A DNA stretch of 64,000 nucleotides from Harmothoe impar (taxonomy: Eukaryota; Annelida; Polychaeta; Phyllodocida; Polynoidae). The DNA lies in the NCBI GenBank assembly GCA_947462335.1, contig OX381708.1:7068001-7132000 (forward strand), given 5' to 3'. The position numbers and the translations under genes are program-made. Positions 1 to 64,000 of the stretch are shown piece after piece. The notes below the pieces were generated by a model that searched no databases, was not told where the DNA came from, and was given only the letters and a program-made list of their open reading frames with translations. Within the stretch, counting starts at the first letter, position 1. Every line of letters begins with the position of its first letter.

Positions 1-850
1 ATGAGTGAGGGATATGGAGGGATGAGTGAGGGAAATGGAGGGATGAGGGAGGGACATGAAGGGATGAGTGAGGGACATGGAGGGATGAGTGAGGGACATG
101 GAGGGATGAGTGAGGGACATGGAGGGATGAGTGAGGGACATGGAGGGATGTGGGAGGGACATGGAAGATGAGTGAGGGACCAGAAGACATGAGTGAGGGA
201 CATAGAGGGATGAGTGAGGGACATGGAGGGATGAGTGAGGGACCAGAAGACATGAGTGAGGGACCAGAAGACATGAGTGAGGGACATATAGTGATGAGTG
301 AGGGACATGGAGGGATGAGGGAGGGACATGAAGGGATGAGTGAGGGACATGGAGGGATGAGTGAGGGACATGGAGGGATGAGTGAGGGACATGGAGGGAT
401 GAGTGAGGGACATGGAGGGATGTGGGAGGGACATGGAAGATGAGTGAGGGACCAGAAGACATGAGTGAGGGACATAGAGGGATGAGTGAGGGACATGGAG
501 GGATGAGTGAGGGACCAGAAGACATGAGTGAGGGACCAGAAGACATGAGTGAGGGACATATAGTGATGAGTGAGGGACATGGAGGGATGAGAGAGGGACA
601 TGGAGGGATGAGTGAGGGACATGGAGGGATGAGTGAGGGACATGGGGGATGAGTGAGGGACATGGAGGGATGAGTGAGGGACATGGGGGGAGGGACATGG
701 AGGGATGAGGGAGGGACATGGAGGGATGAGTGAGGGACATGGGGGGAGGGACATGGAGGGATGAGGGAGGGACATGGAGGGATGAGTGAGGGACATGGGT
801 GGAGGGATGAGTGAGGGACATGGAGGATGAGTGAGGGACATGAACAGATG
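1..850. repeat. 21-bp GA-rich minisatellite with higher-order period
   Basis: The block is built from a 21-bp unit resembling ATGAGTGAGGGACATGGAGG(G), with variants such as GACCAGAAGACATG. A larger block repeats about every 272 bp: the variant 'atgtgggaggg' recurs near 148 and 420, so variants are arranged in a higher-order pattern. Because 21 is divisible by three, the plus strand reads as M-S-E-G-H-G-G heptapeptides, but 20-bp and 6-bp shortened units break the frame repeatedly. I see no sign that it is coding. The array may continue beyond the window start. Confidence 0.95.
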
Positions 851-1873
851 AGTGAAGGAAACATAAGGTATATTGAGGGATAAGGGAGAAACATTGAGTG
901 AGTTTCTGTGCTTATCAGGTGCTGCAGAACCGATCAGAAAATTCAATGGGCACTTTTGTAGTCGTGGTTTAGGGGTAAACCATCTTGTCCAAAGCACAGT
1001 GACATATCTGGAATCTGCAAGATCTCCACTGACATTCACCAAATATACACCAATATCAATTATGATCTACAACATCACAAGGGAACTACTTATTTTTCAT
1101 GTGTAATGCTAAGTATTTTTACAGTTACCTTAACGGTTATTCAATCTGTAATAATCTAGACAATTCACTGGCTTTATAATAATAAAATAAATAAAAAACA
1201 TACAATATAACCTACAACTTCTGAACATAACGAACACACACCCTGCTACTGGTTTAGCTTTACACCAAAAACATCCACAAATAAGCCAAAATAACCTTTC
1301 ATGTTTCTGTATCATGACACCAACACTTTTCCATCAAAACCAACCCAAATCATCAACCTGAAATGATCATAATTCATCAGCAGTCTCCCCTACCAGTACC
1401 CCATTTCTCAAGCACAAACTACAACACAATTTCATTACTCTTTTCCACTATCAAGATCGTCTCTTTAGTTCTTTTTCAACCATCTGCCATGAAATTTAAC
1501 AACACATGAAAAGCTGTATTTAGAAACTTTTATTATACCAATTTTCATCCATCACCTTCAAGTGAATGCAGTACAGGCAAGCTCCTTCCCAGGGCTGCAT
1601 TCATTCATCATGCCAGCAAAAAGGCAGCCTTCATAACGCACTCTGCAACCCTTAATTCCAATATAATTACTGTTTATAGTATTCAAATTTCTTAGATAGA
1701 TATTATACCGTTTTTATCCATTTGATTACAACTACTACTAAGACATGTCGTTACCCAGCGATGCACTGCGCCGCAAGTTTGCGCCATAATTAATTCTACC
1801 TTGGACTCGGGGTTGGAGAAATGTTACGACAATCTGACACAATGCAGTCATCTGGGGCAGACAAACGCTGGGT
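851..1873. other. AT-rich non-coding stretch
   Basis: No convincing gene. The 5' part is the decaying edge of the minisatellite. Around 1565-1615 lies a degenerate copy of the GATGCAG/CTGCATTC foldback motif seen better at 18896 and 58288. The rest is unremarkable AT-rich sequence. Confidence 0.6.
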
Positions 1874-2114
1874 TCACTCCGACAATTTTCCTGTGCCACT
1901 ATCGCCTACAGCGAAGCTGCTGGTATCTTTCAAAAATCTAACTTTGGATCTGGAATCTTTACTAGGGTCAATGACTAGCTGTTCCAGACAATGGTGTATG
2001 AGAGTAGCCTCTTCTTTGGTTCTCAGCTACGATGGTACAATCTGTGAACTTCCCCTGCTGCCACACATCGCGCGCACCGGTCTCCAACCCTACGTCCATC
2101 ATCGTGGTTGTCAT
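1874..2114 (-). pseudogene. Possible broken BTB-like gene fragment
   Basis: On the minus strand an ATG at 2114 opens a short frame whose residues DVWQQGKFTDCTIVAEN (to about 2019) resemble the start of a BTB domain in kelch-type proteins, where a 'G.F.DVT...' motif begins the fold. The frame is soon lost. An overlapping frame continues open to a TGA at 1874, with coding-like composition including the segment IHHCLEQLVIDPSKDSR. This could be a frame-shifted BTB remnant or an exon of an unrelated gene. The local base composition is richer in GC than its surroundings. The similarity is short and judged by eye. Confidence 0.3.
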
Positions 2115-2850
2115 GTCTCTCACTTAGACCTTGGAGGATTTTGTAATGAATGAATACATGCATGTACAAACACCCTGATATATAGTATGTTGATCATCTA
2201 TTACATGCACTAAAAATGTGTTTTCTCATTACCAGGGACTGCAAAGTATGACAAGGGATTTTGTCTTTAACTCAAAGGCTAAAATGTATTGGAATTTAAT
2301 GTATGCTTTTTGTGACCAAAAGAAGAATTTATTGATCTTTAAAGGTGGGTGAAATTAATTAATTTATATCCCAATGCACTACTGGCACTATTAGTTTTAT
2401 TTTGATACCAAATATGGCAATATTTGTAAATCTTTATTATGTTTTCATGAGGAAATTGCCAAAAAAAACCACCGATTTCGATGGTGATGAGTAACCATTA
2501 TATCTTTTTGGGTGGCCTAACACTGTTATTTACAAATATGTCTATTCATGTAGGGCTTTATATTACTCACTTCCTGCAGTTGAAGAATAATAGGTTGGGA
2601 AATCTGCTACCAAATGAGTTGATTTACAAAAAATGTATTGCTTTATTAGTTATGTTTTGGCATTTTAAATTGAATTAGATAGTTCATCATTAGTGTGTAC
2701 ATTGTATAGGTTATAAAATGCAATAATTATAATTATAATTATTTTAATTGATCGAATATTGCTATCCACACAAAACCAGACGAGTTGACTTGAGTATATT
2801 CATTTTTATTGGGGTAAGTTAAACATCGAGATCAGGGGAGAAGATGATGG
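2115..2850. other. AT-rich non-coding stretch
   Basis: No gene-like frame is visible. The sequence is AT-rich with short homopolymers. Nothing supports a promoter or exon here. Confidence 0.6.
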
Positions 2851-2896
2851 GCTGATTATGCAACGTTTCGTAAACTTTTAGTTTACTTCATCAGGC
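2851..2896 (-). ncRNA. Hammerhead-like core in a repeat (candidate)
   Basis: The minus strand reads CTGATGA, then a perfect 6-bp stem (GTAAAC/GTTTAC) with a TAAAA loop, then GAAA followed by CGTTGC. CUGAUGA-stem II-GAAA is the conserved core order of hammerhead ribozymes, which are known in Penelope-like retroelements. One extra A sits between the core and stem II, and I could not see a convincing stem III plus cleavage site, so an inactive relic or a chance match is possible. Confidence 0.3.
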
Positions 2897-3052
2897 AGGT
2901 TATTATTATCTTAATTAGCCATAATGTGTTGGATTTTGTTGGAACTGGTATGTTCATCTGAGTTGAAGGTACTTGTATGCATGTCTACAGAAATGTTTAT
3001 AATTAACATTGAATCAACAAGATAGCAACTGTCAGTACTGATTGACAGTAGT

Positions 3053-3521
3053 ACCGTATTGTCTCATATAGGTGCCGGGTTTTGAATAGGTGCCTGTTTT
3101 GAATAGGAGCCGGGGTTAAAGGCATTTGAAATTAATAGGTGCCGGGTCTTGAATAGGTGCCTGGGGTTCCCATCAATGACTACAAAGGGGCTGTTTTAAT
3201 GTGTTATTTAGTGCATTGTATACCCTATGGTAGTGGCCCGGGCTAGGGGGTGGTGTTTGCTCTAGAATTTACCATCTTTGACCAATTAGTATGCCTGCTA
3301 CAACAGATGTAAGCCTTTCTTTAAAATAATGACTATGAATGCAAGTTGGTTTTACTATTAAATGCATTATGGGCTTTCTTTTTTCCCTGGGTAGGAGGGG
3401 GTACATGACTCTTAAACAATAACTGCCGGGCCTTGAATAGGTGCCTGATTTGATTAGGAGCCGGGGGTACAAGGGTACCCAAATAATTAGCTGCCCGGGC
3501 ACCTATATGCGACGATACGGT
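3053..3521. mobile_element. MITE with 24-bp terminal inverted repeats
   Basis: The left end ACCGTATTGTCTCATATAGG and the reverse complement of the right end (ACCGTATCGTCGCATATAGG) match with only two mismatches and both run on into TGCC. The interior carries several direct copies of 'gaataggtgcc'. There is no transposase frame, so it is a non-autonomous inverted-repeat element. A second element with TACCGTA termini lies at 27669-28015. Confidence 0.75.
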
Positions 3522-4587
3522 AATAGCCAAAACATAAAGCCCATCTATAAAGTATGAGGATCCAGTTGACATTTTCCTCTCTAGAATCTTATCCTGCAAT
3601 GGTAGAAAGACTTCTTCCCGGATATTAGAAAACTGCTGCATTGGCATGTACCCTCTTACCCAGTGGTTCAGATCACCTTTTATCACCAAATTATATACTA
3701 TAAATAAACATGGCTGATTACTAGGCACATATTCTTTCATTTGATAGTCAAAAAGAGGGTGTTTCCATGCTTTTTTTTGCCTCTTTTTTTCCCCCTCCGC
3801 CCACAATATTTGTTGTAAAATCCTGTAATCTAAGAATAAGGTGGCGTAAACCTAGGTGTGGCTTTTATTAAAGCTGTTAGTAATACAAAAATTTAAGGTA
3901 CTTTCTTTTAAATCTATCGATTCACAAAATGAGCAGATATAGGCCCATATCAAGAAATTAACACATTTGGCAGTAAATTTTTATGTTTATTGGTAAACAT
4001 ACATGTATCATAAGAGAGCATCTCATTGACCGGATCAATTATGTCACAACTTAAATGAATGAGCAAATAATGTGAGCTGTAGGACTCGTCTTCAAACAGG
4101 AATATAAAAATTGTCTCATTTTCTCTATCACATCCCCCAAGAGCGTTAAGACGTGGTAGACCAAAAATGTGGTATTCCTAAAAATGTCGCGAATTTAGTA
4201 CATTGAAATTTCGCAAATTTTGGTAACAGCCTGTGTTATATTTCACCAAATTATGTCAATATTTTCAAAATTTTCTAAAATTTTCCTCAAACTCCCAGCA
4301 AATTTCTCACTGCATCACTTTTCACACTCAGAATAGCCCACCCTTTTGTCAGTCTTCAAAAAAGTGCCGGCCTCATGTAAGCACTGAGGGTATGGGAGCT
4401 TCCAATTTATAAGCTGAGGTTTGACTATTATCACTCACTAGCTAGTATCATGAGACGTTTACACTAAAACACCTTACGAATGGATGTATTTGTTGCAAGG
4501 TAGTAAATTGTAGGGAAAAAAGTGCCCAGGATTAAATGCATACAATTAGTAGACACCAACATTGTTTTTGTAATAAAGTTGAAAATG
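3522..4587. other. Non-coding stretch
   Basis: AT-rich DNA without a supported gene. Open frames on the minus strand here and in the preceding repeat have no recognisable domain and lie partly in repeat DNA. Confidence 0.55.
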
Positions 4588-4744
4588 ATCCAGGGTGAGG
4601 GGGGGGGGCACTTTTTTTTCAACCTATTCCGAGGGGGGGGGGGCCTTTTTTTTTCAACCTATTCCGAGGGGGGGGCCAATTATTTTTGACGTATTCAATT
4701 TGCCAAACGCTCACCCCCCCCTGCCATAAATAATGAACACTCCC
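4588..4744. mobile_element. Truncated G/C-homopolymer MITE
   Basis: The right end 'aataatgaacactccc' matches the terminal repeat of the GGGAGTG...CACTCCC family seen intact at 9030 and 15740. The left terminus is missing. The interior has the family's poly-G runs separated by two near-identical 'cctttttttttcaacctattccga' segments. Confidence 0.6.
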
Positions 4745-5185
4745 TAAGTGTGTGCGGATCAAAATTATGAAACTCCACATGATGCTCTCCATAAAAAAGT
4801 TTTTTCCGGAGATATTTCTCCGATCATCGATTCTATACAATCCGCTGGCAATCCCATTATTAGTAAACCACGACAGTCTATGAAAGAAATGCAGATATTT
4901 AAGAAATGGGATGGTTAGAAATCTTCAAGCCCGTTGTCAAAGAACTTATATTTCATTATCGATACCAATTCAGTCCTAATCACTGTTATCTGCAGATTTA
5001 AAGAACTCCCAGCAGTTCACTCTCCCCCACCACTTTCACAAAACATGAGCGTGGACCTTATGATCTGTGTGTAAAATTATAACTTGTCGACCAATGATTT
5101 ATAACGACAGGCCAAGAAACGGTTCCTCTGAGAATCCGGCATGGCAAATCTTTCTCATGTCTTTGAAGTAATTTGGAGTATGGTT
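4745..5185. other. Non-coding stretch before the minisatellite
   Basis: No gene-like frame and no clear repeat structure. It may hold the 3' end of the kelch gene at 5619, but I cannot place its polyadenylation site. Confidence 0.5.
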
Positions 5186-5650
5186 ACTTAAGGTAACACT
5201 GCTGATCCCCTCGTCACTGAGGGAGTTACTATGGTTACAGTATGGCTACTTAAGGTAACACTGCTGATCCCCTCCTCACTGAGGGAGTTACTATGGTAAC
5301 AGTATGGCTACTTAAGGTAACACTGCTGATCCCCTCCTCACTGAGGGAGTTACTATGGTAACAGTATGGCTACTTAAGGTAACACTGCTGATCCCCTCCT
5401 CACTGAGGGAGTTACTATGGTAACAGTATGGCTACTTAAGGTAACACTTCTGATCCCCTCACTGAGGGAGTTACTATGGTTACAGTATGGCTACTTAAGG
5501 TAACACTGCTGATCCCTTCCTCAATGAGGGAGTTACTATGGTAACAGTATGGCTACTTAAGGTAGCGCTGCTGATCCCCTCCTCACTGAGGGAGTTACCA
5601 TGGTAACAGTATGGCTACTTAAGGTAACACTGCTGATCCTCTGCTCACTG
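5186..5650. repeat. 62-bp tandem repeat, about 7.5 copies
   Basis: The unit starts ACTTAAGGTAACACTGCTGA and continues with 'cctcctcactgagggagttactatggtaac'. Copies differ by a few substitutions and one short deletion. The unit contains the near-palindrome GTTACTATGGTAAC. The high-coordinate end overlaps the last codons of the kelch gene on the minus strand and provides its stop codon. Confidence 0.95.
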
Positions 5651-7406
5651 CAGGAGGTATAACAGACAGTAAGGCACAGATCCTGGTGAAATGTTTCCGA
5701 GTCCAACCAGAATTTGCATGATTGGGGAGTTTGGGTATTTTGCTGTCAATCCTCAGCCCATTCTCACCAAATGTCCACTTCTCAGAGACGTGTGGTATTT
5801 CATCAGCTTCTTCATCAGAATCTCCTTCTTCATCATTATCGCCATCAAAGTCAACCAAGTAAATGGTGTTTCCAGATGCAAGCAAGCGGCCATAGTGACC
5901 TGTTTTGAGTGTGCTCTGTGCGTACCACTCATACACTAGCCACTGGTCAACTGACGGTTTGTAGTAGTTTAAGGTGAGGTCTTCATCAATGTTAGCAATG
6001 ACTCTTTCTCCATCTATCTCAACAGATACTCTATTGGTAGAGTCATTTCCAAGGAATGGAGCTTTCTCGAACCATTCACTGGCTTCAGGATCAAAGCAGT
6101 GTAGTTTGTCTGAACACTTATTCCGGCTCGTGTAACCACCTGGAATGTAGATATAGCTTCCGATTGATAAAGCTTCAAAATGTTCCAGTGCCTCTGGCAT
6201 TCTGGTTCCAAGGACATGCCAAGTGTTTGTAGCAAAGTCATACTTCTCGATCACATCCGTAGGTTCAAGGTCCTCTACTCGTCTGTCACACCCACCGAGG
6301 GCATACAGGTGCTTGTCATGGTACACCAGGGCACAGTCTTCTCTTGGTATTCCCATGGAGGCTATGGCAGACCAGTTTGATGTCCTAGGATCAAATATAT
6401 GGCATTGCACATCATATTTTCCACTGTTAACACATACAATCAGGAAATTATTCATTTCTATGTAAGTGAATCGAAAACATTTCTTGTAATCACCACGAAA
6501 TACTGGCGGGTTCACAGTCCCATAGTGTGTCCAGGACTTCCCTCCATGAATCGTATACAGTTGACCTGCAAGAGATGGATGTACGCCAAAACAGACAGGG
6601 GAGGGCTCAGTGCGGACTTTGGCTTGGTCTGATTCCTCTAGCACCTTCTGGTGTGTGGGAAGGTCATGGTAGGTTAGAGCTTTTTCTACAAGGTCATACC
6701 AAGGGCCATCAGCTTCAGAGATCATACCCATTCCTTTTATTGACTCAATCAATGCCAGTTCAGATGGGGACATTAGACAAAAGCGTATATGACTCATAAT
6801 TTCATTCACATTTTCTTTCCTATGCTCATGGTCTTTTTTCAACCAGTGCATAGCCATGGTGAACAGTTGGGATTCTGAACTTCCCCAACAGTCCATGAGG
6901 ATGAGAAACTCATCCAATGTCAGTTCCTCACACTCACAATCATCCACAATGTCTTCAAGGTTTTGCTTCATGAACTTGACTGTGTGTTCAATCCCATCTT
7001 TGATGCCATAGGACTTGAAAAGGGACAGAATATGAAAGCAGTTTTCCTTCTTTAGTTCCTCACACAGATATGCAGTGCATAGTTCAACAGCAGCTGGGAT
7101 CTGGAGATACACGGCACAGGCCAGGACATCCTCCAGAGTGGCTTTGGCAGTGCTAAACTGTCCAGTGTAGATGTATACTAGAACAGTCCATACGGCAATC
7201 GGACTTAGTCCTTCCAGTCTCACTGTGTCAGTCTGACTCTCCACCATGCCCCCTGTCAGCATGGCCTTGAAGTAGTCACTGACTGAGGCCATAACGACTT
7301 TGTGGACTCTGAAGCGCTCATCCTCCACTTCTATGGTGTAGTCACATAACAGGTCCTCCTCCCAGAGGGTGCAGGCGCCCTTAGCTAGACCAATCTCAGG
7401 CAACAT
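5619..7406 (-). CDS. Full-length BTB-BACK-Kelch protein (kelch-like)
   Basis: A 595-residue protein with the architecture of a Cullin-3 ubiquitin ligase substrate adaptor. The BTB domain covers about residues 20-125 (DYTIEVEDERFRVHKVVMAS, then SDYFKAML and a terminal YIYTGQF). BACK covers about 130-245. A kelch propeller follows from about 290, with blade motifs such as HLYALGGC and YIYIPGGYT. An acidic run (DEEGDSDEEADE) lies near residues 525-536. A splice acceptor (tctttgcag) ends at 7453, and an in-frame TAA between it and the ATG at 7406 fixes the start. The 5' exon is therefore untranslated and the whole protein lies in one exon. The last residues (GSAVLP-stop) are read from the 62-bp minisatellite, so the C-terminus has probably been replaced or extended. 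Function by family: BTB binds Cul3 and dimerises, and kelch binds substrate. The substrate is unknown. Confidence 0.9.
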   Translation of the reverse strand: MLPEIGLAKGACTLWEEDLLCDYTIEVEDERFRVHKVVMASVSDYFKAMLTGGMVESQTDTVRLEGLSPIAVWTVLVYIYTGQFSTAKATLEDVLACAVYLQIPAAVELCTAYLCEELKKENCFHILSLFKSYGIKDGIEHTVKFMKQNLEDIVDDCECEELTLDEFLILMDCWGSSESQLFTMAMHWLKKDHEHRKENVNEIMSHIRFCLMSPSELALIESIKGMGMISEADGPWYDLVEKALTYHDLPTHQKVLEESDQAKVRTEPSPVCFGVHPSLAGQLYTIHGGKSWTHYGTVNPPVFRGDYKKCFRFTYIEMNNFLIVCVNSGKYDVQCHIFDPRTSNWSAIASMGIPREDCALVYHDKHLYALGGCDRRVEDLEPTDVIEKYDFATNTWHVLGTRMPEALEHFEALSIGSYIYIPGGYTSRNKCSDKLHCFDPEASEWFEKAPFLGNDSTNRVSVEIDGERVIANIDEDLTLNYYKPSVDQWLVYEWYAQSTLKTGHYGRLLASGNTIYLVDFDGDNDEEGDSDEEADEIPHVSEKWTFGENGLRIDSKIPKLPNHANSGWTRKHFTRICALLSVIPPAVSRGSAVLP

Positions 7407-7581
7407 GGCTGATGGTAGTGACAGTGCACAATGCTCTTAACGTATGGCAATCCTGCAAAGACAGAAAAAGGTATACATATTAATACCTGTTGAATAACAG
7501 AGGATTTGTTGCACTGGAGCAAGGGTTATGAAATAAAGTATGATAATCCTGCAAAGAGAACAAAGCTACTTTAGGCTGTGT

Positions 7582-7792
7582 CTTACCAGATTAGTACAAG
7601 TTGATGGCAAGCTTCATAATGGCTGAAACGAGGGCCATGTACACAGAAATGCTGGGAAATATATAGTGTTAAAATATCCATTAACCATTTTCCAGCATTT
7701 CTGTGTACATAGCCCCTATTTCAGCTCTTTTGAAGTTAATGGTCAACGACGTCACCCGGTCAAAGACTATCAACTTGTACTAATCTGGTGAG
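7582..7792. mobile_element. Foldback MITE
   Basis: The left end CTTACCAGATTAGTACAAGT pairs with the right end (reverse complement CTCACCAGATTAGTACAAGT), and both continue into TGAT. Inner segments 'ccatgtacacagaaatgctgg' and 'ccagcatttctgtgtacat' also pair, so most of the 211 bp can fold on itself. There is no coding capacity. It sits in the presumed 5' intron or promoter region of the kelch gene at 5619. Confidence 0.75.
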
Positions 7793-8370
7793 CCTTTAAC
7801 GAATCCTGCATAGAGAAAAAAAACTTTAGTTATAACCTGTATTTTCTTTTGAAAAGTGAAACCCATATACACCAACTGTTGTTTTTGATGTGGCCTTAAC
7901 TGAGAGAGTGCTTGGCATAATAAGCTCCGTGGCATTTTAGTACTAAATAGTTTAATTGACTCCAATATCGTGAAAATTAAGTTTTGCCTCTAGTCTTAAA
8001 GATACCCAACAAGGGGAATGGGCGCTTGTTAGGGGGGAGGGCACTAAGTAGGCTGAATACAGTATAACTGAAGTTTTACGTAGCTCTAGAATGCTATTCA
8101 GACAAATAAGACAGTAACTAAAAATCACATCTGACAGTTTATTTGTTCCTGACAACTTTGAGTATAACATAGATGTTCCCACAATCTTAAACAGCGATAC
8201 CTTTTCTCATATATTCACAAAACTAGATACAAACTTGGGAAAGGTCATACATGTATTTGAATAAGTGTTCATAATTTCAGCACATTTCTTATGTTTTGAC
8301 AAAGAAAGCAGACTTGTTTGAATATACTCTCAAATGTCCCTCTTTGTAAAAGGACCTGTTCTTTTAGTAA
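7793..8370. other. Non-coding stretch
   Basis: Between two MITEs, without a credible gene. It could hold the untranslated first exon of the kelch gene at 5619, but no specific signal identifies it. Confidence 0.5.
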
Positions 8371-8622
8371 GGCCAAAAAAATAGAGGTTTGTTTCAGGTC
8401 ACCTAATGGACCCTATCAGAATAGGGCCGACCCTACGTTTTTTTATGCAATTTTGAAAAAAATTCCGTATTTTTACCCTTTTTTGGTCAATTTTTGAGTC
8501 TTCGGAGAGGGTGGCCAGTACTTTCATGTTTAAGAAAAAAAAAGTGAAAAAACCCCAATAAAAATCCGACCTATCGACCATTCCTGCCCATGTTACATGA
8601 AACAAACTTCTTTTTTTTGGCC
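8371..8622. mobile_element. GGCC-end MITE, intact, TAA target duplication
   Basis: The element begins GGCCAAAAAAATAGAGGTTT and ends with the inverted counterpart, finishing in TTTTTTTTGGCC. It is flanked by TAA on both sides (8368-8370 and 8623-8625). A 3-bp TAA/TTA duplication is typical of PIF/Harbinger-type transposition; this assignment is inferred. The interior is non-coding. Relatives lie at 8703, 15533, 57243 and 57613. Confidence 0.75.
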
Positions 8623-8702
8623 TAATGCCCACAAGCAGCAATGAGCCCACAAACATCGCTGGTAATGGACGGGATGCCAGCATTACAGTCGACTTGTGAT
8701 AA

Positions 8703-9385
8703 GGCCAAATAAAAAATAAGGTTGTTTCAGGTCACCACACCGACCCTATCAAAAGAGGGCTGACCCTACCACTTTTTATGCAATTTTGATCCCCCCCCCC
8801 CAATATTTTTACTATTTTTTGGTCAATTTTAGGGTTTACACAGAGGGACTTAGACTTTCATATTCAGAAAATAATGTGAAAAAGAAATAGATACATGCAG
8901 ATTTGTGCAATTTTGGAAAGAAATGTTCACATTTTTGGGTCAAATTTAGGGTATGTAGAGGGGCTGGCTAGAACTCCATGTAAAACAAACTTTTTTAAAA
9001 ATCCGACCTACGGACCCTTGGCTTTCTTAGGGAGTGATCATTTATTATCAACAGGGGGGGGGTGGTGGGTTTGGGGGGGGGGGGGCAAAAAAATTTGGAC
9101 CCCTTGACCGGGGGGGGGCAAAAAAATTTGGACCCCTCTTGGGGGGGGGGCAAAAAAATTTGACCTGTTTTGAGCCAAAAAGCCCGCGCGTTACTATGCT
9201 TCAAAGGGCCCGCGCGCGAGCCGATTTTCGACCCTAAGGGGGGGGGGGTAAAAAATTTTGACCCCTTGACCGGGGGGGGTGTAAAAAATTTCGCGCGCTC
9301 CGCCCGGAAACCCACCACCCCCCCCCTGTTGTTAAAAAATGATCACTCCCTTAGTATGTTACCTGAAACAAACCTTTTTTTTGCC
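8703..9385. mobile_element. GGCC-end MITE interrupted by a nested insertion
   Basis: The left end, after TAA, is GGCCAAATAAAAAATAAGG. The right end is 'tgttacctgaaacaaacc' followed by poly-T and GCC. A second, unrelated MITE (9030-9350) plus its duplicated TTA lies inside. Without it the two halves join to match the relative at 8371-8622 around 'aaaaatccgaccta...tgttac'. Part of the interior is duplicated ('ggtcaattttagggt' and 'gggtcaaatttagggt'). Confidence 0.75.
9030..9350. mobile_element. G/C-homopolymer MITE, intact, TTA target duplication
   Basis: Ends are GGGAGTGATCATTTATTATC at the left and, as reverse complement at the right, GGGAGTGATCATTTTTTAAC, each followed by AACAG and a poly-G run. 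TTA flanks both sides (9027-9029 and 9351-9353). The interior alternates poly-G runs with 'caaaaaaatttgacc' and holds the family's central core GCGCGTTACTATGCT. Open frames in it are by-products of the homopolymers. Confidence 0.85.
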
Positions 9386-9850
9386 TCAAGTCTCACAGAA
9401 GCAAAACAACTCAGGTGTACTGTGTTGCTCGGTTCCCTCATCTCAAACTACATAAATGATGTATCAATCTCTCAATATGAGGCCTTCATGCCAAATTACG
9501 TAATTCAGCAAAACTTTCTCAGGATTGGACAGGAATAGGAGTCTAGTCTATATACAATTCTCTTCAGCTTTAACACATAGAATATCAGTATATGATAGCA
9601 AGTTGAAAGGTTACACCACATTATAAATGTTTTCTTTCATTATTTAAAGTGTTATCTTCTTTATCAAAGTCATATTGTAAACCAGCATAGCATATACGTT
9701 CAAAAAGTGTTGATGACCTGAAATCATTGTATCATTTGATGATATAATTGACACTAAAATTGGTCGATACTCATAACACTTGCACTCAATATCTTCATAC
9801 TCAGGTCTCTGCATGTAGGCATTGGTTACTGCTCTGTTTATCCAGAGTCA
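9386..9850 (-). other. 3' flank / UTR of the kelch gene at 9851
   Basis: AT-rich sequence directly downstream of the stop codon. I cannot place the polyadenylation site with confidence, because the conserved 3' module seen in the BTB-less genes is not recognisable here. Confidence 0.5.
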
Positions 9851-11797
9851 CTAGGATTTAGATTTACGTAGATTGTAGCGCTTTGTGCCTAACTCAGCGG
9901 CGGCTTCAGCCCCAGAGAGAGCAGGAATCACAGGCATCTTTTCAGACTGTGTAAGAGGCTGGAGCTTCGTTTTGGATGACGCGGGCATCGCTAGCATTGC
10001 AGCTATGTAGTCAGCTTCTGAATAATCCTCCCACTCCATCGTGAGAGGGAACTTTGCCACGGGGTATGCAAAGACAGCGTCGTCCTCCTTGCTGAGCGGC
10101 CACTTCCCACACACTGCCTGTTCATTCTCCTTCATCATACCCGGGAACTGCTCACAGATATTCAGCACGTAGAGCGTGTTCTCACTCGGATCAGCCAGGA
10201 CCGTGCCATTGTCGTGCCACCGCCAGTCAACATGTATATTTCCATAACCATTCCAGAGTGACCACTGGTCGGTTTGAAGATCGTAGATCTGAATAATCAG
10301 ATCATCACACATGATGATGATCGCTGGATCCTTGCCCATAAACGCCATTTCTCGCATCACACGAGAGTCAGCGTGCATCAACATGGGTGCTTTCTTATAC
10401 CAAGTGATGGCCTCCTCTCGAGGGTTGAAGCAATTCAAATCTGGTGAAAAGTCTAATACCCTGGGATGTCCCTCCCACCCCCCAGCCACATAGATGCTGA
10501 AGAAGGGGCCGGAACACACACAGGCGCAGTGCTCGTACAGTGATTTTGGTAGTTTAGTTGGCATGACAGTCCATATATTGGTCTCAGGGTCATATCTTTC
10601 TATAGTATCAATGCAACGATAGGAACCACTACCTGAACCAGTGGTGCCACCTATTGCATAGATGTATTTCTCATCATGCACCAGAGGGAAATCATTTCTG
10701 TATGTGTTCATACCTGCCATTCTGGACCATGTTAGTGTAGCCGGGTCAAACACATGCCAAGGCTGTTCTGACCTAGAATACGACTCACAAAACGGCTCAC
10801 AAATGATGAGGAAGTTGTTGAATTCAAGAACTGCAGCTACTCCATATTTAAATTCAAGGCTCGTTGGAACATTAATTGCTTTCCAAGAATCATCTTCCCC
10901 TAGTGCATGCATGATAGAAGGGTTCTGATGATCTATGCACAGAGGTTGAAGTTTGTTCCTCACACTAGATGGACGCATCATCTTCTTGTGAACTGGCTGC
11001 TTGTGGTAGTCCTGAGCTTGTTGAATATTATCCCGCCAGGAGCCGTCAAAATACATCTTCATCTTCTTTACAGCCTCAAGCTGTGCGGGAGTGAGCAGAG
11101 AGAACCGTACGTGGCTCATCAAACTGTCCAAGTGCTTTTTGCGGTTCTCGTAATCCACATCCAGCCAGTCCTTGATGGTCATAAACAGATCCCATTCACC
11201 GTCCTTCCACAGTCTGACAAGAATAAGAAGATGTTCATACGTTAGTGTCCCAGGCTGATTAATCTTCACAATGTCATTCATGTTAGTTGTTATGTACTCC
11301 TCGATATGTGCAATGGCCTTGACTAGAGAGAAGGTGTCAAAAGTGGTCAGGATATCCAAACAGTTCTCGTTGTCAATATTCTTCTGTAAGATTCTGGAGG
11401 CTGCTCTAATGGCTGTTGGTATCTGGAGATACACGGCACAACCCAGAAGGTCTTCAGGACTCGCCCGCTCCCCCGTTATCCTATTTGTGTAGATGTACTC
11501 TATAATGTTAGATACTGCAAGCGAATCCAGTCCTTCCAGTCTCACACTGTCTTCTCGACTTTCCACCATGCTTCCTGTCAGCATGGCCTTGAAGTAGTCG
11601 CTGACACAGGCCATGACAATCTTATGAACTTTGAACTCCTTAGCGCCAACTTGGATGGTGTAGTCGACTAACAATGCCTCCTTCCATGCTTCCTGTAGGT
11701 GCTTTGTTATCTCAACCTCGGGTGAAACATAGAACTTCTCCTTGGTTCTATGCTTAGCAAGTATTTGCTGAACATTGAATTCTGCAACTTCATCCAT
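9851..11797 (-). CDS. Full-length BTB-BACK-Kelch protein (kelch-like)
   Basis: A 648-residue single-exon protein. A 34-residue N-terminal lead precedes BTB at about 38-145 (DYTIQVGAKEFKVHKIVMAC, SDYFKAML, closing EYIYTN). BACK is at about 148-260 and includes SLVKAIAHIEEYITTNMNDI and DWLDVDYENRKKHLDSLMSH. A linker carries MMRPSSVRNK, and kelch blades run from about 290 to 570 (YIYAIGGT, IERYDPETNIWTVMPTKLP, FFSIYVAGGW). The C-terminus is basic (RYNLRKSKS). An acceptor (catttcattccag) ends at 11824, and an in-frame TAA before the ATG confirms the start. From EYITTN onward it is the closest match in the window to the BTB-less genes, so it represents the ancestral type of the array. It probably bridges Cul3 to an unknown substrate. 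Confidence 0.92.
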   Translation of the reverse strand: MDEVAEFNVQQILAKHRTKEKFYVSPEVEITKHLQEAWKEALLVDYTIQVGAKEFKVHKIVMACVSDYFKAMLTGSMVESREDSVRLEGLDSLAVSNIIEYIYTNRITGERASPEDLLGCAVYLQIPTAIRAASRILQKNIDNENCLDILTTFDTFSLVKAIAHIEEYITTNMNDIVKINQPGTLTYEHLLILVRLWKDGEWDLFMTIKDWLDVDYENRKKHLDSLMSHVRFSLLTPAQLEAVKKMKMYFDGSWRDNIQQAQDYHKQPVHKKMMRPSSVRNKLQPLCIDHQNPSIMHALGEDDSWKAINVPTSLEFKYGVAAVLEFNNFLIICEPFCESYSRSEQPWHVFDPATLTWSRMAGMNTYRNDFPLVHDEKYIYAIGGTTGSGSGSYRCIDTIERYDPETNIWTVMPTKLPKSLYEHCACVCSGPFFSIYVAGGWEGHPRVLDFSPDLNCFNPREEAITWYKKAPMLMHADSRVMREMAFMGKDPAIIIMCDDLIIQIYDLQTDQWSLWNGYGNIHVDWRWHDNGTVLADPSENTLYVLNICEQFPGMMKENEQAVCGKWPLSKEDDAVFAYPVAKFPLTMEWEDYSEADYIAAMLAMPASSKTKLQPLTQSEKMPVIPALSGAEAAAELGTKRYNLRKSKS

Positions 11798-11823
11798 CTT
11801 TGGGGTTTAACTGAGGAGAATGT

Positions 11824-12084
11824 CTGGAATGAAATGAAATAGAGCTTATCAACCGCTAGTCAGACCTGAGCTTACAAATTCCCAATTCCTAAATACAGAT
11901 ACCACACCGAAATAAGGGGAGACAGGCAACATCGGTTTCATAATAATTATAATGGCGAGGGAGAATAATACTTTCTTTTAGTATCACTATTGATTGATTG
12001 ATTTGCTTAACGTCCAAGTGTGCAAGGACGCCCCAGACTTATCTGAAGGTAGCCTTCCACAAATAGTAGTAGTCTTGCCTCGCA
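11824..12084. other. 5' intron region of the kelch gene at 9851
   Basis: The sequence next to the acceptor contains 'cttatcaaccgctagtcagacctgag', a motif repeated beside the other kelch acceptors and probably holding the branch point (CTGACTAG on the minus strand). 'tgattgattgatttgcttaacgtcc' near 11990 is a dispersed repeat, also seen degenerately near 53415. Confidence 0.5.
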
Positions 12085-12483
12085 CAGGGATGCCAAGTTG
12101 GCCCACCCCAAAATCGTATTTATTACGATTTTTGGACCCCAAAATCGTAACAATGTTTACTTGAAATCGGACCAAATATTGTAACAATATTAGATCCTTT
12201 AGAATACTTTTGCACATGAGTTAAAGTGATTTATGCTCCATTTTACAATGTAATAATGAATGCCTACCAATACTACACCAGAACAGTTTGTAGGCAGGTG
12301 TATGGCAAGCAGTTGCAAAAGAAGGGGATCCAATGGGTTTATTCCCACGTTGCAATACAAAAGATAGGTGATAGGCCTATTTTGTATACACACTTCAAAA
12401 ATTCCAAAATCGTAATTTGCCACCAGAAATCGTAATGGTCGTAATGGGGGGTCAAAAATCGTAAAACTAACTTGGCATCCCTG
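12085..12483. mobile_element. CGTAAT-rich MITE with CAGGGATGCCAAGTT ends
   Basis: The left end CAGGGATGCCAAGTTGG and right end 'ctaacttggcatccctg' are inverted repeats. The interior carries many 'aaaatcgtaa' motifs in both orientations. It shares this layout with 20552-21025. Directly after it, a 54-bp segment ('ctcgcagtattgattgatta...') is tandemly duplicated up to 12590. Confidence 0.8.
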
Positions 12484-12590
12484 CTCGCAGTATTGATTGA
12501 TTAATTTGTTTAACATCTTTTAGATCTGAAAATTTCTGCTCGCAGTATTGATTGATTAATTTGTTAAACATCTTTTAGATCTGAAAATTT

Positions 12591-13658
12591 AAGACTTAAA
12601 ACAACAATTATATCAATGTAAGTGGATTCACCTGCCTATCAAAAATTACATGAACATGTTGCAAACTCTTTTCCAAAGCCACCAACTGTTGTGTACCCAA
12701 TGGTCGTTGATGAGATATTTACCATAAAACCTTTGGAATGAGGCTAAAACGAAGTGTATAGCATGCAACATTACTCCAAGAATTAGGTAGGTCGAATTTT
12801 AATTTTCATTAGTTTCTATAATCTTATTGCCATACTCCAGTAAATTGAAATATCACAAAATTGTTAGATATTTTTGTTCAAAAGCAATTTCCAGTCTTTG
12901 CGAAAACTTTTCCATCCCACAGGACATCTGGTGCTGCAAATTTTCAATGTTACAGGACCAGCTGCATTTTTAAGGACCAGATGGCCACAGACAGACAATT
13001 TATGCATTTTAAGCATAAGATAGTATTGTACATTCTATTTGTATTAATTTATGCCCAAAATCAAGATAAATACACAGTATATTGACAAACATATTTCAGC
13101 TTTAGAAACCAAACTAAATTCTTTTAGTTCAGAAAAGCCAAACATGTGACTGGACCGGTGGTATTTTAGTTGGACATTGCCACTGTCCTCATGTTTTCCC
13201 AAAGACTGAATTTTCCTGAATCCACATTAACTAGGACACTGAAGTCATTCGGAGCTTGTTCTTCCTGACCAAACATTCCCTAAATATGAAAATATTTGAC
13301 TATTAAGAATTGAGTAAAATTCAAAAATCCAAAAGGTTGGGGAAAATGCTAGGGTCTGGTTGCTTAAAACGCCTTTTTGTTAAAAGTCGAAGCCTACTTG
13401 AGAAAAAAACTTTTGACTTTTGAATTCTCAATAATTCTATGTATCAAAACCTTGCCCACAATACCCCCTACTTTGAGTTCTATATGAAAAAGAAATTATA
13501 TCTATTATTGTTAGCAAAAATTCTTGTCCGTCAGATCATTTAACTTACAATTCGTTATTAAGATCAGATAAACATGTGATTCACTAGTAATGTGATGCGT
13601 CTGTTTTTTCCCAATTAGTATATGAAAATGCAGAAAAAATAAAGATATAGTCTTAAAA
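12591..13658. other. Non-coding stretch
   Basis: AT-rich, no supported gene. It separates the 5' region of the kelch gene at 9851 from the 3' end of the next gene. Confidence 0.55.
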
Positions 13659-13664
13659 TTTATT
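13659..13664 (-). terminator. Polyadenylation signal of kelch gene 16274
   Basis: AATAAA on the minus strand. The flank 'tttatttgaactctccaactacaagtatcac' matches the conserved 3' module at 42841 and 45774, which places the end of the 16274 transcript here, with a 3' UTR of about 2.6 kb that includes later repeat insertions. Confidence 0.5.
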
Positions 13665-14561
13665 TGAACTCTCCAACTACAAGTATCACTGTTGGTAAAA
13701 CAAAAATAACATCCATCCACAATCTCCATGGCAACAGAAAAAGTTCATAATATGGCATTTCTTGTGCAAAGTTATGTGACAAAAAGCTTACATCCAGATT
13801 CCTATCAAGATCGGTTTAAAAATTCTGTAGAACTAACAATGTCATCAGGTCCAGTTTAGCCAGCTTTTATGTATGATATCAATTTTCAAACATGATTTGG
13901 TTTTTAAATTTACTACAATTTGCTTTGAGAACTATTGATAAAAGAGTCAAACATATATACATTGGTAACTTGCGTAGTCAATATTTGATGATAAAAAAAC
14001 AACCTGTTAAGTCCTTTATTAAAGCATATTCATCCTCACATATTCTACTCACACTATATGTAAGTGAGGGGGTACAGAAGACACCACCACCTAAACTTAC
14101 ACATGCAAAATGACAGCAGTGTATTGCTGTCACTTTGTTTCCTACTATATGAAAGTAAAACAATCCAGCATCAGAAAAATTACATATTTACAGACTTTAG
14201 TTAATACTTAAGATGCATTCTTTCAGCACTTCATGTTATGAGAAACTTTGAGTACCTCTGAGAAAACAGACATGGGCATAAACAAAAGCCTTCTTTGTGG
14301 GATATTACTCATTACCTTTTACTGCCTACAAGAACATGAAGTAATATGGTGTGTCTGAGCAAGAATTTGTATAGTTGATGTTCTGTCACCAATTTAACTG
14401 CACACACAAAGTTCTGGCACAAATTTAGATGGTAATAAATGTGCACTGCATGAGTCAGTAATGAACTTGGACGAGATAAGAGCTTCCCTCATTGTAAAAT
14501 ACATCTAACTGCTACAGTGCATCACAGACAGAGTTTTGTCACCAACTTATCTTCAGACTTA
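13665..14561 (-). other. 3' UTR of kelch gene 16274
   Basis: Non-coding. Towards 14390 it begins to show degenerate 'acaaagttctgtcacaaatttagct' units that recur across the 3' UTRs of the array. Confidence 0.5.
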
Positions 14562-14754
14562 GGGAGTGGTCATTTTTTAACAACAGGGGGGGTTGGTGGA
14601 TTAGGGGGGGGGACCAAAAACATTTGGACCCCTTGAAGGGGGGGGGGGACCAAAAAAATGTTGACCCCTTCGGTGGGGGGAAACCAAAAAATATTTGACT
14701 CGCTCACCCGAAAATCCACCGACCCCTCCCTGTTGTTAAAAAATGACCACTCCC
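14562..14754. mobile_element. Short G/C-homopolymer MITE, TTA target duplication
   Basis: GGGAGTGGTCATTTTTTAAC at the left and its complement at the right, with flanking TTA at 14559-14561 and 14755-14757. It lacks the GCGCGTTACTATGC core present in the roughly 320-bp relatives, so it is an internally deleted copy. Confidence 0.8.
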
Positions 14755-14892
14755 TTAGATGGAAATAAACATGAACAGTGTGAGAACTTAACACATAAGG
14801 CACTAAAATACATTAAGCTAATTCAGACTACATTCAACTGCTACAATGCACCACATACAAACTTATCTTAACTCACAAGGTTTTGTCATAAA

Positions 14893-15087
14893 CTTAGCTT
14901 CACTCACAATCCATCACAAACTTAGCTTCACTCACAATCTATCAAACTTAGCTTCACTCACAATCTATCAAACTTAGCTTCACTCACAATCTATCAAACT
15001 TAGCTTCACTCACAATCTATCAAACTTAGCTTCACTCACAATCTATCAAACTTAGCTTCACTCACAATCTATCAAACTTAGCTTCAC
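14893..15087. repeat. 26-bp tandem repeat, about 7 copies
   Basis: The unit is 'acttagcttcactcacaatctatcaa', nearly perfect. It grew from the degenerate 'gtcacaaacttagcttcac' motif that fills the surrounding 3' UTR from 14390 to 15480. Confidence 0.92.
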
Positions 15088-15532
15088 ACAGAGGTTTCGG
15101 TCACAAAGCTAGCTGCACTCACAAAGTCATCAAAGAACATGGACGACATGAGACTTTCACATATGAGACTGTCGTAAAACACATTCGGCTGCTACAGACT
15201 TAGCTTTACGCACAAAGTTCTGCCACAAAATAGCTTCAGACATAAAGTTCTGTCACATATTTAGCTCCTAAAAGACACAAAAGTAGTCGGTGATGAACAT
15301 AGACAATGAGAGTTTCACATGCAAGGTTGCCACAAATTTAAGTGGTGATAATTATAGACATGGGGCAAGCTCCACACATAAAGTCACGTCACAAACTCCG
15401 CTGATGATAATCATGGGCAGAAAACTTCACAACGACACTTTCACCACACAAGTTTTTCATCAACTCAGCTGTCAATAATCATGGGACAGGATGAACTGTC
15501 TACAAGTACCAGGATGAATATGCTCCTGATAA

Positions 15533-16189
15533 GGCCACCTTTCTTTTTTTGATAACTTGGATTACGGGCACTTGAAGCAAATATCTAGGGGGGGGGGAGC
15601 CAAGGGGAAAAAACAGAGAAAAAAAAGCTGAAATTTACAAGGGGGCAGAGAAAAAAGAGAAAATTTAAAGAAGGACGGAACAGCCTTTTTTTGGCCATAA
15701 AATGGGTTCCCAATTTTGAAGGTTTAAGTCAGCATATAAGGGAGTGATCATTTTTTAACAACAGGGGGGGGGGGGGTGGTGAGATTTCGCGCGGAGCGCG
15801 CGAAATCTTTTCACCCCCCCCTAGAGGGGTTGAAATTTTTTACCCCCCCCCCGGTAGGGCGAAAATCGCGCTCGTTCGCGCCCCTTTGTAGCATAGTAAC
15901 GCGCGGGCTTTTTCCCTCAAAACAGGTTGAATTTTTTTGACCCCCCCCCCCCAAGAGGGATCTAAATTTTTTACCCCCCCCCGGTCAAGGGGTCCAAATT
16001 TTTTACCCCCCCCCCCCAAATCCACCACCCCCCCCTGTTGTTAAAAAATGAGCACTCCCTAATTTGTTTTAACAATTTCTTTGGGGGTTAAATTCTTTTA
16101 AAAATCCCAGCGGGCAGGGGTAAAAAAATAAAAGAAGCCAAAAATCCTATTGGCGGATCCGTTATCCAAGTTATTAGAATAAAATGGCC
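15533..16189. mobile_element. GGCC-end MITE split by a nested insertion
   Basis: Flanked by TAA (15530-15532 and 16190-16192), beginning GGCC and ending GGCC. The subterminal pair 'ataacttggattacgg' and 'ccgttatccaagttat' is inverted. A G/C-homopolymer MITE occupies 15740-16059. This is the second case in the window of the same family nested in a GGCC-end element. Confidence 0.75.
15740..16059. mobile_element. G/C-homopolymer MITE, intact, TAA target duplication
   Basis: Ends GGGAGTGATCATTTTTTAAC and its complement, with TAA on both sides (15737-15739 and 16060-16062). The interior has poly-C and poly-G runs and, on the minus strand, the AAAGCCCGCGCGTTACTATG core. About 320 bp, the full length for this family here. 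Confidence 0.85.
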
Positions 16190-16273
16190 TAAGCAACAGT
16201 TCGTAGCAATACTATGTCACTCCTCTGTAGTCATTGGCACCAATCATGGTACAGTGACACAAACTAGATCAGT

Positions 16274-17740
16274 TTATTTCCGATTTGAGCGCTTTGGCTT
16301 GGAGACTTTTCGGCCAGGTATAGGAGCCCCGACAGTATCCCGTGTGGATGGTGTTGGAAGAGCGAGCATCCCAGCTACGAAATACTTGTGAGCACAAGCC
16401 TCCCAACACGGGGCCGGCAGCGGGAAGTTGTCCAGCCTGGGTTCTGCTGGGGAGGCTTTGAGTAGCTTGTTGAGCGGCCACTTCTCACACACCCCCTGGT
16501 CACGTCCTCGCGGCAGGTTCTCAAAGATGTTCAGTATATAGAGTGTGTTGTCCTTCTGGTCGGCTAACACGTTGCCATTACCGTGCCACAACAGGGGGCG
16601 GGTGATGTGTGACAGGGCATTTGTCTGTGTCCACTGGTTGTTTTTCAGGTCGTAGACTTGCAGCACAAGATTGTTACACATTGTGACGATAGCCGGATCG
16701 ATCCCATTGAATGCCATCTCTTTCATCACGTAAGACTCGGCTTTGAACGGCATGCGTGCTCTGCGCTGCCAGGTGGCCTTTTCTTCATATGGATTGAAGC
16801 AGGTCATTGAGTCTTCGTACACGCCAGTGTCGGGAATATTCTGACATCCCCCAGCCACGTAGATAGAGAAGTAGGGGCCAGAACACACACAGGCACTGAC
16901 CTTAGCCAGGGGCTTTGGCAGCTTGGTTGACATCACAGTCCATGAGTTGGTTCCCGGGTCGTATCTCTCAATGGTGTTAATGACCCTCTGCTCCTCATCA
17001 GGACCGAACATGGATGCCATCACGCTCCCCCCTAGTGCATGGACAAACTGGTCGCTGCGGGTATGAGAACCATCCAGGCTTACACTCCCCCCTAGTGCAT
17101 ACAGGAATCGATCATCGTGGACGAGGGTGAAATTAGATCTGCGTGTTTTCATACCTTGCATGGTTGACCACTTCAACTTGCTTGGATCAAACACATGCCA
17201 TGTGCGACTGTCGTCATCTTCAGCGACAACCAGAAAGTTGTTGAACACGATAGCAGCACAGACTCCTTCAGCAAGACGTGGCATTCCTGACACTTTAATA
17301 TCTGTCCATTTTCCATCTTCTTCCAGAGCAAAAATGCCAGAAGCACCCTTAGTGTTATCCATATCACTGAAGGACATGCTGTGAAAGGTAGCGTTTGTTT
17401 CATTGAAGCACACGGGTCGAAGTTTGTTGCGTACACTGGTGGGTCGCATCATCCTCCTGTGGACTGGCCTACTCTGGTAGTCCTCCCCAAGCTGAACGTT
17501 GTACCGCCAGGAGCCGTCAGAATAGATCTTCATCTTTTTAATAGCCCTTAGCTGTATTACAGTCAGCAGGGAGAACCGTACATTCAACATCAAGGCGTCC
17601 AAGTGCTGTTTACGTCTCTCGTAATCCACATCCAGCCAATCCCTGATGGCGAGAAACAGGTCCCATTCCCCGTCCATCCACTGCTGGACAACCACCAGGA
17701 ACTGGTCATACGTCAGCTTGGTGTGCCCGTCAGCCTCCAT
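16274..17740 (-). CDS. BTB-less half-BACK-Kelch protein
   Basis: 488 residues from the ATG at 17740. Residues 10-65 are the second half of BACK (LTYDQFLVVVQQWMDGEWDL). The MMRPTSVRNK linker follows, then the kelch propeller (FLYALGGS, IERYDPGTNSWTVMSTKLP, YFSIYVAGGC) and a basic tail (KPKRSNRK). BTB and the first half of BACK are absent. The exon's acceptor lies just above 17794. The 18 codons between it and the ATG are open and in phase 0 (VDLGTESKWNKDG...), unlike most siblings, so an upstream coding exon is possible. One blade is partly duplicated: ALGGSV appears twice, at about 16995-17110 on the DNA. Without BTB it should not recruit Cul3 in the usual way; this is inferred from the family. 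Confidence 0.85.
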   Translation of the reverse strand: MEADGHTKLTYDQFLVVVQQWMDGEWDLFLAIRDWLDVDYERRKQHLDALMLNVRFSLLTVIQLRAIKKMKIYSDGSWRYNVQLGEDYQSRPVHRRMMRPTSVRNKLRPVCFNETNATFHSMSFSDMDNTKGASGIFALEEDGKWTDIKVSGMPRLAEGVCAAIVFNNFLVVAEDDDSRTWHVFDPSKLKWSTMQGMKTRRSNFTLVHDDRFLYALGGSVSLDGSHTRSDQFVHALGGSVMASMFGPDEEQRVINTIERYDPGTNSWTVMSTKLPKPLAKVSACVCSGPYFSIYVAGGCQNIPDTGVYEDSMTCFNPYEEKATWQRRARMPFKAESYVMKEMAFNGIDPAIVTMCNNLVLQVYDLKNNQWTQTNALSHITRPLLWHGNGNVLADQKDNTLYILNIFENLPRGRDQGVCEKWPLNKLLKASPAEPRLDNFPLPAPCWEACAHKYFVAGMLALPTPSTRDTVGAPIPGRKVSKPKRSNRK

Positions 17741-17794
17741 ATTGACACAGTTGTCACCGTCCTTATTCCACTTAGACTCGGTACCGAGATCTAC

Positions 17795-18409
17795 CTGGAA
17801 AGAAAAGGAAAAGAGGACTTAAACCACTTGTCAGATTTGCTTGCATGCTACTGGTCTTAACTGGCAGAAAACAGTGTTTCTTGATTAGCCCATATAACAG
17901 TTTGTAATTGGCAGCACAGAAATGAGCATGAACCTTGCTGTGGGCATTATGACGAAACTCAATCATCCTCTGAACATCATATCAATCATAACCACAGCAG
18001 ATATGACACCATTATTTCAGAGGGTGGGGAATATGGTTCACATGTAGGCTTCTCCAGTGTTGAGGTGGTTTCACTCTATGTAATGTATGAATAATGTTCA
18101 GGGATAAATCATTTTTGAAGCTGATATTTACTGTAATGGCCAGGTAACCCACAAACGGGGGGGGGGGGGGGGAGAGAGATCTTGTTTACTCTACATGTTG
18201 GGTATTTATCAACTGTTAAAGAAATTATCCATGATCTGTTATTTGTTTCTACATGACTATCTGTCAGAGCTCAGAGTGCAAATATACAAGAGTCAAAAAT
18301 GTATCAGCGCATGTCTATCTATGGTGTGAAGATGAGTGAAGCCAATGTGTCAAGTTAAGCTTATTGTAAAAGAAATTGCACACAAACTTATACAGATGTA
18401 TTCAGACAA
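17795..18409. other. 5' intron/promoter region of kelch gene 16274
   Basis: Contains the acceptor polypyrimidine tract and a conserved 'cttgtcaga' segment just upstream. Nothing identifies the first exon. A poly-G run lies at about 18159. Confidence 0.5.
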
Positions 18410-18415
18410 TTTATT
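18410..18415 (-). terminator. Polyadenylation signal of kelch gene 21654
   Basis: AATAAA on the minus strand within the conserved module ('attgcacacaaacttatacagatgtattcagacaatttatttt'). The GT-rich TTTGTGTGCAAT lies downstream in the transcript sense, where a cleavage-stimulating element would be expected. Confidence 0.6.
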
Positions 18416-18840
18416 TTCACTCTTGGTAAATGAAAATGGACAATCCATATAGAACCTGTCGCAAACATAGCATTTCTATAAGGTAGCTTTGATGGAGAAA
18501 GTTGAGTGTGACTAATATAAAGTCAGTTCATATTCAGAGACAAAAAGGAGGCCATTAGGTCTCTTTTGGTCCAGCCAAGTTTTGGGTATTGCATCTATTT
18601 TCAACATGATATTAAGACACTTAATATGTGTATCAGCATTTCTAGTTTCAAGTTGATGGTTACGAGTAAGGAACATACTACACCATTACCTATACTTACA
18701 GAATACTTGCAAAATACTCAGGAGAATATTATAGTTCACATATATTTCTTTTGCCCTTATCTTATCATATCCAAAGAATCATGTTGAATACCATGTTGAG
18801 TCCAAACAGACCCCAGACTGAGAAAGATTCCCACACAAAG
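18416..18840 (-). other. 3' UTR of kelch gene 21654, distal part
   Basis: Non-coding AT-rich sequence. No further structure seen. Confidence 0.45.
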
Positions 18841-18895
18841 ATGGTCAACCCTTTAAGGACGGCATAATGCCTTAATGCATCATGCCCTTGGTCTT

Positions 18896-19033
18896 CATGA
18901 TGCATGGATGCAGCCCTGGCAAGTAAATCGCCAGAGCTGCATTCAAGCATCATGCCGACCCTATGGGGTTGTGACACTCCAAAGGGTCGGCATGATGCAG
19001 CACCGGCGAGTTACTCGCTGGAGCTGCATTGGT
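18896..19033. repeat. Two foldback GATGCAG/CTGCATTC hairpin units
   Basis: 'gatgcagccctggcaagtaaatcgccagagctgcattc' and 'gatgcagcaccggcgagttactcgctggagctgcattg' each fold into a hairpin around GGCGAGT/ACTCGCC. A third good copy is at 58288-58336 and a decayed one near 1565, so this is a dispersed family. Confidence 0.7.
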
Positions 19034-19346
19034 GCACACTATGTTTGTGTGGCTATATGTCTTTGGATATTGAGCACCTCTAAGAATTATATTTCATTCT
19101 GGAAGCTAGTTCTTTTTCTCATTTTCATTGATTGCTTTATCATAGACAGAAAAAAATAATGAATGGTATATGTGATTGATATCACATGTGAACCAGGGCA
19201 GTCCCCCTGATGTGTGAGTGTAAGATAGATTCCCAATGATCAGGTCCCTAATTTTAGTACAATACATTATTTCTCATTTCTGATAGCAGAATCATAATCT
19301 CCAGGAAACGCTGACCCACTTTGATAGGTCACATGCCTTACCTAAA

Positions 19347-19495
19347 TAATTAAAAAAAAAATTAAATAAAAGAAATTTTAAAAAAAGAGAAAAAGATGAT
19401 TCAAAAGAAAAATGATAATAAAAAAAAAAATTAAAAAAAATTTAAAAAAAAAAAATTTAAAAAAAATTTAAAAAAAAAAAATTAAAAAAAATCAA
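19347..19495. repeat. A-rich low-complexity tract
   Basis: Mostly poly-A runs broken by TT. It has the look of simple sequence rather than a gene or transposon tail. Confidence 0.9.
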
Positions 19496-20221
19496 TTTCA
19501 TGAAGGTTACCGAAGGTAGAGGCCTTAGAGCGTCTCAAAAAGCGTCTCACCCTGATTTTATATAAAAACAAAGAGGATTCCATGTAAAGGGACACTTCAC
19601 GAAGGTCTGTGCTTTACTTGAAACCCCACCCTTTAGCATTGACCTGAAAAAGTTGGTTTTGTGCTATTTTAGTGACCCTTTTTCAATATCAATTTTTTGT
19701 ATGAAATATTGCTTTTTTGGTTTCAATCTTTGATGGCATAGATTGGCATTGATCAAAACTTGTTTGTGCCAGCATTTAAATATTTTATTTCTCAATGTTA
19801 AACAGGAAAAAAAAGGAGAGAATGCAAGACACTTTTTTGACAAAAAGTGCAAAAATACCTGTCTCTAAAGAACCTGGCACTACTGTGCCCTGGTTCAAAA
19901 ATATCCAAAAGGGTGTCAATCAATGAAAATAGAGTAAACCTAATTTCTGATTTTTATATTGTCAGAACCTCAAAGGTCTGCATGCCTATCATTTTGTTTT
20001 GAAAAAGCCAGAGTCTGTAAGTCCAAATGTAATTCCCCCAGCGGACCCCAGCACTTATCTAAGGCTTAATTGATATAGCGGAGAAATATTATAGACCATT
20101 ACAATGCTCTCATGAGTCTCCCAAGTTGAATTTGACAGTTTGATAGAAGGTAGAAGACCATGGTTGAAAAAGCTATTGTCTTCCTCTGACAGGGATGTAA
20201 GTCAGGACAGGTGAGAAAAAT

Positions 20222-20335
20222 GGCCAGCAGAGTACCCCTAGACAGTCTCTTTGACCATCCTGGAATCTTCCCAGTGACTCACTGGGAAGATTCTAGGAGG
20301 GTCAAAGAGACCGCCCTAGGTGCGTTCTGCTGGCC
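20222..20335. repeat. Long near-perfect palindrome (about 56-bp arms)
   Basis: The left arm starts GGCCAGCAGAGTACCCCTAG and the right arm ends in its complement. The arms agree except at about ten positions or small gaps. The centre is CCCAGTGA-C-TCACTGGG, so there is almost no loop. No target duplication is obvious. It could be a foldback transposon or a source of double-stranded RNA within the 3' UTR of kelch gene 21654. Confidence 0.85.
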
Positions 20336-20551
20336 AGGAGCACTGCAGGGGAGGTGGGGAGGGTCTAGGGGATGGGGTTGGGTGAAAATGGAACTTTTTG
20401 TTAATGGTAGACCAACAAAGTATAGAAATATAGAGAAATTTCATCAAAGTGAGATTCCAGGAATTCCTGGAAGACTTACTTCCCTGCTCTGAACATGTAC
20501 AGAAGAGTTTCACACACAAGGTTCTGTCACCAACCTAGCTGGTAACTAACA

Positions 20552-21025
20552 CAGAGCTGCCAACCCCAAATCCTATAAATCCGTAATCTTGCAGCCAGAA
20601 AATCGTACTATTCGTAATTCACTAGTCCATAATTTGTATTTGAATTCGTAATTCTAATTATAACGAAATTCCCATGAAAACCCCTTACTTTTTTTACATT
20701 GTAACATAAATTCTCCCATTATACAGAAAAATTCTTCTAAAATAGATTTCTACTTTAAAATTAATCGCTTTATAAGCTCTTATAACTAGATTTATCTCAT
20801 GGTTTTAATAGTTTTAGAGGTGATTCACAAATGAGGAAACTAATTTAGGTAGTTTTTTCAGCAGTCAGCCCTCATTTTACCCATTTTTGTGTAGTTTCTT
20901 ATATAAATGCCCTGAAACCTCAAAATTCGTAATTTGGGCAGGGCAATTCGTAATTTCGTAATCAGGCCCTAAAAATGGCTCAAATTCGTAATATTACGAA
21001 AAATTCGTAATAGTTGGCAGCTCTG
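20552..21025. mobile_element. CGTAAT-rich MITE with CAGAGCTGCCAAC ends
   Basis: The left CAGAGCTGCCAACCCC pairs with the right 'agttggcagctctg'. The interior is AT-rich with many 'attcgtaat' motifs. Same layout as 12085-12483, with different terminal bases. Confidence 0.8.
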
Positions 21026-21653
21026 CTAACATATCCAGATGACAGCTTCACAAAAGAGATTCTTCCTACAAGGACCACTTCCTAGCAACAAAGTAAGTGA
21101 TAACACTGAGAACTCAGTCTTTTTCTTTGATGATCCATGCACATGTAAAGTGAATCCCCCACGATTTGGCGAGGCTAACAAAGAGCGAGATAACTGACTA
21201 AAGTACACAAAATGCACGACTCTCGGGAGGGGAGCCTCCTACAGTCCTTGACGGTCCTGTGGTCAGGTATATGTCCTCCAGGGGCCCGTCATAAATGACC
21301 ACCAGAAACTTTAGGGCATATTGTTAACCCTAGTGTATGGTCTGCTTAATGAAGGGTTGTGAAATTGGTGTGAGGTGATGCAATCTAATTCTAATAAGAT
21401 ACATCTCTGATGTGACATTAGCACCACCCAGCATGTGGGCTCCTCTTCAGATGGGGAGATTCACTATACTATGTCATTGGATATTTAGTCATGGTGTATA
21501 GGTCCTCAAACTAGCACTTTGGCTTTAGTAGATTGGAGTGCCTGACATAGGAGCTGTAGCTTCCTAATATTGTGCAGGAGTGAGCGCAGATGTGTTACTC
21601 GCAGATGCTCGAGCAATTCTCCGTTCTTGACTATATCTTTAGTCATTGGATAT
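21026..21653 (-). other. 3' flank of kelch gene 21654 with a partial tail duplication
   Basis: From about 21485 to 21610 the sequence repeats the end of the coding region (homologous to about 21640-21760: 'ttggagtgcctgacat', 'tgtgcaggagtg') with decayed codons. This is a tandem duplication of the gene tail. Confidence 0.6.
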
Positions 21654-23084
21654 TTAGTCAGTGTACATAGCTCCAATAAGTTGGAGTGCTTGACATTCAA
21701 GCTGCAGCTTCTTAAGTGCCTCCTGTTGTGCAGGAGTGCGAGCGGACGTTTTACTCCCAGATGCAGCAGCAGCGGCCACCTTAATCTTTCTCTTGGAGAG
21801 TTTAGGAAGAGCAAGCATTGCAGCAAAGTAAGTCCCTTGTATCGGGAATCGTCCCATGCTACACCCATCGAAAGATTTATCTTGTTCCTCTGGGAAGTCG
21901 TAGATATCTTTATTCAGTTTGTTGAGCGGCCATTTTAGACAGACGCCTTCTTCTGGTTCCCTCATTGTAAAGGGGAACTGCTCCTTTATATTGAGGATGT
22001 AGAGAGTGTTCTCACTGTGATCAGACAGCACAGTGCCCTCTCTTTGCCACCACAGATCTTTGGCAATGAATGCCCGTACATTCGTCTTTGACCACTGGTC
22101 GGTTCTAAGATCGTAGTACTGAAATGCAAGATCGTGACACATGGCGAGAATGGCTGGATCTACGGCGGCAAATGCCATCTCTTGCATAAAGTAAGAGTCA
22201 CCGTCCCACAACAGGGGTGCCTTACGATGCAGAGTGGCTGGCTCCTCATACGGATTGAAGCTATGCATTTCAAGTGAATATTGGTCTTCGTGTCTAATTT
22301 TCTCATATCCCCCAGAGACGTAGATGGAGAAATAGGGGCCAGAACACACGCAGGCGCTGGGGCAATAAACTGGTGTTGGCAGTTTAGTTGACATGACAGT
22401 CCATGTGTTAGTTCCAGGGTCATACCTCTCAATGTCATCACTCAGCCGAGCCTCACCACGACGTATCCTTATAATACCACCTGATACATAGATGTAATGA
22501 CCATCGTGCACAAGCGAGAAAAAACCTCGAGGTATTTTCATGTCTTGCATTTTTGACCATGTTAGTGTACTGACGTCAAATGCATCAAAGGAGTCAAATC
22601 CACCGACGATGAGAAAGTTGTTAAACTCAAGCACAGAAATATCTGGACCTTGTAAAGATGGCATTCCTTCAACATTGATATCTGTCCATTTTCCATCTTC
22701 CTCCAGTGTGAAAATTGATGAGGCCTTATCATCACTGAAGCACACAGGTCGAGGTTTGCTGCGTACACTTGTAGGACGCATCATCTTATTGTGGACTGGC
22801 CGACTATGTATGTCCTCCCCAAGCTGAACGTTTAATTTCCATGACCCGTCAGAATATATCTTCATCTGTTTTACAGCTTCAAGCTGTGCCGGAGTGAGCA
22901 GAGAGAACCGTACGTGGCTCATCGGACTGTCTAAGTGTTGTTTGCGGTTCTTGTAATCCACATCCAGCCAGTCCTTGATGGCCATAAACAGATCCCATTC
23001 ACCGTCCTTCCACTGCTGGACAACAATTAGAAACTGTTCAAAGTTCAGCTTGACATGCCCATGAGCCTTAATATTTGCCTCCAT
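21654..23084 (-). CDS. BTB-less half-BACK-Kelch protein
   Basis: 476 residues. Half-BACK (LNFEQFLIVVQQWKDGEWDL, DWLDVDYKNRKQHLDSPMSH) is followed by MMRPTSVRSKPRPVCFS and kelch blades (FNNFLIVGGFD, IERYDPGTNTWTVMSTKLP, YFSIYVSGGY). The acceptor is at 23140 ('tttacattacag'). In the kelch frame an in-frame TAA precedes the codons for E-Y-I-W-C-N, so translation most likely starts at the ATG at 23084, within what was coding sequence in the BTB-containing relative. The C-terminus is atypical: after an alanine run it ends with a leucine- and glutamine-rich stretch (QQEALKKLQLECQALQLIGA) instead of the usual basic tail. Confidence 0.85.
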   Translation of the reverse strand: MEANIKAHGHVKLNFEQFLIVVQQWKDGEWDLFMAIKDWLDVDYKNRKQHLDSPMSHVRFSLLTPAQLEAVKQMKIYSDGSWKLNVQLGEDIHSRPVHNKMMRPTSVRSKPRPVCFSDDKASSIFTLEEDGKWTDINVEGMPSLQGPDISVLEFNNFLIVGGFDSFDAFDVSTLTWSKMQDMKIPRGFFSLVHDGHYIYVSGGIIRIRRGEARLSDDIERYDPGTNTWTVMSTKLPTPVYCPSACVCSGPYFSIYVSGGYEKIRHEDQYSLEMHSFNPYEEPATLHRKAPLLWDGDSYFMQEMAFAAVDPAILAMCHDLAFQYYDLRTDQWSKTNVRAFIAKDLWWQREGTVLSDHSENTLYILNIKEQFPFTMREPEEGVCLKWPLNKLNKDIYDFPEEQDKSFDGCSMGRFPIQGTYFAAMLALPKLSKRKIKVAAAAASGSKTSARTPAQQEALKKLQLECQALQLIGAMYTD

Positions 23085-23139
23085 GTTGCACCATATGTAT
23101 TCCCAGTGTACTTATTCTGCTGACTCTGTTTAGAAATAT

Positions 23140-23770
23140 CTGTAATGTAAAAAAAAAGAAGAGAGCTTAACGTTCAGCTAGTCGGTGCTGTTTTTACATA
23201 TAGAAAACGGTGTTACTTGAATCACTCAGAAACCAGAGTAAAATGTTGCAGGAGTATCTAGTCGTCGGGTTTCTGAGGTTTGTATGTTCCGATGGTTTAG
23301 AGTCTAGGTGGGCCTTTCTCAGTAAACAGGTTTCACTTTTCACACTTAGTCAAGCTTTAGTACCAAACATGCCTATATAGGGTGCCGCTAGTTATTGCTA
23401 ATATAATAAAGTATTAAGGTAGCAATTACCAAAACCCCTGTGCGGCATGTATAATTGTTCTAAAGTTGCTCGCTATATTAGTTATAAGCTGTATGAACAT
23501 GAATGTTATCATCACGATAAAAGTCAATCGACCTCTAAACATAAGTGAATCATTCCAGCAGAGAAAACATCAATATCGAATGTAGGATTACTCCTGTCCA
23601 TGTACCCATAAACAGTTATCTTGTAATAGATCTGTCAAATCTTGAAGTGGAATTGTCTTTATTAATCTATTATATGATCTGTGTTGTAAACCTGAGAGAA
23701 GCATGTGTTAAGTTGTCAAGGCTGGGGATGCTTAAGAAATTGCACAAAAACTTCATATTTATTTAGAAAA
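23140..23770. other. 5' intron/promoter region of kelch gene 21654
   Basis: Contains 'agcttaacgttcagctagtcgg', the conserved branch-point-like block adjoining the acceptor. No first exon identified. Confidence 0.5.
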
Positions 23771-23776
23771 TTTATT
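23771..23776 (-). terminator. Polyadenylation signal of kelch gene 25020
   Basis: AATAAA on the minus strand, with the conserved downstream block (plus strand 'gaaattgcacaaaaacttcatatttatttag'). Confidence 0.6.
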
Positions 23777-24036
23777 CATAGTCACATTGATCATCATACA
23801 ATCGAAAGCAAAAGATTTCAATGTCTCGCTATCATCAACAATAAACTACTTGTCAACTAAGTTTCCTTCATCTTTTGTTCTGTATAACATCCATCTTTTC
23901 CAAGTAAAACTTGTAACGACAGGCATCGCTGCCAGTAAATGCAAAACAGTTAATACATATAGAACTTCTAACATAATATAATGTAGCTTTCATTGTATGA
24001 ATGTTTGTAACCAAATTTGTCTAATATATATTTCAA

Positions 24037-24634
24037 CTGAGACAATGTCATTTAGATTTACTTAGGACTTGATAAGTTTCACTACGAGATCAAACTATAC
24101 TGTGTACACATGTGGAGCACAACCCTGAGCTGTGTCCAGAGGATATCATAGCTCGATGTAACTGTAACAAAAACATATTACACACACATTTAACGACTTG
24201 ATGAAGGTAACATCCATGATTCATTCATCTTGTATTTCATGTTTGTCCAAGATTCATAGCTCTTAAGCTTAGAGTATTTGTACTAACAATAGGCTTCTTT
24301 GTGGAAGTATTTTAGCATCAACACTTTTTCAGTGATGGAAGACATTCATTTAAAGCTATTTGCGCTATGTATGCAAGGTAGACACAAGCCAAATTTGTCA
24401 TCAAATAATCATGGACAATGAGAGCACTGCCCACAGGATAAAGTACCTGGTAATAAACAGAGGGCAAACTATTTTCGTCGGTTGAATCGCTTTGCTCTGG
24501 CCTTAGCTTTGAATGAAGGAGCAGACACTTTAGGAGCTGGGGTCATCCTTTTGGATGGTGTGGGCATTGCTAGCAGGGCGGAGAGGTAGTCTCGATCAGC
24601 GTAATCCACCCAGCACTCAGTCTCTATGGGGACT
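24037..24634 (-). repeat. Tandem duplication of kelch tail plus 3' UTR
   Basis: This roughly 590-bp segment matches the following 24635-25195 throughout, e.g. 'tactgtgtacacatgtggagcacaacc', 'catgtttgtccaagatt' and 'gtactaacaa.aggcttctttgtg'. The breakpoint falls inside the coding region, at the codons for V-P-I-E-T-E-C, so a gene tail was copied without its body. Confidence 0.8.
24469..24633 (-). pseudogene. Duplicated kelch C-terminal fragment
   Basis: Encodes ETECWVDYADRDYLSALLAM through to the basic RFNRRK end, nearly identical to the C-terminus of the gene at 25020. It lacks all kelch blades and a start codon of its own, so it is most likely untranslated, lying in the 3' UTR of the 25020 transcript. 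Confidence 0.8.
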
Positions 24635-25019
24635 GAGACAATGTCATTTCGCTTTACTAAATCCTTGCTAAGTTTCACTACAAGAACAAAATAATACTGT
24701 GTACACATGTGGAGCACAACCACAGAACTATGAAGACATTCAATTTTGTTTTATGTGACTGTATCAAAAGCTAAACATATTTGTCTGGTAACACCTGAGA
24801 TTCATTCGTTTTGTTATTCATGTTTGTCCAAGATTATTAGCTCTTAAGCATAGAGCATTTGTACTAACAACAGGCTTCTTTGTGTAAGCATTTCAGCATC
24901 ACTACATGTATGCAAGCTGGGCACAAAGTCCAAATATGTGACCAAATAATCATGGACGGTGAGAGCGCTCCCCACAGAATGTTCTGGGACAAAGAAGCTG
25001 GTAATAAACCGAGGGCAAA

Positions 25020-26444
25020 CTATTTTCGTCGGTTGAATCGCTTTGCTCTGGCCTTAGCTTTGAAAGCAGGAGCAGACACTTCAGGAGCTGGGATCATCCT
25101 CTTGGATGGTGTGGGCATTGCTAGCATGGCGGAGAAGTAGTCTCGATCAGCGTAATCCACCCAGCACTCAGTCTCTATGGGGAACTTCTTCACTGGACAC
25201 CCAAGGATAGCGTTGTCCACTTTGCTCAGCTGCAACTTTGCACACACACCCTGCTCTCGCTCGTTCTCCTCCATGGGGTCTTCTCTCTTCTTCTTCCCAG
25301 GCGGGAGGTTTCCACAGATGTTCAGGATGTAGAGGGTGTTCTCACTTGGATCCGGCAGGACGGTGCCGTTTGGGTGCCATTCCCAGTCAATCTTAGTGTT
25401 TTCCCAGGCGTTCAACATAGACCACTGGTCGGTTTTCAGATCGTAGTATTGCATCACCAGATCCTTGCATATGATGATGATCGCTGGGTCTTTCCCGTCA
25501 AATGCCATCTCTCTCATTACATGAACCTCAGAATTGACCAACATAGGTGCTTTACTATGCCAGGTAGCTTTCTCCTCATTCGGATTGAAGCAACTCATAG
25601 CTGAGGAGTGGCCGTCGTCGTTGTAAGGTTTCTGAAACCCGCCGGCTACGTAGATAGAGAAGTAGGGGCCGGAGCACACACAGGCGCTGTGCTCAGCCAG
25701 GGGCGTTGGTAGTTTGGTTGACATGACAGTCCAGGTGTTGGTGCTAGGGTCGAACCTCTCAATGGTATCGAGAATCTTTTCCTCAGCTTCACAAAGCAGG
25801 TCCTGTTCAAGGCCGCCTAATCTGTAGACATATCGGCCGTCTTGTGCAAGAGCGAATTGAAGCTTAATACAATAAGTGTTCATGCCTCGCATTTGTGACC
25901 AGGTGGATGTGCTGGCATCAAACACAGGCCATAGTTGTTCCGTGCCACCAATAATGAGGCAGTTGTTGAACTCGAGCAGAACATATTCACTGTGAGGTTC
26001 AAACTGTAACTGCGTGGGAACATCAACGGCTTTCCAAGATCCGTCTTCCTTCAGTGTATGCATGCTACCGGGGGACTCTTCACTGAAGCACACAGGTCGA
26101 GGTTTGCTCCGTATGCTGGTAGGCCGCATCATCTTCTTGAGAACTGGCTGCTTGTGATAATTCTCACCAAGTTGAACGTTGTCCTGCAAGGAGCCGTCAG
26201 AATACATCTTCATCTTCTTTACAGCCTCGAGCTGTGCCGGAGTGAGCAGAGAGAACCGTACGTGGCTCATCAGACTGTTCAAGTGCTGTTTGCGGTTCTC
26301 GTAATCCACATCCAGCCAATCCTTGATGGTCATGAACAGATCCCATTCACCGTCCATCCACTGCTCGATCGGGACTAGAAGCTGTTCATAGGTCAGCTTG
26401 GTATGCTCCTGAGCCTTTAAAGCCTCCTCCATTTTGGTCGCCAT
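25020..26444 (-). CDS. BTB-less half-BACK-Kelch protein
   Basis: 474 residues. Half-BACK (LTYEQLLVPIEQWMDGEWDL, DWLDVDYENRKQHLNSLMSH), MMRPTSIRSKPRPVCFS, then blades with FNNCLIIGGTEQ, YVYRLGGLEQ, IERFDPSTNTWTVMSTKLP and YFSIYVAGGF. A charged insertion (PPGKKKREDPMEENEREQ) lies near the last blade. The tail is basic (KAKARAKRFNRRK). The acceptor is at 26527. The codon after G-E, at the position of Y in the EYITTN motif of the full-length gene, is TAA, and the ATG follows immediately, so the start is forced. It belongs to the same recent branch as 32222, because both share 'gatatcctgatacct' in the 5' UTR. Confidence 0.87.
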   Translation of the reverse strand: MATKMEEALKAQEHTKLTYEQLLVPIEQWMDGEWDLFMTIKDWLDVDYENRKQHLNSLMSHVRFSLLTPAQLEAVKKMKMYSDGSLQDNVQLGENYHKQPVLKKMMRPTSIRSKPRPVCFSEESPGSMHTLKEDGSWKAVDVPTQLQFEPHSEYVLLEFNNCLIIGGTEQLWPVFDASTSTWSQMRGMNTYCIKLQFALAQDGRYVYRLGGLEQDLLCEAEEKILDTIERFDPSTNTWTVMSTKLPTPLAEHSACVCSGPYFSIYVAGGFQKPYNDDGHSSAMSCFNPNEEKATWHSKAPMLVNSEVHVMREMAFDGKDPAIIIICKDLVMQYYDLKTDQWSMLNAWENTKIDWEWHPNGTVLPDPSENTLYILNICGNLPPGKKKREDPMEENEREQGVCAKLQLSKVDNAILGCPVKKFPIETECWVDYADRDYFSAMLAMPTPSKRMIPAPEVSAPAFKAKARAKRFNRRK

Positions 26445-26526
26445 TTATTCCCAGCAAAGTCTGGCTGTCGATTTGTTGTGGTGTGCCTCAAAGGTATCAG
26501 GATATCGAAGCAGTCTCAGAAACGGG

Positions 26527-27181
26527 CTGAAAATAGAAAAGAGAAAAGCAGACTGAACAACTAGTCAGATGTCAGCATGCACATTATAGGTGGGCATGCA
26601 CATTATAATGGTATCAGCATATCAAAGCAATCTGAGAAACAGGCTGAAAAACAGAGAAAGAGCAACCAACTTAACAGCTATTCAGCCCTCTAAACTGAGG
26701 CGTAGACTTCAATCAACCTGAACATCCTATTAATCAGCCAAGAAGACAGATTAGGGCTTTGCCTAGCTTCCTATGATGCTAGGTTTTCTGAACTCTCTAA
26801 TCCTTACGGCAGCACCTGAAGTCTCGCATAACAGCAACATTAGTGGAAAACCGCTGCTACCCGAAGGTGCTGCCTACCAATTGGCTTCACCCACTTGAAA
26901 ACATATATATTTCTGGAGCAATTAAATATCATTCTTTATGGAAACTTGTGTTGCCTTGTCAGCAAAATGTAAAATTCTGCATCCAATATACATCTTATAC
27001 TCCTTAGTTACTAACCAAGGGTAGCACCTAGGTACTCATTATGCTGCCCAAGGGTAGCACCGGCAGTAGGGGCACATAACCATTGCATTGGCCTGGTGGT
27101 TAAGTCAAAACCACATTATTCAAGTCTGGAAGTTAAAGGGTTCAAAGAGATTGCACACAAACTCAAGATCTATTTAGACAG
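26527..27181. other. 5' region of kelch gene 25020
   Basis: The intron end is locally duplicated ('tatcagcatatcaaagcaatctgagaaacaggctgaaaa' repeats the acceptor block at about 26498-26535). No first exon recognised. Confidence 0.55.
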
Positions 27182-27187
27182 TTTATT
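27182..27187 (-). terminator. Polyadenylation signal of kelch gene 28489
   Basis: AATAAA on the minus strand in the conserved module ('agattgcacacaaactcaagatctatttagacagtttatttgg'). Confidence 0.6.
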
Positions 27188-27668
27188 TGGACCTTTAAAC
27201 ACCAGGTATTAACATTGGTGAATAAAACCTAACCAAATAATGTATATACACCTGTTTGGTGGACATAACTTCAACAGTTCTATAAAATAAGTTTAATGTA
27301 CAAAGGTGCATGACTGTCTATAAACCTGGTGACAGCAAATTAGTCTTTACAGATTCCTACAAAAAAAAAAGAAGAGACAAATTAGACTAGTATAACCTAA
27401 AATAATATAATCCTTATTTTGATCCTGTTTCAAGTTATCATTACAATAATTTTCAATCTTGCAGAAATTAGCACCTGTACTATCACATGCATTAAGCAAT
27501 GCTGGGATGTTATTACAGTTTAAGGTTGATTTCTTTGTCGGGACTCACATTCATCACTTTCAAAAGCACATCAAGTTTTCTGAGTACGATCTATAATCAA
27601 AGTCCAACCTGGCAGGTGATGGGCATAGACAAGATAAGCTTCACTTACAAGTATCTGTAACAAGCTGG

Positions 27669-28015
27669 TACCGTAAAACCTCGCGTATAAGCATAACTCG
27701 CATACAAGCCGCACCCAAACAATAATTCTATCATATAAACCCATGATACATGCCAAGGTAACCTGACTGTAATACCGGTTACAAATCTAATGAATATCAT
27801 GAAGATGGTTATGATTTGTTAAATAAAAAAACAAAACAAAAAAAAGAAGACTTTGGGCCGATCATTTAAGCCGCACCAGCGATCTGATTCTGATGACTTT
27901 TATACTGTACTAAAGGAGCAAAAACTCGCGTATAAGCCGCACCCTGACTATGTGCCGATCCTATAAGCCGCACTGGCGATCTGATTCGCGTATAAGCCGC
28001 GGAGGTTTTACGGTA
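27669..28015. mobile_element. MITE with TACCGTAAAACCTC ends
   Basis: The left TACCGTAAAACCTCGCG and right 'gaggttttacggta' are inverted. The interior repeats 'gcgtataagccgcac' directly and in inverse. No coding capacity. It lies in the 3' UTR of kelch gene 28489. Confidence 0.8.
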
Positions 28016-28140
28016 GTTAACATGTACAGGATATGTGTCGCATCACACACAAATTTCTGAGACAAAATAGGCTTCACCCGCACACATACGGTTTGATCAC
28101 AAGCTTGGCTTCACACATCTAGTAGCCTTTGTAGCAGCAA

Positions 28141-28488
28141 AGTTCTCAATGATATTCAGTACCTTGAGGGTATTCTCACTCAGTCAGGATGTCACTATTG
28201 CAGTGAATCTCCCACTCAATAAACATGGGACAGAATGAGAGGTATACACATGATGCCGTCATAGACTTCATGCTAACAAACCACGCATTTACGTCTATGA
28301 CATTACGTCTCGGATTAGGACATCAATTTATGTCAACATCTTTGTATCAGGGAAGTTCTTATTGATATTCAGAACATAGTGTAATCTCACTTAAAATGCC
28401 ATTGCTTCGCATCTACCAGTCCATAAACATGGGGCGGAATAAGAGGTATACACATGACACTGCTATTAAGTTCACGCTAAGAAACCAT
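28141..28488 (-). pseudogene. Two decayed copies of a kelch tail segment
   Basis: At 28141-28310 and 28350-28488 a segment resembling the codons for ENTLYVLNI (plus strand 'gatattcag.ac...gagggtattctcact') is joined to 'aaacatggg.c.gaat.agaggtatacacatgac' and the sequence around the gene's stop. A third copy is at 35330-35496. These are repeated partial duplications of the gene end with internal deletion. Confidence 0.6.
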
Positions 28489-30096
28489 CTATTTACGTCG
28501 ATGAGAGTGCTTCTTTTTAGCCTTAGCTTTAGACTTGGATGAGGGAGCAGTGTTAAGTATACTGTCAGTTACTTCATGAATGGGAATCATTCTCTTGGAT
28601 GGTGCGGGTATCGCCAACATGGCAGCAAAGTAGTGTCTTTCAGCATCGTCTTCCCAGCATTCAGTCTTTAGGGGGAATGTATCCACCCGACGCCCTACGA
28701 TAGCTCTTTTCACCTTGTTCATTGTCCACTTTTGGCAAACTCCCTTCGCAGGCTCATTCTTTGTATCAGGCAACTTCCCAATGACATTGAGTATATAGAA
28801 TGTATTCTCATATGGATCACACAGGACACTACCTTTGGGATGCATCTTCAAGTTAATTTTTCTGTCTGCCCGAGCATTCAAAAGAGACCACTGGTCGGTT
28901 TTCAGGTCATAGTGCTGAATCACCAGATTACACATAACAATGATTGCTGGATTGTTGCCGTTAAATGCCATTTCTCGCATCACATCGGAGTCAGCATGGA
29001 TCAACATGGGTGCCTTGCTATGCCAGTTGGCTTTCTCTGTATATGGATTGAAACAATTCAATACCGGTGAAAAGCCACCTTTATCGTACGGTTCCGGATA
29101 TCCCCCAGCTACATAGATGGAGAAGTAGGGCCCAGAGCACACACAGGCGCTAAGGCTACACAGAGGAACTGGTAGCTTAGTTGTCATTGTAGTCCATGTG
29201 TTGGTTCCTGGGTCATATCTTTCAATTGTATCAAGAACTGTTATATCCTGAATGCAACTATCCTGAGAGTCACTATCTTGAGAGTCGGCATCATGAGAGT
29301 CACCATCTTGAGACTCACCATCTTGAGAGTCAGTACCTTGAGGGTTACAATGTTGACAGTCACAATCCTGAGAGTCACAATCCTGAGAGTCACTATACAC
29401 AGAGTCACTTTTTGAATTTATGTCGACTCCACCTAATACATAAATGTATCTGTCATCATGCACAAGGGCATAGACTAATCTGCATTTATTTTCCATGCGT
29501 TGCATGTCGGACCATGTAAATGTGCTCGTGTCAAACAAGTGCCACTGGTTGTCACCCCCCTGTACAACAAGACAGTTATTAAACTCCAGCACTGCATTGA
29601 TTCCACTTTTAAATTGTGGAGTTTCTGGAATATCTATTTTCTTCCAAGATCCATCCTCTTCCAGCGTATAAGTGGCAGGGCTCTCTTTACTAAAGCAAAC
29701 GGGTTTGGGTTTGCTGCGGACACTGGTGGGCCGCATCATCCTTCTGTGGACTGGTCGATTATGATAGTCCTCCCCAAGCTGAACGTTATATTTCCAGGAG
29801 CCATCAGAATACATCTTCATTTTCTTCACAGCCTCAAGTTGTGACGGAGTGAGCAGCGAGAACAGAACAAAGCTCATTAAACTGTCCAAGTGCTGTTTGC
29901 GGTTCTCGTAATCCACATCCAGCCAATCTCTGATGGTGAGAAACAGATCCCATTCACCGTCTATCCACTGCTCAATAGGGACTAGAAGTTCTTCATATGT
30001 CTTCTTGGCAAAGTCATTAATCTTAAACGTCTCCTTCATATTGGTTGTTATACCAGGTATGTGCAGGCACAGCTTCGTTGGTGTAAGATTCAGCAT
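28489..30096 (-). CDS. BTB-less half-BACK-Kelch protein with DSQ repeat insert
   Basis: 535 residues from the ATG at 30096. Half-BACK (TYEELLVPIEQWIDGEWDLF) at about 33-90, the MMRPTSVRSKPKPVCFS linker at about 120-136, then kelch blades (YIYVLGGVD, IERYDPGTNTWTTMTTKLP, YFSIYVAGGY). The tail is very basic (KSKAKAKKKHSHRRK). Between two blade strands, residues 229-284 form an acidic S/D/Q-rich insert. The acceptor is just above 30146. The exon start 'gtagtttctggcagcacagg' is homologous to the coding exon start at 52536, but stops follow in the kelch frame, so that stretch is now 5' UTR. Confidence 0.87.
   Translation of the reverse strand: MLNLTPTKLCLHIPGITTNMKETFKINDFAKKTYEELLVPIEQWIDGEWDLFLTIRDWLDVDYENRKQHLDSLMSFVLFSLLTPSQLEAVKKMKMYSDGSWKYNVQLGEDYHNRPVHRRMMRPTSVRSKPKPVCFSKESPATYTLEEDGSWKKIDIPETPQFKSGINAVLEFNNCLVVQGGDNQWHLFDTSTFTWSDMQRMENKCRLVYALVHDDRYIYVLGGVDINSKSDSVYSDSQDCDSQDCDCQHCNPQGTDSQDGESQDGDSHDADSQDSDSQDSCIQDITVLDTIERYDPGTNTWTTMTTKLPVPLCSLSACVCSGPYFSIYVAGGYPEPYDKGGFSPVLNCFNPYTEKANWHSKAPMLIHADSDVMREMAFNGNNPAIIVMCNLVIQHYDLKTDQWSLLNARADRKINLKMHPKGSVLCDPYENTFYILNVIGKLPDTKNEPAKGVCQKWTMNKVKRAIVGRRVDTFPLKTECWEDDAERHYFAAMLAIPAPSKRMIPIHEVTDSILNTAPSSKSKAKAKKKHSHRRK
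29245..29412 (-). repeat. Coding DSQDx pentapeptide repeat
   Basis: A 15-bp-period repeat inside the kelch gene encoding DSQDCDSQDC-type units, with a core of Asp-Ser-Gln-Asp-X. It sits in a loop between YIYVLGGVD and TVLDTIERYDPG. Equivalent inserts are at 32978-33157 and 36259-36393, but with different unit order. Confidence 0.85.
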
Positions 30097-30146
30097 ATAA
30101 AAGCACTCTCCCTTTTATACTCAGGACCTGTGCTGCCAGAAACTAC

Positions 30147-31860
30147 CTGAAAGAAAAAGGAGAAGGCTTAACAGCTAGACAGGTGTACGCTATCAAGATA
30201 TGAACATGTCTTTATTTTTCAAATCACAGGTTAAAAACAGGTGCTATATGTTATGACAAATAAAATGAAGAATCAATGTCGATTTTCAAAATCAACTTAT
30301 AAGCACATAATGAATGAGAGATAAAGATGAGAAAATAAACAGGTGAGATGAAGATGATTACACATTACAAGTTTAAAAATGTAGAGAACCATGTTCTTTG
30401 ACCTAGAACAGGCACAAGACTGTTGAAAAAAAATCCAAGAAGCAGTCAAAACCTGTTGTCCAGCGGACATTTAAGATAATGCATGGTATGGAGCTCTTCC
30501 AGAGACTAAAACGCGCCCCCCCCTCCAACCGCTATCAATTCTTTTAAATAGGACCTGTACAAATCACAAATTAGTGTTTGTAGCACAGAATTCAGTCTTC
30601 TTCAGGTATGATGCTTAAACAGAAGTTTGGACAGGTTTGAGTTTGGGTTTCTGTTTGTTGTAATATTTTTACATCAGCCAATAACTCATATTTGAGTCAC
30701 ATTTTACAGCACATGTTTAGGCACTTGGAAGAACCGCACTGCAGGGCTCAAACCAGCAGTCACAGGTGGCACACTAAAATTGGCACCCTTATGAGTGCCT
30801 GTCTGAAATGACTCTATTCGTTTTTGCTCCTATTCAGCCCCTATTAGAGATAACAGAGCATGCACTAGCTTATTGGAAAGCTCTTTTAGCCGGCTATCCG
30901 CTACTTATCATTGGGAATATATTTAATTGTAAGTCCTAATATGGCAATTATCCAAATGTAAAGGTCAACTTTATCTAAGCGAATTTCATTGAAATATTCA
31001 TGGCCCCTTTGTATTAACATGCGGCCCTCCTTCTACATATCAATAGTATGCTACATGTCCGTTTCCAGCCTCCTGCGTGGAATCCCAAGAGGTTTCCTGC
31101 ATTCCCCTAAATTAGTCATGTTCTGTCTTGATATACCAGTCTGGGTATCCCTATGTAAGCCTATTGGTAAGATGTTAGATCCTAACACCAGATGTCACCG
31201 GTGAGTATGGTTGAGACCTAATCTGTGGTCTCACCACCTGTGTCTGGTATCACTGTTCACTTTAATCAATAAAAGAATGTGCTATACAAGTCACATATTG
31301 TAGGATTCGGGTTTAATCAGTGAGATATATGTACACAAGTAACATTGTAACATTGTGCAAGCCTGTTATGTCATGTTACCTTGCAATTAAAGAGAGAACA
31401 GAGTGTCTCTAGTAGTTGGTGCCAATTTGCCACACCAGGCTGTGTACATTTGTATAGCACCAGCTTGCTTCTGCATCCTATGCATGTTCTGGTTGATTTC
31501 TTCACTTCTACTTAAGATACAAATGTAATTCCAAATGTTCTGAGAGGGAGTCAATGTGCTCTATCACATGATTAGTCAGAATATATTGTAACCGTTTAAA
31601 TTTTTTTATCCAAGTGCCTAACATGTTTAAATGTAGGAAAACTTGTTCCTCGACTCATTCTGGGCTTTGGGGTTTGCAGATCAGAATTCAGTGCTTAAAA
31701 CTTGAGACTTGGTAATACCATGTACGAACGTTAAATTGGCCATTCATAATGAAAGTCAATCACACTTTTAACATCCCATTAAACATCAAAAGACATATAA
31801 CGAGGACTTGTTAGACTCTTGAAAGAGATTGCACAAAAACTACAGATGTATTTAGACAAG
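30147..31860. other. 5' region of kelch gene 28489 and intergenic DNA
   Basis: No gene. 30425-30640 is homologous to the flanks of the LTR element at 37210-37325 and 42372-42540 ('aatccaagaagc.gt.aaaa', 'ctgttgtccag'), showing that the intergenic DNA was duplicated together with the gene. Confidence 0.55.
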
Positions 31861-31866
31861 TTTATT
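31861..31866 (-). terminator. Polyadenylation signal of kelch gene 32222
   Basis: AATAAA on the minus strand with the full conserved module ('gattgcacaaaaactacagatgtatttagacaagtttatt'), only about 360 bp from the stop codon. Confidence 0.65.
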
Positions 31867-32221
31867 ATGCTCAGGAACTATCTTATATGGGTAAATGCAA
31901 ATTGGCTAACATTATAAGAGTTCTATAGGTGAATGTTTATTAATTTTGCGAAAGTAATTTTGTTTAAGGTATCTCCAGACTGCTTCAGAGACGAGCTAGA
32001 CTGGTAAAACAAACAATGTAATTATGTTTAAGGAGTTTGAGGAACAAAATGGCTTTTATGAAAATTAAACAATGAAATTTGGATCATAGCCAGGGTTTTG
32101 CTGTAGCTGCACAATGTTCCGTCACAAACTTGCCTTCACAGACATGTAATAAATTTAGCTCACAAAAAAGAGTTTCAACCTTAAGGCTGTCAGAACCTTC
32201 ATGATGGCTTAACTAGTGCAC

Positions 32222-33808
32222 CTATTTTCGTCGATGAGAGCGCTTCTTTTTAGCCTGGGCTTTAGACCTGGATGAGGGAGCATTGCTAAGAATATTGTCA
32301 GATAGTTCAGGAACCGGAATCGTTCTCTTGGATGGTGCAGGTATCGCCAACATGGCAGCAAAGTAATCTCGATCATGATTTTCCCAACATTCAATCTTGA
32401 TGGGGAATTTCTCCAGTGGATACCCAGAGATATCATCATCCACCTCGCTCAGCGACCAAATTCCACACACACCCTCCTTGGGCTCTTCCTCTGTATCAGA
32501 AAAGTTCTCCATGATATTCAGGACATATAGGGTATTCTCAGTGGGATCTGATAGGACGATACCATTTCTGTGCATCCGCCAGTCAATTTCATTATTTGCC
32601 CAGCAGTTCCATTCAGACCACTGGTCCGTTTGCAGGTCGTAGTACTGAATAACTAGATCATAACACATGACAATTATTGCTGGATTCTTGCCGTTAAACG
32701 CCATCTCACGCATAACATAAGACTCAGCATTAATTAGCATGGGTGCTTTACTATGCCAGGTGGCTTTCTCCTCATATGGATTGAAGCAGTTCAACGCAGA
32801 TGAATAGCCACTCTTGGTGCTAGGACCTGTATACCCACCAACCACATAAATCGAGAAGAAGGGCACGGAACACACACAGGCACTGTGACTATGCAGAGGA
32901 CTTGGTAGTTTAGTTGACATCGTAGTCCATGTGTTTGTTTTTGGGTCATATCTTTCAATGGCATCGAGAACTGTAGTATCATCAAAGTCACTTTCCTGAG
33001 AGTCACTGTGCTGAGAGTCACTTTTGTGTGAGTCACTATGCTGAGAGTCAGTATCCTGTAATTCATTATCCTGAGAGACACCATCCTGAGAGTCAATATG
33101 CAAATTGTTAATATCCAAAGTGTCACTACCCTGGGAGTCACTATACTGCGAGTTGTCATCTACACCTAAGTCGAGTCCACCTATTAGATACATATACCTG
33201 TCATCGTGAACAAGGGCAAAGTATATGAAACATTTATTTTCCATGCCTTGGATTTCACACCATGTATATGTACTTGCATCAAACAAATGCCATTTCTGAT
33301 CATCTTCCAGAATAACTAGACAGTTGTTAAACTCAAGCACAGCTGAAATTGTACTATTAAATTGTTTGATTTCTGGAAATTCAATTGGTTTCCAAGATCC
33401 ATCCTCCTCCAGCGAATGCATGGCACAAGGGTTCTTAGGCTTAGCACTAAAGCACACAGGTTGTGGTTTGCTGCGTACACTGGTGGGTCGCATCATCTTC
33501 TCTTGGATTGGCTGGCTGTGGTAGTCCTCACCGAGCTGAACGTTGTAGCGCCAGGATCCAGCAAAATACATCCTCAGTTTCTTGACAGCCTCAAGTTGTG
33601 CCGGAGTGAACAGGGAGAACAGAACAAAGCTCATCAGACTGTCTAAGTGCTGTTTGCGGTTCTCGTAATCAACATTCAGCCAGTCCTTGATGGTCATGAA
33701 AAGATCCCATTCACCATCTTCCCACTGCTCGAGACGGATTAGAAGTTGTTCATAGGTCGTCTTGTCAAGGTCATTGATCTTTAAAACCTCCTCCATATTG
33801 GTTGGCAT
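32222..33808 (-). CDS. BTB-less half-BACK-Kelch protein with DSQ repeat insert
   Basis: 528 residues from the ATG at 33808; an upstream GTG at 33835 is in frame but less likely. The protein begins MPTNMEEVLK, equivalent to the EYITTN region of BACK, then TYEQLLIRLEQWEDGEWDLF, MMRPTSVRSKPQPVCFS and blades including MYLIGGLD, IERYDPKTNTWTTMSTKLP and FFSIYVVGGY. The tail is basic (KAQAKKKRSHRRK). An acidic DSQ insert lies between blades at about codons 218-277. The acceptor is just above 33882, and an in-frame TGA separates it from the start. Closely related to 28489 and 35497. Confidence 0.87.
   Translation of the reverse strand: MPTNMEEVLKINDLDKTTYEQLLIRLEQWEDGEWDLFMTIKDWLNVDYENRKQHLDSLMSFVLFSLFTPAQLEAVKKLRMYFAGSWRYNVQLGEDYHSQPIQEKMMRPTSVRSKPQPVCFSAKPKNPCAMHSLEEDGSWKPIEFPEIKQFNSTISAVLEFNNCLVILEDDQKWHLFDASTYTWCEIQGMENKCFIYFALVHDDRYMYLIGGLDLGVDDNSQYSDSQGSDTLDINNLHIDSQDGVSQDNELQDTDSQHSDSHKSDSQHSDSQESDFDDTTVLDAIERYDPKTNTWTTMSTKLPSPLHSHSACVCSVPFFSIYVVGGYTGPSTKSGYSSALNCFNPYEEKATWHSKAPMLINAESYVMREMAFNGKNPAIIVMCYDLVIQYYDLQTDQWSEWNCWANNEIDWRMHRNGIVLSDPTENTLYVLNIMENFSDTEEEPKEGVCGIWSLSEVDDDISGYPLEKFPIKIECWENHDRDYFAAMLAIPAPSKRTIPVPELSDNILSNAPSSRSKAQAKKKRSHRRK
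32978..33157 (-). repeat. Coding DSQ-rich repeat
   Basis: Encodes units such as DSQHSDSHKSDSQHSDSQES, with imperfect 15-bp periodicity, in the same propeller loop as 29245-29412. The unit order differs from its neighbours, suggesting independent expansion after gene duplication. Confidence 0.85.
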
Positions 33809-34136
33809 GTATTCACAGAGATGTTTGGCTGGCACTTTGAAGGCACAGAGGTATCAGGATATAGAAGCAATCTTATAGCTGACTGGAAAGAAAAAGAAAA
33901 CAGAAGCAGACTTAACATCTAGTCAGATGTGGGTAGATACATTATATATTTCATACAGAAAACCTGCATGTTTCTTAATGAACACAGAAATTGAGTTCCG
34001 CATTTGTAGTGTAGAATGGAGTCCTCTAGACGACTGAGGCTCGAACAACAATAAGATTCAAGAAATTCAGTCCTCAAAGGCTGAGACCTTAACAACAACA
34101 AGATTCAAAAACCTCCATCAATGAACCTCTATTAAA

Positions 34137-34429
34137 GGGAGTGTTCATTTATTAATTACAGGGGTGTGTGGTGAGATTTCACGCTCCCTCCCCTCTCGGC
34201 GAAGGCGGCGAAAACTTTTCGCCCCCCCTCTTGAACTATAGTAACGCGCGGGCTTTTGTGCTAAAGGGGCTTCAATTTTTACGCCTCCCCTCAAGAGGGG
34301 TCAGAATTTTTTACGCCCCCCCTCAGGAGGGGCCAGAATTTTTTACGCCCCCCCCCAAAGTAGGGGTCGGAAATTTTTACGCCCCCCCCCAAACCAACCA
34401 GCCCCCCTGTAAATAATAAATGAACTCCC
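34137..34429. mobile_element. G/C-homopolymer MITE
   Basis: Ends GGGAGTGTTCATTTATTAAT and complement 'taataaatgaactccc', flanked by TAAA-like sequence on both sides. The interior has poly-C runs with 'ggggtcagaattttttacgcc' units and the AGTAACGCGCGGGC core. It sits in the 5' region of kelch gene 32222. Confidence 0.8.
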
Positions 34430-34534
34430 TAAACATGTCATCAAGCATTTCACAAAACACACAATGAGGACATGACCCTCTTCCTATGCTAGGCCTCTTG
34501 ACAGATTTCACAAACTACAGATGCATTTAAAAAG

Positions 34535-34540
34535 TTTATT
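34535..34540 (-). terminator. Polyadenylation signal of kelch gene 35497
   Basis: AATAAA on the minus strand in the conserved module ('gatttcacaaactacagatgcatttaaaaagtttatt'). Confidence 0.6.
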
Positions 34541-34899
34541 TATATCTTGGAATGACAGATATCAACATTGGGGAATAAATGCAATTATGATTTTTCTATG
34601 ATAAAGCCTTAATGAACAAGAAGGACTGTCTATAAACTTAGAGACAGCAAATTCATCTTATTTATGTATCAGCAGATTCCTACTGAGACAAATCAGACTG
34701 GTATAACCTGATATTTGATAATTCTTATTTGGATCTTGTTTTGGTTGACTATGACATTGACCTCCGCACCAAGCACATGTAACAAGCAACGCTAGGAGGA
34801 TATTATAGTTTCAAGTTTCAGTTTTCTTAGTTAGGACTCCATTCACCTTCATCAGCTATACTTTTAAAGACTATAGTCTGTCAAAAACTTTGCTGGTAA

Positions 34900-35220
34900 T
34901 AAACATGGGACTAGAGCTATACTTGTAGGTTCTGTAACAAAGATAGTTTCACATAAGGTTTCGTCACTAACTAAGCTTTGCATACAAAGTGCAGCATAAA
35001 CTTGCAAAGTTCACAAAATTGTAACCAACTTCAACATTCACACACAAAGTTGTCACAAACTTCAAACACATAGGTTGTCACACACACACTATTAGCTTCA
35101 TTCATAATGTTGTCACAAATTTCAAGCTTTACAAATTTACATAAAATAATCAAGGTTCTGTCACAATTTAGCTTCATGCAAATAGATCAGCCACAGACTT
35201 AGCTGGTAATCAACATGGAC
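34900..35220 (-). repeat. Degenerate AGCTAAGTTTGTGAC repeat array in 3' UTR
   Basis: Irregular copies of 'acaaagttgtcacaaacttcaaac' and 'gttctgtcacaatttagcttc' fill this part of the 3' UTR. The same motif family occurs at 14390-15480, 20500, 32120, 43440, 46680 and 50790, always downstream of a kelch stop codon. Confidence 0.6.
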
Positions 35221-35329
35221 GGGGCAACTCCTTCATAAGATTCGTACATAAACTTGGCAGGTTTTCCTTGGTTGGGATGAGAGCCCTTCACACATTCAGT
35301 TTCTGTCACACACTTGGATTCATACATCA

Positions 35330-35496
35330 AGTCATGCATATCGTTTGTATCAAGAGAGTTCTCATTGATATCAAGAAGATATTGTAATGTCACCTGAATC
35401 GGACAGGATGGTGCCATTGCATTGAATCTGTCAGTCAATAAACGGGATGAGAGGTATACACATGACGTTGCCATCATCTCCACGCTAAGAAACCAT
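35330..35496 (-). pseudogene. Decayed kelch tail copy downstream of stop
   Basis: 'gagagttctcattgatatcaagaag...gtaatgtcacctgaatcggacaggatggtgccattgca' resembles the last-blade codons of the kelch genes, joined to 'gataaacgggatgagaggtatacacatgac'-like 3' UTR. Homologous to 28141-28488. Confidence 0.55.
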
Positions 35497-37044
35497 CTAT
35501 TTACGTCGGTGAGAGCGCTTCTTTTTAGCCTTAGCTTTAGACCTAGATGAGGGAGCAGTGCTAAAAATATTGTCAGTTGCTTCAGGAGCTGGGGTCATCC
35601 TTTTGGATGGTTTTGGTATCGCCAACATGGCAGCAAAGTAATATCGTTCAGCAAAATCTTCCACAGCACATTTAACTTCTATTGGGAATTTCTCCACTCT
35701 ACATCCACTGATTTTGTCATCCACCTTACTCAGAGGCCACTTGCTACATGCACCCTCCTTCTTTGTATTGGGAAGGTTCTCAGTGATATTCAGGATGTAG
35801 AGGGTATTTTCACTTGGGTCGGACAAAACGATACCATTGCGGTGCATCTGCCAGTCAATGTCATTATTTGCCCAATAGTTCCATTCAGACCACTGGTCAG
35901 TTTTCAGATCATAGTATTGAATCAGCAGATCAGCACACATTATGATGATCACTGGGTCTTTCCCATCAAACGCCATCTCTCGCATCACATCAGCTGGAGA
36001 ATTGACCAACATGGGTGCCTTACTATGCCAGGTGGCTTTCTCCTCATATGGATTGAAGCATCTGAATGCTGAGGAATATACCCGTTTTTCGCCAGTTAAT
36101 GCATACCCACCAGCCACGTAGATGGAGAAGAAGGGACCAGAGCATACACAAGCGCTGTGTCTAAACACGGGAACTGGTAGTTTAGTTGACATAGTAGTCC
36201 ATGTGTTTGTTCCTGGGTCGTACCTTTCAATGGTATCAAGAACTATAACATCTTTAAACTCAGAGTCGCTATCTTGAGGCCCACTATCTTGAGAGTCACT
36301 GTCTTGAGACTCACTATCTTGAGGGTCCCCTTTGTCAGAGTCACAATCATGCCAGTCATTATCCTCAGAGTCACTATCCAGAAAACAATCATCTACGCCT
36401 AGGTCAACTCCACCCAATAGATAAATATACCTGTCATCATGAACAACGGCATAGTCAGCCAGACACTTCTTTTCCATGCCTTTCATTTCACACCATGTAT
36501 ATGTACTTGCATCAAACAAATGCCATGTCTGATCATCTTCGTGAACAACGAGACAATTGTTAACCACAAGCACAGAAGAAATTATGGTGCTGTGAAAACA
36601 TGGATTTTTTCCAACTTCAATTGCTTTCCATGATCCGTCCTCTTGTAGTGTATGCATGGTAGAAGGTATCTTAGCACTAAAGCACACAGGTTGAGGCTTG
36701 GTGCGTACACTGGTTGGTCGCATCATCTTCTTGTGGATGGGCTGGTTGCGGTATTCCTCACCGAGCTGAACATTGTACTGCAAGGAGCCTTCAGAATATA
36801 CCTCCATCTTTTTTACAGCCTCAAGTTGTGCCGGAGTGAGCAAAGAGAACCGTACGTGGCTCATCAAACTATCCAAGTGTTGTTTGCGGTTCTCATAATC
36901 CGCATATAGCCAGTCATTTAGGGTCATAAACAGATCCCATTCACCGTCCATCCACTGCTCAATAGGCACAAGCAGTTCTTCATATGTCATCTTGGCAAGG
37001 CTATTCATCTTTAAAACCTTCATATTAGTCGTTATACCAGGCAT
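35497..37044 (-). CDS. BTB-less half-BACK-Kelch protein with acidic DSQ insert
   Basis: 515 residues from the ATG at 37044; an in-frame TTG lies 12 nt upstream. Starts MPGITTNMKVLK, then half-BACK (TYEELLVPIEQWMDGEWDLF), MMRPTSVRTKPQPVCFS and blades (IYLLGGVD, IERYDPGTNTWTTMSTKLP, FFSIYVAGGY). Basic tail (KAKAKKKRSHRRK). An insert rich in D, S, Q and E lies in the shared propeller loop. The exon begins at 37119 with 'gtagtttctcacagcacagt', clearly homologous to the open phase-0 exon start at 52536. Here the reading is closed by a TAG after nine codons, so the former coding sequence has become 5' UTR. Confidence 0.87.
   Translation of the reverse strand: MPGITTNMKVLKMNSLAKMTYEELLVPIEQWMDGEWDLFMTLNDWLYADYENRKQHLDSLMSHVRFSLLTPAQLEAVKKMEVYSEGSLQYNVQLGEEYRNQPIHKKMMRPTSVRTKPQPVCFSAKIPSTMHTLQEDGSWKAIEVGKNPCFHSTIISSVLVVNNCLVVHEDDQTWHLFDASTYTWCEMKGMEKKCLADYAVVHDDRYIYLLGGVDLGVDDCFLDSDSEDNDWHDCDSDKGDPQDSESQDSDSQDSGPQDSDSEFKDVIVLDTIERYDPGTNTWTTMSTKLPVPVFRHSACVCSGPFFSIYVAGGYALTGEKRVYSSAFRCFNPYEEKATWHSKAPMLVNSPADVMREMAFDGKDPVIIIMCADLLIQYYDLKTDQWSEWNYWANNDIDWQMHRNGIVLSDPSENTLYILNITENLPNTKKEGACSKWPLSKVDDKISGCRVEKFPIEVKCAVEDFAERYYFAAMLAIPKPSKRMTPAPEATDNIFSTAPSSRSKAKAKKKRSHRRK
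36259..36393 (-). repeat. Coding DSQ/DSE-rich repeat
   Basis: Encodes DPQDSESQDSDSQDSGPQDS and flanking acidic residues in the same loop as the inserts of the two neighbouring genes. It is the shortest of the three. Confidence 0.8.
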
Positions 37045-37325
37045 GACGCAGTGCAACCTGGTCGGAGTAAGCCTGAGGATAACACTTTTCTACTCAGGAA
37101 CTGTGCTGTGAGAAACTACCTGAAAGAAAAGAGAGAACGCTTAGCAGCTAGTCAGATGTATGTTCACACATTAGATGAACTGGCATGTAGAATACCACAT
37201 TCTTTTGAATCAAATCGCAGGCTTTGAAGAAAAATCCAAGAAGCCGTGAAAATCTGTTGTCCAGAGGTCATTCTAGATAATTCGCATGGTATGGGGCCCA
37301 TCCACAGACTACTATAGACCCCTCC

Positions 37326-37535
37326 TGTAGTGATATCCAGTGATAGCCACCCCACCAAGTGGTATAAACAGGAACTAATAATATAGCCTTTAGCTCCACC
37401 TGGTGGTGGACTGGGGAACTTGGGGATCAGCCATTATGGAGCCATATTTGAAGATGTAAACATGCCAGTCATCTCAGGAATAAATCTATCAACATCTGCC
37501 TTACCAACTACTTAAATGGTTACATTATCATTACA
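37326..37535 (+). repeat. 5' LTR
   Basis: Begins TGTAGTGATATCCAGTGATA and ends 'acattatcattaca'. TG...CA termini. Full-length copy, 210 bp. Confidence 0.85.
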
Positions 37536-38065
37536 TGGTGGCAGTGGTAAAGTAAATGATGAATTGATGTATGTTTTGAGCAACACCAACATCAGGTTAC
37601 ACCAAAAACTGTGAGTAGGAAATCTTCTTCTACAATGCCAATGGTACCACACCAGGAGGAGGAACCATTTACAGTTGACAGTGCCTATACCAATACCATG
37701 TGTTAGATAGATCTACAAGTTGGAGGAAAGTGATTATAGTCCATGCACTACTACCTGTGTATTTGACTTTTGTGACTGTCTATAGTCTATATACTACTAC
37801 CTGTATATTGACTACAGTGACTGCCTATAACTATACAGCCATAGTATAGTAATACCTACACTGTAAAAAAGAACTGTTGTCACTACCTACACTGTGAAAA
37901 AAAACAGTTGTCACAAAAATTCATTTCCACTACCTACACTGAAAAAAAACAACTGTTGTCACTACCTACACTGTGAAAAAAAACTGTTGTCACAAATTTC
38001 ACTTCCATTACCTACACTGTGAAAAAAAAAGACAATTGTTGTCACAAAATTCCAATTCCAACAAT

Positions 38066-38563
38066 ATGGCTGCCAAATACCCTACCATGAACTGGGACAC
38101 CCCCAATAGACCTGAGGTGTTCAAGCTATTCAAGCAACGCATGTCCTTAGTAATTGAGGACAATGAGGTTACCGAGAAGGTCAAAATAGCTCGTAAAATC
38201 AAGATAGGTTTGGGGGATGAGGGTTTGCGCCGGCTAAATGCCTCAGGGCTGAGCGCAGAACACTTAAAAGATCCGGACATGATCTGGAGTTTTTTTGAAG
38301 ACCAACTCAATATCTCTGTACATTTCCGAGTACACCGCCTTGATTTGATGTTTGAGTATGAACAAGACGAAAACGAGTCCCTAGACGAGTTCGTATCGCG
38401 AGCGCGTACCCAGGCGTTACAATGCGAGTTTACTGATGCCGAGCTTCAAGAACGCGTCATCGAATTAGTGATAGCTTCTACGCCAATAGAGCTTTTCTGT
38501 CGAAGCCTGCTTGACAAGGGCAAGGATTTGACACTCGAACAAGTCTTGAAGGAGGGTCGATAG
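38066..38563 (+). pseudogene. Retrotransposon gag (capsid part), ends at TAG
   Basis: From the ATG at 38066 (MAAKYPTMNWDTPNRPEVFK) to a TAG at 38561-38563. The frame is open further upstream into the repeat leader, but this ATG fits the usual gag start. It contains a capsid-like helical segment (LDEFVSRARTQALQCEFTDA). The downstream nucleocapsid and pol continue in exactly the same frame after the TAG. The stop is therefore either a nonsense mutation or, less likely given its position before the zinc knuckle, a readthrough site. Confidence 0.75.
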
Positions 38564-40594
38564 CATGAAGCTGCAACCAAAGGCTCTCTCCGACTGGAAT
38601 CCCTTAAACGACGTTCCCGTAAGGAAGATCCGAAAGTCGACTACGTTCAGAATCATGATGGAAAAGGGAAACGAAAGCCCTGTGGGAACTGCGGCAGAAT
38701 ACACAAGTACCGCGAATGCCCCGCATACAACTCGAAGTGTGGCCACTGCGGTAATATGGGCCACTGGATTGACTGTTGCCACAACAAGAAGTTGGGTCAT
38801 CCAAAGAACAGCGGTGCAACTGCCAGCGCGCCAGACAAGGAGTCACGAAAGAAAGACTACCACAAGAAGAAAGGTCGTAAGAAAGTACATGCCGTACAAA
38901 ACAACGCGTCAAGTACCTCAGAAGACAGCGACAGTGCCGATGAGCCTATCAAAGGGTTCTATGCCGTCACCTTGGGAGACCTTGATGCAGTTGAGCAGGA
39001 CAAAGCATTCACCAACCTTGATGTGAAAATACCAGATGTCAAGGGCAAGCACACGCTCAAGGTGAAGCTTGACACTGGTGCTAATGCTAATGCTCTACCA
39101 CTACGTACCTTCCGTCAGATGTATGGTGACCGCGACCCCCGTGAGATCCTGACGCCTACTACCAAGGCGAAGCTGACGTCGTATTCAGGCAACACCATTA
39201 ACTGCTTTGGAACCATGGCAGTTAGATGCAAGTCTCGAACGTCCGAATGGCACGAGGCTACATTCTACGTCGTTGAAGTCGACGGACCTGTAATACTAGG
39301 ACTACCAACGCGCGAGGCCCTTGGTCTCATCACGATCAACTGTACGAGGGTTACAGTTGACCAGATCACCCGATCTGTGTCCACCGTGGACGATCTGAAA
39401 AGCCGATACCCAGATCAGTTCGATGCCATTGGTCGCTTCAAGGAGCCTGCCAAAATCCTCCTGAAGCCAGACGCTGAGCCGCACATTAACCGACCTCGTA
39501 AGTCCAACGTCAATCTGTTACCAAAGATAAAGGCAGGACTCAAGGAGATGGAGGAAACAGGCGTGATCCGCAAGGTTACCAAGCACACTGACTGGTGCTC
39601 CAGTCTTGTGTACAGCACAAAGAAAGATGGTAGTCTCAGGATATGTCTGGATCCTAAATTTCTGAACAATGCCATAAAGCGATGTCCTCATAAAATGCCT
39701 ACCCTAGAAGAGGTCAATCCAAAGTTCGCTGGTGCCAAAATCTTCAGTAAGCTAGATGCCAAAGCAGGCTACTGGAGTGTACCACTCCAGGAGAAGAGTC
39801 GATTGCTAACCACCTTCCGTACTCCGTTTGGACGATATTGTTTCAGGAGATTGCCTTTCGGCCTGAACATAAGCCAAGATATCTTCCAACAACGGATGGA
39901 CGAGTTTCTAGAGAATCTCGATGGGTGTGTGGGCATAGCTGACGACATTTGCGTGTTCGGTCGTACCGACGAGGAACACGACAAGCATCTGATTGCATTG
40001 ATGGATGCAGCCAAAGAGTATGGACTGGTCTTCAACTCCCAAAAGTGTACCATCAAGGCCAGCTCTATATCCTTCTTTGGCAATACGTACAGTGCAGAAG
40101 GGATATCACCAGATCCTGCCAAGGTACAAGCTATCAATGAAATGCCAGAACCAAAGAATCCGGAAGACCTACAACGATTCTTAGGGCTACTGACGTACCT
40201 TGGGACATTCATTCCCAACCTCAGCTCACTTGCCGCTCCGCTGAGAGATCTCTTGAAGAAGGACTCTGTCTTCATTTGGGAAGAAACTCATACGATCGCA
40301 GTCAAGAAGCTGAAAGAAGTCATGACATCCCGTATCGTCGCTTTCTACGATGTTACCAAACCCATCAGCATAGAAGTTGATGCGTCGATGAAGGGATTGG
40401 GTGCATGTCTAGTACAGGAAGGAAAACCAATTGCCTTCGCATCCAAGACACTTACCACAACACAGAGCAACTACAGCAACATAGAGAGAGAAATGCTTGC
40501 TGTTGTCTATGGGGTTGAACGATTCACATCATACCTTTACGGCAGATCATTTACAGTAGTGAGCGATCACAAGCCGTTAGAGATGATTGCGTGA
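38564..40594 (+). pseudogene. Retrotransposon nucleocapsid-protease-RT-RNase H, ends at TGA
   Basis: In the same frame as gag. Two CCHC-like zinc knuckles lie at 38681-38780 (CGNCGRIHKYREC and CGHCGNMGHWIDCC). The protease active site KLDTGANANALPL is at 39065-39103. RT has SLRICLDPKFLN and the catalytic IADDICVFG, an ADD-type variant of the YxDD box. RNase H begins SIEVDASMKGLGACL. The frame is cut at TGA 40592-40594, just after HKPLEMIA, inside the RNase H/connection region. Coding similarity resumes at once in the same frame. Confidence 0.85.
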
Positions 40595-42164
40595 AAAGCA
40601 CTCTCATCCGCCCCGCCACGACTGCAGCGTATGTTACTGAAGATACAAGGTTACGACTACAGTGTTTTGTACCGTCCAGGGAGCCAAATGGTCATTTCTG
40701 ATACACTTTCCCGGTTGCCTAACCCGAAAGATACAGGAAATGTCACGCTTGATGTCAGAGTCGATGATATCACCCTGGATCTGATACACTTCAGTCCCGA
40801 GAAACAACACCACCTGAGAACCAAGACCAGGGAGTGTCCAGTGTTGAACGCACTCGCAGAAGTCATCTATACTGGATGGCCGGAAAGCATCAAAGAGCTT
40901 GCTACTGACCTGCGGCCTTACTGGAGCTTCCGTGACACGCTAGGAATAGAGGATGGTGTGATCTTCAAGGGAAAGCAGGTTGTGATACCACCCTCGATGC
41001 AGCCTGAGCTACTGAAGCAACTACACGTAGGACACCAGGGTATCGAGAAAACACGATTGTTAGCAAGAGAAACCATCTACTGGCCTGGGATAAACGATGA
41101 TATCAGCAAAATGATCAAGACCTGCCCACTTTGCCAGGAGTTCCAGGAAGCAAACACGAAAGAACCAATGTTACCCACAGAGGTTCCTGATGGACCCTGG
41201 AAGGTACTAGGTACTGATCTGTTCGAGATAAAAGGCAAGATGTTTATCATTGTGTCTGACTATTATTCGAAATTTCCATTTGTGAAGGAACTTTCCTCAG
41301 CAACCTCTGCCTCCGTAGCAAGCTACGTAGAAGGTATATGCAGTGTGCTTGGGAAGCCTAACACCATCCGATCTGACAATGGACCCCAGTACACAGGAGA
41401 AGCCTTCCAGAAAACCTGCAGAGAGTGGGAGATCCAGCACGTAACATCATCTCCTGAATTCCCACAATCCAATGGATTTATAGAGCGACAGATTAAATGG
41501 ATTAAGCCAATACTAAAGAAAGCAATGAAGTCAGGACAAAACATCCAAAAGGTTCTCTTAAACATCAGAGCAACCCCCATAGACAATGTCATTCCGTCGC
41601 CAGGGGAGCTGCTGATGAAGCGAAAACTAACAGCAAGTCTTCCATTCCGCAGCGAAGAAACTGCAAGCGGACAAGTGAAAGAAAGAATGCTGGAACGGCA
41701 GACCAAAAGCAAGGCTTACCATGATAGAGGAGCGAAAGACTTAGCACCACTATACCCTGGGCAACGGGTCAGTGTGTACGACAAGTCGACACATGCTTGG
41801 CGTCCAGGACAGGTCATTGAGCCAAGTGATGCAGCACCTCGATCATATATCGTGGAGAACCAGAGAGGAAGTCTGGTTAGGCGTAATCGAGTCCATCTAC
41901 AAGAGAGACCAGAAGGAAGACCATTGGAGATTCAGCAGCCGACAACACCGGCCATCACATCCGCCTGTGTCTCCAAGGCCGTCACATCCGCCTACCTCAG
42001 ATACGTCTCCAAGGCTGCAACGACCACCGTCACCACAACTGGCTCCGAAGCATCCACCTCCGCCAAAACCACCATCGAGGCCGTTAGATGCACCAGCCAG
42101 TCATGCGGGAACAACTACCCGGAGTGGACGGGTGTCAATAATGCCGAGCAGATATAAAGACTAA
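40595..42164 (+). pseudogene. Retrotransposon integrase region, with 3' frameshift
   Basis: Same frame as RT. Shows the HHCC zinc-binding region (HVGHQGIEKTRLLARETIYW then CPLC) and the DDE catalytic core (GTDLFEIKGK, IRSDNGPQYTGEAF, SNGFIERQIKW). Near 41900-41990 coding character moves to another frame, which carries a proline-rich stretch and a typical Gypsy end (SGRVSIMPSRYKD) stopping at 42162-42164. The original frame instead runs to 42157 with unrelated residues. One indel is therefore likely. Confidence 0.85.
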
Positions 42165-42319
42165 AGTTGACGTTTGACAACTAGGGCAAAATAATCCCTA
42201 CAAACGTCAGGGGGACAGGGCAGTCTACCCTTAACCCACCATTACATATAATCTTCAATACATAAGACAATTTGACAAATTGATTTCATATACCCATAAC
42301 ATCTTTGTAATAAGGGGGA

Positions 42320-42371
42320 TGTAGTGATATCCAGTGATAGCCACCCCACCAAGTGGTACATTATCATTACA
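42320..42371 (+). repeat. 3' LTR with internal deletion
   Basis: Holds the first 39 and last 13 bases of the LTR; about 158 bp are missing from the middle. Followed by the CTCC target duplication. Confidence 0.85.
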
Positions 42372-42840
42372 CTCCTATTAATGTTGAAGTATTTTCTTTT
42401 TTGACTGTCACAGGGGTGACATTTTGGCATTCCAAAACTGTAAATCTGGCTGAAGCTGGAAAAATCCCATGCCAACCAGAAATAGGGTTAAGAGTTTGTA
42501 GCGCTGAATTCAGTCCTTTAAAAGCCATGATGATTGAAGGGAGTTGGTATGGTTATAGACGGGGTTTTGTTGTTACTCATAATATTTCTGCAGCAGCCTT
42601 TCTTTTTTTCTAAAACTCACATTTGGCTCATAGGCAGCGTTAAACAGCACATGTTTAAATGTAGATAAACTTGTTCCTCGACTCATTCTGATCGTCCAGT
42701 TTGGGGCTACACAATGAAAGTCAAATCACACTCTGAACAGCCAATTCACAACAATATAAGACAACTCAGATTTGACCATCATTATATGCTAGATTTACTT
42801 AAATAGAGCTTGCATAAAAAACACAATGTATTTAGTCAAG

Positions 42841-42846
42841 TTTATT
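42841..42846 (-). terminator. Polyadenylation signal of kelch gene 43736
   Basis: AATAAA on the minus strand with conserved flanks ('gcttgcataaaaaacacaatgtatttagtcaagtttatttggacctgaaactacaag'). Confidence 0.65.
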
Positions 42847-43735
42847 TGGACCTGAAACTACAAGTACTAACATTGGTAAATGCAAAATGGCCAAAACGTA
42901 CAAAACCTCTCTAACACATAACAGTTCTATAAGTGACCATCTATTAACTTTGTGACAACAATTTAGTCTAAGGTATTTCAGACTGCTTCAGACACAAATA
43001 TACTGATATAAAGACTGGTATAACTAACAATGTAATCATGTTTAATTTGATCTTCACAATTTTCACTAAAAGATTCATCTTCACACATTTGATATTACAG
43101 ATCATTATGGTCACAGTTTGACTTCTTGATATATAAATATGAAACAAGCATCTAACAGATATAAGACTGTGCTATTTAAAATTTAAAACATAGGCCTATT
43201 TAAAATTCAACACATGGGCCTACTCTTGGCACTTCAAGGGTTCAACAAAAATAACAGCAACATCCTTTGAATACCAATCATGGGCCTTTAACGACTGTCG
43301 TTGTTAGAGACTTCACTCATTACTTTTATCAGCTGTCAAGTATGTTGGAAGCACCGAACCTAAAATGTGGATAAGATGACAAAGAATCTGCCACAGACAA
43401 ATACAGACCGGATGAGCGCTCAATACAACATCTTATAACATACCGTGGTATTAACCTGGACGGGATGAGACCTTAGCACATAACAAATTTCCTACCCATA
43501 GGCAGACTGTATGTTCATCAGGGCCCTTTGCCTTTGGGAGACTTATGTATAAGCCCTGTAGGATAAACACTTGTAAGTTATCTCTTGGATGGAGATTGTA
43601 GCTTCTTTATAAGATGACTTCATTTACAACTTCTATAAGCTATCAAGTACATTCTGATCCTGAGTACCATAACAAATGTCAGCATCAGCCCAAATTTAGT
43701 GGGTTATGAACGGGACGAGAGGTGGGTCTTGCCAC
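42847..43735 (-). other. 3' UTR of kelch gene 43736
   Basis: Non-coding, AT-rich, with one local duplication ('taggcctatttaaaattcaacacatgggcctac'). It contains degenerate copies of the shared 3' UTR repeat motif. Confidence 0.5.
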
Positions 43736-45172
43736 CTATTTGGTCACAAACTTTCTACCATATAGGTGGCTTGCTTGTTGATTGGAGCGTTTGGCTTTGG
43801 CGAATTTCCGCCCAGAAGGACCAGCACCTACAATTATTCTCTTTGAAGAAGCAGGGATAGCAAGCATTGCAGCTACGTAGTTAGGTGCAGCACTAGCGCA
43901 AGCACAGCCCCAACATCCAGCCACTATAGGGAACTCTTCTACCGAAACCCCAGTTACATCTTCACTTTGCTTGTTCAACGTCCATTTTGCACACACTCCA
44001 TTTTTAGGCTCCTGGAGGTCACTTGGGATGAATTCTCGGATACAAATATTCAGGATGTACAGCGTGTTCTCACAACGATCAGCGAGAATGGTGCCATTCT
44101 TGTGCCATCGCCAATCAATGCCAGTGTTAGTCTTGCCGTCCACCAGAGACCACTGGTTGGTTTTCAGGTCGTAGTACTGAATTAAAAGATCATCACAAAT
44201 CATAACAATTGCTGGGTCTTTCCCACCAAATGCCATCTCCCTCATTACAAAAGCCTGTTTAATGAGCATGGGTTCTTTACGATGCCAGGTCGCTTTCTCC
44301 TCGTATGGATTGAAGCATTTCATTTCGCTGGAAAAGTCGGCCTCGTAGCAAAGTCTATCCCGCCCCCCGGCCACATAGATGGAGAAGTAGGGACCGGAAC
44401 ACACACAGGCGCTGTGCTCTGCTAGGGGCGTTGGTAGTTTGGTTGACATGACAGTCCAGGTGTTGGTTCCAGGGTCGAACCTCTCTATAGTGTCAATCAC
44501 CTTTTCCTCATCGGAACCATCTATTATTACACTGCCACCTATTGCATACACAAAGCGATCATCGTGCATGAGGGCAAACTTTGATCTCGGTCTTTTCATG
44601 TCTTGAATTCTTGACCATATTAATGTACTTGGGTCAAACACATACCATGTTAATTTGCAACCGTCCGTTCCATCCGCAGCAACAATAAGAAAGTTGTTAA
44701 ACTCCAGTGTAGCATGGATCCCAAGCCATAATTCTGGAATATTTGCTACATCAGTTTCATTCCAAGCTCCATCCTCCTGTAGCGTGAACATGGACGTAGC
44801 ATTCTCATCACTAATACACACGGGTTGGGATTTGCTGCGTACACTGGTAGGACGTAGCATCTTTCTGTGGACCGGCCGACTCTGGTAGTCCTCCCCAAGT
44901 TGGACATTGTATTTCCAGGACCCGTCAGAATACATCTTCATCTGTTTTAAAGCTTTAAGCTGTGCCGGAGTGAGCAGAGAGAACCGTACATGGCTCATCA
45001 GACTGTCCAAGTGCTGTTTGCGGTTCTCGTAATCCACATCCAGCCAATCTTTTATGGTTAGAAATAGGTCCAATTCTCCGTCCTTCCACTTTTCGATGAT
45101 AACTAGAAGTTGTTCACAAGTTAGCTGGGCATGTCTATGAACCTCCGCCATATTCGTTGTTATGAATTCCAT
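43736..45172 (-). CDS. BTB-less half-BACK-Kelch protein
   Basis: 478 residues from the ATG at 45172, whose context E-F-I-T-T-N-M preserves the EYITTN motif of the full-length relative. Half-BACK (LTCEQLLVIIEKWKDGELDL, DWLDVDYENRKQHLDSLMSH), a linker with MLRPTSVRSKSQPVCIS, then blades (FVYAIGGSV, IERFDPGTNTWTVMSTKLP, YFSIYVAGGR). After the usual KAKRSNQQ tail, eleven or so extra residues (SHLYGRKFVTK) extend the C-terminus. The acceptor is just above 45277, and an in-frame TAG after three codons closes the upstream frame. MLRPTSV is shared with the fusion gene at 51070, suggesting the two are sister copies. Confidence 0.87.
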   Translation of the reverse strand: MEFITTNMAEVHRHAQLTCEQLLVIIEKWKDGELDLFLTIKDWLDVDYENRKQHLDSLMSHVRFSLLTPAQLKALKQMKMYSDGSWKYNVQLGEDYQSRPVHRKMLRPTSVRSKSQPVCISDENATSMFTLQEDGAWNETDVANIPELWLGIHATLEFNNFLIVAADGTDGCKLTWYVFDPSTLIWSRIQDMKRPRSKFALMHDDRFVYAIGGSVIIDGSDEEKVIDTIERFDPGTNTWTVMSTKLPTPLAEHSACVCSGPYFSIYVAGGRDRLCYEADFSSEMKCFNPYEEKATWHRKEPMLIKQAFVMREMAFGGKDPAIVMICDDLLIQYYDLKTNQWSLVDGKTNTGIDWRWHKNGTILADRCENTLYILNICIREFIPSDLQEPKNGVCAKWTLNKQSEDVTGVSVEEFPIVAGCWGCACASAAPNYVAAMLAIPASSKRIIVGAGPSGRKFAKAKRSNQQASHLYGRKFVTK

Positions 45173-45277
45173 GATATGTTCTGCAGTCTATTTGAGGAGT
45201 GAGTCTCAGATAGAGGTGGTCTAGATAACAGAGATGCTCTTGTCTTCCTTATCTTGCTTAGAAATCTAAACGATCGC

Positions 45278-45773
45278 CTGAAAGAAAAACAAAAATGACT
45301 TGTGACACATAAGCCTCTTTTCTTAATAATGTAAAGCAGTATGATGCTTTAATGCAATATTGTTGGTATGTTGTGTAAATGTGGACCATATATATGACGC
45401 ACTCCTGAAGAGTTAGCTTGATAAACACAGTGTGGGGAAGTATGCAGCAATGTTGTGGTTCACGACAACAAAACAAGCATGAAGTCTTGACGAATCAATC
45501 ATAATAATCTAACACTACAATCTAAGAACTGATCAGTGAGCAATGTCATGAACCTGATCGGAGCTATATTGATGAAGGTAAATTGCAGGCGAAAGGCAAA
45601 CCTGTATCTTTGATGATTTATGAGATGAACTAAAGATCAATATGGTCTGCATAAACTCATTATCAACTGTAGAACGATTACTCTTGAGCCCTTGGACATT
45701 TATTCAAGATATCCTTTGGGGATGCTAGTTTTCCTGGACAGATTGAACAAAGGCTAAGGATGTATTGAGACAA
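45278..45773. other. 5' region of kelch gene 43736
   Basis: Holds the acceptor pyrimidine tract. No first exon recognised. AT-rich. Confidence 0.5.
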
Positions 45774-45779
45774 TTTATT
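45774..45779 (-). terminator. Polyadenylation signal of kelch gene 47081
   Basis: AATAAA on the minus strand in the conserved module ('gattgaacaaaggctaaggatgtattgagacaatttatttgtactctgaaattgcaag'). Confidence 0.6.
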
Positions 45780-46894
45780 TGTACTCTGAAATTGCAAGTA
45801 GAACTGTTGGTAAATACAAAACTGTCGATTCATCTACAACCTTGATCTCTATCAGAACATGTCTATAATAATACGGCTTCTTAATTTTAATGGACAAAGT
45901 TATGTGACTGTTTTGGTCAATTAAGTCAGTGACAACAGTTTTGCATTATGTTTTTGGAGATTCCTGGACCTAACTGGTACAAAACTAATAACATTATCTT
46001 GTACCATAAGAGTACATGATTTATGTTTGATTTCTTTGACAAGCATCAAACATATTTTCAGGTTTGGGAAAAGTAATAACTGACTTACTTTTGTAGGCGA
46101 AAGAAGTAAACCAAATTATAACTCCCTACTTTTGAGTTCCTGAGCGCCTGTGACCCGCCCCAAACCCAGACTTAAAGCCTAATTTTAGATTTATACATTT
46201 CAGGACATAATTATCCGACAATTTAGTAACTGCCATGTCATGAACTGATAATGTAAACAATGTGTTAAAGCATTTCTACAATGTTATCTATTGTGATCTT
46301 ATATTCTTATGAAAACTCTGTTCATAAGGCAATCCACTTCTTTAAGAAATTAAATTAGGCCCCACCAAACAACCTCTTTTTCTTGGGGCTTAGATCCAGG
46401 ATTTTATAGTATTTTCTTTAAACACTTCATAATTTAACAATTTGCTATATGAAGTATGAAAGTCATGGCATCGGAGACCCTTTCCCAGTATTTTTCCACT
46501 GTACCATGTACCAAAAAAAACACATGAAATCAATTAACGACTAGAAACAAAGTAAGTAAAGTTAACTGCTAACTTCCACATTCATATTCTTTGAACTTAA
46601 AAGACTAAGACGAAACATATGAGCAACCAAATTAGCGGGGAATAAACATTTATAAACCAGACAAGAGCTTCACAAAGTTATGACACAAATTTAGCTGCTA
46701 ATCTACACGGACGGGCCAACAGCTTCGTACAGGTTGGGAGTTCTGTCAAACTTTCATACGATAACTTCAACTGTATTAATAGCAACCGATAGATCTTAAT
46801 AGGGGGCAGGTAATGCACCATGTCAAAACTAATAGTTTGATAAGTTCTGTCAGATACTGATGAGCATGACTAGTTATCGAGAGTTTGAGATTTT
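45780..46894 (-). other. 3' UTR of kelch gene 47081
   Basis: Non-coding. Ends near a kelch fragment at 46895. Contains degenerate 'acacaaatttagctgctaat' motifs near 46680. Confidence 0.5.
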
Positions 46895-47108
46895 TACGGG
46901 AAAATCTTTCATCCCCCGGCCACGTAGATGGAGAAGAAGTCACCACACACGCGCTGTGCCTACATAGTGGACCTGGCAGTTTAGTTGACATGGCAGTCCA
47001 TGTAGTGGTTCCAGGGTCATATCTTTCAATTGTATCAATTGCTGTATTCTTTCGGTCCTCTCCTGAGAATTCATCTCCAACTACTGCATACAGATATCTA
47101 TCAATGCG
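46895..47108 (-). pseudogene. Kelch propeller fragment overlapping the gene end
   Basis: In its own frame it encodes RYLYAVVGDEFSGEDRKNTA and IERYDPGTTTWTAMSTKLPG, homologous to 47728-47945 of the neighbouring gene. It covers about one and a half blades and is truncated at both ends. The last codons of gene 47081 overlap it in a different frame. Confidence 0.8.
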
Positions 47109-48544
47109 GAGACGGGCATTGCTTTGAGAGCTTTCGTCATTAACCGATTGGCATGGTCATTTTTCTTTGGGTTTGAGATTTTTGTCTTAAGCACGACTTT
47201 ACTCCCGAATGGAGGAGGACCTCTCCTTTTTGAGGGTGAGGGAAAGGCGAGCATTGCAGCCATGTAGTTGGGTTTAGCACAAAGAGCACAACATCCAGCC
47301 TTGAGTGGAAACTTCTCAGCTGGAGAGCCAAAGATAGCGTCATCCACCTTGCTCAATGGCCACTTTGCACACGCTCCCTTTCTAAGAGTCTCAATTTCAT
47401 TTGAAAAGTCTCCACAGATGTTGAGGACGTAGAGTGTATTCTCACGTGGATCGGCCAGGACGGCGCCGTTCTCGTGCCACCTCCAGTCAATCTCAGGGTG
47501 TGGCCAGGCTTTGGAGAGTGACCACTGGTCAGTTTTCAGATCGTAGATCTGAATCATCAGATCCCCACACATAACGATGATCACCGGGTCTTTCCCGGCA
47601 AATGCCATCTCTCGCATCACATACGATTTGCTTGCTATCAGCATTGGTGCTTTTTTATGCCAGGTCGCTTTCTCCTCATATGGATTGAAGCAGTTCATTG
47701 CTGGTGAATAGGACTGTTTACGCTTCATGGAAAATCTCTTCCACCCCCCAGCCACGTATATGGAGAAGTGGGGGCCTGAGCACACACAAGCACTGTGCAA
47801 ACACAGGGGATCTGGTAGTTTAGCTGACAAAACAGTCCACGAGTCGGTTCCAGGGTCGTACCTTTCAATAGTACTGGTTGCCTTACATTTACGGTCCCCT
47901 CCTTTGAATTCATTTCCACCTAGTGCATACAGATATCGATCATCGTGGACAAGCGCAAAACTTAGTTTATGGCTCTTCATATTTTGCATTTTATGCCACT
48001 TTAGTGTGCTTGCATCAAACACATGCCATGACTGAGTTGGACCAGCTTCGGCAATAACCAGGAAGTTGTTGAACTCAATCACGGCACTCACTCCAAAGAT
48101 GAATTCTGGAATGCCGGGTACATTGATATCTGTCCACTTTCCATCCTCTTCCAGCGCAGAAACAGAGTAGGTATACATATGACGAATACACACAGGTTGA
48201 GGTTTGCTGCGTACACTGGTGGGCCGCATCATCCGTTTATGGATTGGTCGACTGTGATACTCCTCACCAAGCTGAACGTTGTATTTCCATGACCCGTCAG
48301 AATAAATCTTCATCTTCTTTACAGCCTCAAGCTGTGCTGGAGTGAGCAGAGAGAACCGTACATGGCTCATCAGACTGTCTAAGTGCTGTTTGCGGTTTTT
48401 ATAATCTACATCCAGCCAATCCTTGATGATGAGAAATAGATCCCATTCGCCGTCCATCCACTGCTTGATAGGGACTACAAACTGTTCATAGGTCAGCTTG
48501 GCATACCCATGAAGCTTGAAACCCTTCTCCATATTGTCCGCCAT
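47081..48544 (-). CDS. BTB-less half-BACK-Kelch protein with altered C-terminus
   Basis: 487 residues from the ATG at 48544 (MADNMEKGFK, replacing EYITTNM). Half-BACK (LTYEQFVVPIKQWMDGEWDL), MMRPTSVRSKPQPVCIR, then blades (YLYALGGNEFKGG, IERYDPGTDSWTVLSAKLPD, HFSIYVAGGW). The normal basic tail (KTKISNPKKNDHANR) does not end in the usual R-R-K stop. The frame continues for about 17 residues (KALKAMPVSALIDICMQ) into the duplicated propeller fragment, read out of its kelch frame. The acceptor is just above 48615, and a TGA in frame before the ATG supports the start. Confidence 0.86.
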   Translation of the reverse strand: MADNMEKGFKLHGYAKLTYEQFVVPIKQWMDGEWDLFLIIKDWLDVDYKNRKQHLDSLMSHVRFSLLTPAQLEAVKKMKIYSDGSWKYNVQLGEEYHSRPIHKRMMRPTSVRSKPQPVCIRHMYTYSVSALEEDGKWTDINVPGIPEFIFGVSAVIEFNNFLVIAEAGPTQSWHVFDASTLKWHKMQNMKSHKLSFALVHDDRYLYALGGNEFKGGDRKCKATSTIERYDPGTDSWTVLSAKLPDPLCLHSACVCSGPHFSIYVAGGWKRFSMKRKQSYSPAMNCFNPYEEKATWHKKAPMLIASKSYVMREMAFAGKDPVIIVMCGDLMIQIYDLKTDQWSLSKAWPHPEIDWRWHENGAVLADPRENTLYVLNICGDFSNEIETLRKGACAKWPLSKVDDAIFGSPAEKFPLKAGCCALCAKPNYMAAMLAFPSPSKRRGPPPFGSKVVLKTKISNPKKNDHANRLMTKALKAMPVSALIDICMQ

Positions 48545-48615
48545 GTATTGCCGGCCTATTTGGGGGTCTGAATATCAAAGAGGCTTTCACTGTCCTATTC
48601 CTGCCGTGAAATTGC

Positions 48616-49447
48616 CTGGAAATAAAAATGAAAGCACCTTTGGACATGCAGAATTGTTTTCTTTAATCCTTAAATGGCTACACAGATTACTGGAACAGTA
48701 ATGACGTGCCCATTCATAATAAATATTAATTGTCTTCTGACCACACCATCAATTCTTCCAGCAGATATAGCACCCTGATTTTGGAGGAGTGGGGGAGGGT
48801 CAAGAGGTCCAGGAATAATCCAGCCCCACTGCTTGTCACATATTACCAGACTTAGATTTTAAATTATTGTACTACCTGCAGCTAGAGTCTGCTTTTCGTT
48901 ACTTTAGGTACTGTATTATGGTTTTTAAAACTCTTGTATTCACTGCTCCTTGGTTCTGAAAACATTGCATTATCCGCATCTGTGTCTGATTCACCTGGTA
49001 TTTGTAGTTTGATTCACCTGGTATTTGTAGTTTATGTAGGAGAATCCATGGCATATGTTTATCACAATGGCTTAGTGGAAGTAAGAGTTGGTTGGTAATA
49101 CGTTAACCAAACCTCTCTTGCATGCATTACAAATTTTTTAAAGGTCTAGGTGCCAGTTATAAAATGGAGTATTGTATACCACTTAATGTTATATTTTCAG
49201 ATTCTGAGAAGTAAAATTATTAGATCAATGTTCAGACAGTAGGACATTAGTTCCTGTAGGAACAAACCACATGGACTAAGCAATGTTAGAAAGCTATTGT
49301 AGTTTTATCGTTTATATGTGAATGTAATTCAGTATATATATAACATATTTACACTTTGAAAACGTATTATCCAATATACATTCATTAAGCACAATCATGT
49401 TTTGAAAAAGAGCGTTAGTTTGTTTTTAATCAGTTTTATTCAGATAA
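48616..49447. other. 5' region of kelch gene 47081
   Basis: AT-rich with a short duplication ('gattcacctggtatttgtagttt' twice at about 48990-49030). No first exon found. Confidence 0.5.
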
Positions 49448-49453
49448 TTTATT
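49448..49453 (-). terminator. Polyadenylation signal of the fusion gene 51070-58031
   Basis: AATAAA on the minus strand. A second TTTATT lies at 49435. The flanks are a weaker match to the conserved module than in the other genes. Confidence 0.45.
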
Positions 49454-49596
49454 CAATATACATACAAAAATAACCTGACCAAGCAGAACGGGTCAATGAC
49501 AATCAATATTTTTCATGGTTATATAATTAGATACAAATCTTTATTTCATGGTGATACGGACTGACAAGGTTAAAGCAATAGGAGAGCCGTTCCTCA

Positions 49597-49768
49597 GTGT
49601 AGCGTGAAATAAGGTTGTATTTCACGCTGTGGCCGTATTACACGCTACAGAGGGTCACATGACCTGAGCGAAATTCAAAATGGCGATCTCATGGACGTAA
49701 ACAAAGCGGTTCTTGGGCCATATTGCATTAGGCCTATGGCCAGCGTGCAATACGGCCCAAGAACCGCT
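49597..49768. repeat. Nested hairpins / foldback repeat
   Basis: Two hairpins lie side by side: 'agcgtgaaataaggttgtatttcacgct' and a stronger one at 49705-49768, where AGCGGTTCTTGGGCC pairs with GGCCCAAGAACCGCT around a loop. The pairing of the second stem is perfect for 15 bp and then continues with one mismatch. Confidence 0.8.
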
Positions 49769-51069
49769 AGTACAATAACCAGTGACTCGGTGACTTTAGC
49801 GTGCAGCTCTGTCTATGTATATTCCTTTGATATTACCAGGAGGCCCGGATAAAATTTTTACATGTTATACAATTAAGTTTCACATAAAAGTGTGTAAAAT
49901 TCAAGCATATAATACATTGACTATGAATATATTCCATACATGTATCTTCAGGACATCTTTTAAAGTAAATATAAATAATGTATAAATTGCAATTATATAC
50001 TTTACATTCTTAACATATTCATTCCGATACCTTCTACATGACTCTTAACAATTCATTGTCATCATCACAGTCCGTTTACTGGATCGATACCGTTTCAATT
50101 AGTACAGACTGCAATACTTGCTGAGGCTTTTACTCTTAATGTGAAGGATGTCTAAATTTTCAAGTGCTCCATTCCCTACAACACAGTGCTACACATAACG
50201 GCTAATGGACCTATCCTGAGTCAGGATGTTAGAACCTGACATCAGAGCGTCTGTGGTGACCAGGACACTGAGAAAAAGAGAGGTCCAGGATCCCAGTGTA
50301 GGTTACATAAGAGGGTGGTGTAAGAGATGTTAAGATAACGTGGCTGTCATAGACCAAACTTAACAGTCCTGTTATCACTAATTTGCTATAAATGGTAAAT
50401 TGATTTACATTACACCAAGTAATTAACATATCTTGATCATTTCTCAGAATTACTCAGTATTAAAAAATCTTAAACTGAATGAAAATATGGCTCTGTCGCC
50501 TGCATGTTGAAGCAATTGCAAACCCAATTTTGGCAAATTATCCAAATGAAAAATCAATAAGAGAAGTCCCAATTTTGATCCTTGCAGTACTCTGATTGTC
50601 AAATCTTGCAACTTAGAATAGCTCCAAAACCTATGAGCCTGGGCACTAACAGTACCTATTTGTGATAGGACTTGATTCTTGTACATATTCTACTATCATA
50701 AGCTGTCAGCTTAACTCATCCCAGCACTATATTTAATGTCAGCACCAACCCCAAACTTGGCAGCAAGAATGTGATGAGAGCGTAGCACACAGGGTTCTGT
50801 GACTAACTTAGCTTTCAGTCAATAAAAGTTGATCGATCAAGTTTAATGTCCCAGCGCACACTATCTACTTTATAGGACTGCTTCAAGTGAGGAGTCATCA
50901 TTCGATAGGAGGACCACTTCCTAGCATTGCCACAATACCGTAGATCCGATAGGCGATCCTATAAAAATTCTATTTTCCTAAAGCGCACTGATAACACTGA
51001 AAATGTCATTGATGTATTCTATTTTCTTGATGGTATCTGGTTCATTATATTCATCGTCAACAATTCTGG
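49769..51069 (-). other. 3' UTR of the fusion kelch gene
   Basis: Non-coding. It continues to the stop codon at 51070 and holds degenerate 3' UTR repeat motifs near 50790. No independent gene seen. Confidence 0.5.
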
Positions 51070-52536
51070 TTATCGTCTACGCTTTGAACGCTTTCCCTGA
51101 GAAGTTTTACCTACAGTTGGAGGGGCAGTCTCAATTGGTCTTGTGGATGGTGTAGGCATAGCGAGGACTACAGCCAAGGAATCTGGCATGGCCCGATGTC
51201 CCCAACATCTAGACTCAATTGGGAATGTTTCTACTGAAACCGCAGAAACATCTTGATTGATCTTTCTCAGCTGCCACTTTGCCCACACTGCTTCCTTAGG
51301 CTTCTTGAACCGTCCCTCTACGATGTTCAGGACATAGAGTACATTCTCAGTTGGATCAGGCAGGATGTAGCCTTTCCTGTGCCACCGCCAGTCAATGCCG
51401 GCATGCGCAATGTTAGTGCTAATGCCATTCACCACTGACCACTGGTCGCTTTTCAGGTCATAGTACTGAATCATTAGATCATCACATACAGTGATAATTG
51501 CTTTATCTTTGCCATCAAAGGTCATCTCTTGCATTACATATGGAACATTTTGAATCAACATCGGGGCTTTCTTATGCCAGATTGCTACCTCTACATTTGG
51601 ATTGAAGCAATTCATTTCAGATGAATAGTCACCCTCTTTGGAGAGTCTGTCCCACCCCCCAGCCACGTAGATGGAGAAGAATGGCCCCGAGCACACACAG
51701 GCACTTACTTTGGCCAGTGGCTTCGGTAGGCTAATTGACATCACAGTCCATGTGTCGGTTCCAGGGTCATATCTCTCAATGGTGTCAAGAACCTTTGACT
51801 CATCAGAGTCCCTTACGTTTACACTTCCTCCTATCGAATAAATGTATCGATTATCATGCACAAGGGTAAAATTAGCTCTAGGCTGTTTCATGCCTTGCAT
51901 CTTTGACCACTCGAATGTAAATGGGTCAAACACATACCAGGTTGTTTTATGGTACTCATCTGCAACAACGATCAGAAAGTTGTTGAACACAATCATGGCA
52001 TGAGGTCCGAGAGAAAAATCTTGAATTCCGGGAACATCAATTTCCCTCCATTTTCCGTCCTCCTCCAGTGTATACATACAAGGAGCCTGCTCCTCACTGA
52101 AGCATACAGGTTGAGGTTTACTGCGTACACTGGTAGGACGTAGCATCTTTTTATGGATTGGCCGCTTCTGATAGTCCTCACCAAGTTGGATATTGTATTT
52201 CCATGACCCGTCGGAGTACATCTTTATCTGTTTTACAGCTTCAAGCTGTGCCGGAGTGAGCAGAGAGAAACGTACGTGGCTCATCAGACTGTCCAAGTGC
52301 TGTTTGCGGTTTTCGTAATCTGCATCCAACCAATCCTTGATGTTGAGAAACAGATCGTATTCACCACCTATCCACAGTTTGATGACAACTAACAGTTGTT
52401 CACATGTCACATTAGCATGCCCACGGACCTTTAAAATCTCATCTATATTGGTCGTTATGTATTCTATGGTAGACTCAATATCAATATTGTCCTGGCTGTC
52501 CTTGGCTTTTTCAGAAGCTGTGCTGTGCGCGATGGC
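51070..52536 (-). CDS. Kelch exon of the fusion gene (half-BACK-Kelch)
   Basis: 489 codons including the stop. The acceptor is 'ttttttctctccag' directly above 52536. The exon starts AIAHSTASEKAKDSQDN in phase 0 and has no ATG until the M of SLMSHVRF, well inside BACK, so it needs an upstream coding exon. Residues IEYITTNIDEILK preserve the BACK sequence lost or turned into start codons in its siblings. MLRPTSVRSKPQPVCFS, blades (YIYSIGGSV, IERYDPGTDTWTVMSISLPK, FFSIYVAGGW) and a basic tail (QGKRSKRRR) follow. Possible ATGs upstream (e.g. 52575) lie on the intron side of the acceptor. Confidence 0.88.
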   Translation of the reverse strand, partial: AIAHSTASEKAKDSQDNIDIESTIEYITTNIDEILKVRGHANVTCEQLLVVIKLWIGGEYDLFLNIKDWLDADYENRKQHLDSLMSHVRFSLLTPAQLEAVKQIKMYSDGSWKYNIQLGEDYQKRPIHKKMLRPTSVRSKPQPVCFSEEQAPCMYTLEEDGKWREIDVPGIQDFSLGPHAMIVFNNFLIVVADEYHKTTWYVFDPFTFEWSKMQGMKQPRANFTLVHDNRYIYSIGGSVNVRDSDESKVLDTIERYDPGTDTWTVMSISLPKPLAKVSACVCSGPFFSIYVAGGWDRLSKEGDYSSEMNCFNPNVEVAIWHKKAPMLIQNVPYVMQEMTFDGKDKAIITVCDDLMIQYYDLKSDQWSVVNGISTNIAHAGIDWRWHRKGYILPDPTENVLYVLNIVEGRFKKPKEAVWAKWQLRKINQDVSAVSVETFPIESRCWGHRAMPDSLAVVLAMPTPSTRPIETAPPTVGKTSQGKRSKRRR

Positions 52537-55500
52537 CTGGAGAGAAAAAAACATAAATTGTGACACACACCTCATTTCTGAGCCTTTTAAAGGCAATAAG
52601 TATAGTGCTGGTAGCTACCAGGGGTTACAATGGAAGCCTCGCAGGAGCTACATTTCCATGTCGGTTTCTTCTCTATTGACATGCAATAAATGGAAAAGTT
52701 CACTCATCGGAGTCCATTTACATTGCTTTCACTCGCAGAACTTTGGTCTAGAGTTTCGGTACAATGTTAACTGCAAAGCTTTTGCGTAGTTTCTCTTTCT
52801 TTCTGTATTACTTCATCCATGCAATCCAGACTAATTGGTTATGCTTTTCAAGATTGATGGTAGGCCTTTGATGACCATGTCTATAAGAATTTTGGTATTG
52901 TCTATGCTAGTGGAAGGGTCTAGTCTTGTCTCTAGCTGTTGATACATATTGTGTCTCGTGGCAGGCATTGATTAATTCATAAATTGATCGATGTAACAAC
53001 CCTGCACATGTTAAGTACTTAACGGGACTGCGTCAATTTAGCAAGGAAGTCTTCCATAAGCGGTGGTAATTTCCATTAATACGGGTATTTAAATTTGTAT
53101 TTGATGATCTCACCATTCCCCCACCCGCCCACGCATCTTTTCAGGGAACGAGATATCAAATCAAATAAAGTGTGCCATGGCATAACTAGAAATTTAAGAT
53201 GAGGATAAATCAATAGCATAAATAAGTGAACCAGAGCCTGGTGCAAGTTATATACAAGGAACCAAAGTATCATTGATTAGCATGTATATGCCCTGGCTTA
53301 GTAGAGTAACAATATTCAGACCTTTTATTCAGCTTATAGAATTGTCCTAATGTCTTGTCCCTTAGGCTTTTATGTGAGAATTTACAGTAGACATTATCAC
53401 ACTTTCAAGTGCTTGATTGGGTTGTTAAACGTCTAAGTTGGCAAGGGGTCAGCCACAAATAGTGGTAGTCTGCCTGGTTAAAGAATTTTCCCAAGCTGCA
53501 AGATATCATATGAAATAGTTCATGATAGACCCTAGTCCTCATTTTAATTTCTTACCTGTGCTGCCCCTTGACTTGGTGTCGTTACTCTTGGTAATTTGGC
53601 ATGTTCCGGCATGTAGTAACGGGGCTCGTCAGGCAGAGGGTTGTGGCAGCCCTCACACGTGTTGTAGTCAGAGCTCAGCTGTCCACAGGTGGGGCATACC
53701 GCATACTTCCCTTCCACTCTCTGTAAAAAACATAAGTTGTATGAGACACATTCCGTTTCCTTTCATGAAAGCATTGACTCCACCTGTAAGCCCAACCCCA
53801 GAAATGCCTAGCGTTAACCTCTCTGATAAGCATATAAGATATTTGGGAACATTTTTCCAATTTATCTCAAAGGAAACATTTTTTATATGATGATTCCCAA
53901 GTTGGAGCCAATTATAATTATATGAGCAGAATAAAGCATTATTTACCAGAACAAGGTTGGCTTATCAGAGGCTTTACGGTATATAAAATAAGATATTTAA
54001 AGTTTCTCTATAATTTAATATATTAAATCTATAAAGCCTACTTCTTTTTTTCAAAAGTGTTTTATTGGGTAAAAGATAACAAATACAAAAGTAGATGCAT
54101 CATCCTAGCTTAGGCGCATTGCCTTGCTTCCACTAGGTCCCCTTCATAGACAATTTTGACTGATATGCTTATTCTCCAATAGTCATTAGGAGCCCCATTG
54201 GAATTTATTTGTCTTAATCAAAAGGGTTTTCGGGTGTTTTTGAGTGATGGGCGTTATATACCTACCACTTTTTGGGGTCGGCCAGCTGTAATATTTGCTT
54301 CGGTTATTTTTGCCAATAAAGCTGCAACAGTAAGAAAAAAAGCAACTTAAGAAGCAGCATGAGATGGTTGATCGTTTTAGTTTCATAATCAACATGTGAC
54401 ACAAAGGAGAAAGACTAAAATAGGTTTCCTAGAATTTATACATATGGCACCTGGTTGCACTATAGTAAACCAGAGCTTCGCAGAACAAGATCCAGTTTTG
54501 GCATGGTGTGATGAGAACTGCCCTTTCAGAGCTTACTCTAAATTCCCGCTTTAAATTGATAACAATCATGCCTATAAAAAAGGGTGCAGGGGTTTTAAGT
54601 TTGCTTCAGTAATAAAATCCCTTAATATCAGGACTCCCAAATTGAGTGAGGAGTGCGGGTTATATGTGAGATGTGAGTTATACATGGGAAGCTACAGTAT
54701 TGGATTTACTTCTGCACATGAAATAGATATGACAATGGTAATGGAGGAAATGATTTCAGCCAGACCTCGGACACCAGGGAGGTGTCTGATAATGGACATG
54801 ATCTGCCATCCACCTTCAAGGGTCAAGAAGTCTTTAAGCAGGGCAACTCACCGCCGGATCTGGGATCATAAGCTCTGGAGCCCACCTGCCCTTGCCCTGG
54901 TGTTGTTACTCGTGGTATCTTGGCATGTTCCGGCATGTAGTAGCGGGGCTCGTCAGGCAGAGGGTTGTGGCAGCCCTCACAGGTGTTGTAGTCAGGGCTC
55001 AGCTGTCCACAGGTGGGGCATACCGCATACTTCCCTTCCACTCTCTGCAGAAAACATAAGTTGTATGAGACAGATTCTGTTTCATTTTATGAGAGAATTA
55101 GGGAGTGAAGTTGACTCAACCTATAAGCCTACTGCATGCTTCCCTTCCACTCTCTGGAGACAAAGATGTGTAGGATAAGGAGACAGTATATTCAATGTGA
55201 AAGATATATCTGGAACATCTATCATGTATTTATACCCTTTACATGTGTAAATAAGGAACTTTAATTCATGGACACTTTCTGGTGTAAAGAAAGGGGGAGG
55301 GTTATTCAGGGGTGGATGCTTATTATGTCACATGGTAATGAATATTATCCTAGTTGATGTGAATATTGAGCTACTTATTTGATAGAAGTTATTTGATACT
55401 GAAATTATAACACTTGAGATTTCTCAGTTACAGGGTGTTAAAAACCTACCACTTTATGGGTCTTCTTGACGCTGGCTGCCTTTTTATTTCCTTCTGATTT

Positions 55501-58031
55501 CTTCATGCTAAATCCAGTTGTTGTTACTAATATCCCTGCAACTGTGAAAGAAAAGCAAGTGTGAGTGGCTGGTTCTTAATTGTACCTTTCAGTAAAAATT
55601 AGGGATGTCATCGATACCCCCTACATTGAAATACAGACATTTCATCTATTCTGATTATTGCATCGAGAAAACCATCATATCGATACACCCTTTGATCCCT
55701 GAAAAGCTGGAAGAGCCCCCTTTTCAAAACTTGAGGATTTTGTAAATATTCGACAAAGAACAAAAGATATCATTCAAAAGGCAATGCAAGCCTGGAAATA
55801 AGGTTAACAGTGCCCAACAGTTCATTTTAAAAAGGCTTACAAATGATTCTAGAAAAAATATCAATCCCTGACCATAAAATTTGTGGTCTTTGGATAGAAC
55901 AGGATGTATTAAAATATGGTATGTCGTGCAGCAAAGTCACATGCAGTAAAATACACGTTTGTGTTGCTGATTTTAAGTTATGTCCTACTATATTTTGACA
56001 TCAACAAAAATCTGAGAATCGAGACCAAAAATCGCGATAATCAGAATCAACAAAAATGAGATGTCAATGACATCCCTAGCAAAAATAGCACATATGAAAA
56101 GGGCTTAAATGGGTTACCCATGATCTATACACCTTGTCACATAAAATGTCTTAGTCCATAAGAATTTGTATATGTCCTAGACTATTACTAAAAGCTCTTT
56201 AACTGCTCAGCTTTAATAGCTGTTGAAGGTTGCATGAGGATACACCCAGCACGTGGTGTGGCCAACGTCACCGTGTCAATTCCCGCATTTGAGTTGACAG
56301 TGTTATTGTAACATGTCTTCGGTCCGGATACTGGAACACCATTTTTTTCTTATTTGTGTCACGCTCGCACATGGGTGTTTATTTAAAACGAAGTTATGGT
56401 ATACTTCAAAATTAAAGTACCCATAGCCAGACCCTATGTGTGGGTTATAACATTTTCTCAAAGTCTAGGTGCAGGTTTTACGAGGATGAGGGGTGTGAGT
56501 AGTACGAAAGCCATGTATAAATTACAGGGATGAAAGTCGACTATGTCAAAAAAACTTTAAGATATAACATACCTCATAACTACATTATAGAACACTATGA
56601 ATGTTTATGCATCTATAGACACATATGTAGTGCTGTGCAGCAGGATTTGTCATGTCTATATTCTCCTGGACATCATCTCCTGCTGAGGACAAGCATTTGT
56701 CATGTCCATGTGGTCATGGACGTTATCTCCTGCTGAGGAGAATGAGAAATCTGTCCATACACTCTCCATGCATAGCACCTTGGTTTCAGTGGCTAAGCCT
56801 CATGTGAAGAGTGTAAATGGATAGGACTATAGAGGAGATACAGGACTTCAAGCTTTCTCAAGTTAACTTGAAATTGGCTGAGAAAAACTTGACACTGAGA
56901 TCAGTGTGGTGTAGTCTGTCTGTGTATGTGTAGGACCACTGAGGATGAACCAGTGATGATTCTGACGTCTTATCATAGGATTACACACACAAAATAAGTT
57001 TGATTGAGTTTATATTGAGTAATTATCAAATATATCCTAAATGAGCCAACAGCTAAATATCCTAATTATATTTTTTGTGATTGAAAAAAAACTTGATTTC
57101 AGGGAAAAACTTAAAGACTTTCATCCCTGAAATTAATATATGTACTCCATAACACCAAAGACAAAACAAGCACAAAAGGAGGGTTCAAGCAACATAGAGG
57201 AAAGCTAAACAACTGCATAATTAATTTTTAGCAAAAGCATAAGGCCATAAAAAAGTTTTATCCTAGTAAAATGGCCAAAAATAAACAGGGTCGGTAGGTT
57301 AGACCTTTTATTTTTATTTTTCGTTTTTTTGTGAAAAAAATGTGAATTTTAGTGGTAAAAACGCTAAAATATTATAAATCTTTAAAAAAGAGAAAATGCC
57401 TTAAAAACATTAGGGTCGGCCCCAAAATTGGAGGGTCGGATGGAATACCAGAACACAAGTTTTTATTTTTTAGGCCTAAACAAAAGCAAATAAATTTATG
57501 TATTCTAGCTAACTACCATTACCAATTTAGTAGAAAATATAGGTAAGTACATCAGAATGATCAAATCCTGAGTTTTAGGAAATCAATATACCAAAAACAA
57601 AAGCATGGGTGAGGCCAAAAGAAAAAAAAAGGTTTGTTTCAGGTCACCTGACCGACCCTATCAAAACAGGCCGGACCCTAAGTTTTTTTAATGCAATTTT
57701 GAAGAAATTCCACATTTTTACCCTTTTAGGAGCAATTTTCGGGTGTTAGGAGAGGCTTGCTAGTACTTTCATGTTATAAAAAAAAAGTTAAATTTTTTTT
57801 AAAAATCCAACCTTCCGACTCTACATTTTCTGCCCATGTTACCTGGAACAAACCTTTTTTTTTTGAGTAATAGGAAAAGAAAAGTATAGTGTAGTTACCA
57901 GCTCGCACCTCTGTCTTGTTAATGGTGATGTCACAAGCAGTGCGGGAACAAACGAAGGAATCGGAGAAAGCAAAGTGTGGAATTAAACGCGCTTCTTTAA
58001 GCTCTCCAGAGCACTTGATATCTACTTCCAT
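51070..58031 (-). CDS. Zinc-ribbon x2 / half-BACK / Kelch fusion protein (six coding exons)
   Basis: Model with exons 57899-58031, 55450-55535, 54852-55044, 54266-54321, 53556-53720 and 51070-52536. All junctions have GT donors and AG acceptors. Phases agree (1, 0, 1, 0, 0) and the total of 2100 nt gives 699 residues plus stop. The start ATG at 58031 is the first after an in-frame TGA. The N-terminal part has a cysteine pair (VCSRTAC), then lysine-rich KKSEGNKKAASVKK, then two copies of a C4 zinc-ribbon, CPTCGQLS-DYNTCEGC (C-X2-C-X9-C-X2-C), each followed by PLPDEPRYYMPEHAK. The kelch exon adds half-BACK and the propeller. The BTB domain has thus been replaced by zinc ribbons. I do not recognise a named family for the N-terminal part, and the partner or target is unknown. 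Transcript evidence would settle the junction at 53556/52536. Confidence 0.68.
52537..53555 (-). other. Intron before the kelch exon
   Basis: Acceptor at the low end, GTAAGA donor at the high end. AT-rich, with 'gattgggttgttaaacgtc', the dispersed repeat also at about 11990. No exon seen inside. Confidence 0.55.
53556..53720 (-). CDS. Zinc-ribbon exon, second copy
   Basis: 165 nt, acceptor 'tgttttttacag', donor CAG|GTAAGA. Reads RVEGKYAVCPTCGQLSSDYN, then TCEGCHNPLPDEPRYYMPEH and ends TTPSQGAAQ. Starts and ends in phase 0, matching the kelch exon at 52536. Nearly identical to 54886-55044. The high identity, with intron flanks also alike, indicates recent duplication. Confidence 0.8.
54266..54321 (-). 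CDS. Short linker exon, second copy
   Basis: 56 nt, acceptor 'ttactgttgcag', donor GTG|GTAGGT. Enters in phase 1 and leaves in phase 0, reading ALLAKITEANITAGRPQKV. The equivalent of 55450-55535: both end in KV with the same donor, and it is shorter by 30 nt. Confidence 0.65.
54852..55044 (-). CDS. Zinc-ribbon exon, first copy, with two donors
   Basis: Acceptor 'ttatgttttctgcag'. Reads RVEGKYAVCPTCGQLSPDYN, then TCEGCHNPLPDEPRYYMPEH and TTPGQGQ. Two donors are visible: CAG|GTGGGC after 54886 (159 nt, phase 0) and GCG|GTGAGT after 54852 (193 nt, phase 1). The long form fits the phase-1 linker exon at 54321. The short form would fit the phase-0 kelch exon directly and give a single-ribbon isoform. 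A truncated third copy of the exon start (AGAGTGGAAGGGAAGCATGC, minus strand) is at about 55136-55155. Confidence 0.78.
55450..55535 (-). CDS. Lysine-rich linker exon, first copy
   Basis: 86 nt, acceptor 'cacagttgcag', donor GTG|GTAGGT. In phase 1 after the exon at 57899 it reads ILVTTTGFSMKKSEGNKKAA and ends VKKTHKV. Basic, possibly nuclear-localising; this is inferred from composition only. Confidence 0.65.
55536..57242 (-). other. Intron of the fusion gene
   Basis: No exon recognised. Near 56640-56740 a roughly 60-bp segment is duplicated ('tttgtcatgtc.at...tggac.t.atctcctgctgagga'). A decayed copy of a 'gggatgtcat' inverted-repeat element may span about 55601-56082: 'agggatgtcatcgat' at the left and 'atgacatccct' at the right. 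Confidence 0.5.
57243..57476. mobile_element. GGCC-end MITE, TAA target duplication
   Basis: GGCCATAAAAAAG at the left and 'tttttaggcc' at the right, flanked by TAA (57240-57242, 57477-57479). The interior has 'gggtcgg' motifs like its relatives. It lies within the intron of the fusion gene. Confidence 0.7.
57613..57870. mobile_element. GGCC-end MITE, right end decayed
   Basis: Starts GGCCAAAAGAAAAAAAAAGG, then 'tttgtttcaggtcacctgaccgaccc'. The right end is 'catgttacctggaacaaacc' plus poly-T. Closely matches 8371-8622. Confidence 0.75.
57899..58031 (-). CDS. First coding exon of the fusion gene
   Basis: 133 nt, beginning with the ATG at 58031 (MEVDIKCSGELKEARLIPHF) and ending at donor CTG|GTAACT in phase 1. 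Contains CSRTACDITINKTEVRA. A TGA in frame 16 codons upstream supports the start. An upstream untranslated exon is probable. Confidence 0.65.
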
Positions 58032-58287
58032 TTGCCAACACCAGTCAAATAGGGATTCAGTGCAGGTGGGGGTTCAAAGCGTGAAATTTTCCCATACCAT
58101 AGCATTAATACACACCAAAGGGGCCAAACCAATGAAACCATAAATAAATCATGTCTGAAACCTGAAACTCGCAAACATCAGAATCCATAATATGTTCAAG
58201 CTTTGGAAGTTAACCAGTGAATACTGTGCACATTTTTCATCATCTCCCCCTGCATTGGCAGAAATCATAGTGCCTTTGTTAACAGGA

Positions 58288-58336
58288 TGCATGGATGCAG
58301 CCCCGGCGAGTAACTCGCCAGGACTGCATTCAAGTT
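58288..58336. repeat. Foldback GATGCAG hairpin unit
   Basis: 'gatgcagccccggcgagtaactcgccaggactgcattc' forms a hairpin. Same family as 18896-19033. It directly abuts the MITE that follows and may have replaced that element's left end. Confidence 0.7.
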
Positions 58337-58337
58337 T

Positions 58338-58613
58338 GAAGGGGGGGGGGGTAAAAAATTTGGACCCCTTGACCCGGGGGGGGGGGGGGGGTAAAAAATT
58401 TAGACCCTTCTGGGGAGGGTCAAAAAAATTCAACCTGTTTTCAGTGAAAAAGCCAGCGCGTTACTATGCTACAAAGAGGCGCGAACGTGCACAATTTTCT
58501 GCCTGCCGGGGGGGGGGGGGGGGGGTAAAAAATTTCGACCCCTCTAGGGGGGGAGGGGGTGAAAACATTTCGCGAAATCTCCCCCCCCCTTGTTGTTCAA
58601 AAATGAGCACTGC
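58338..58613. mobile_element. G/C-homopolymer MITE, left end missing
   Basis: The right end 'ttgttcaaaaatgagcactgcc' matches the family terminus. The interior has long poly-G runs and the AGCGCGTTACTATGCTACAA core. The left terminal repeat is absent. Confidence 0.7.
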
Positions 58614-58868
58614 CTTAGTGGGTTAAAGGGTTTACACTACATGTATTACAAGTTCGGCTAGTTTTTTTTTCATTTCATGGTGAATACGACACTCCCATTG
58701 ACTTAACCAAGGGAGGCCGTATTTAACACCCCCCCGTAAAATAACCCTCTCTGTATTTCATGGCCTTCTAAATCATTAAAATTGATTATTTAAACACTAT
58801 AAAATAGCTTTTTCAGATCAATTAAGTGGAATTTTGATAAATATAATTAATGATAACATGAAATAAAC

Positions 58869-58967
58869 ACAAAGGAGCACTCGTATAGTTCCCCACTGAG
58901 GGTTATTTCACTCGGCTCCGCCTCGTGAATTAACCCACAGTGGGGAACTATACTCGTGAACCTTTGT
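58869..58967. repeat. Long hairpin, about 43-bp arms
   Basis: The left arm includes TATAGTTCCCCACTGAGGGT and the right arm its complement with few mismatches. The loop is 'tcggctccgcctc'. The outer ends ACAAAGG/CCTTTGT also pair. Probably a foldback element. Confidence 0.85.
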
Positions 58968-59959
58968 CTATATATTTTTCTCAAGATCTCCCATTAAAAC
59001 GATGATGAAGCTATATCATATCATATGTCATATCGGTGTAGTTTCCCTGTACAGCTAGAACAATATTTCCATGTGTTATCTGAGTAGGTAGACATGGGGG
59101 AAGAACAGATACTAATTAATTGATTGTTACTTAGGCAGTTTAATGTCCGGAGGGCACATTGCATTGCATTTTCAGAACTATTCACCTGTTGGAATGTCTC
59201 AAATCTCAAATCTAAACCAAACTTGTCAGATGTCCATTAATGGCTAATGGTTATGTAATAGTTAGACTATGGTTATGAAAGGGTAAATAGAATTAACCAC
59301 AGCTTTATAAGCTTTTGCAATCCATTTAGTTGTAGGTTCACTAGATCTCTTGCGATAAGAATTTGAACACATTTTACTAGTACATTGCCTATTCGGTTAG
59401 CCCCCTTTGGAGAGGCGTTATCTTTGGGGAGATAAGCCTGATAAGGCCCACGCTGTACTGTGTGACGTAGGTTCTGCTCCCAAGAATTAGGGGGTGCTCC
59501 TTCTTTAGACAAAGGGAGTCGGGGGGGGGGGGGAGGAATTTTGTGAGGTTTTATCAATTTTTTCCACTCTATAAGTTTTCTTTGTCCGTCCTCAACACCC
59601 TCCCCCCTCGCCGTTGTTAAAAGATGAGAGATGGCTATTCCCAGACTTCCTCCATATATTACGAAATTCCCTGACTTTCCACTTTCTTTTCACATTGCAC
59701 TTTCCCTGACTTCCCCTGGCTTTCCATGACCCTGTAATAAGGTAGGCACTTACCTATATATTAACGGTTTGTGCTGTGTATTATATCTTACACCAATGGA
59801 TAGATCTCGTTAAAAGAAGTGAATCTGCTTTTTAAATGAAGTCTTTATGTGAAGTTGAAGTTAAAATATACATGGTTAAAGGTCTCATATCAACCCAATA
59901 ATTCTGCCACAATATCCCATAGTTAAGAGTTTAGGTGTTTGTGATGGGTGTGATCTTAG
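58968..59959. other. Non-coding stretch
   Basis: No supported gene. 59515-59640 contains a decayed poly-G/poly-C segment ending 'ccgttgttaaaagatgag', likely a degenerate G/C-homopolymer MITE. Confidence 0.5.
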
Positions 59960-60640
59960 CAGGCAGGGTAGGTGAGGCAGCCAGGGCCACAGGCACCCTC
60001 CTGGGCCGAGTGTAGAGCCACAAGGTCCGCCCACACTAACATCACACCCTGCCTGCACCCCCTGTAAAGGTGGTAGAGGGCTATCGATTTTGGAGTAGCA
60101 TTTAGAATATATTGCGCAATTACAAAAATAAATGGCATTGACTATTTCTAGACCAGAATTGACAGGAGAATGCTCGGAAATAATTTGTTTTAGTGTGCAA
60201 CATCATCTTCTTATAGTAAACGGCTGCTAAACCTAGCACAAAAAAATCTCAATTTTTGTTGAAATTGATGTCAGAAACGGAATCTACGGCCAATTTAACG
60301 GCTATACATAGGTCACTTGATTAAGTTCTATTTAATTATCTTCTTTTGATTAAAAAAATGCATGTGTGCAGAGAAGGGCCACAGGCACCCCCCTGGGCCG
60401 AGTGTACAGCCACAAGGTCCGCCCACACTAACATCACACCCTGCCTGCACCCCCTGTAAAGGTGGTAGAGGGCTATATTTTCCCTACGATTTTAGCGCAG
60501 CATATAAAACATACTGCGCACAGTCAGAAAGACATTACATAACAATTTTCTAGACCAGAATTAACAGGGGAATGCGTGGAAACAATTAGTTTTGGCGTGC
60601 TCCATCATTTTCATATAGAAAATAGCCGCTAAAGTTATGT
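59960..60640. repeat. Two-copy tandem duplication with GC-rich core
   Basis: About 59960-60240 and 60365-60640 are homologous. A 100-bp GC-rich core ('gggccacaggcaccc.cctgggccgag' through 'cccctgtaaaggtggtagaggg') is almost unchanged, while the flanks ('tctagaccagaatt.acagg.gaatgc') have diverged more. On the minus strand the core is open in both copies (IALYHLYRGCRQGVMLVWAD). No known RNA or protein family is recognised. Confidence 0.75.
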
Positions 60641-60644
60641 TTCA

Positions 60645-61818
60645 ACTGTATTTCCGGAAAAAACTCATTTCTTGCTTACCCAGTAATTGCTAAATCATTT
60701 ATCTAAGATATACATCGAAATCGCACCATCAATACCTTTACAATGATACCCTTTGAGTCCCAATACTCCTTTAAATAACTTCAGACTGAGCATTTAAAGA
60801 AACCATATGTTGAAACTCCCCTTTAGAAAACATATCACACATTACACTGCCGCGGCCGTCAGAACGGCGCACGGGAGATAGGTCAGTGCCTAAATAAGGC
60901 GGCATAACTGACCCTACACACATCCAGGCCACAGTGCTGGTGAGCCTTTAAATCCCCGGAGGAGTGTTATGCTTGCCTTATCTAGATTAAAATGTCCCTA
61001 TATTTACCACTTGGGAGTTTACGTAGAAGGTATCAAAGCTAAAAGAGGGTGCAAGGAAAGAAGGGGTTTCCTTTGTTTTCCATATACCGTACATAACTAC
61101 ATATGTGTACCGGTACCAATTATTGACTACATTATGGAGACAACAAGTCAGGGAGACATTGTATGCTAGCGAGTGAATTGACCCAAATTTGGCGTTGGGC
61201 TAGCTTGGAGTTTGATCTTCATGCTTCTTTTTTTTAAACCTTAGGCCACACCAAATTATAGAGTTGGTCTACGAATTTACAGGGTACCCACACAAATTTC
61301 ATTTTCAAATTCCATGTGTTTTCCCTGAGCCACGGCAGAATTTCCCTGTGCTGTTTGCTTAGGAACTGTTATTAATATTCATAATTGGGTAGTCTGTCAG
61401 GAGTCAAAATTATGAAAATCTACAAGCCAAGTAGTGCATTCTCGTGCTTTTTGAGAATAGATTATACCACCACCACCATTATGGTTTCAAAATGTTTTTC
61501 CCTGTGTGCAAAAATATTTTTTTTCATGTGTTTTCCCTGTGTTTTGGAAACATTTTCAAATTCCATGTGTTTCCCTGACAGGGAATCGATTTTTCCACTT
61601 TCCCTGTTATTCCATGTTTTCCCTGTTTGTGGGTACCCTGAATTTAGTTTTTCAGGGCGGGCGATTTTTCTGCTTTCTTTTTTGAGAGAAAAATCTTTTT
61701 CCTTTTCTTTTTTACAAACTGAATAGAAAAGTGCACCTTATAAGGGAGTGACCTTTTTTTTAAGTGAGCCTAGGCGAAACGTACAAGTACGCTTCAGTAT
61801 TGAATTCCATGAAGCTTA
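60645..61818. other. Non-coding stretch with local repeats
   Basis: No gene supported. 61310-61640 holds many 'ttttccctgtg', 'aaattccatgtgttttccctg' repeats, a degenerate short tandem array. 60848-60960 is a GC-rich patch of unknown role. Confidence 0.5.
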
Positions 61819-62057
61819 GGGACTGTTCATTTATTAGTTATGGGGGGGAGCGTAAAAAAAATAGGCCCCCTTTTTGTTTTTTAGCAAAAAAGCCAGCACA
61901 TTTCTTTAGTTTAAAGGGGGGATATTTGGGGGGGGGGGGAACAATACATTCCACACATCCTCGAGGGAGGGGGGGGGGGTGTGTAAAAAATGTCCATGCC
62001 TCCAAGCGAAATCTCACCACACGACCCCTCCCCTGTAATTAATAAATGAACACTCCC
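61819..62057. mobile_element. G/C-homopolymer MITE, TTA target duplication
   Basis: GGGACTGTTCATTTATTAGT at the left and complement 'taataaatgaacactccc' at the right, flanked by TTA (61816-61818, 62058-62060). A shortened, diverged copy of the family core ('agccagcacatttctttagt') is present. Confidence 0.75.
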
Positions 62058-63061
62058 TTAATCTCACCAAATAGCTCCAAATGATCTTCATGTTCTACCC
62101 TTCGCCAGTCACTTCGTGCAGTTGTCAGAATCCATGCAGAATATGCAGCATTTAATTGACAAACTCAATGATTCCCGACGAATTCATGGACATTGTCAAC
62201 AATACCCTACTATTAGAACTAGTCTACATCGTTAATCGTTTGCTAATATCAACATGTGGGATAGAAAATAATTAGCTTATTTATAAAATTCATGACAGAT
62301 GTCTACATAAACAATGATGTTAAGTCTCTGGCCGATACAGAGAAGTAGCAACCCCCCCCCCCCTCCCTTTTAATTTTTCATCCCTATAAATGCCCCCCCC
62401 CCCTTCTTTTTTAAAGGCCCCAGGCAGGGGAGTGCTGTGTCATTTGTTGATTTTAAGAAATGGCAATCACTCAATGGCAATGGCAATGTGAATGTCCCTT
62501 GTCGAAAAACTTGCACCCCCCTTGAACTTTCAATACTTTGCAGACATGGAGGGGCTTCTAGTCCCTGAACTTCGGCAACATGCAGGCTCCCCCCCCCCAA
62601 AGGAAATTTATTTACGCCCCCCCCCCCTACACCCTCATGATGAGATGTCGAAATTATTAACGCCCCCCCCCCCCCCCAAATAAAAATTAAAAATTAAAAA
62701 AAAAAAAATCATTACTGGTAATTTTATAAATGAACGCCCCCCTTGCCTTGGCTCATGGAATTTCCCACAGAAAAATGATGGTGAAAATAACGAAGCCGGT
62801 TATTTTTAGGTGTTGAAGTCACATGTCTCAACCACTCCCCCCTCCACTCTTTTACCAAGGAACATTAATAACGAGAGACGTCCTTTTAGAAATGCAAAAA
62901 ATGAAAAATGATGAATCATGAAAAGTTGGAAAACCTGGCTCCAGCCCGACGCGCGGGAAACGCCGAGACGTTTTGACAACCATTATTTAGCCTGCAAACT
63001 TAATTTATCCATCACCTAACTCGGTACTTTGAATGAAAGAATGATCAAATAGTATTCCTAC
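62058..63061. other. Non-coding stretch with C-rich runs
   Basis: 62350-62740 has several poly-C runs and 'tttataaatgaacgcccccc', possibly another decayed member of the G/C-homopolymer family. No gene supported. Confidence 0.5.
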
Positions 63062-63300
63062 CTGACGGGGAGTAGCTGCCACCTCAGTTTTTAGATGAAA
63101 TGATACGTCTTTGTGCCGTTTTTGTAGACCCGATTTCTCTGTTGTGAAACCGCATGCGATCCTGGACCGGAAGAGGCTGCAGTGGCGCCGCCTGATGTGA
63201 AAACTGGGAACTAGAGCTGAAGCTGATTCCTGGTGGTACCAGCGCAGCCTCTACTTCCTGTATTGCAAAACGTGAAGAAAACAAAACGTCTCTCCTGCAA
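63062..63300 (-). promoter_or_regulatory. Candidate untranslated first exon / promoter of the fusion gene
   Basis: This patch is richer in GC and CpG than its surroundings and ends, on the minus strand, with a good donor (CCGTCAG|GTAGGAATAC) at 63062. Reading frames in it stop before the donor, so it would be 5' UTR. It is about 5 kb upstream of the first coding exon on the same strand. Placement is inferred from composition and the single splice signal. Confidence 0.4.
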
Positions 63301-63747
63301 GAAAGGCGATTTTCTTATACTTTCTGACCTTGGCAGTCGCTATAAGAAAGGTAGGAACAATTCATGCATGTCTGGTGTCTTAATGTTAAGTTTTGTGGTG
63401 CTGATGCTAAGATTTGCAGCAAATATTGCATGAAAACGACCCGGCGTTTCCCGCGTGTTTTGTGCGAACGCGGTGATAGGATACCGTCCCTCGTGGATAG
63501 AGCACACTCAACAGTGCCAGTACTACTGCTGCTGTCCACTGCTCTGGGCTTAGGCTGGAGCAACCAACAAGCTATCGAGAGGGGCCGCTCAAATGGTCTA
63601 CTGCCAGTACCGTAGGCGTAGTAGACTATTAAAGTGGTACTACTAGCAGTACAAGTACATGCTAGTTCAACTAGTACCGGGTAGTTGCCAGTAAGTTACA
63701 AAGTAGTATGATACTTGATAGTATGACGGCAGAGCTTACCAAGCCTT
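63301..63747. other. GC-richer sequence, possibly promoter
   Basis: No gene recognised. 63600-63720 is made of short 'agtac', 'actagta' repeats. Confidence 0.45.
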
Positions 63748-64000
63748 CGGGGGTGTTCATTTATTAATGACGAGGGGGGGGTGAGATTTTACGAAGAGGC
63801 GTGAACATTTTTTACGCCCCCCCCCCTCAAGAGCGCGTAGAACGTTTTGTGCTGCCTTGGCCGGAGGCGCTGAAAATTTTTCGCCCACCCCCCTTTGAAC
63901 TATATTATAAACGCGCAGGCTTTTTGGCTAAAAAGGGGCTACATTTTTTACGCCCCCCCCCCCCTCAAGAGGGGTTAGAATTTTTTACACCCCTCCCTCT
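63748..64000. mobile_element. G/C-homopolymer MITE, cut by the window end
   Basis: Left end 'cgggggtgttcatttattaatgacg' is a diverged family terminus. Poly-C runs, 'gaattttttacacccc' and an 'aaacgcgcaggctttttggc' core follow. The right end is beyond the window. Confidence 0.7.

Follow-up and report, generated by a model that had tools for sequence, protein, structure and literature searches.

The window analysed here is a 64,000-nucleotide stretch of the genome of the polychaete Harmothoe impar (C5:7068001–7132000, with window position x corresponding to C5 7068000+x), and the genome searched with it comprises 1,511,831,793 bases in 736 contigs. The minus strand of the window carries nine BTB-less kelch cassettes and two BTB-kelch genes. 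One of the BTB-kelch genes (11797–9851) contains BTB, BACK and kelch by Pfam, with BACK covering profile positions 1–100, and the other (7436–5619) was found by tblastn. Eight of the nine cassettes are sibling BACK-kelch exons distributed over 16274–48615 (low ends near 16274, 21654, 25020, 28489, 32222, 35497, 43736 and 47081); the one nearest to the locus described below (47081–48615, minus strand) has its own Met, lies outside the ribbon-kelch gene and was used as a control. Three adjacent cassettes (28489–37089) contain acidic DSQD-type repeat inserts of differing length within the propeller. Truncated kelch pieces are found beside intact cassettes at 24472–24675 and 46776–47156, and retroelement-like ORFs, judged by eye to include CCHC, reverse transcriptase and integrase-like parts, occupy the plus strand between two cassettes at 37943–42164.

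The ninth cassette (51070–52536, minus strand) encodes a kelch propeller preceded by most of BACK, opens with a phase-0 acceptor and has no Met before residue 85. Upstream of it on the same strand lie a linker exon (exon 2, 55450–55535, phase 1 to 0), a first zinc-ribbon exon (exon 3, 54852–55044, CPTC..CEGC, phase 0 to 1), a second linker exon (exon 4, 54266–54321, phase 1 to 0) and a second zinc-ribbon exon (exon 5, 53556–53720, 165 bases, symmetric phase 0-0). Exons 3 and 5 carry one ribbon apiece, CPTCGQLS(P/S)DYNTCEGC. With a further exon at the 5' end, the minus-strand chain 58031–57899, 55541–55450, 55044–54852, 54321–54266, 53720–53556 and 52536–51070 has end phases of 1, 0, 1, 0 and 0 and encodes 701 amino acids plus a stop. 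Shifting the exon 2 acceptor six bases later, to give an exon from 55535, brings the arithmetic to 700 codons including the stop; this acceptor was preferred over that of 55541 from its likeness to exon 4, judged by eye, as was the resemblance between the ends of the two linker exons. The sequence-only reading, which had described two C4 ribbon exons joined in phase to a start-less kelch exon with a total of 700 codons, is thus borne out on the exons and phases, and on the total when the acceptor giving an exon from 55535 is used. Phase agreement by itself is weak evidence, as it arises by chance once in three junctions and some choice of donors exists. Likewise, when 72-base stretches were sampled on the plus strand of the window, 29.7% of them were open in a given frame.

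Comparison of the ninth cassette with its siblings reveals how it departs from them. Shortly ahead of the kelch part, each of the nine cassettes has an acceptor in which 11 or more of 15 positions are pyrimidines. Eight of them carry a Met on or close to the position homologous to TTNM, the exception being the cassette that starts at 52536. In seven of the eight Met-bearing siblings, one or more stops in the kelch frame lie between the acceptor and the Met, and in the cassette starting at 26526 the stop immediately precedes the Met. The eighth sibling (start 17794) is open from its acceptor yet has its own Met. A phase-0 acceptor therefore leads into the kelch frame without a stop only in the 52536 and 17794 cassettes, of which only the former has no Met of its own. 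The acceptor-stop-Met pattern recurs in both of two further siblings found elsewhere (L034 and L035). The eight siblings in the window, all of which combine a Met of their own with an acceptor that looks spliced, make up a BTB-less family of kelch proteins. A lola-like arrangement, in which shared 5' exons are joined to alternative coding 3' exons, was also considered for the cluster and is unsupported, because stops separate acceptor and Met in seven of the eight siblings.

The ribbon-kelch locus is duplicated in inverted orientation 0.68 Mb away, at C5:6438868–6446566, where the region of about 6.435–6.448 Mb is collinear with the window locus in blocks of 79 to 98% identity. The duplicate retains exons 2–6 and all their splice dinucleotides, and it encodes a single open frame with the same C-terminal residues, which raises the chain above chance phase agreement. 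Intron lengths differ between the copies, that between exons 4 and 5 being 545 bases in one locus and 3,911 in the other. The duplicate could represent either a paralogue or an allele left unmerged, and in the latter case it would be less independent as evidence. At a larger scale, the kelch cluster lies in a large inverted duplication (C5:6.44–6.48 and 7.08–7.12 Mb), and further mirrored pairs, for example at 6.73 and 7.03 Mb, suggest nested palindromes or unmerged haplotypes.

Differences between the two copies are consistent with protein-level constraint on exons 2–5 taken together and on the kelch exon. Exons 2–5 pooled show 4 nonsynonymous (N) and 6 synonymous (S) differences (ratio 0.20, p 0.014), an estimate that depends on these 10 differences. 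By exon, they amount to 1 N and 2 S in exon 2, 2 N and 0 S in exon 3, none in exon 4, where the 54 compared bases are identical, and 1 N and 4 S in exon 5. The two ribbons of the window, compared with each other, differ by 2 N and 5 S (ratio 0.11, p 0.007); the two ribbons of the duplicate are 99% identical to each other, so that ribbon counts may be blurred by gene conversion. The entire kelch exon shows 9.5 N and 29.5 S between the copies (ratio 0.088, p 6.5e-13). This strong constraint bears on the possibility that the locus is a decaying chimeric remnant in a duplicated cluster, as might be suspected from the large duplications of the region, its retroelement ORFs and the truncated kelch pieces in it. 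Together with the retention of the splice dinucleotides of exons 2–6 in both loci and of four invariant cysteines in every ribbon copy, it makes such decay very improbable.

Within the kelch exon, the segment ahead of the first Met (residue 85) is of particular weight. Residues 1–83 differ between the copies by 1.0 N and 7.0 S over 198.8 and 50.2 sites, respectively (binomial p 9e-5), and residues 84–488 by 8.5 N and 22.5 S. The codons ahead of the first Met are thus under protein-level constraint, which argues that kelch residues 1–83 are translated from upstream. The 72-base 5' segment of the exon has one mismatch and no gap between the copies; it is by itself no proof of selection, because the flanking intron is equally conserved (2 mismatches in 301). 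Across the five cassettes whose 5' segments were compared with second copies, all four siblings are interrupted by stops in the kelch frame and two of them (at 45 kb and 33 kb) also show gaps in the copy comparison, whereas the segment of the ninth cassette is open, in phase and free of indels. These observations weigh on the alternative that the kelch exon is translated as in its siblings, after an untranslated 5' part and from a non-AUG or internal start, with the ribbons unrelated to it. In its favor, every one of the eight window siblings has a Met of its own behind a 5' part that looks spliced, and a non-AUG start within the exon may exist; however, neither copy retains the sibling Met, no other Met comes before residue 85, and the residues ahead of that point evolve as protein. 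We consider translation from such a start improbable and favor a coding join to an upstream exon.

The ribbon exon is the nearest recognized coding exon that could supply this join, being on the same strand and in phase 0, and its donor is near-consensus by eye (CAG|GTAAGA), with the GT kept in both copies. Signals for transcript ends are less one-sided. Both copies have an ATTAAA just past the second ribbon exon's donor (53548 in the window; C5:6444262 in the duplicate), an AATAAA at 53329 is present in the window only and missing from the intron of the copy, and no AATAAA follows the kelch stop within roughly 1.4 kb in either copy. These features leave room for a ribbon-only transcript, and hence for the alternative that the ribbons form a separate short gene and the kelch exon is spliced to another upstream coding exon. 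Left unspliced, the second ribbon exon soon meets a stop past its donor (AAQVRN*), the joined transcript is itself read from genomic exons, and a short, unrecognized exon would escape a homology search. Nevertheless, the conserved, in-phase donor, the lack of the AATAAA from the copy's intron and the lack of a BTB match upstream make separate genes unlikely.

The search for such an upstream BTB was performed in two ways. With the BTB part of the 11797–9851 gene as the query, the best 150 of 676 candidates were scored genome-wide, a procedure that could miss weaker BTB exons. None of these 150 matches lies between C5:7079797 and 7135349, and none between C5:6340101 and 6482410, around the copy. 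All but four of them extend to query residue 168 or farther and so run beyond residue 160, the first of AIAH, which fits genes that hold BTB and BACK in one exon. In addition, tblastn at E 0.1 found no BTB on the minus strand upstream up to C5:7152000 (7132001–7152000 holds plus-strand ones only) and none in the copy region 6430001–6460000. A BTB exon farther upstream of the kelch exon was thus found by neither the genome search nor tblastn. The motif AIAH also follows the acceptor of the kelch exon, and KAIAHIEEYITTN of the intact BTB-kelch gene has AIAH in the same frame when matched by eye; the two AIAH motifs were unpaired in the MAFFT alignment.

The 5' end of the gene requires revision. 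The first exon drawn in the sequence-only reading (57899–58031, minus strand) is rejected as drawn and probably is no exon of the ribbon-kelch gene, since its donor GT (GCTG|GTAACT) reads CT in the copy and the alternative donor GAG|GTGCGA is also lost there. The high identity near it belongs to a block of about 450 bases (57892–58345), wider than the exon itself; the block is 92–97% identical to the copy and ends sharply at 57891. The true promoter or first exon may lie within this block. The ORF that contains the drawn exon has a weak Pfam match to NOT2_3_5_C, which reaches past the exon. Given the loss of the exon 1 donor from the duplicate, translation more likely starts at the in-frame ATG 55506 (MKKSEGNKKAASVKKTHKV) in exon 2, whose acceptor and donor are conserved in the duplicate. 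From this ATG, arithmetic on the exon coordinates gives a product of 645 amino acids, with which the translation of the copy is consistent. The fusion claimed from the letters alone accordingly stands in one part and falls in another: the coding join of ribbons to kelch has three lines of support, namely the duplicate locus, selection ahead of the first Met and the failure to find a BTB match, while the 5'-most exon is unsupported. We conclude that the ribbon-kelch fusion is probably real.

The product shares part of its plan with the KLHL-type adaptors, which have the order BTB-BACK-Kelch and are defined by BTB-Cul3 binding. In the kelch exon, the Pfam BACK match covers profile positions 18–100 of 103 and Kelch_1 matches at 1.9e-14. 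The structure model (pLDDT 74.9) matches the fold of the KLHL17 kelch domain at E 5.6e-15 and also full-length KLHL22. The 52536–51070 exon thus has the kelch propeller of the Cul3 adaptors and, like them, the ribbon-kelch gene combines a propeller with most of BACK. It differs in lacking the N-terminal BTB and approximately the first 17 BACK profile positions, leaving BACK incomplete, and in having two zinc ribbons in front. Cul3 binding by KLHL proteins canonically needs BTB and the start of BACK; as both are missing, the encoded protein should have lost canonical Cul3 recruitment and would not be a canonical Cul3 adaptor. By comparison, the KLHDC group consists of kelch proteins without BTB, as here, and the ribbon-kelch gene differs from it in keeping most of BACK and adding the ribbons.

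A genome search with the ribbon core returned six matches at E ≤ 0.001, every one of them on C5. They comprise the window pair, the opposite-strand pair at 6439397 and 6444090, and two distant matches at 26564155 (80% identity) and 26593097 (61%). Four cysteines in two CxxC knuckles are invariant in all six, the arrangement of a C4 zinc ribbon, and zinc binding is predicted from it. Pfam zinc-ribbon families score below threshold, the best being DZR (15.8 bits, cut-off 27.3) and Zn_ribbon_3 (15.7 bits, cut-off 27). The ribbon model (pLDDT 67.2) has no PDB match at E 0.001, with NZF-type ubiquitin binders appearing at E of about 2 to 4. NZF or RanBP2-type zinc fingers likewise have a short C4 knuckle pair, and the TAB2 NZF is in the fold list at a non-significant E of 3.0; the ribbon differs in its spacing, C-x2-C-x9-C-x2-C, and no RanBP2-type family is in the Pfam list at E ≤ 1. 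In a protein database that seemingly does not cover animals, the ribbon part had no match and the kelch exon two weak ones, one named mutarotase. Searches of an open-access literature collection yielded no report of a kelch and zinc-ribbon fusion architecture, and nothing on SENP6 and SENP7 together with a zinc ribbon.

The two distant matches answer the question of whether an unfused relative exists, and place it in the same genome and on the same chromosome. The first is a ribbon exon of 243 bases, phase 0-0 (C5:26564149–26564391), whose ribbon is 80% identical over 45 residues and which lies on the same strand as SENP7-like pieces. An Ulp1-type peptidase in three pieces, FLNDVIIDFYLK, HWYLAVICYP and PQQTNFSDCGIFVLQYVE, is located about 4.9 to 7.2 kb downstream; placed end to end, these match SENP7 (PDB 3eay) at 1.5e-31 and Peptidase_C48 at 2.7e-10. 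From their order and strand, the ribbon exon and the peptidase exons would belong to one gene. The window ribbon differs from the SENP-side ribbon exon by 12.5 N in 106.5 sites and 21.5 S in 28.5. The window ribbon exon is thus related to one beside the local exons of a SENP6/SENP7-type SUMO protease, and the ribbon-kelch window differs from these proteases in having no peptidase C48 match: the C48 catalytic domain has seven matches at E ≤ 0.001 in the genome and none in the window. The 70 kb surrounding the SENP-like gene contain nothing that matches linker exons 2 and 4. The second ribbon-bearing locus (C5:26593091–26594941) begins with a ribbon exon (26593091–26593255) of 165 bases in phase 0-0, as in the second zinc-ribbon exon of the window. 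There, in contrast to the ribbon-kelch gene, the ribbon leads in phase to a 111-base exon and an exon with sub-threshold matches to HTH_Tnp_1 and BrkDBD. On this one chromosome, the ribbon is thus found in three different settings, each time as a symmetric exon; the direction of copying is a proposal.

Taken together, our analysis favors a chimeric gene, in which a shuffled symmetric zinc-ribbon exon was placed twice ahead of a BTB-less BACK-kelch exon. We hold this reading to be probable, with confidence lowered slightly by the ATTAAA common to both copies and by the AIAH point. The source would be a phase 0-0 C4 zinc-ribbon exon homologous to that upstream of the SENP6/7-like catalytic exons on the same chromosome. 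This exon, with a small linker exon, would have been placed twice in tandem upstream of the phase-0 kelch acceptor. Splicing would then yield one protein, 645 amino acids long from ATG 55506, that begins with a short basic stretch and continues with the two zinc ribbons, a BACK domain lacking its start and a kelch propeller. The propeller has most likely kept its ability to bind a protein partner, and a different protein contact would come from the ribbons. Contact with SUMO or ubiquitin is a guess prompted by the putative donor gene. A bolder proposal is that the ribbons replace BTB in a Cul3-independent kelch receptor, delivering targets to the SUMO-chain or ubiquitin machinery through a module that it has in common with a SENP6/7-type protease, the ribbon being a mobile 0-0 exon that seeded at least three genes on the chromosome; we regard this extension as rather doubtful.

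If the chimeric reading is true, a selected kelch protein with shuffled zinc-ribbon exons in the place of BTB would represent a clean domain replacement by a symmetric exon, with the probable donor gene remaining on the same chromosome as the fusion. Furthermore, such a fusion would make a new recruitment surface, formed by the ribbons, a testable question.
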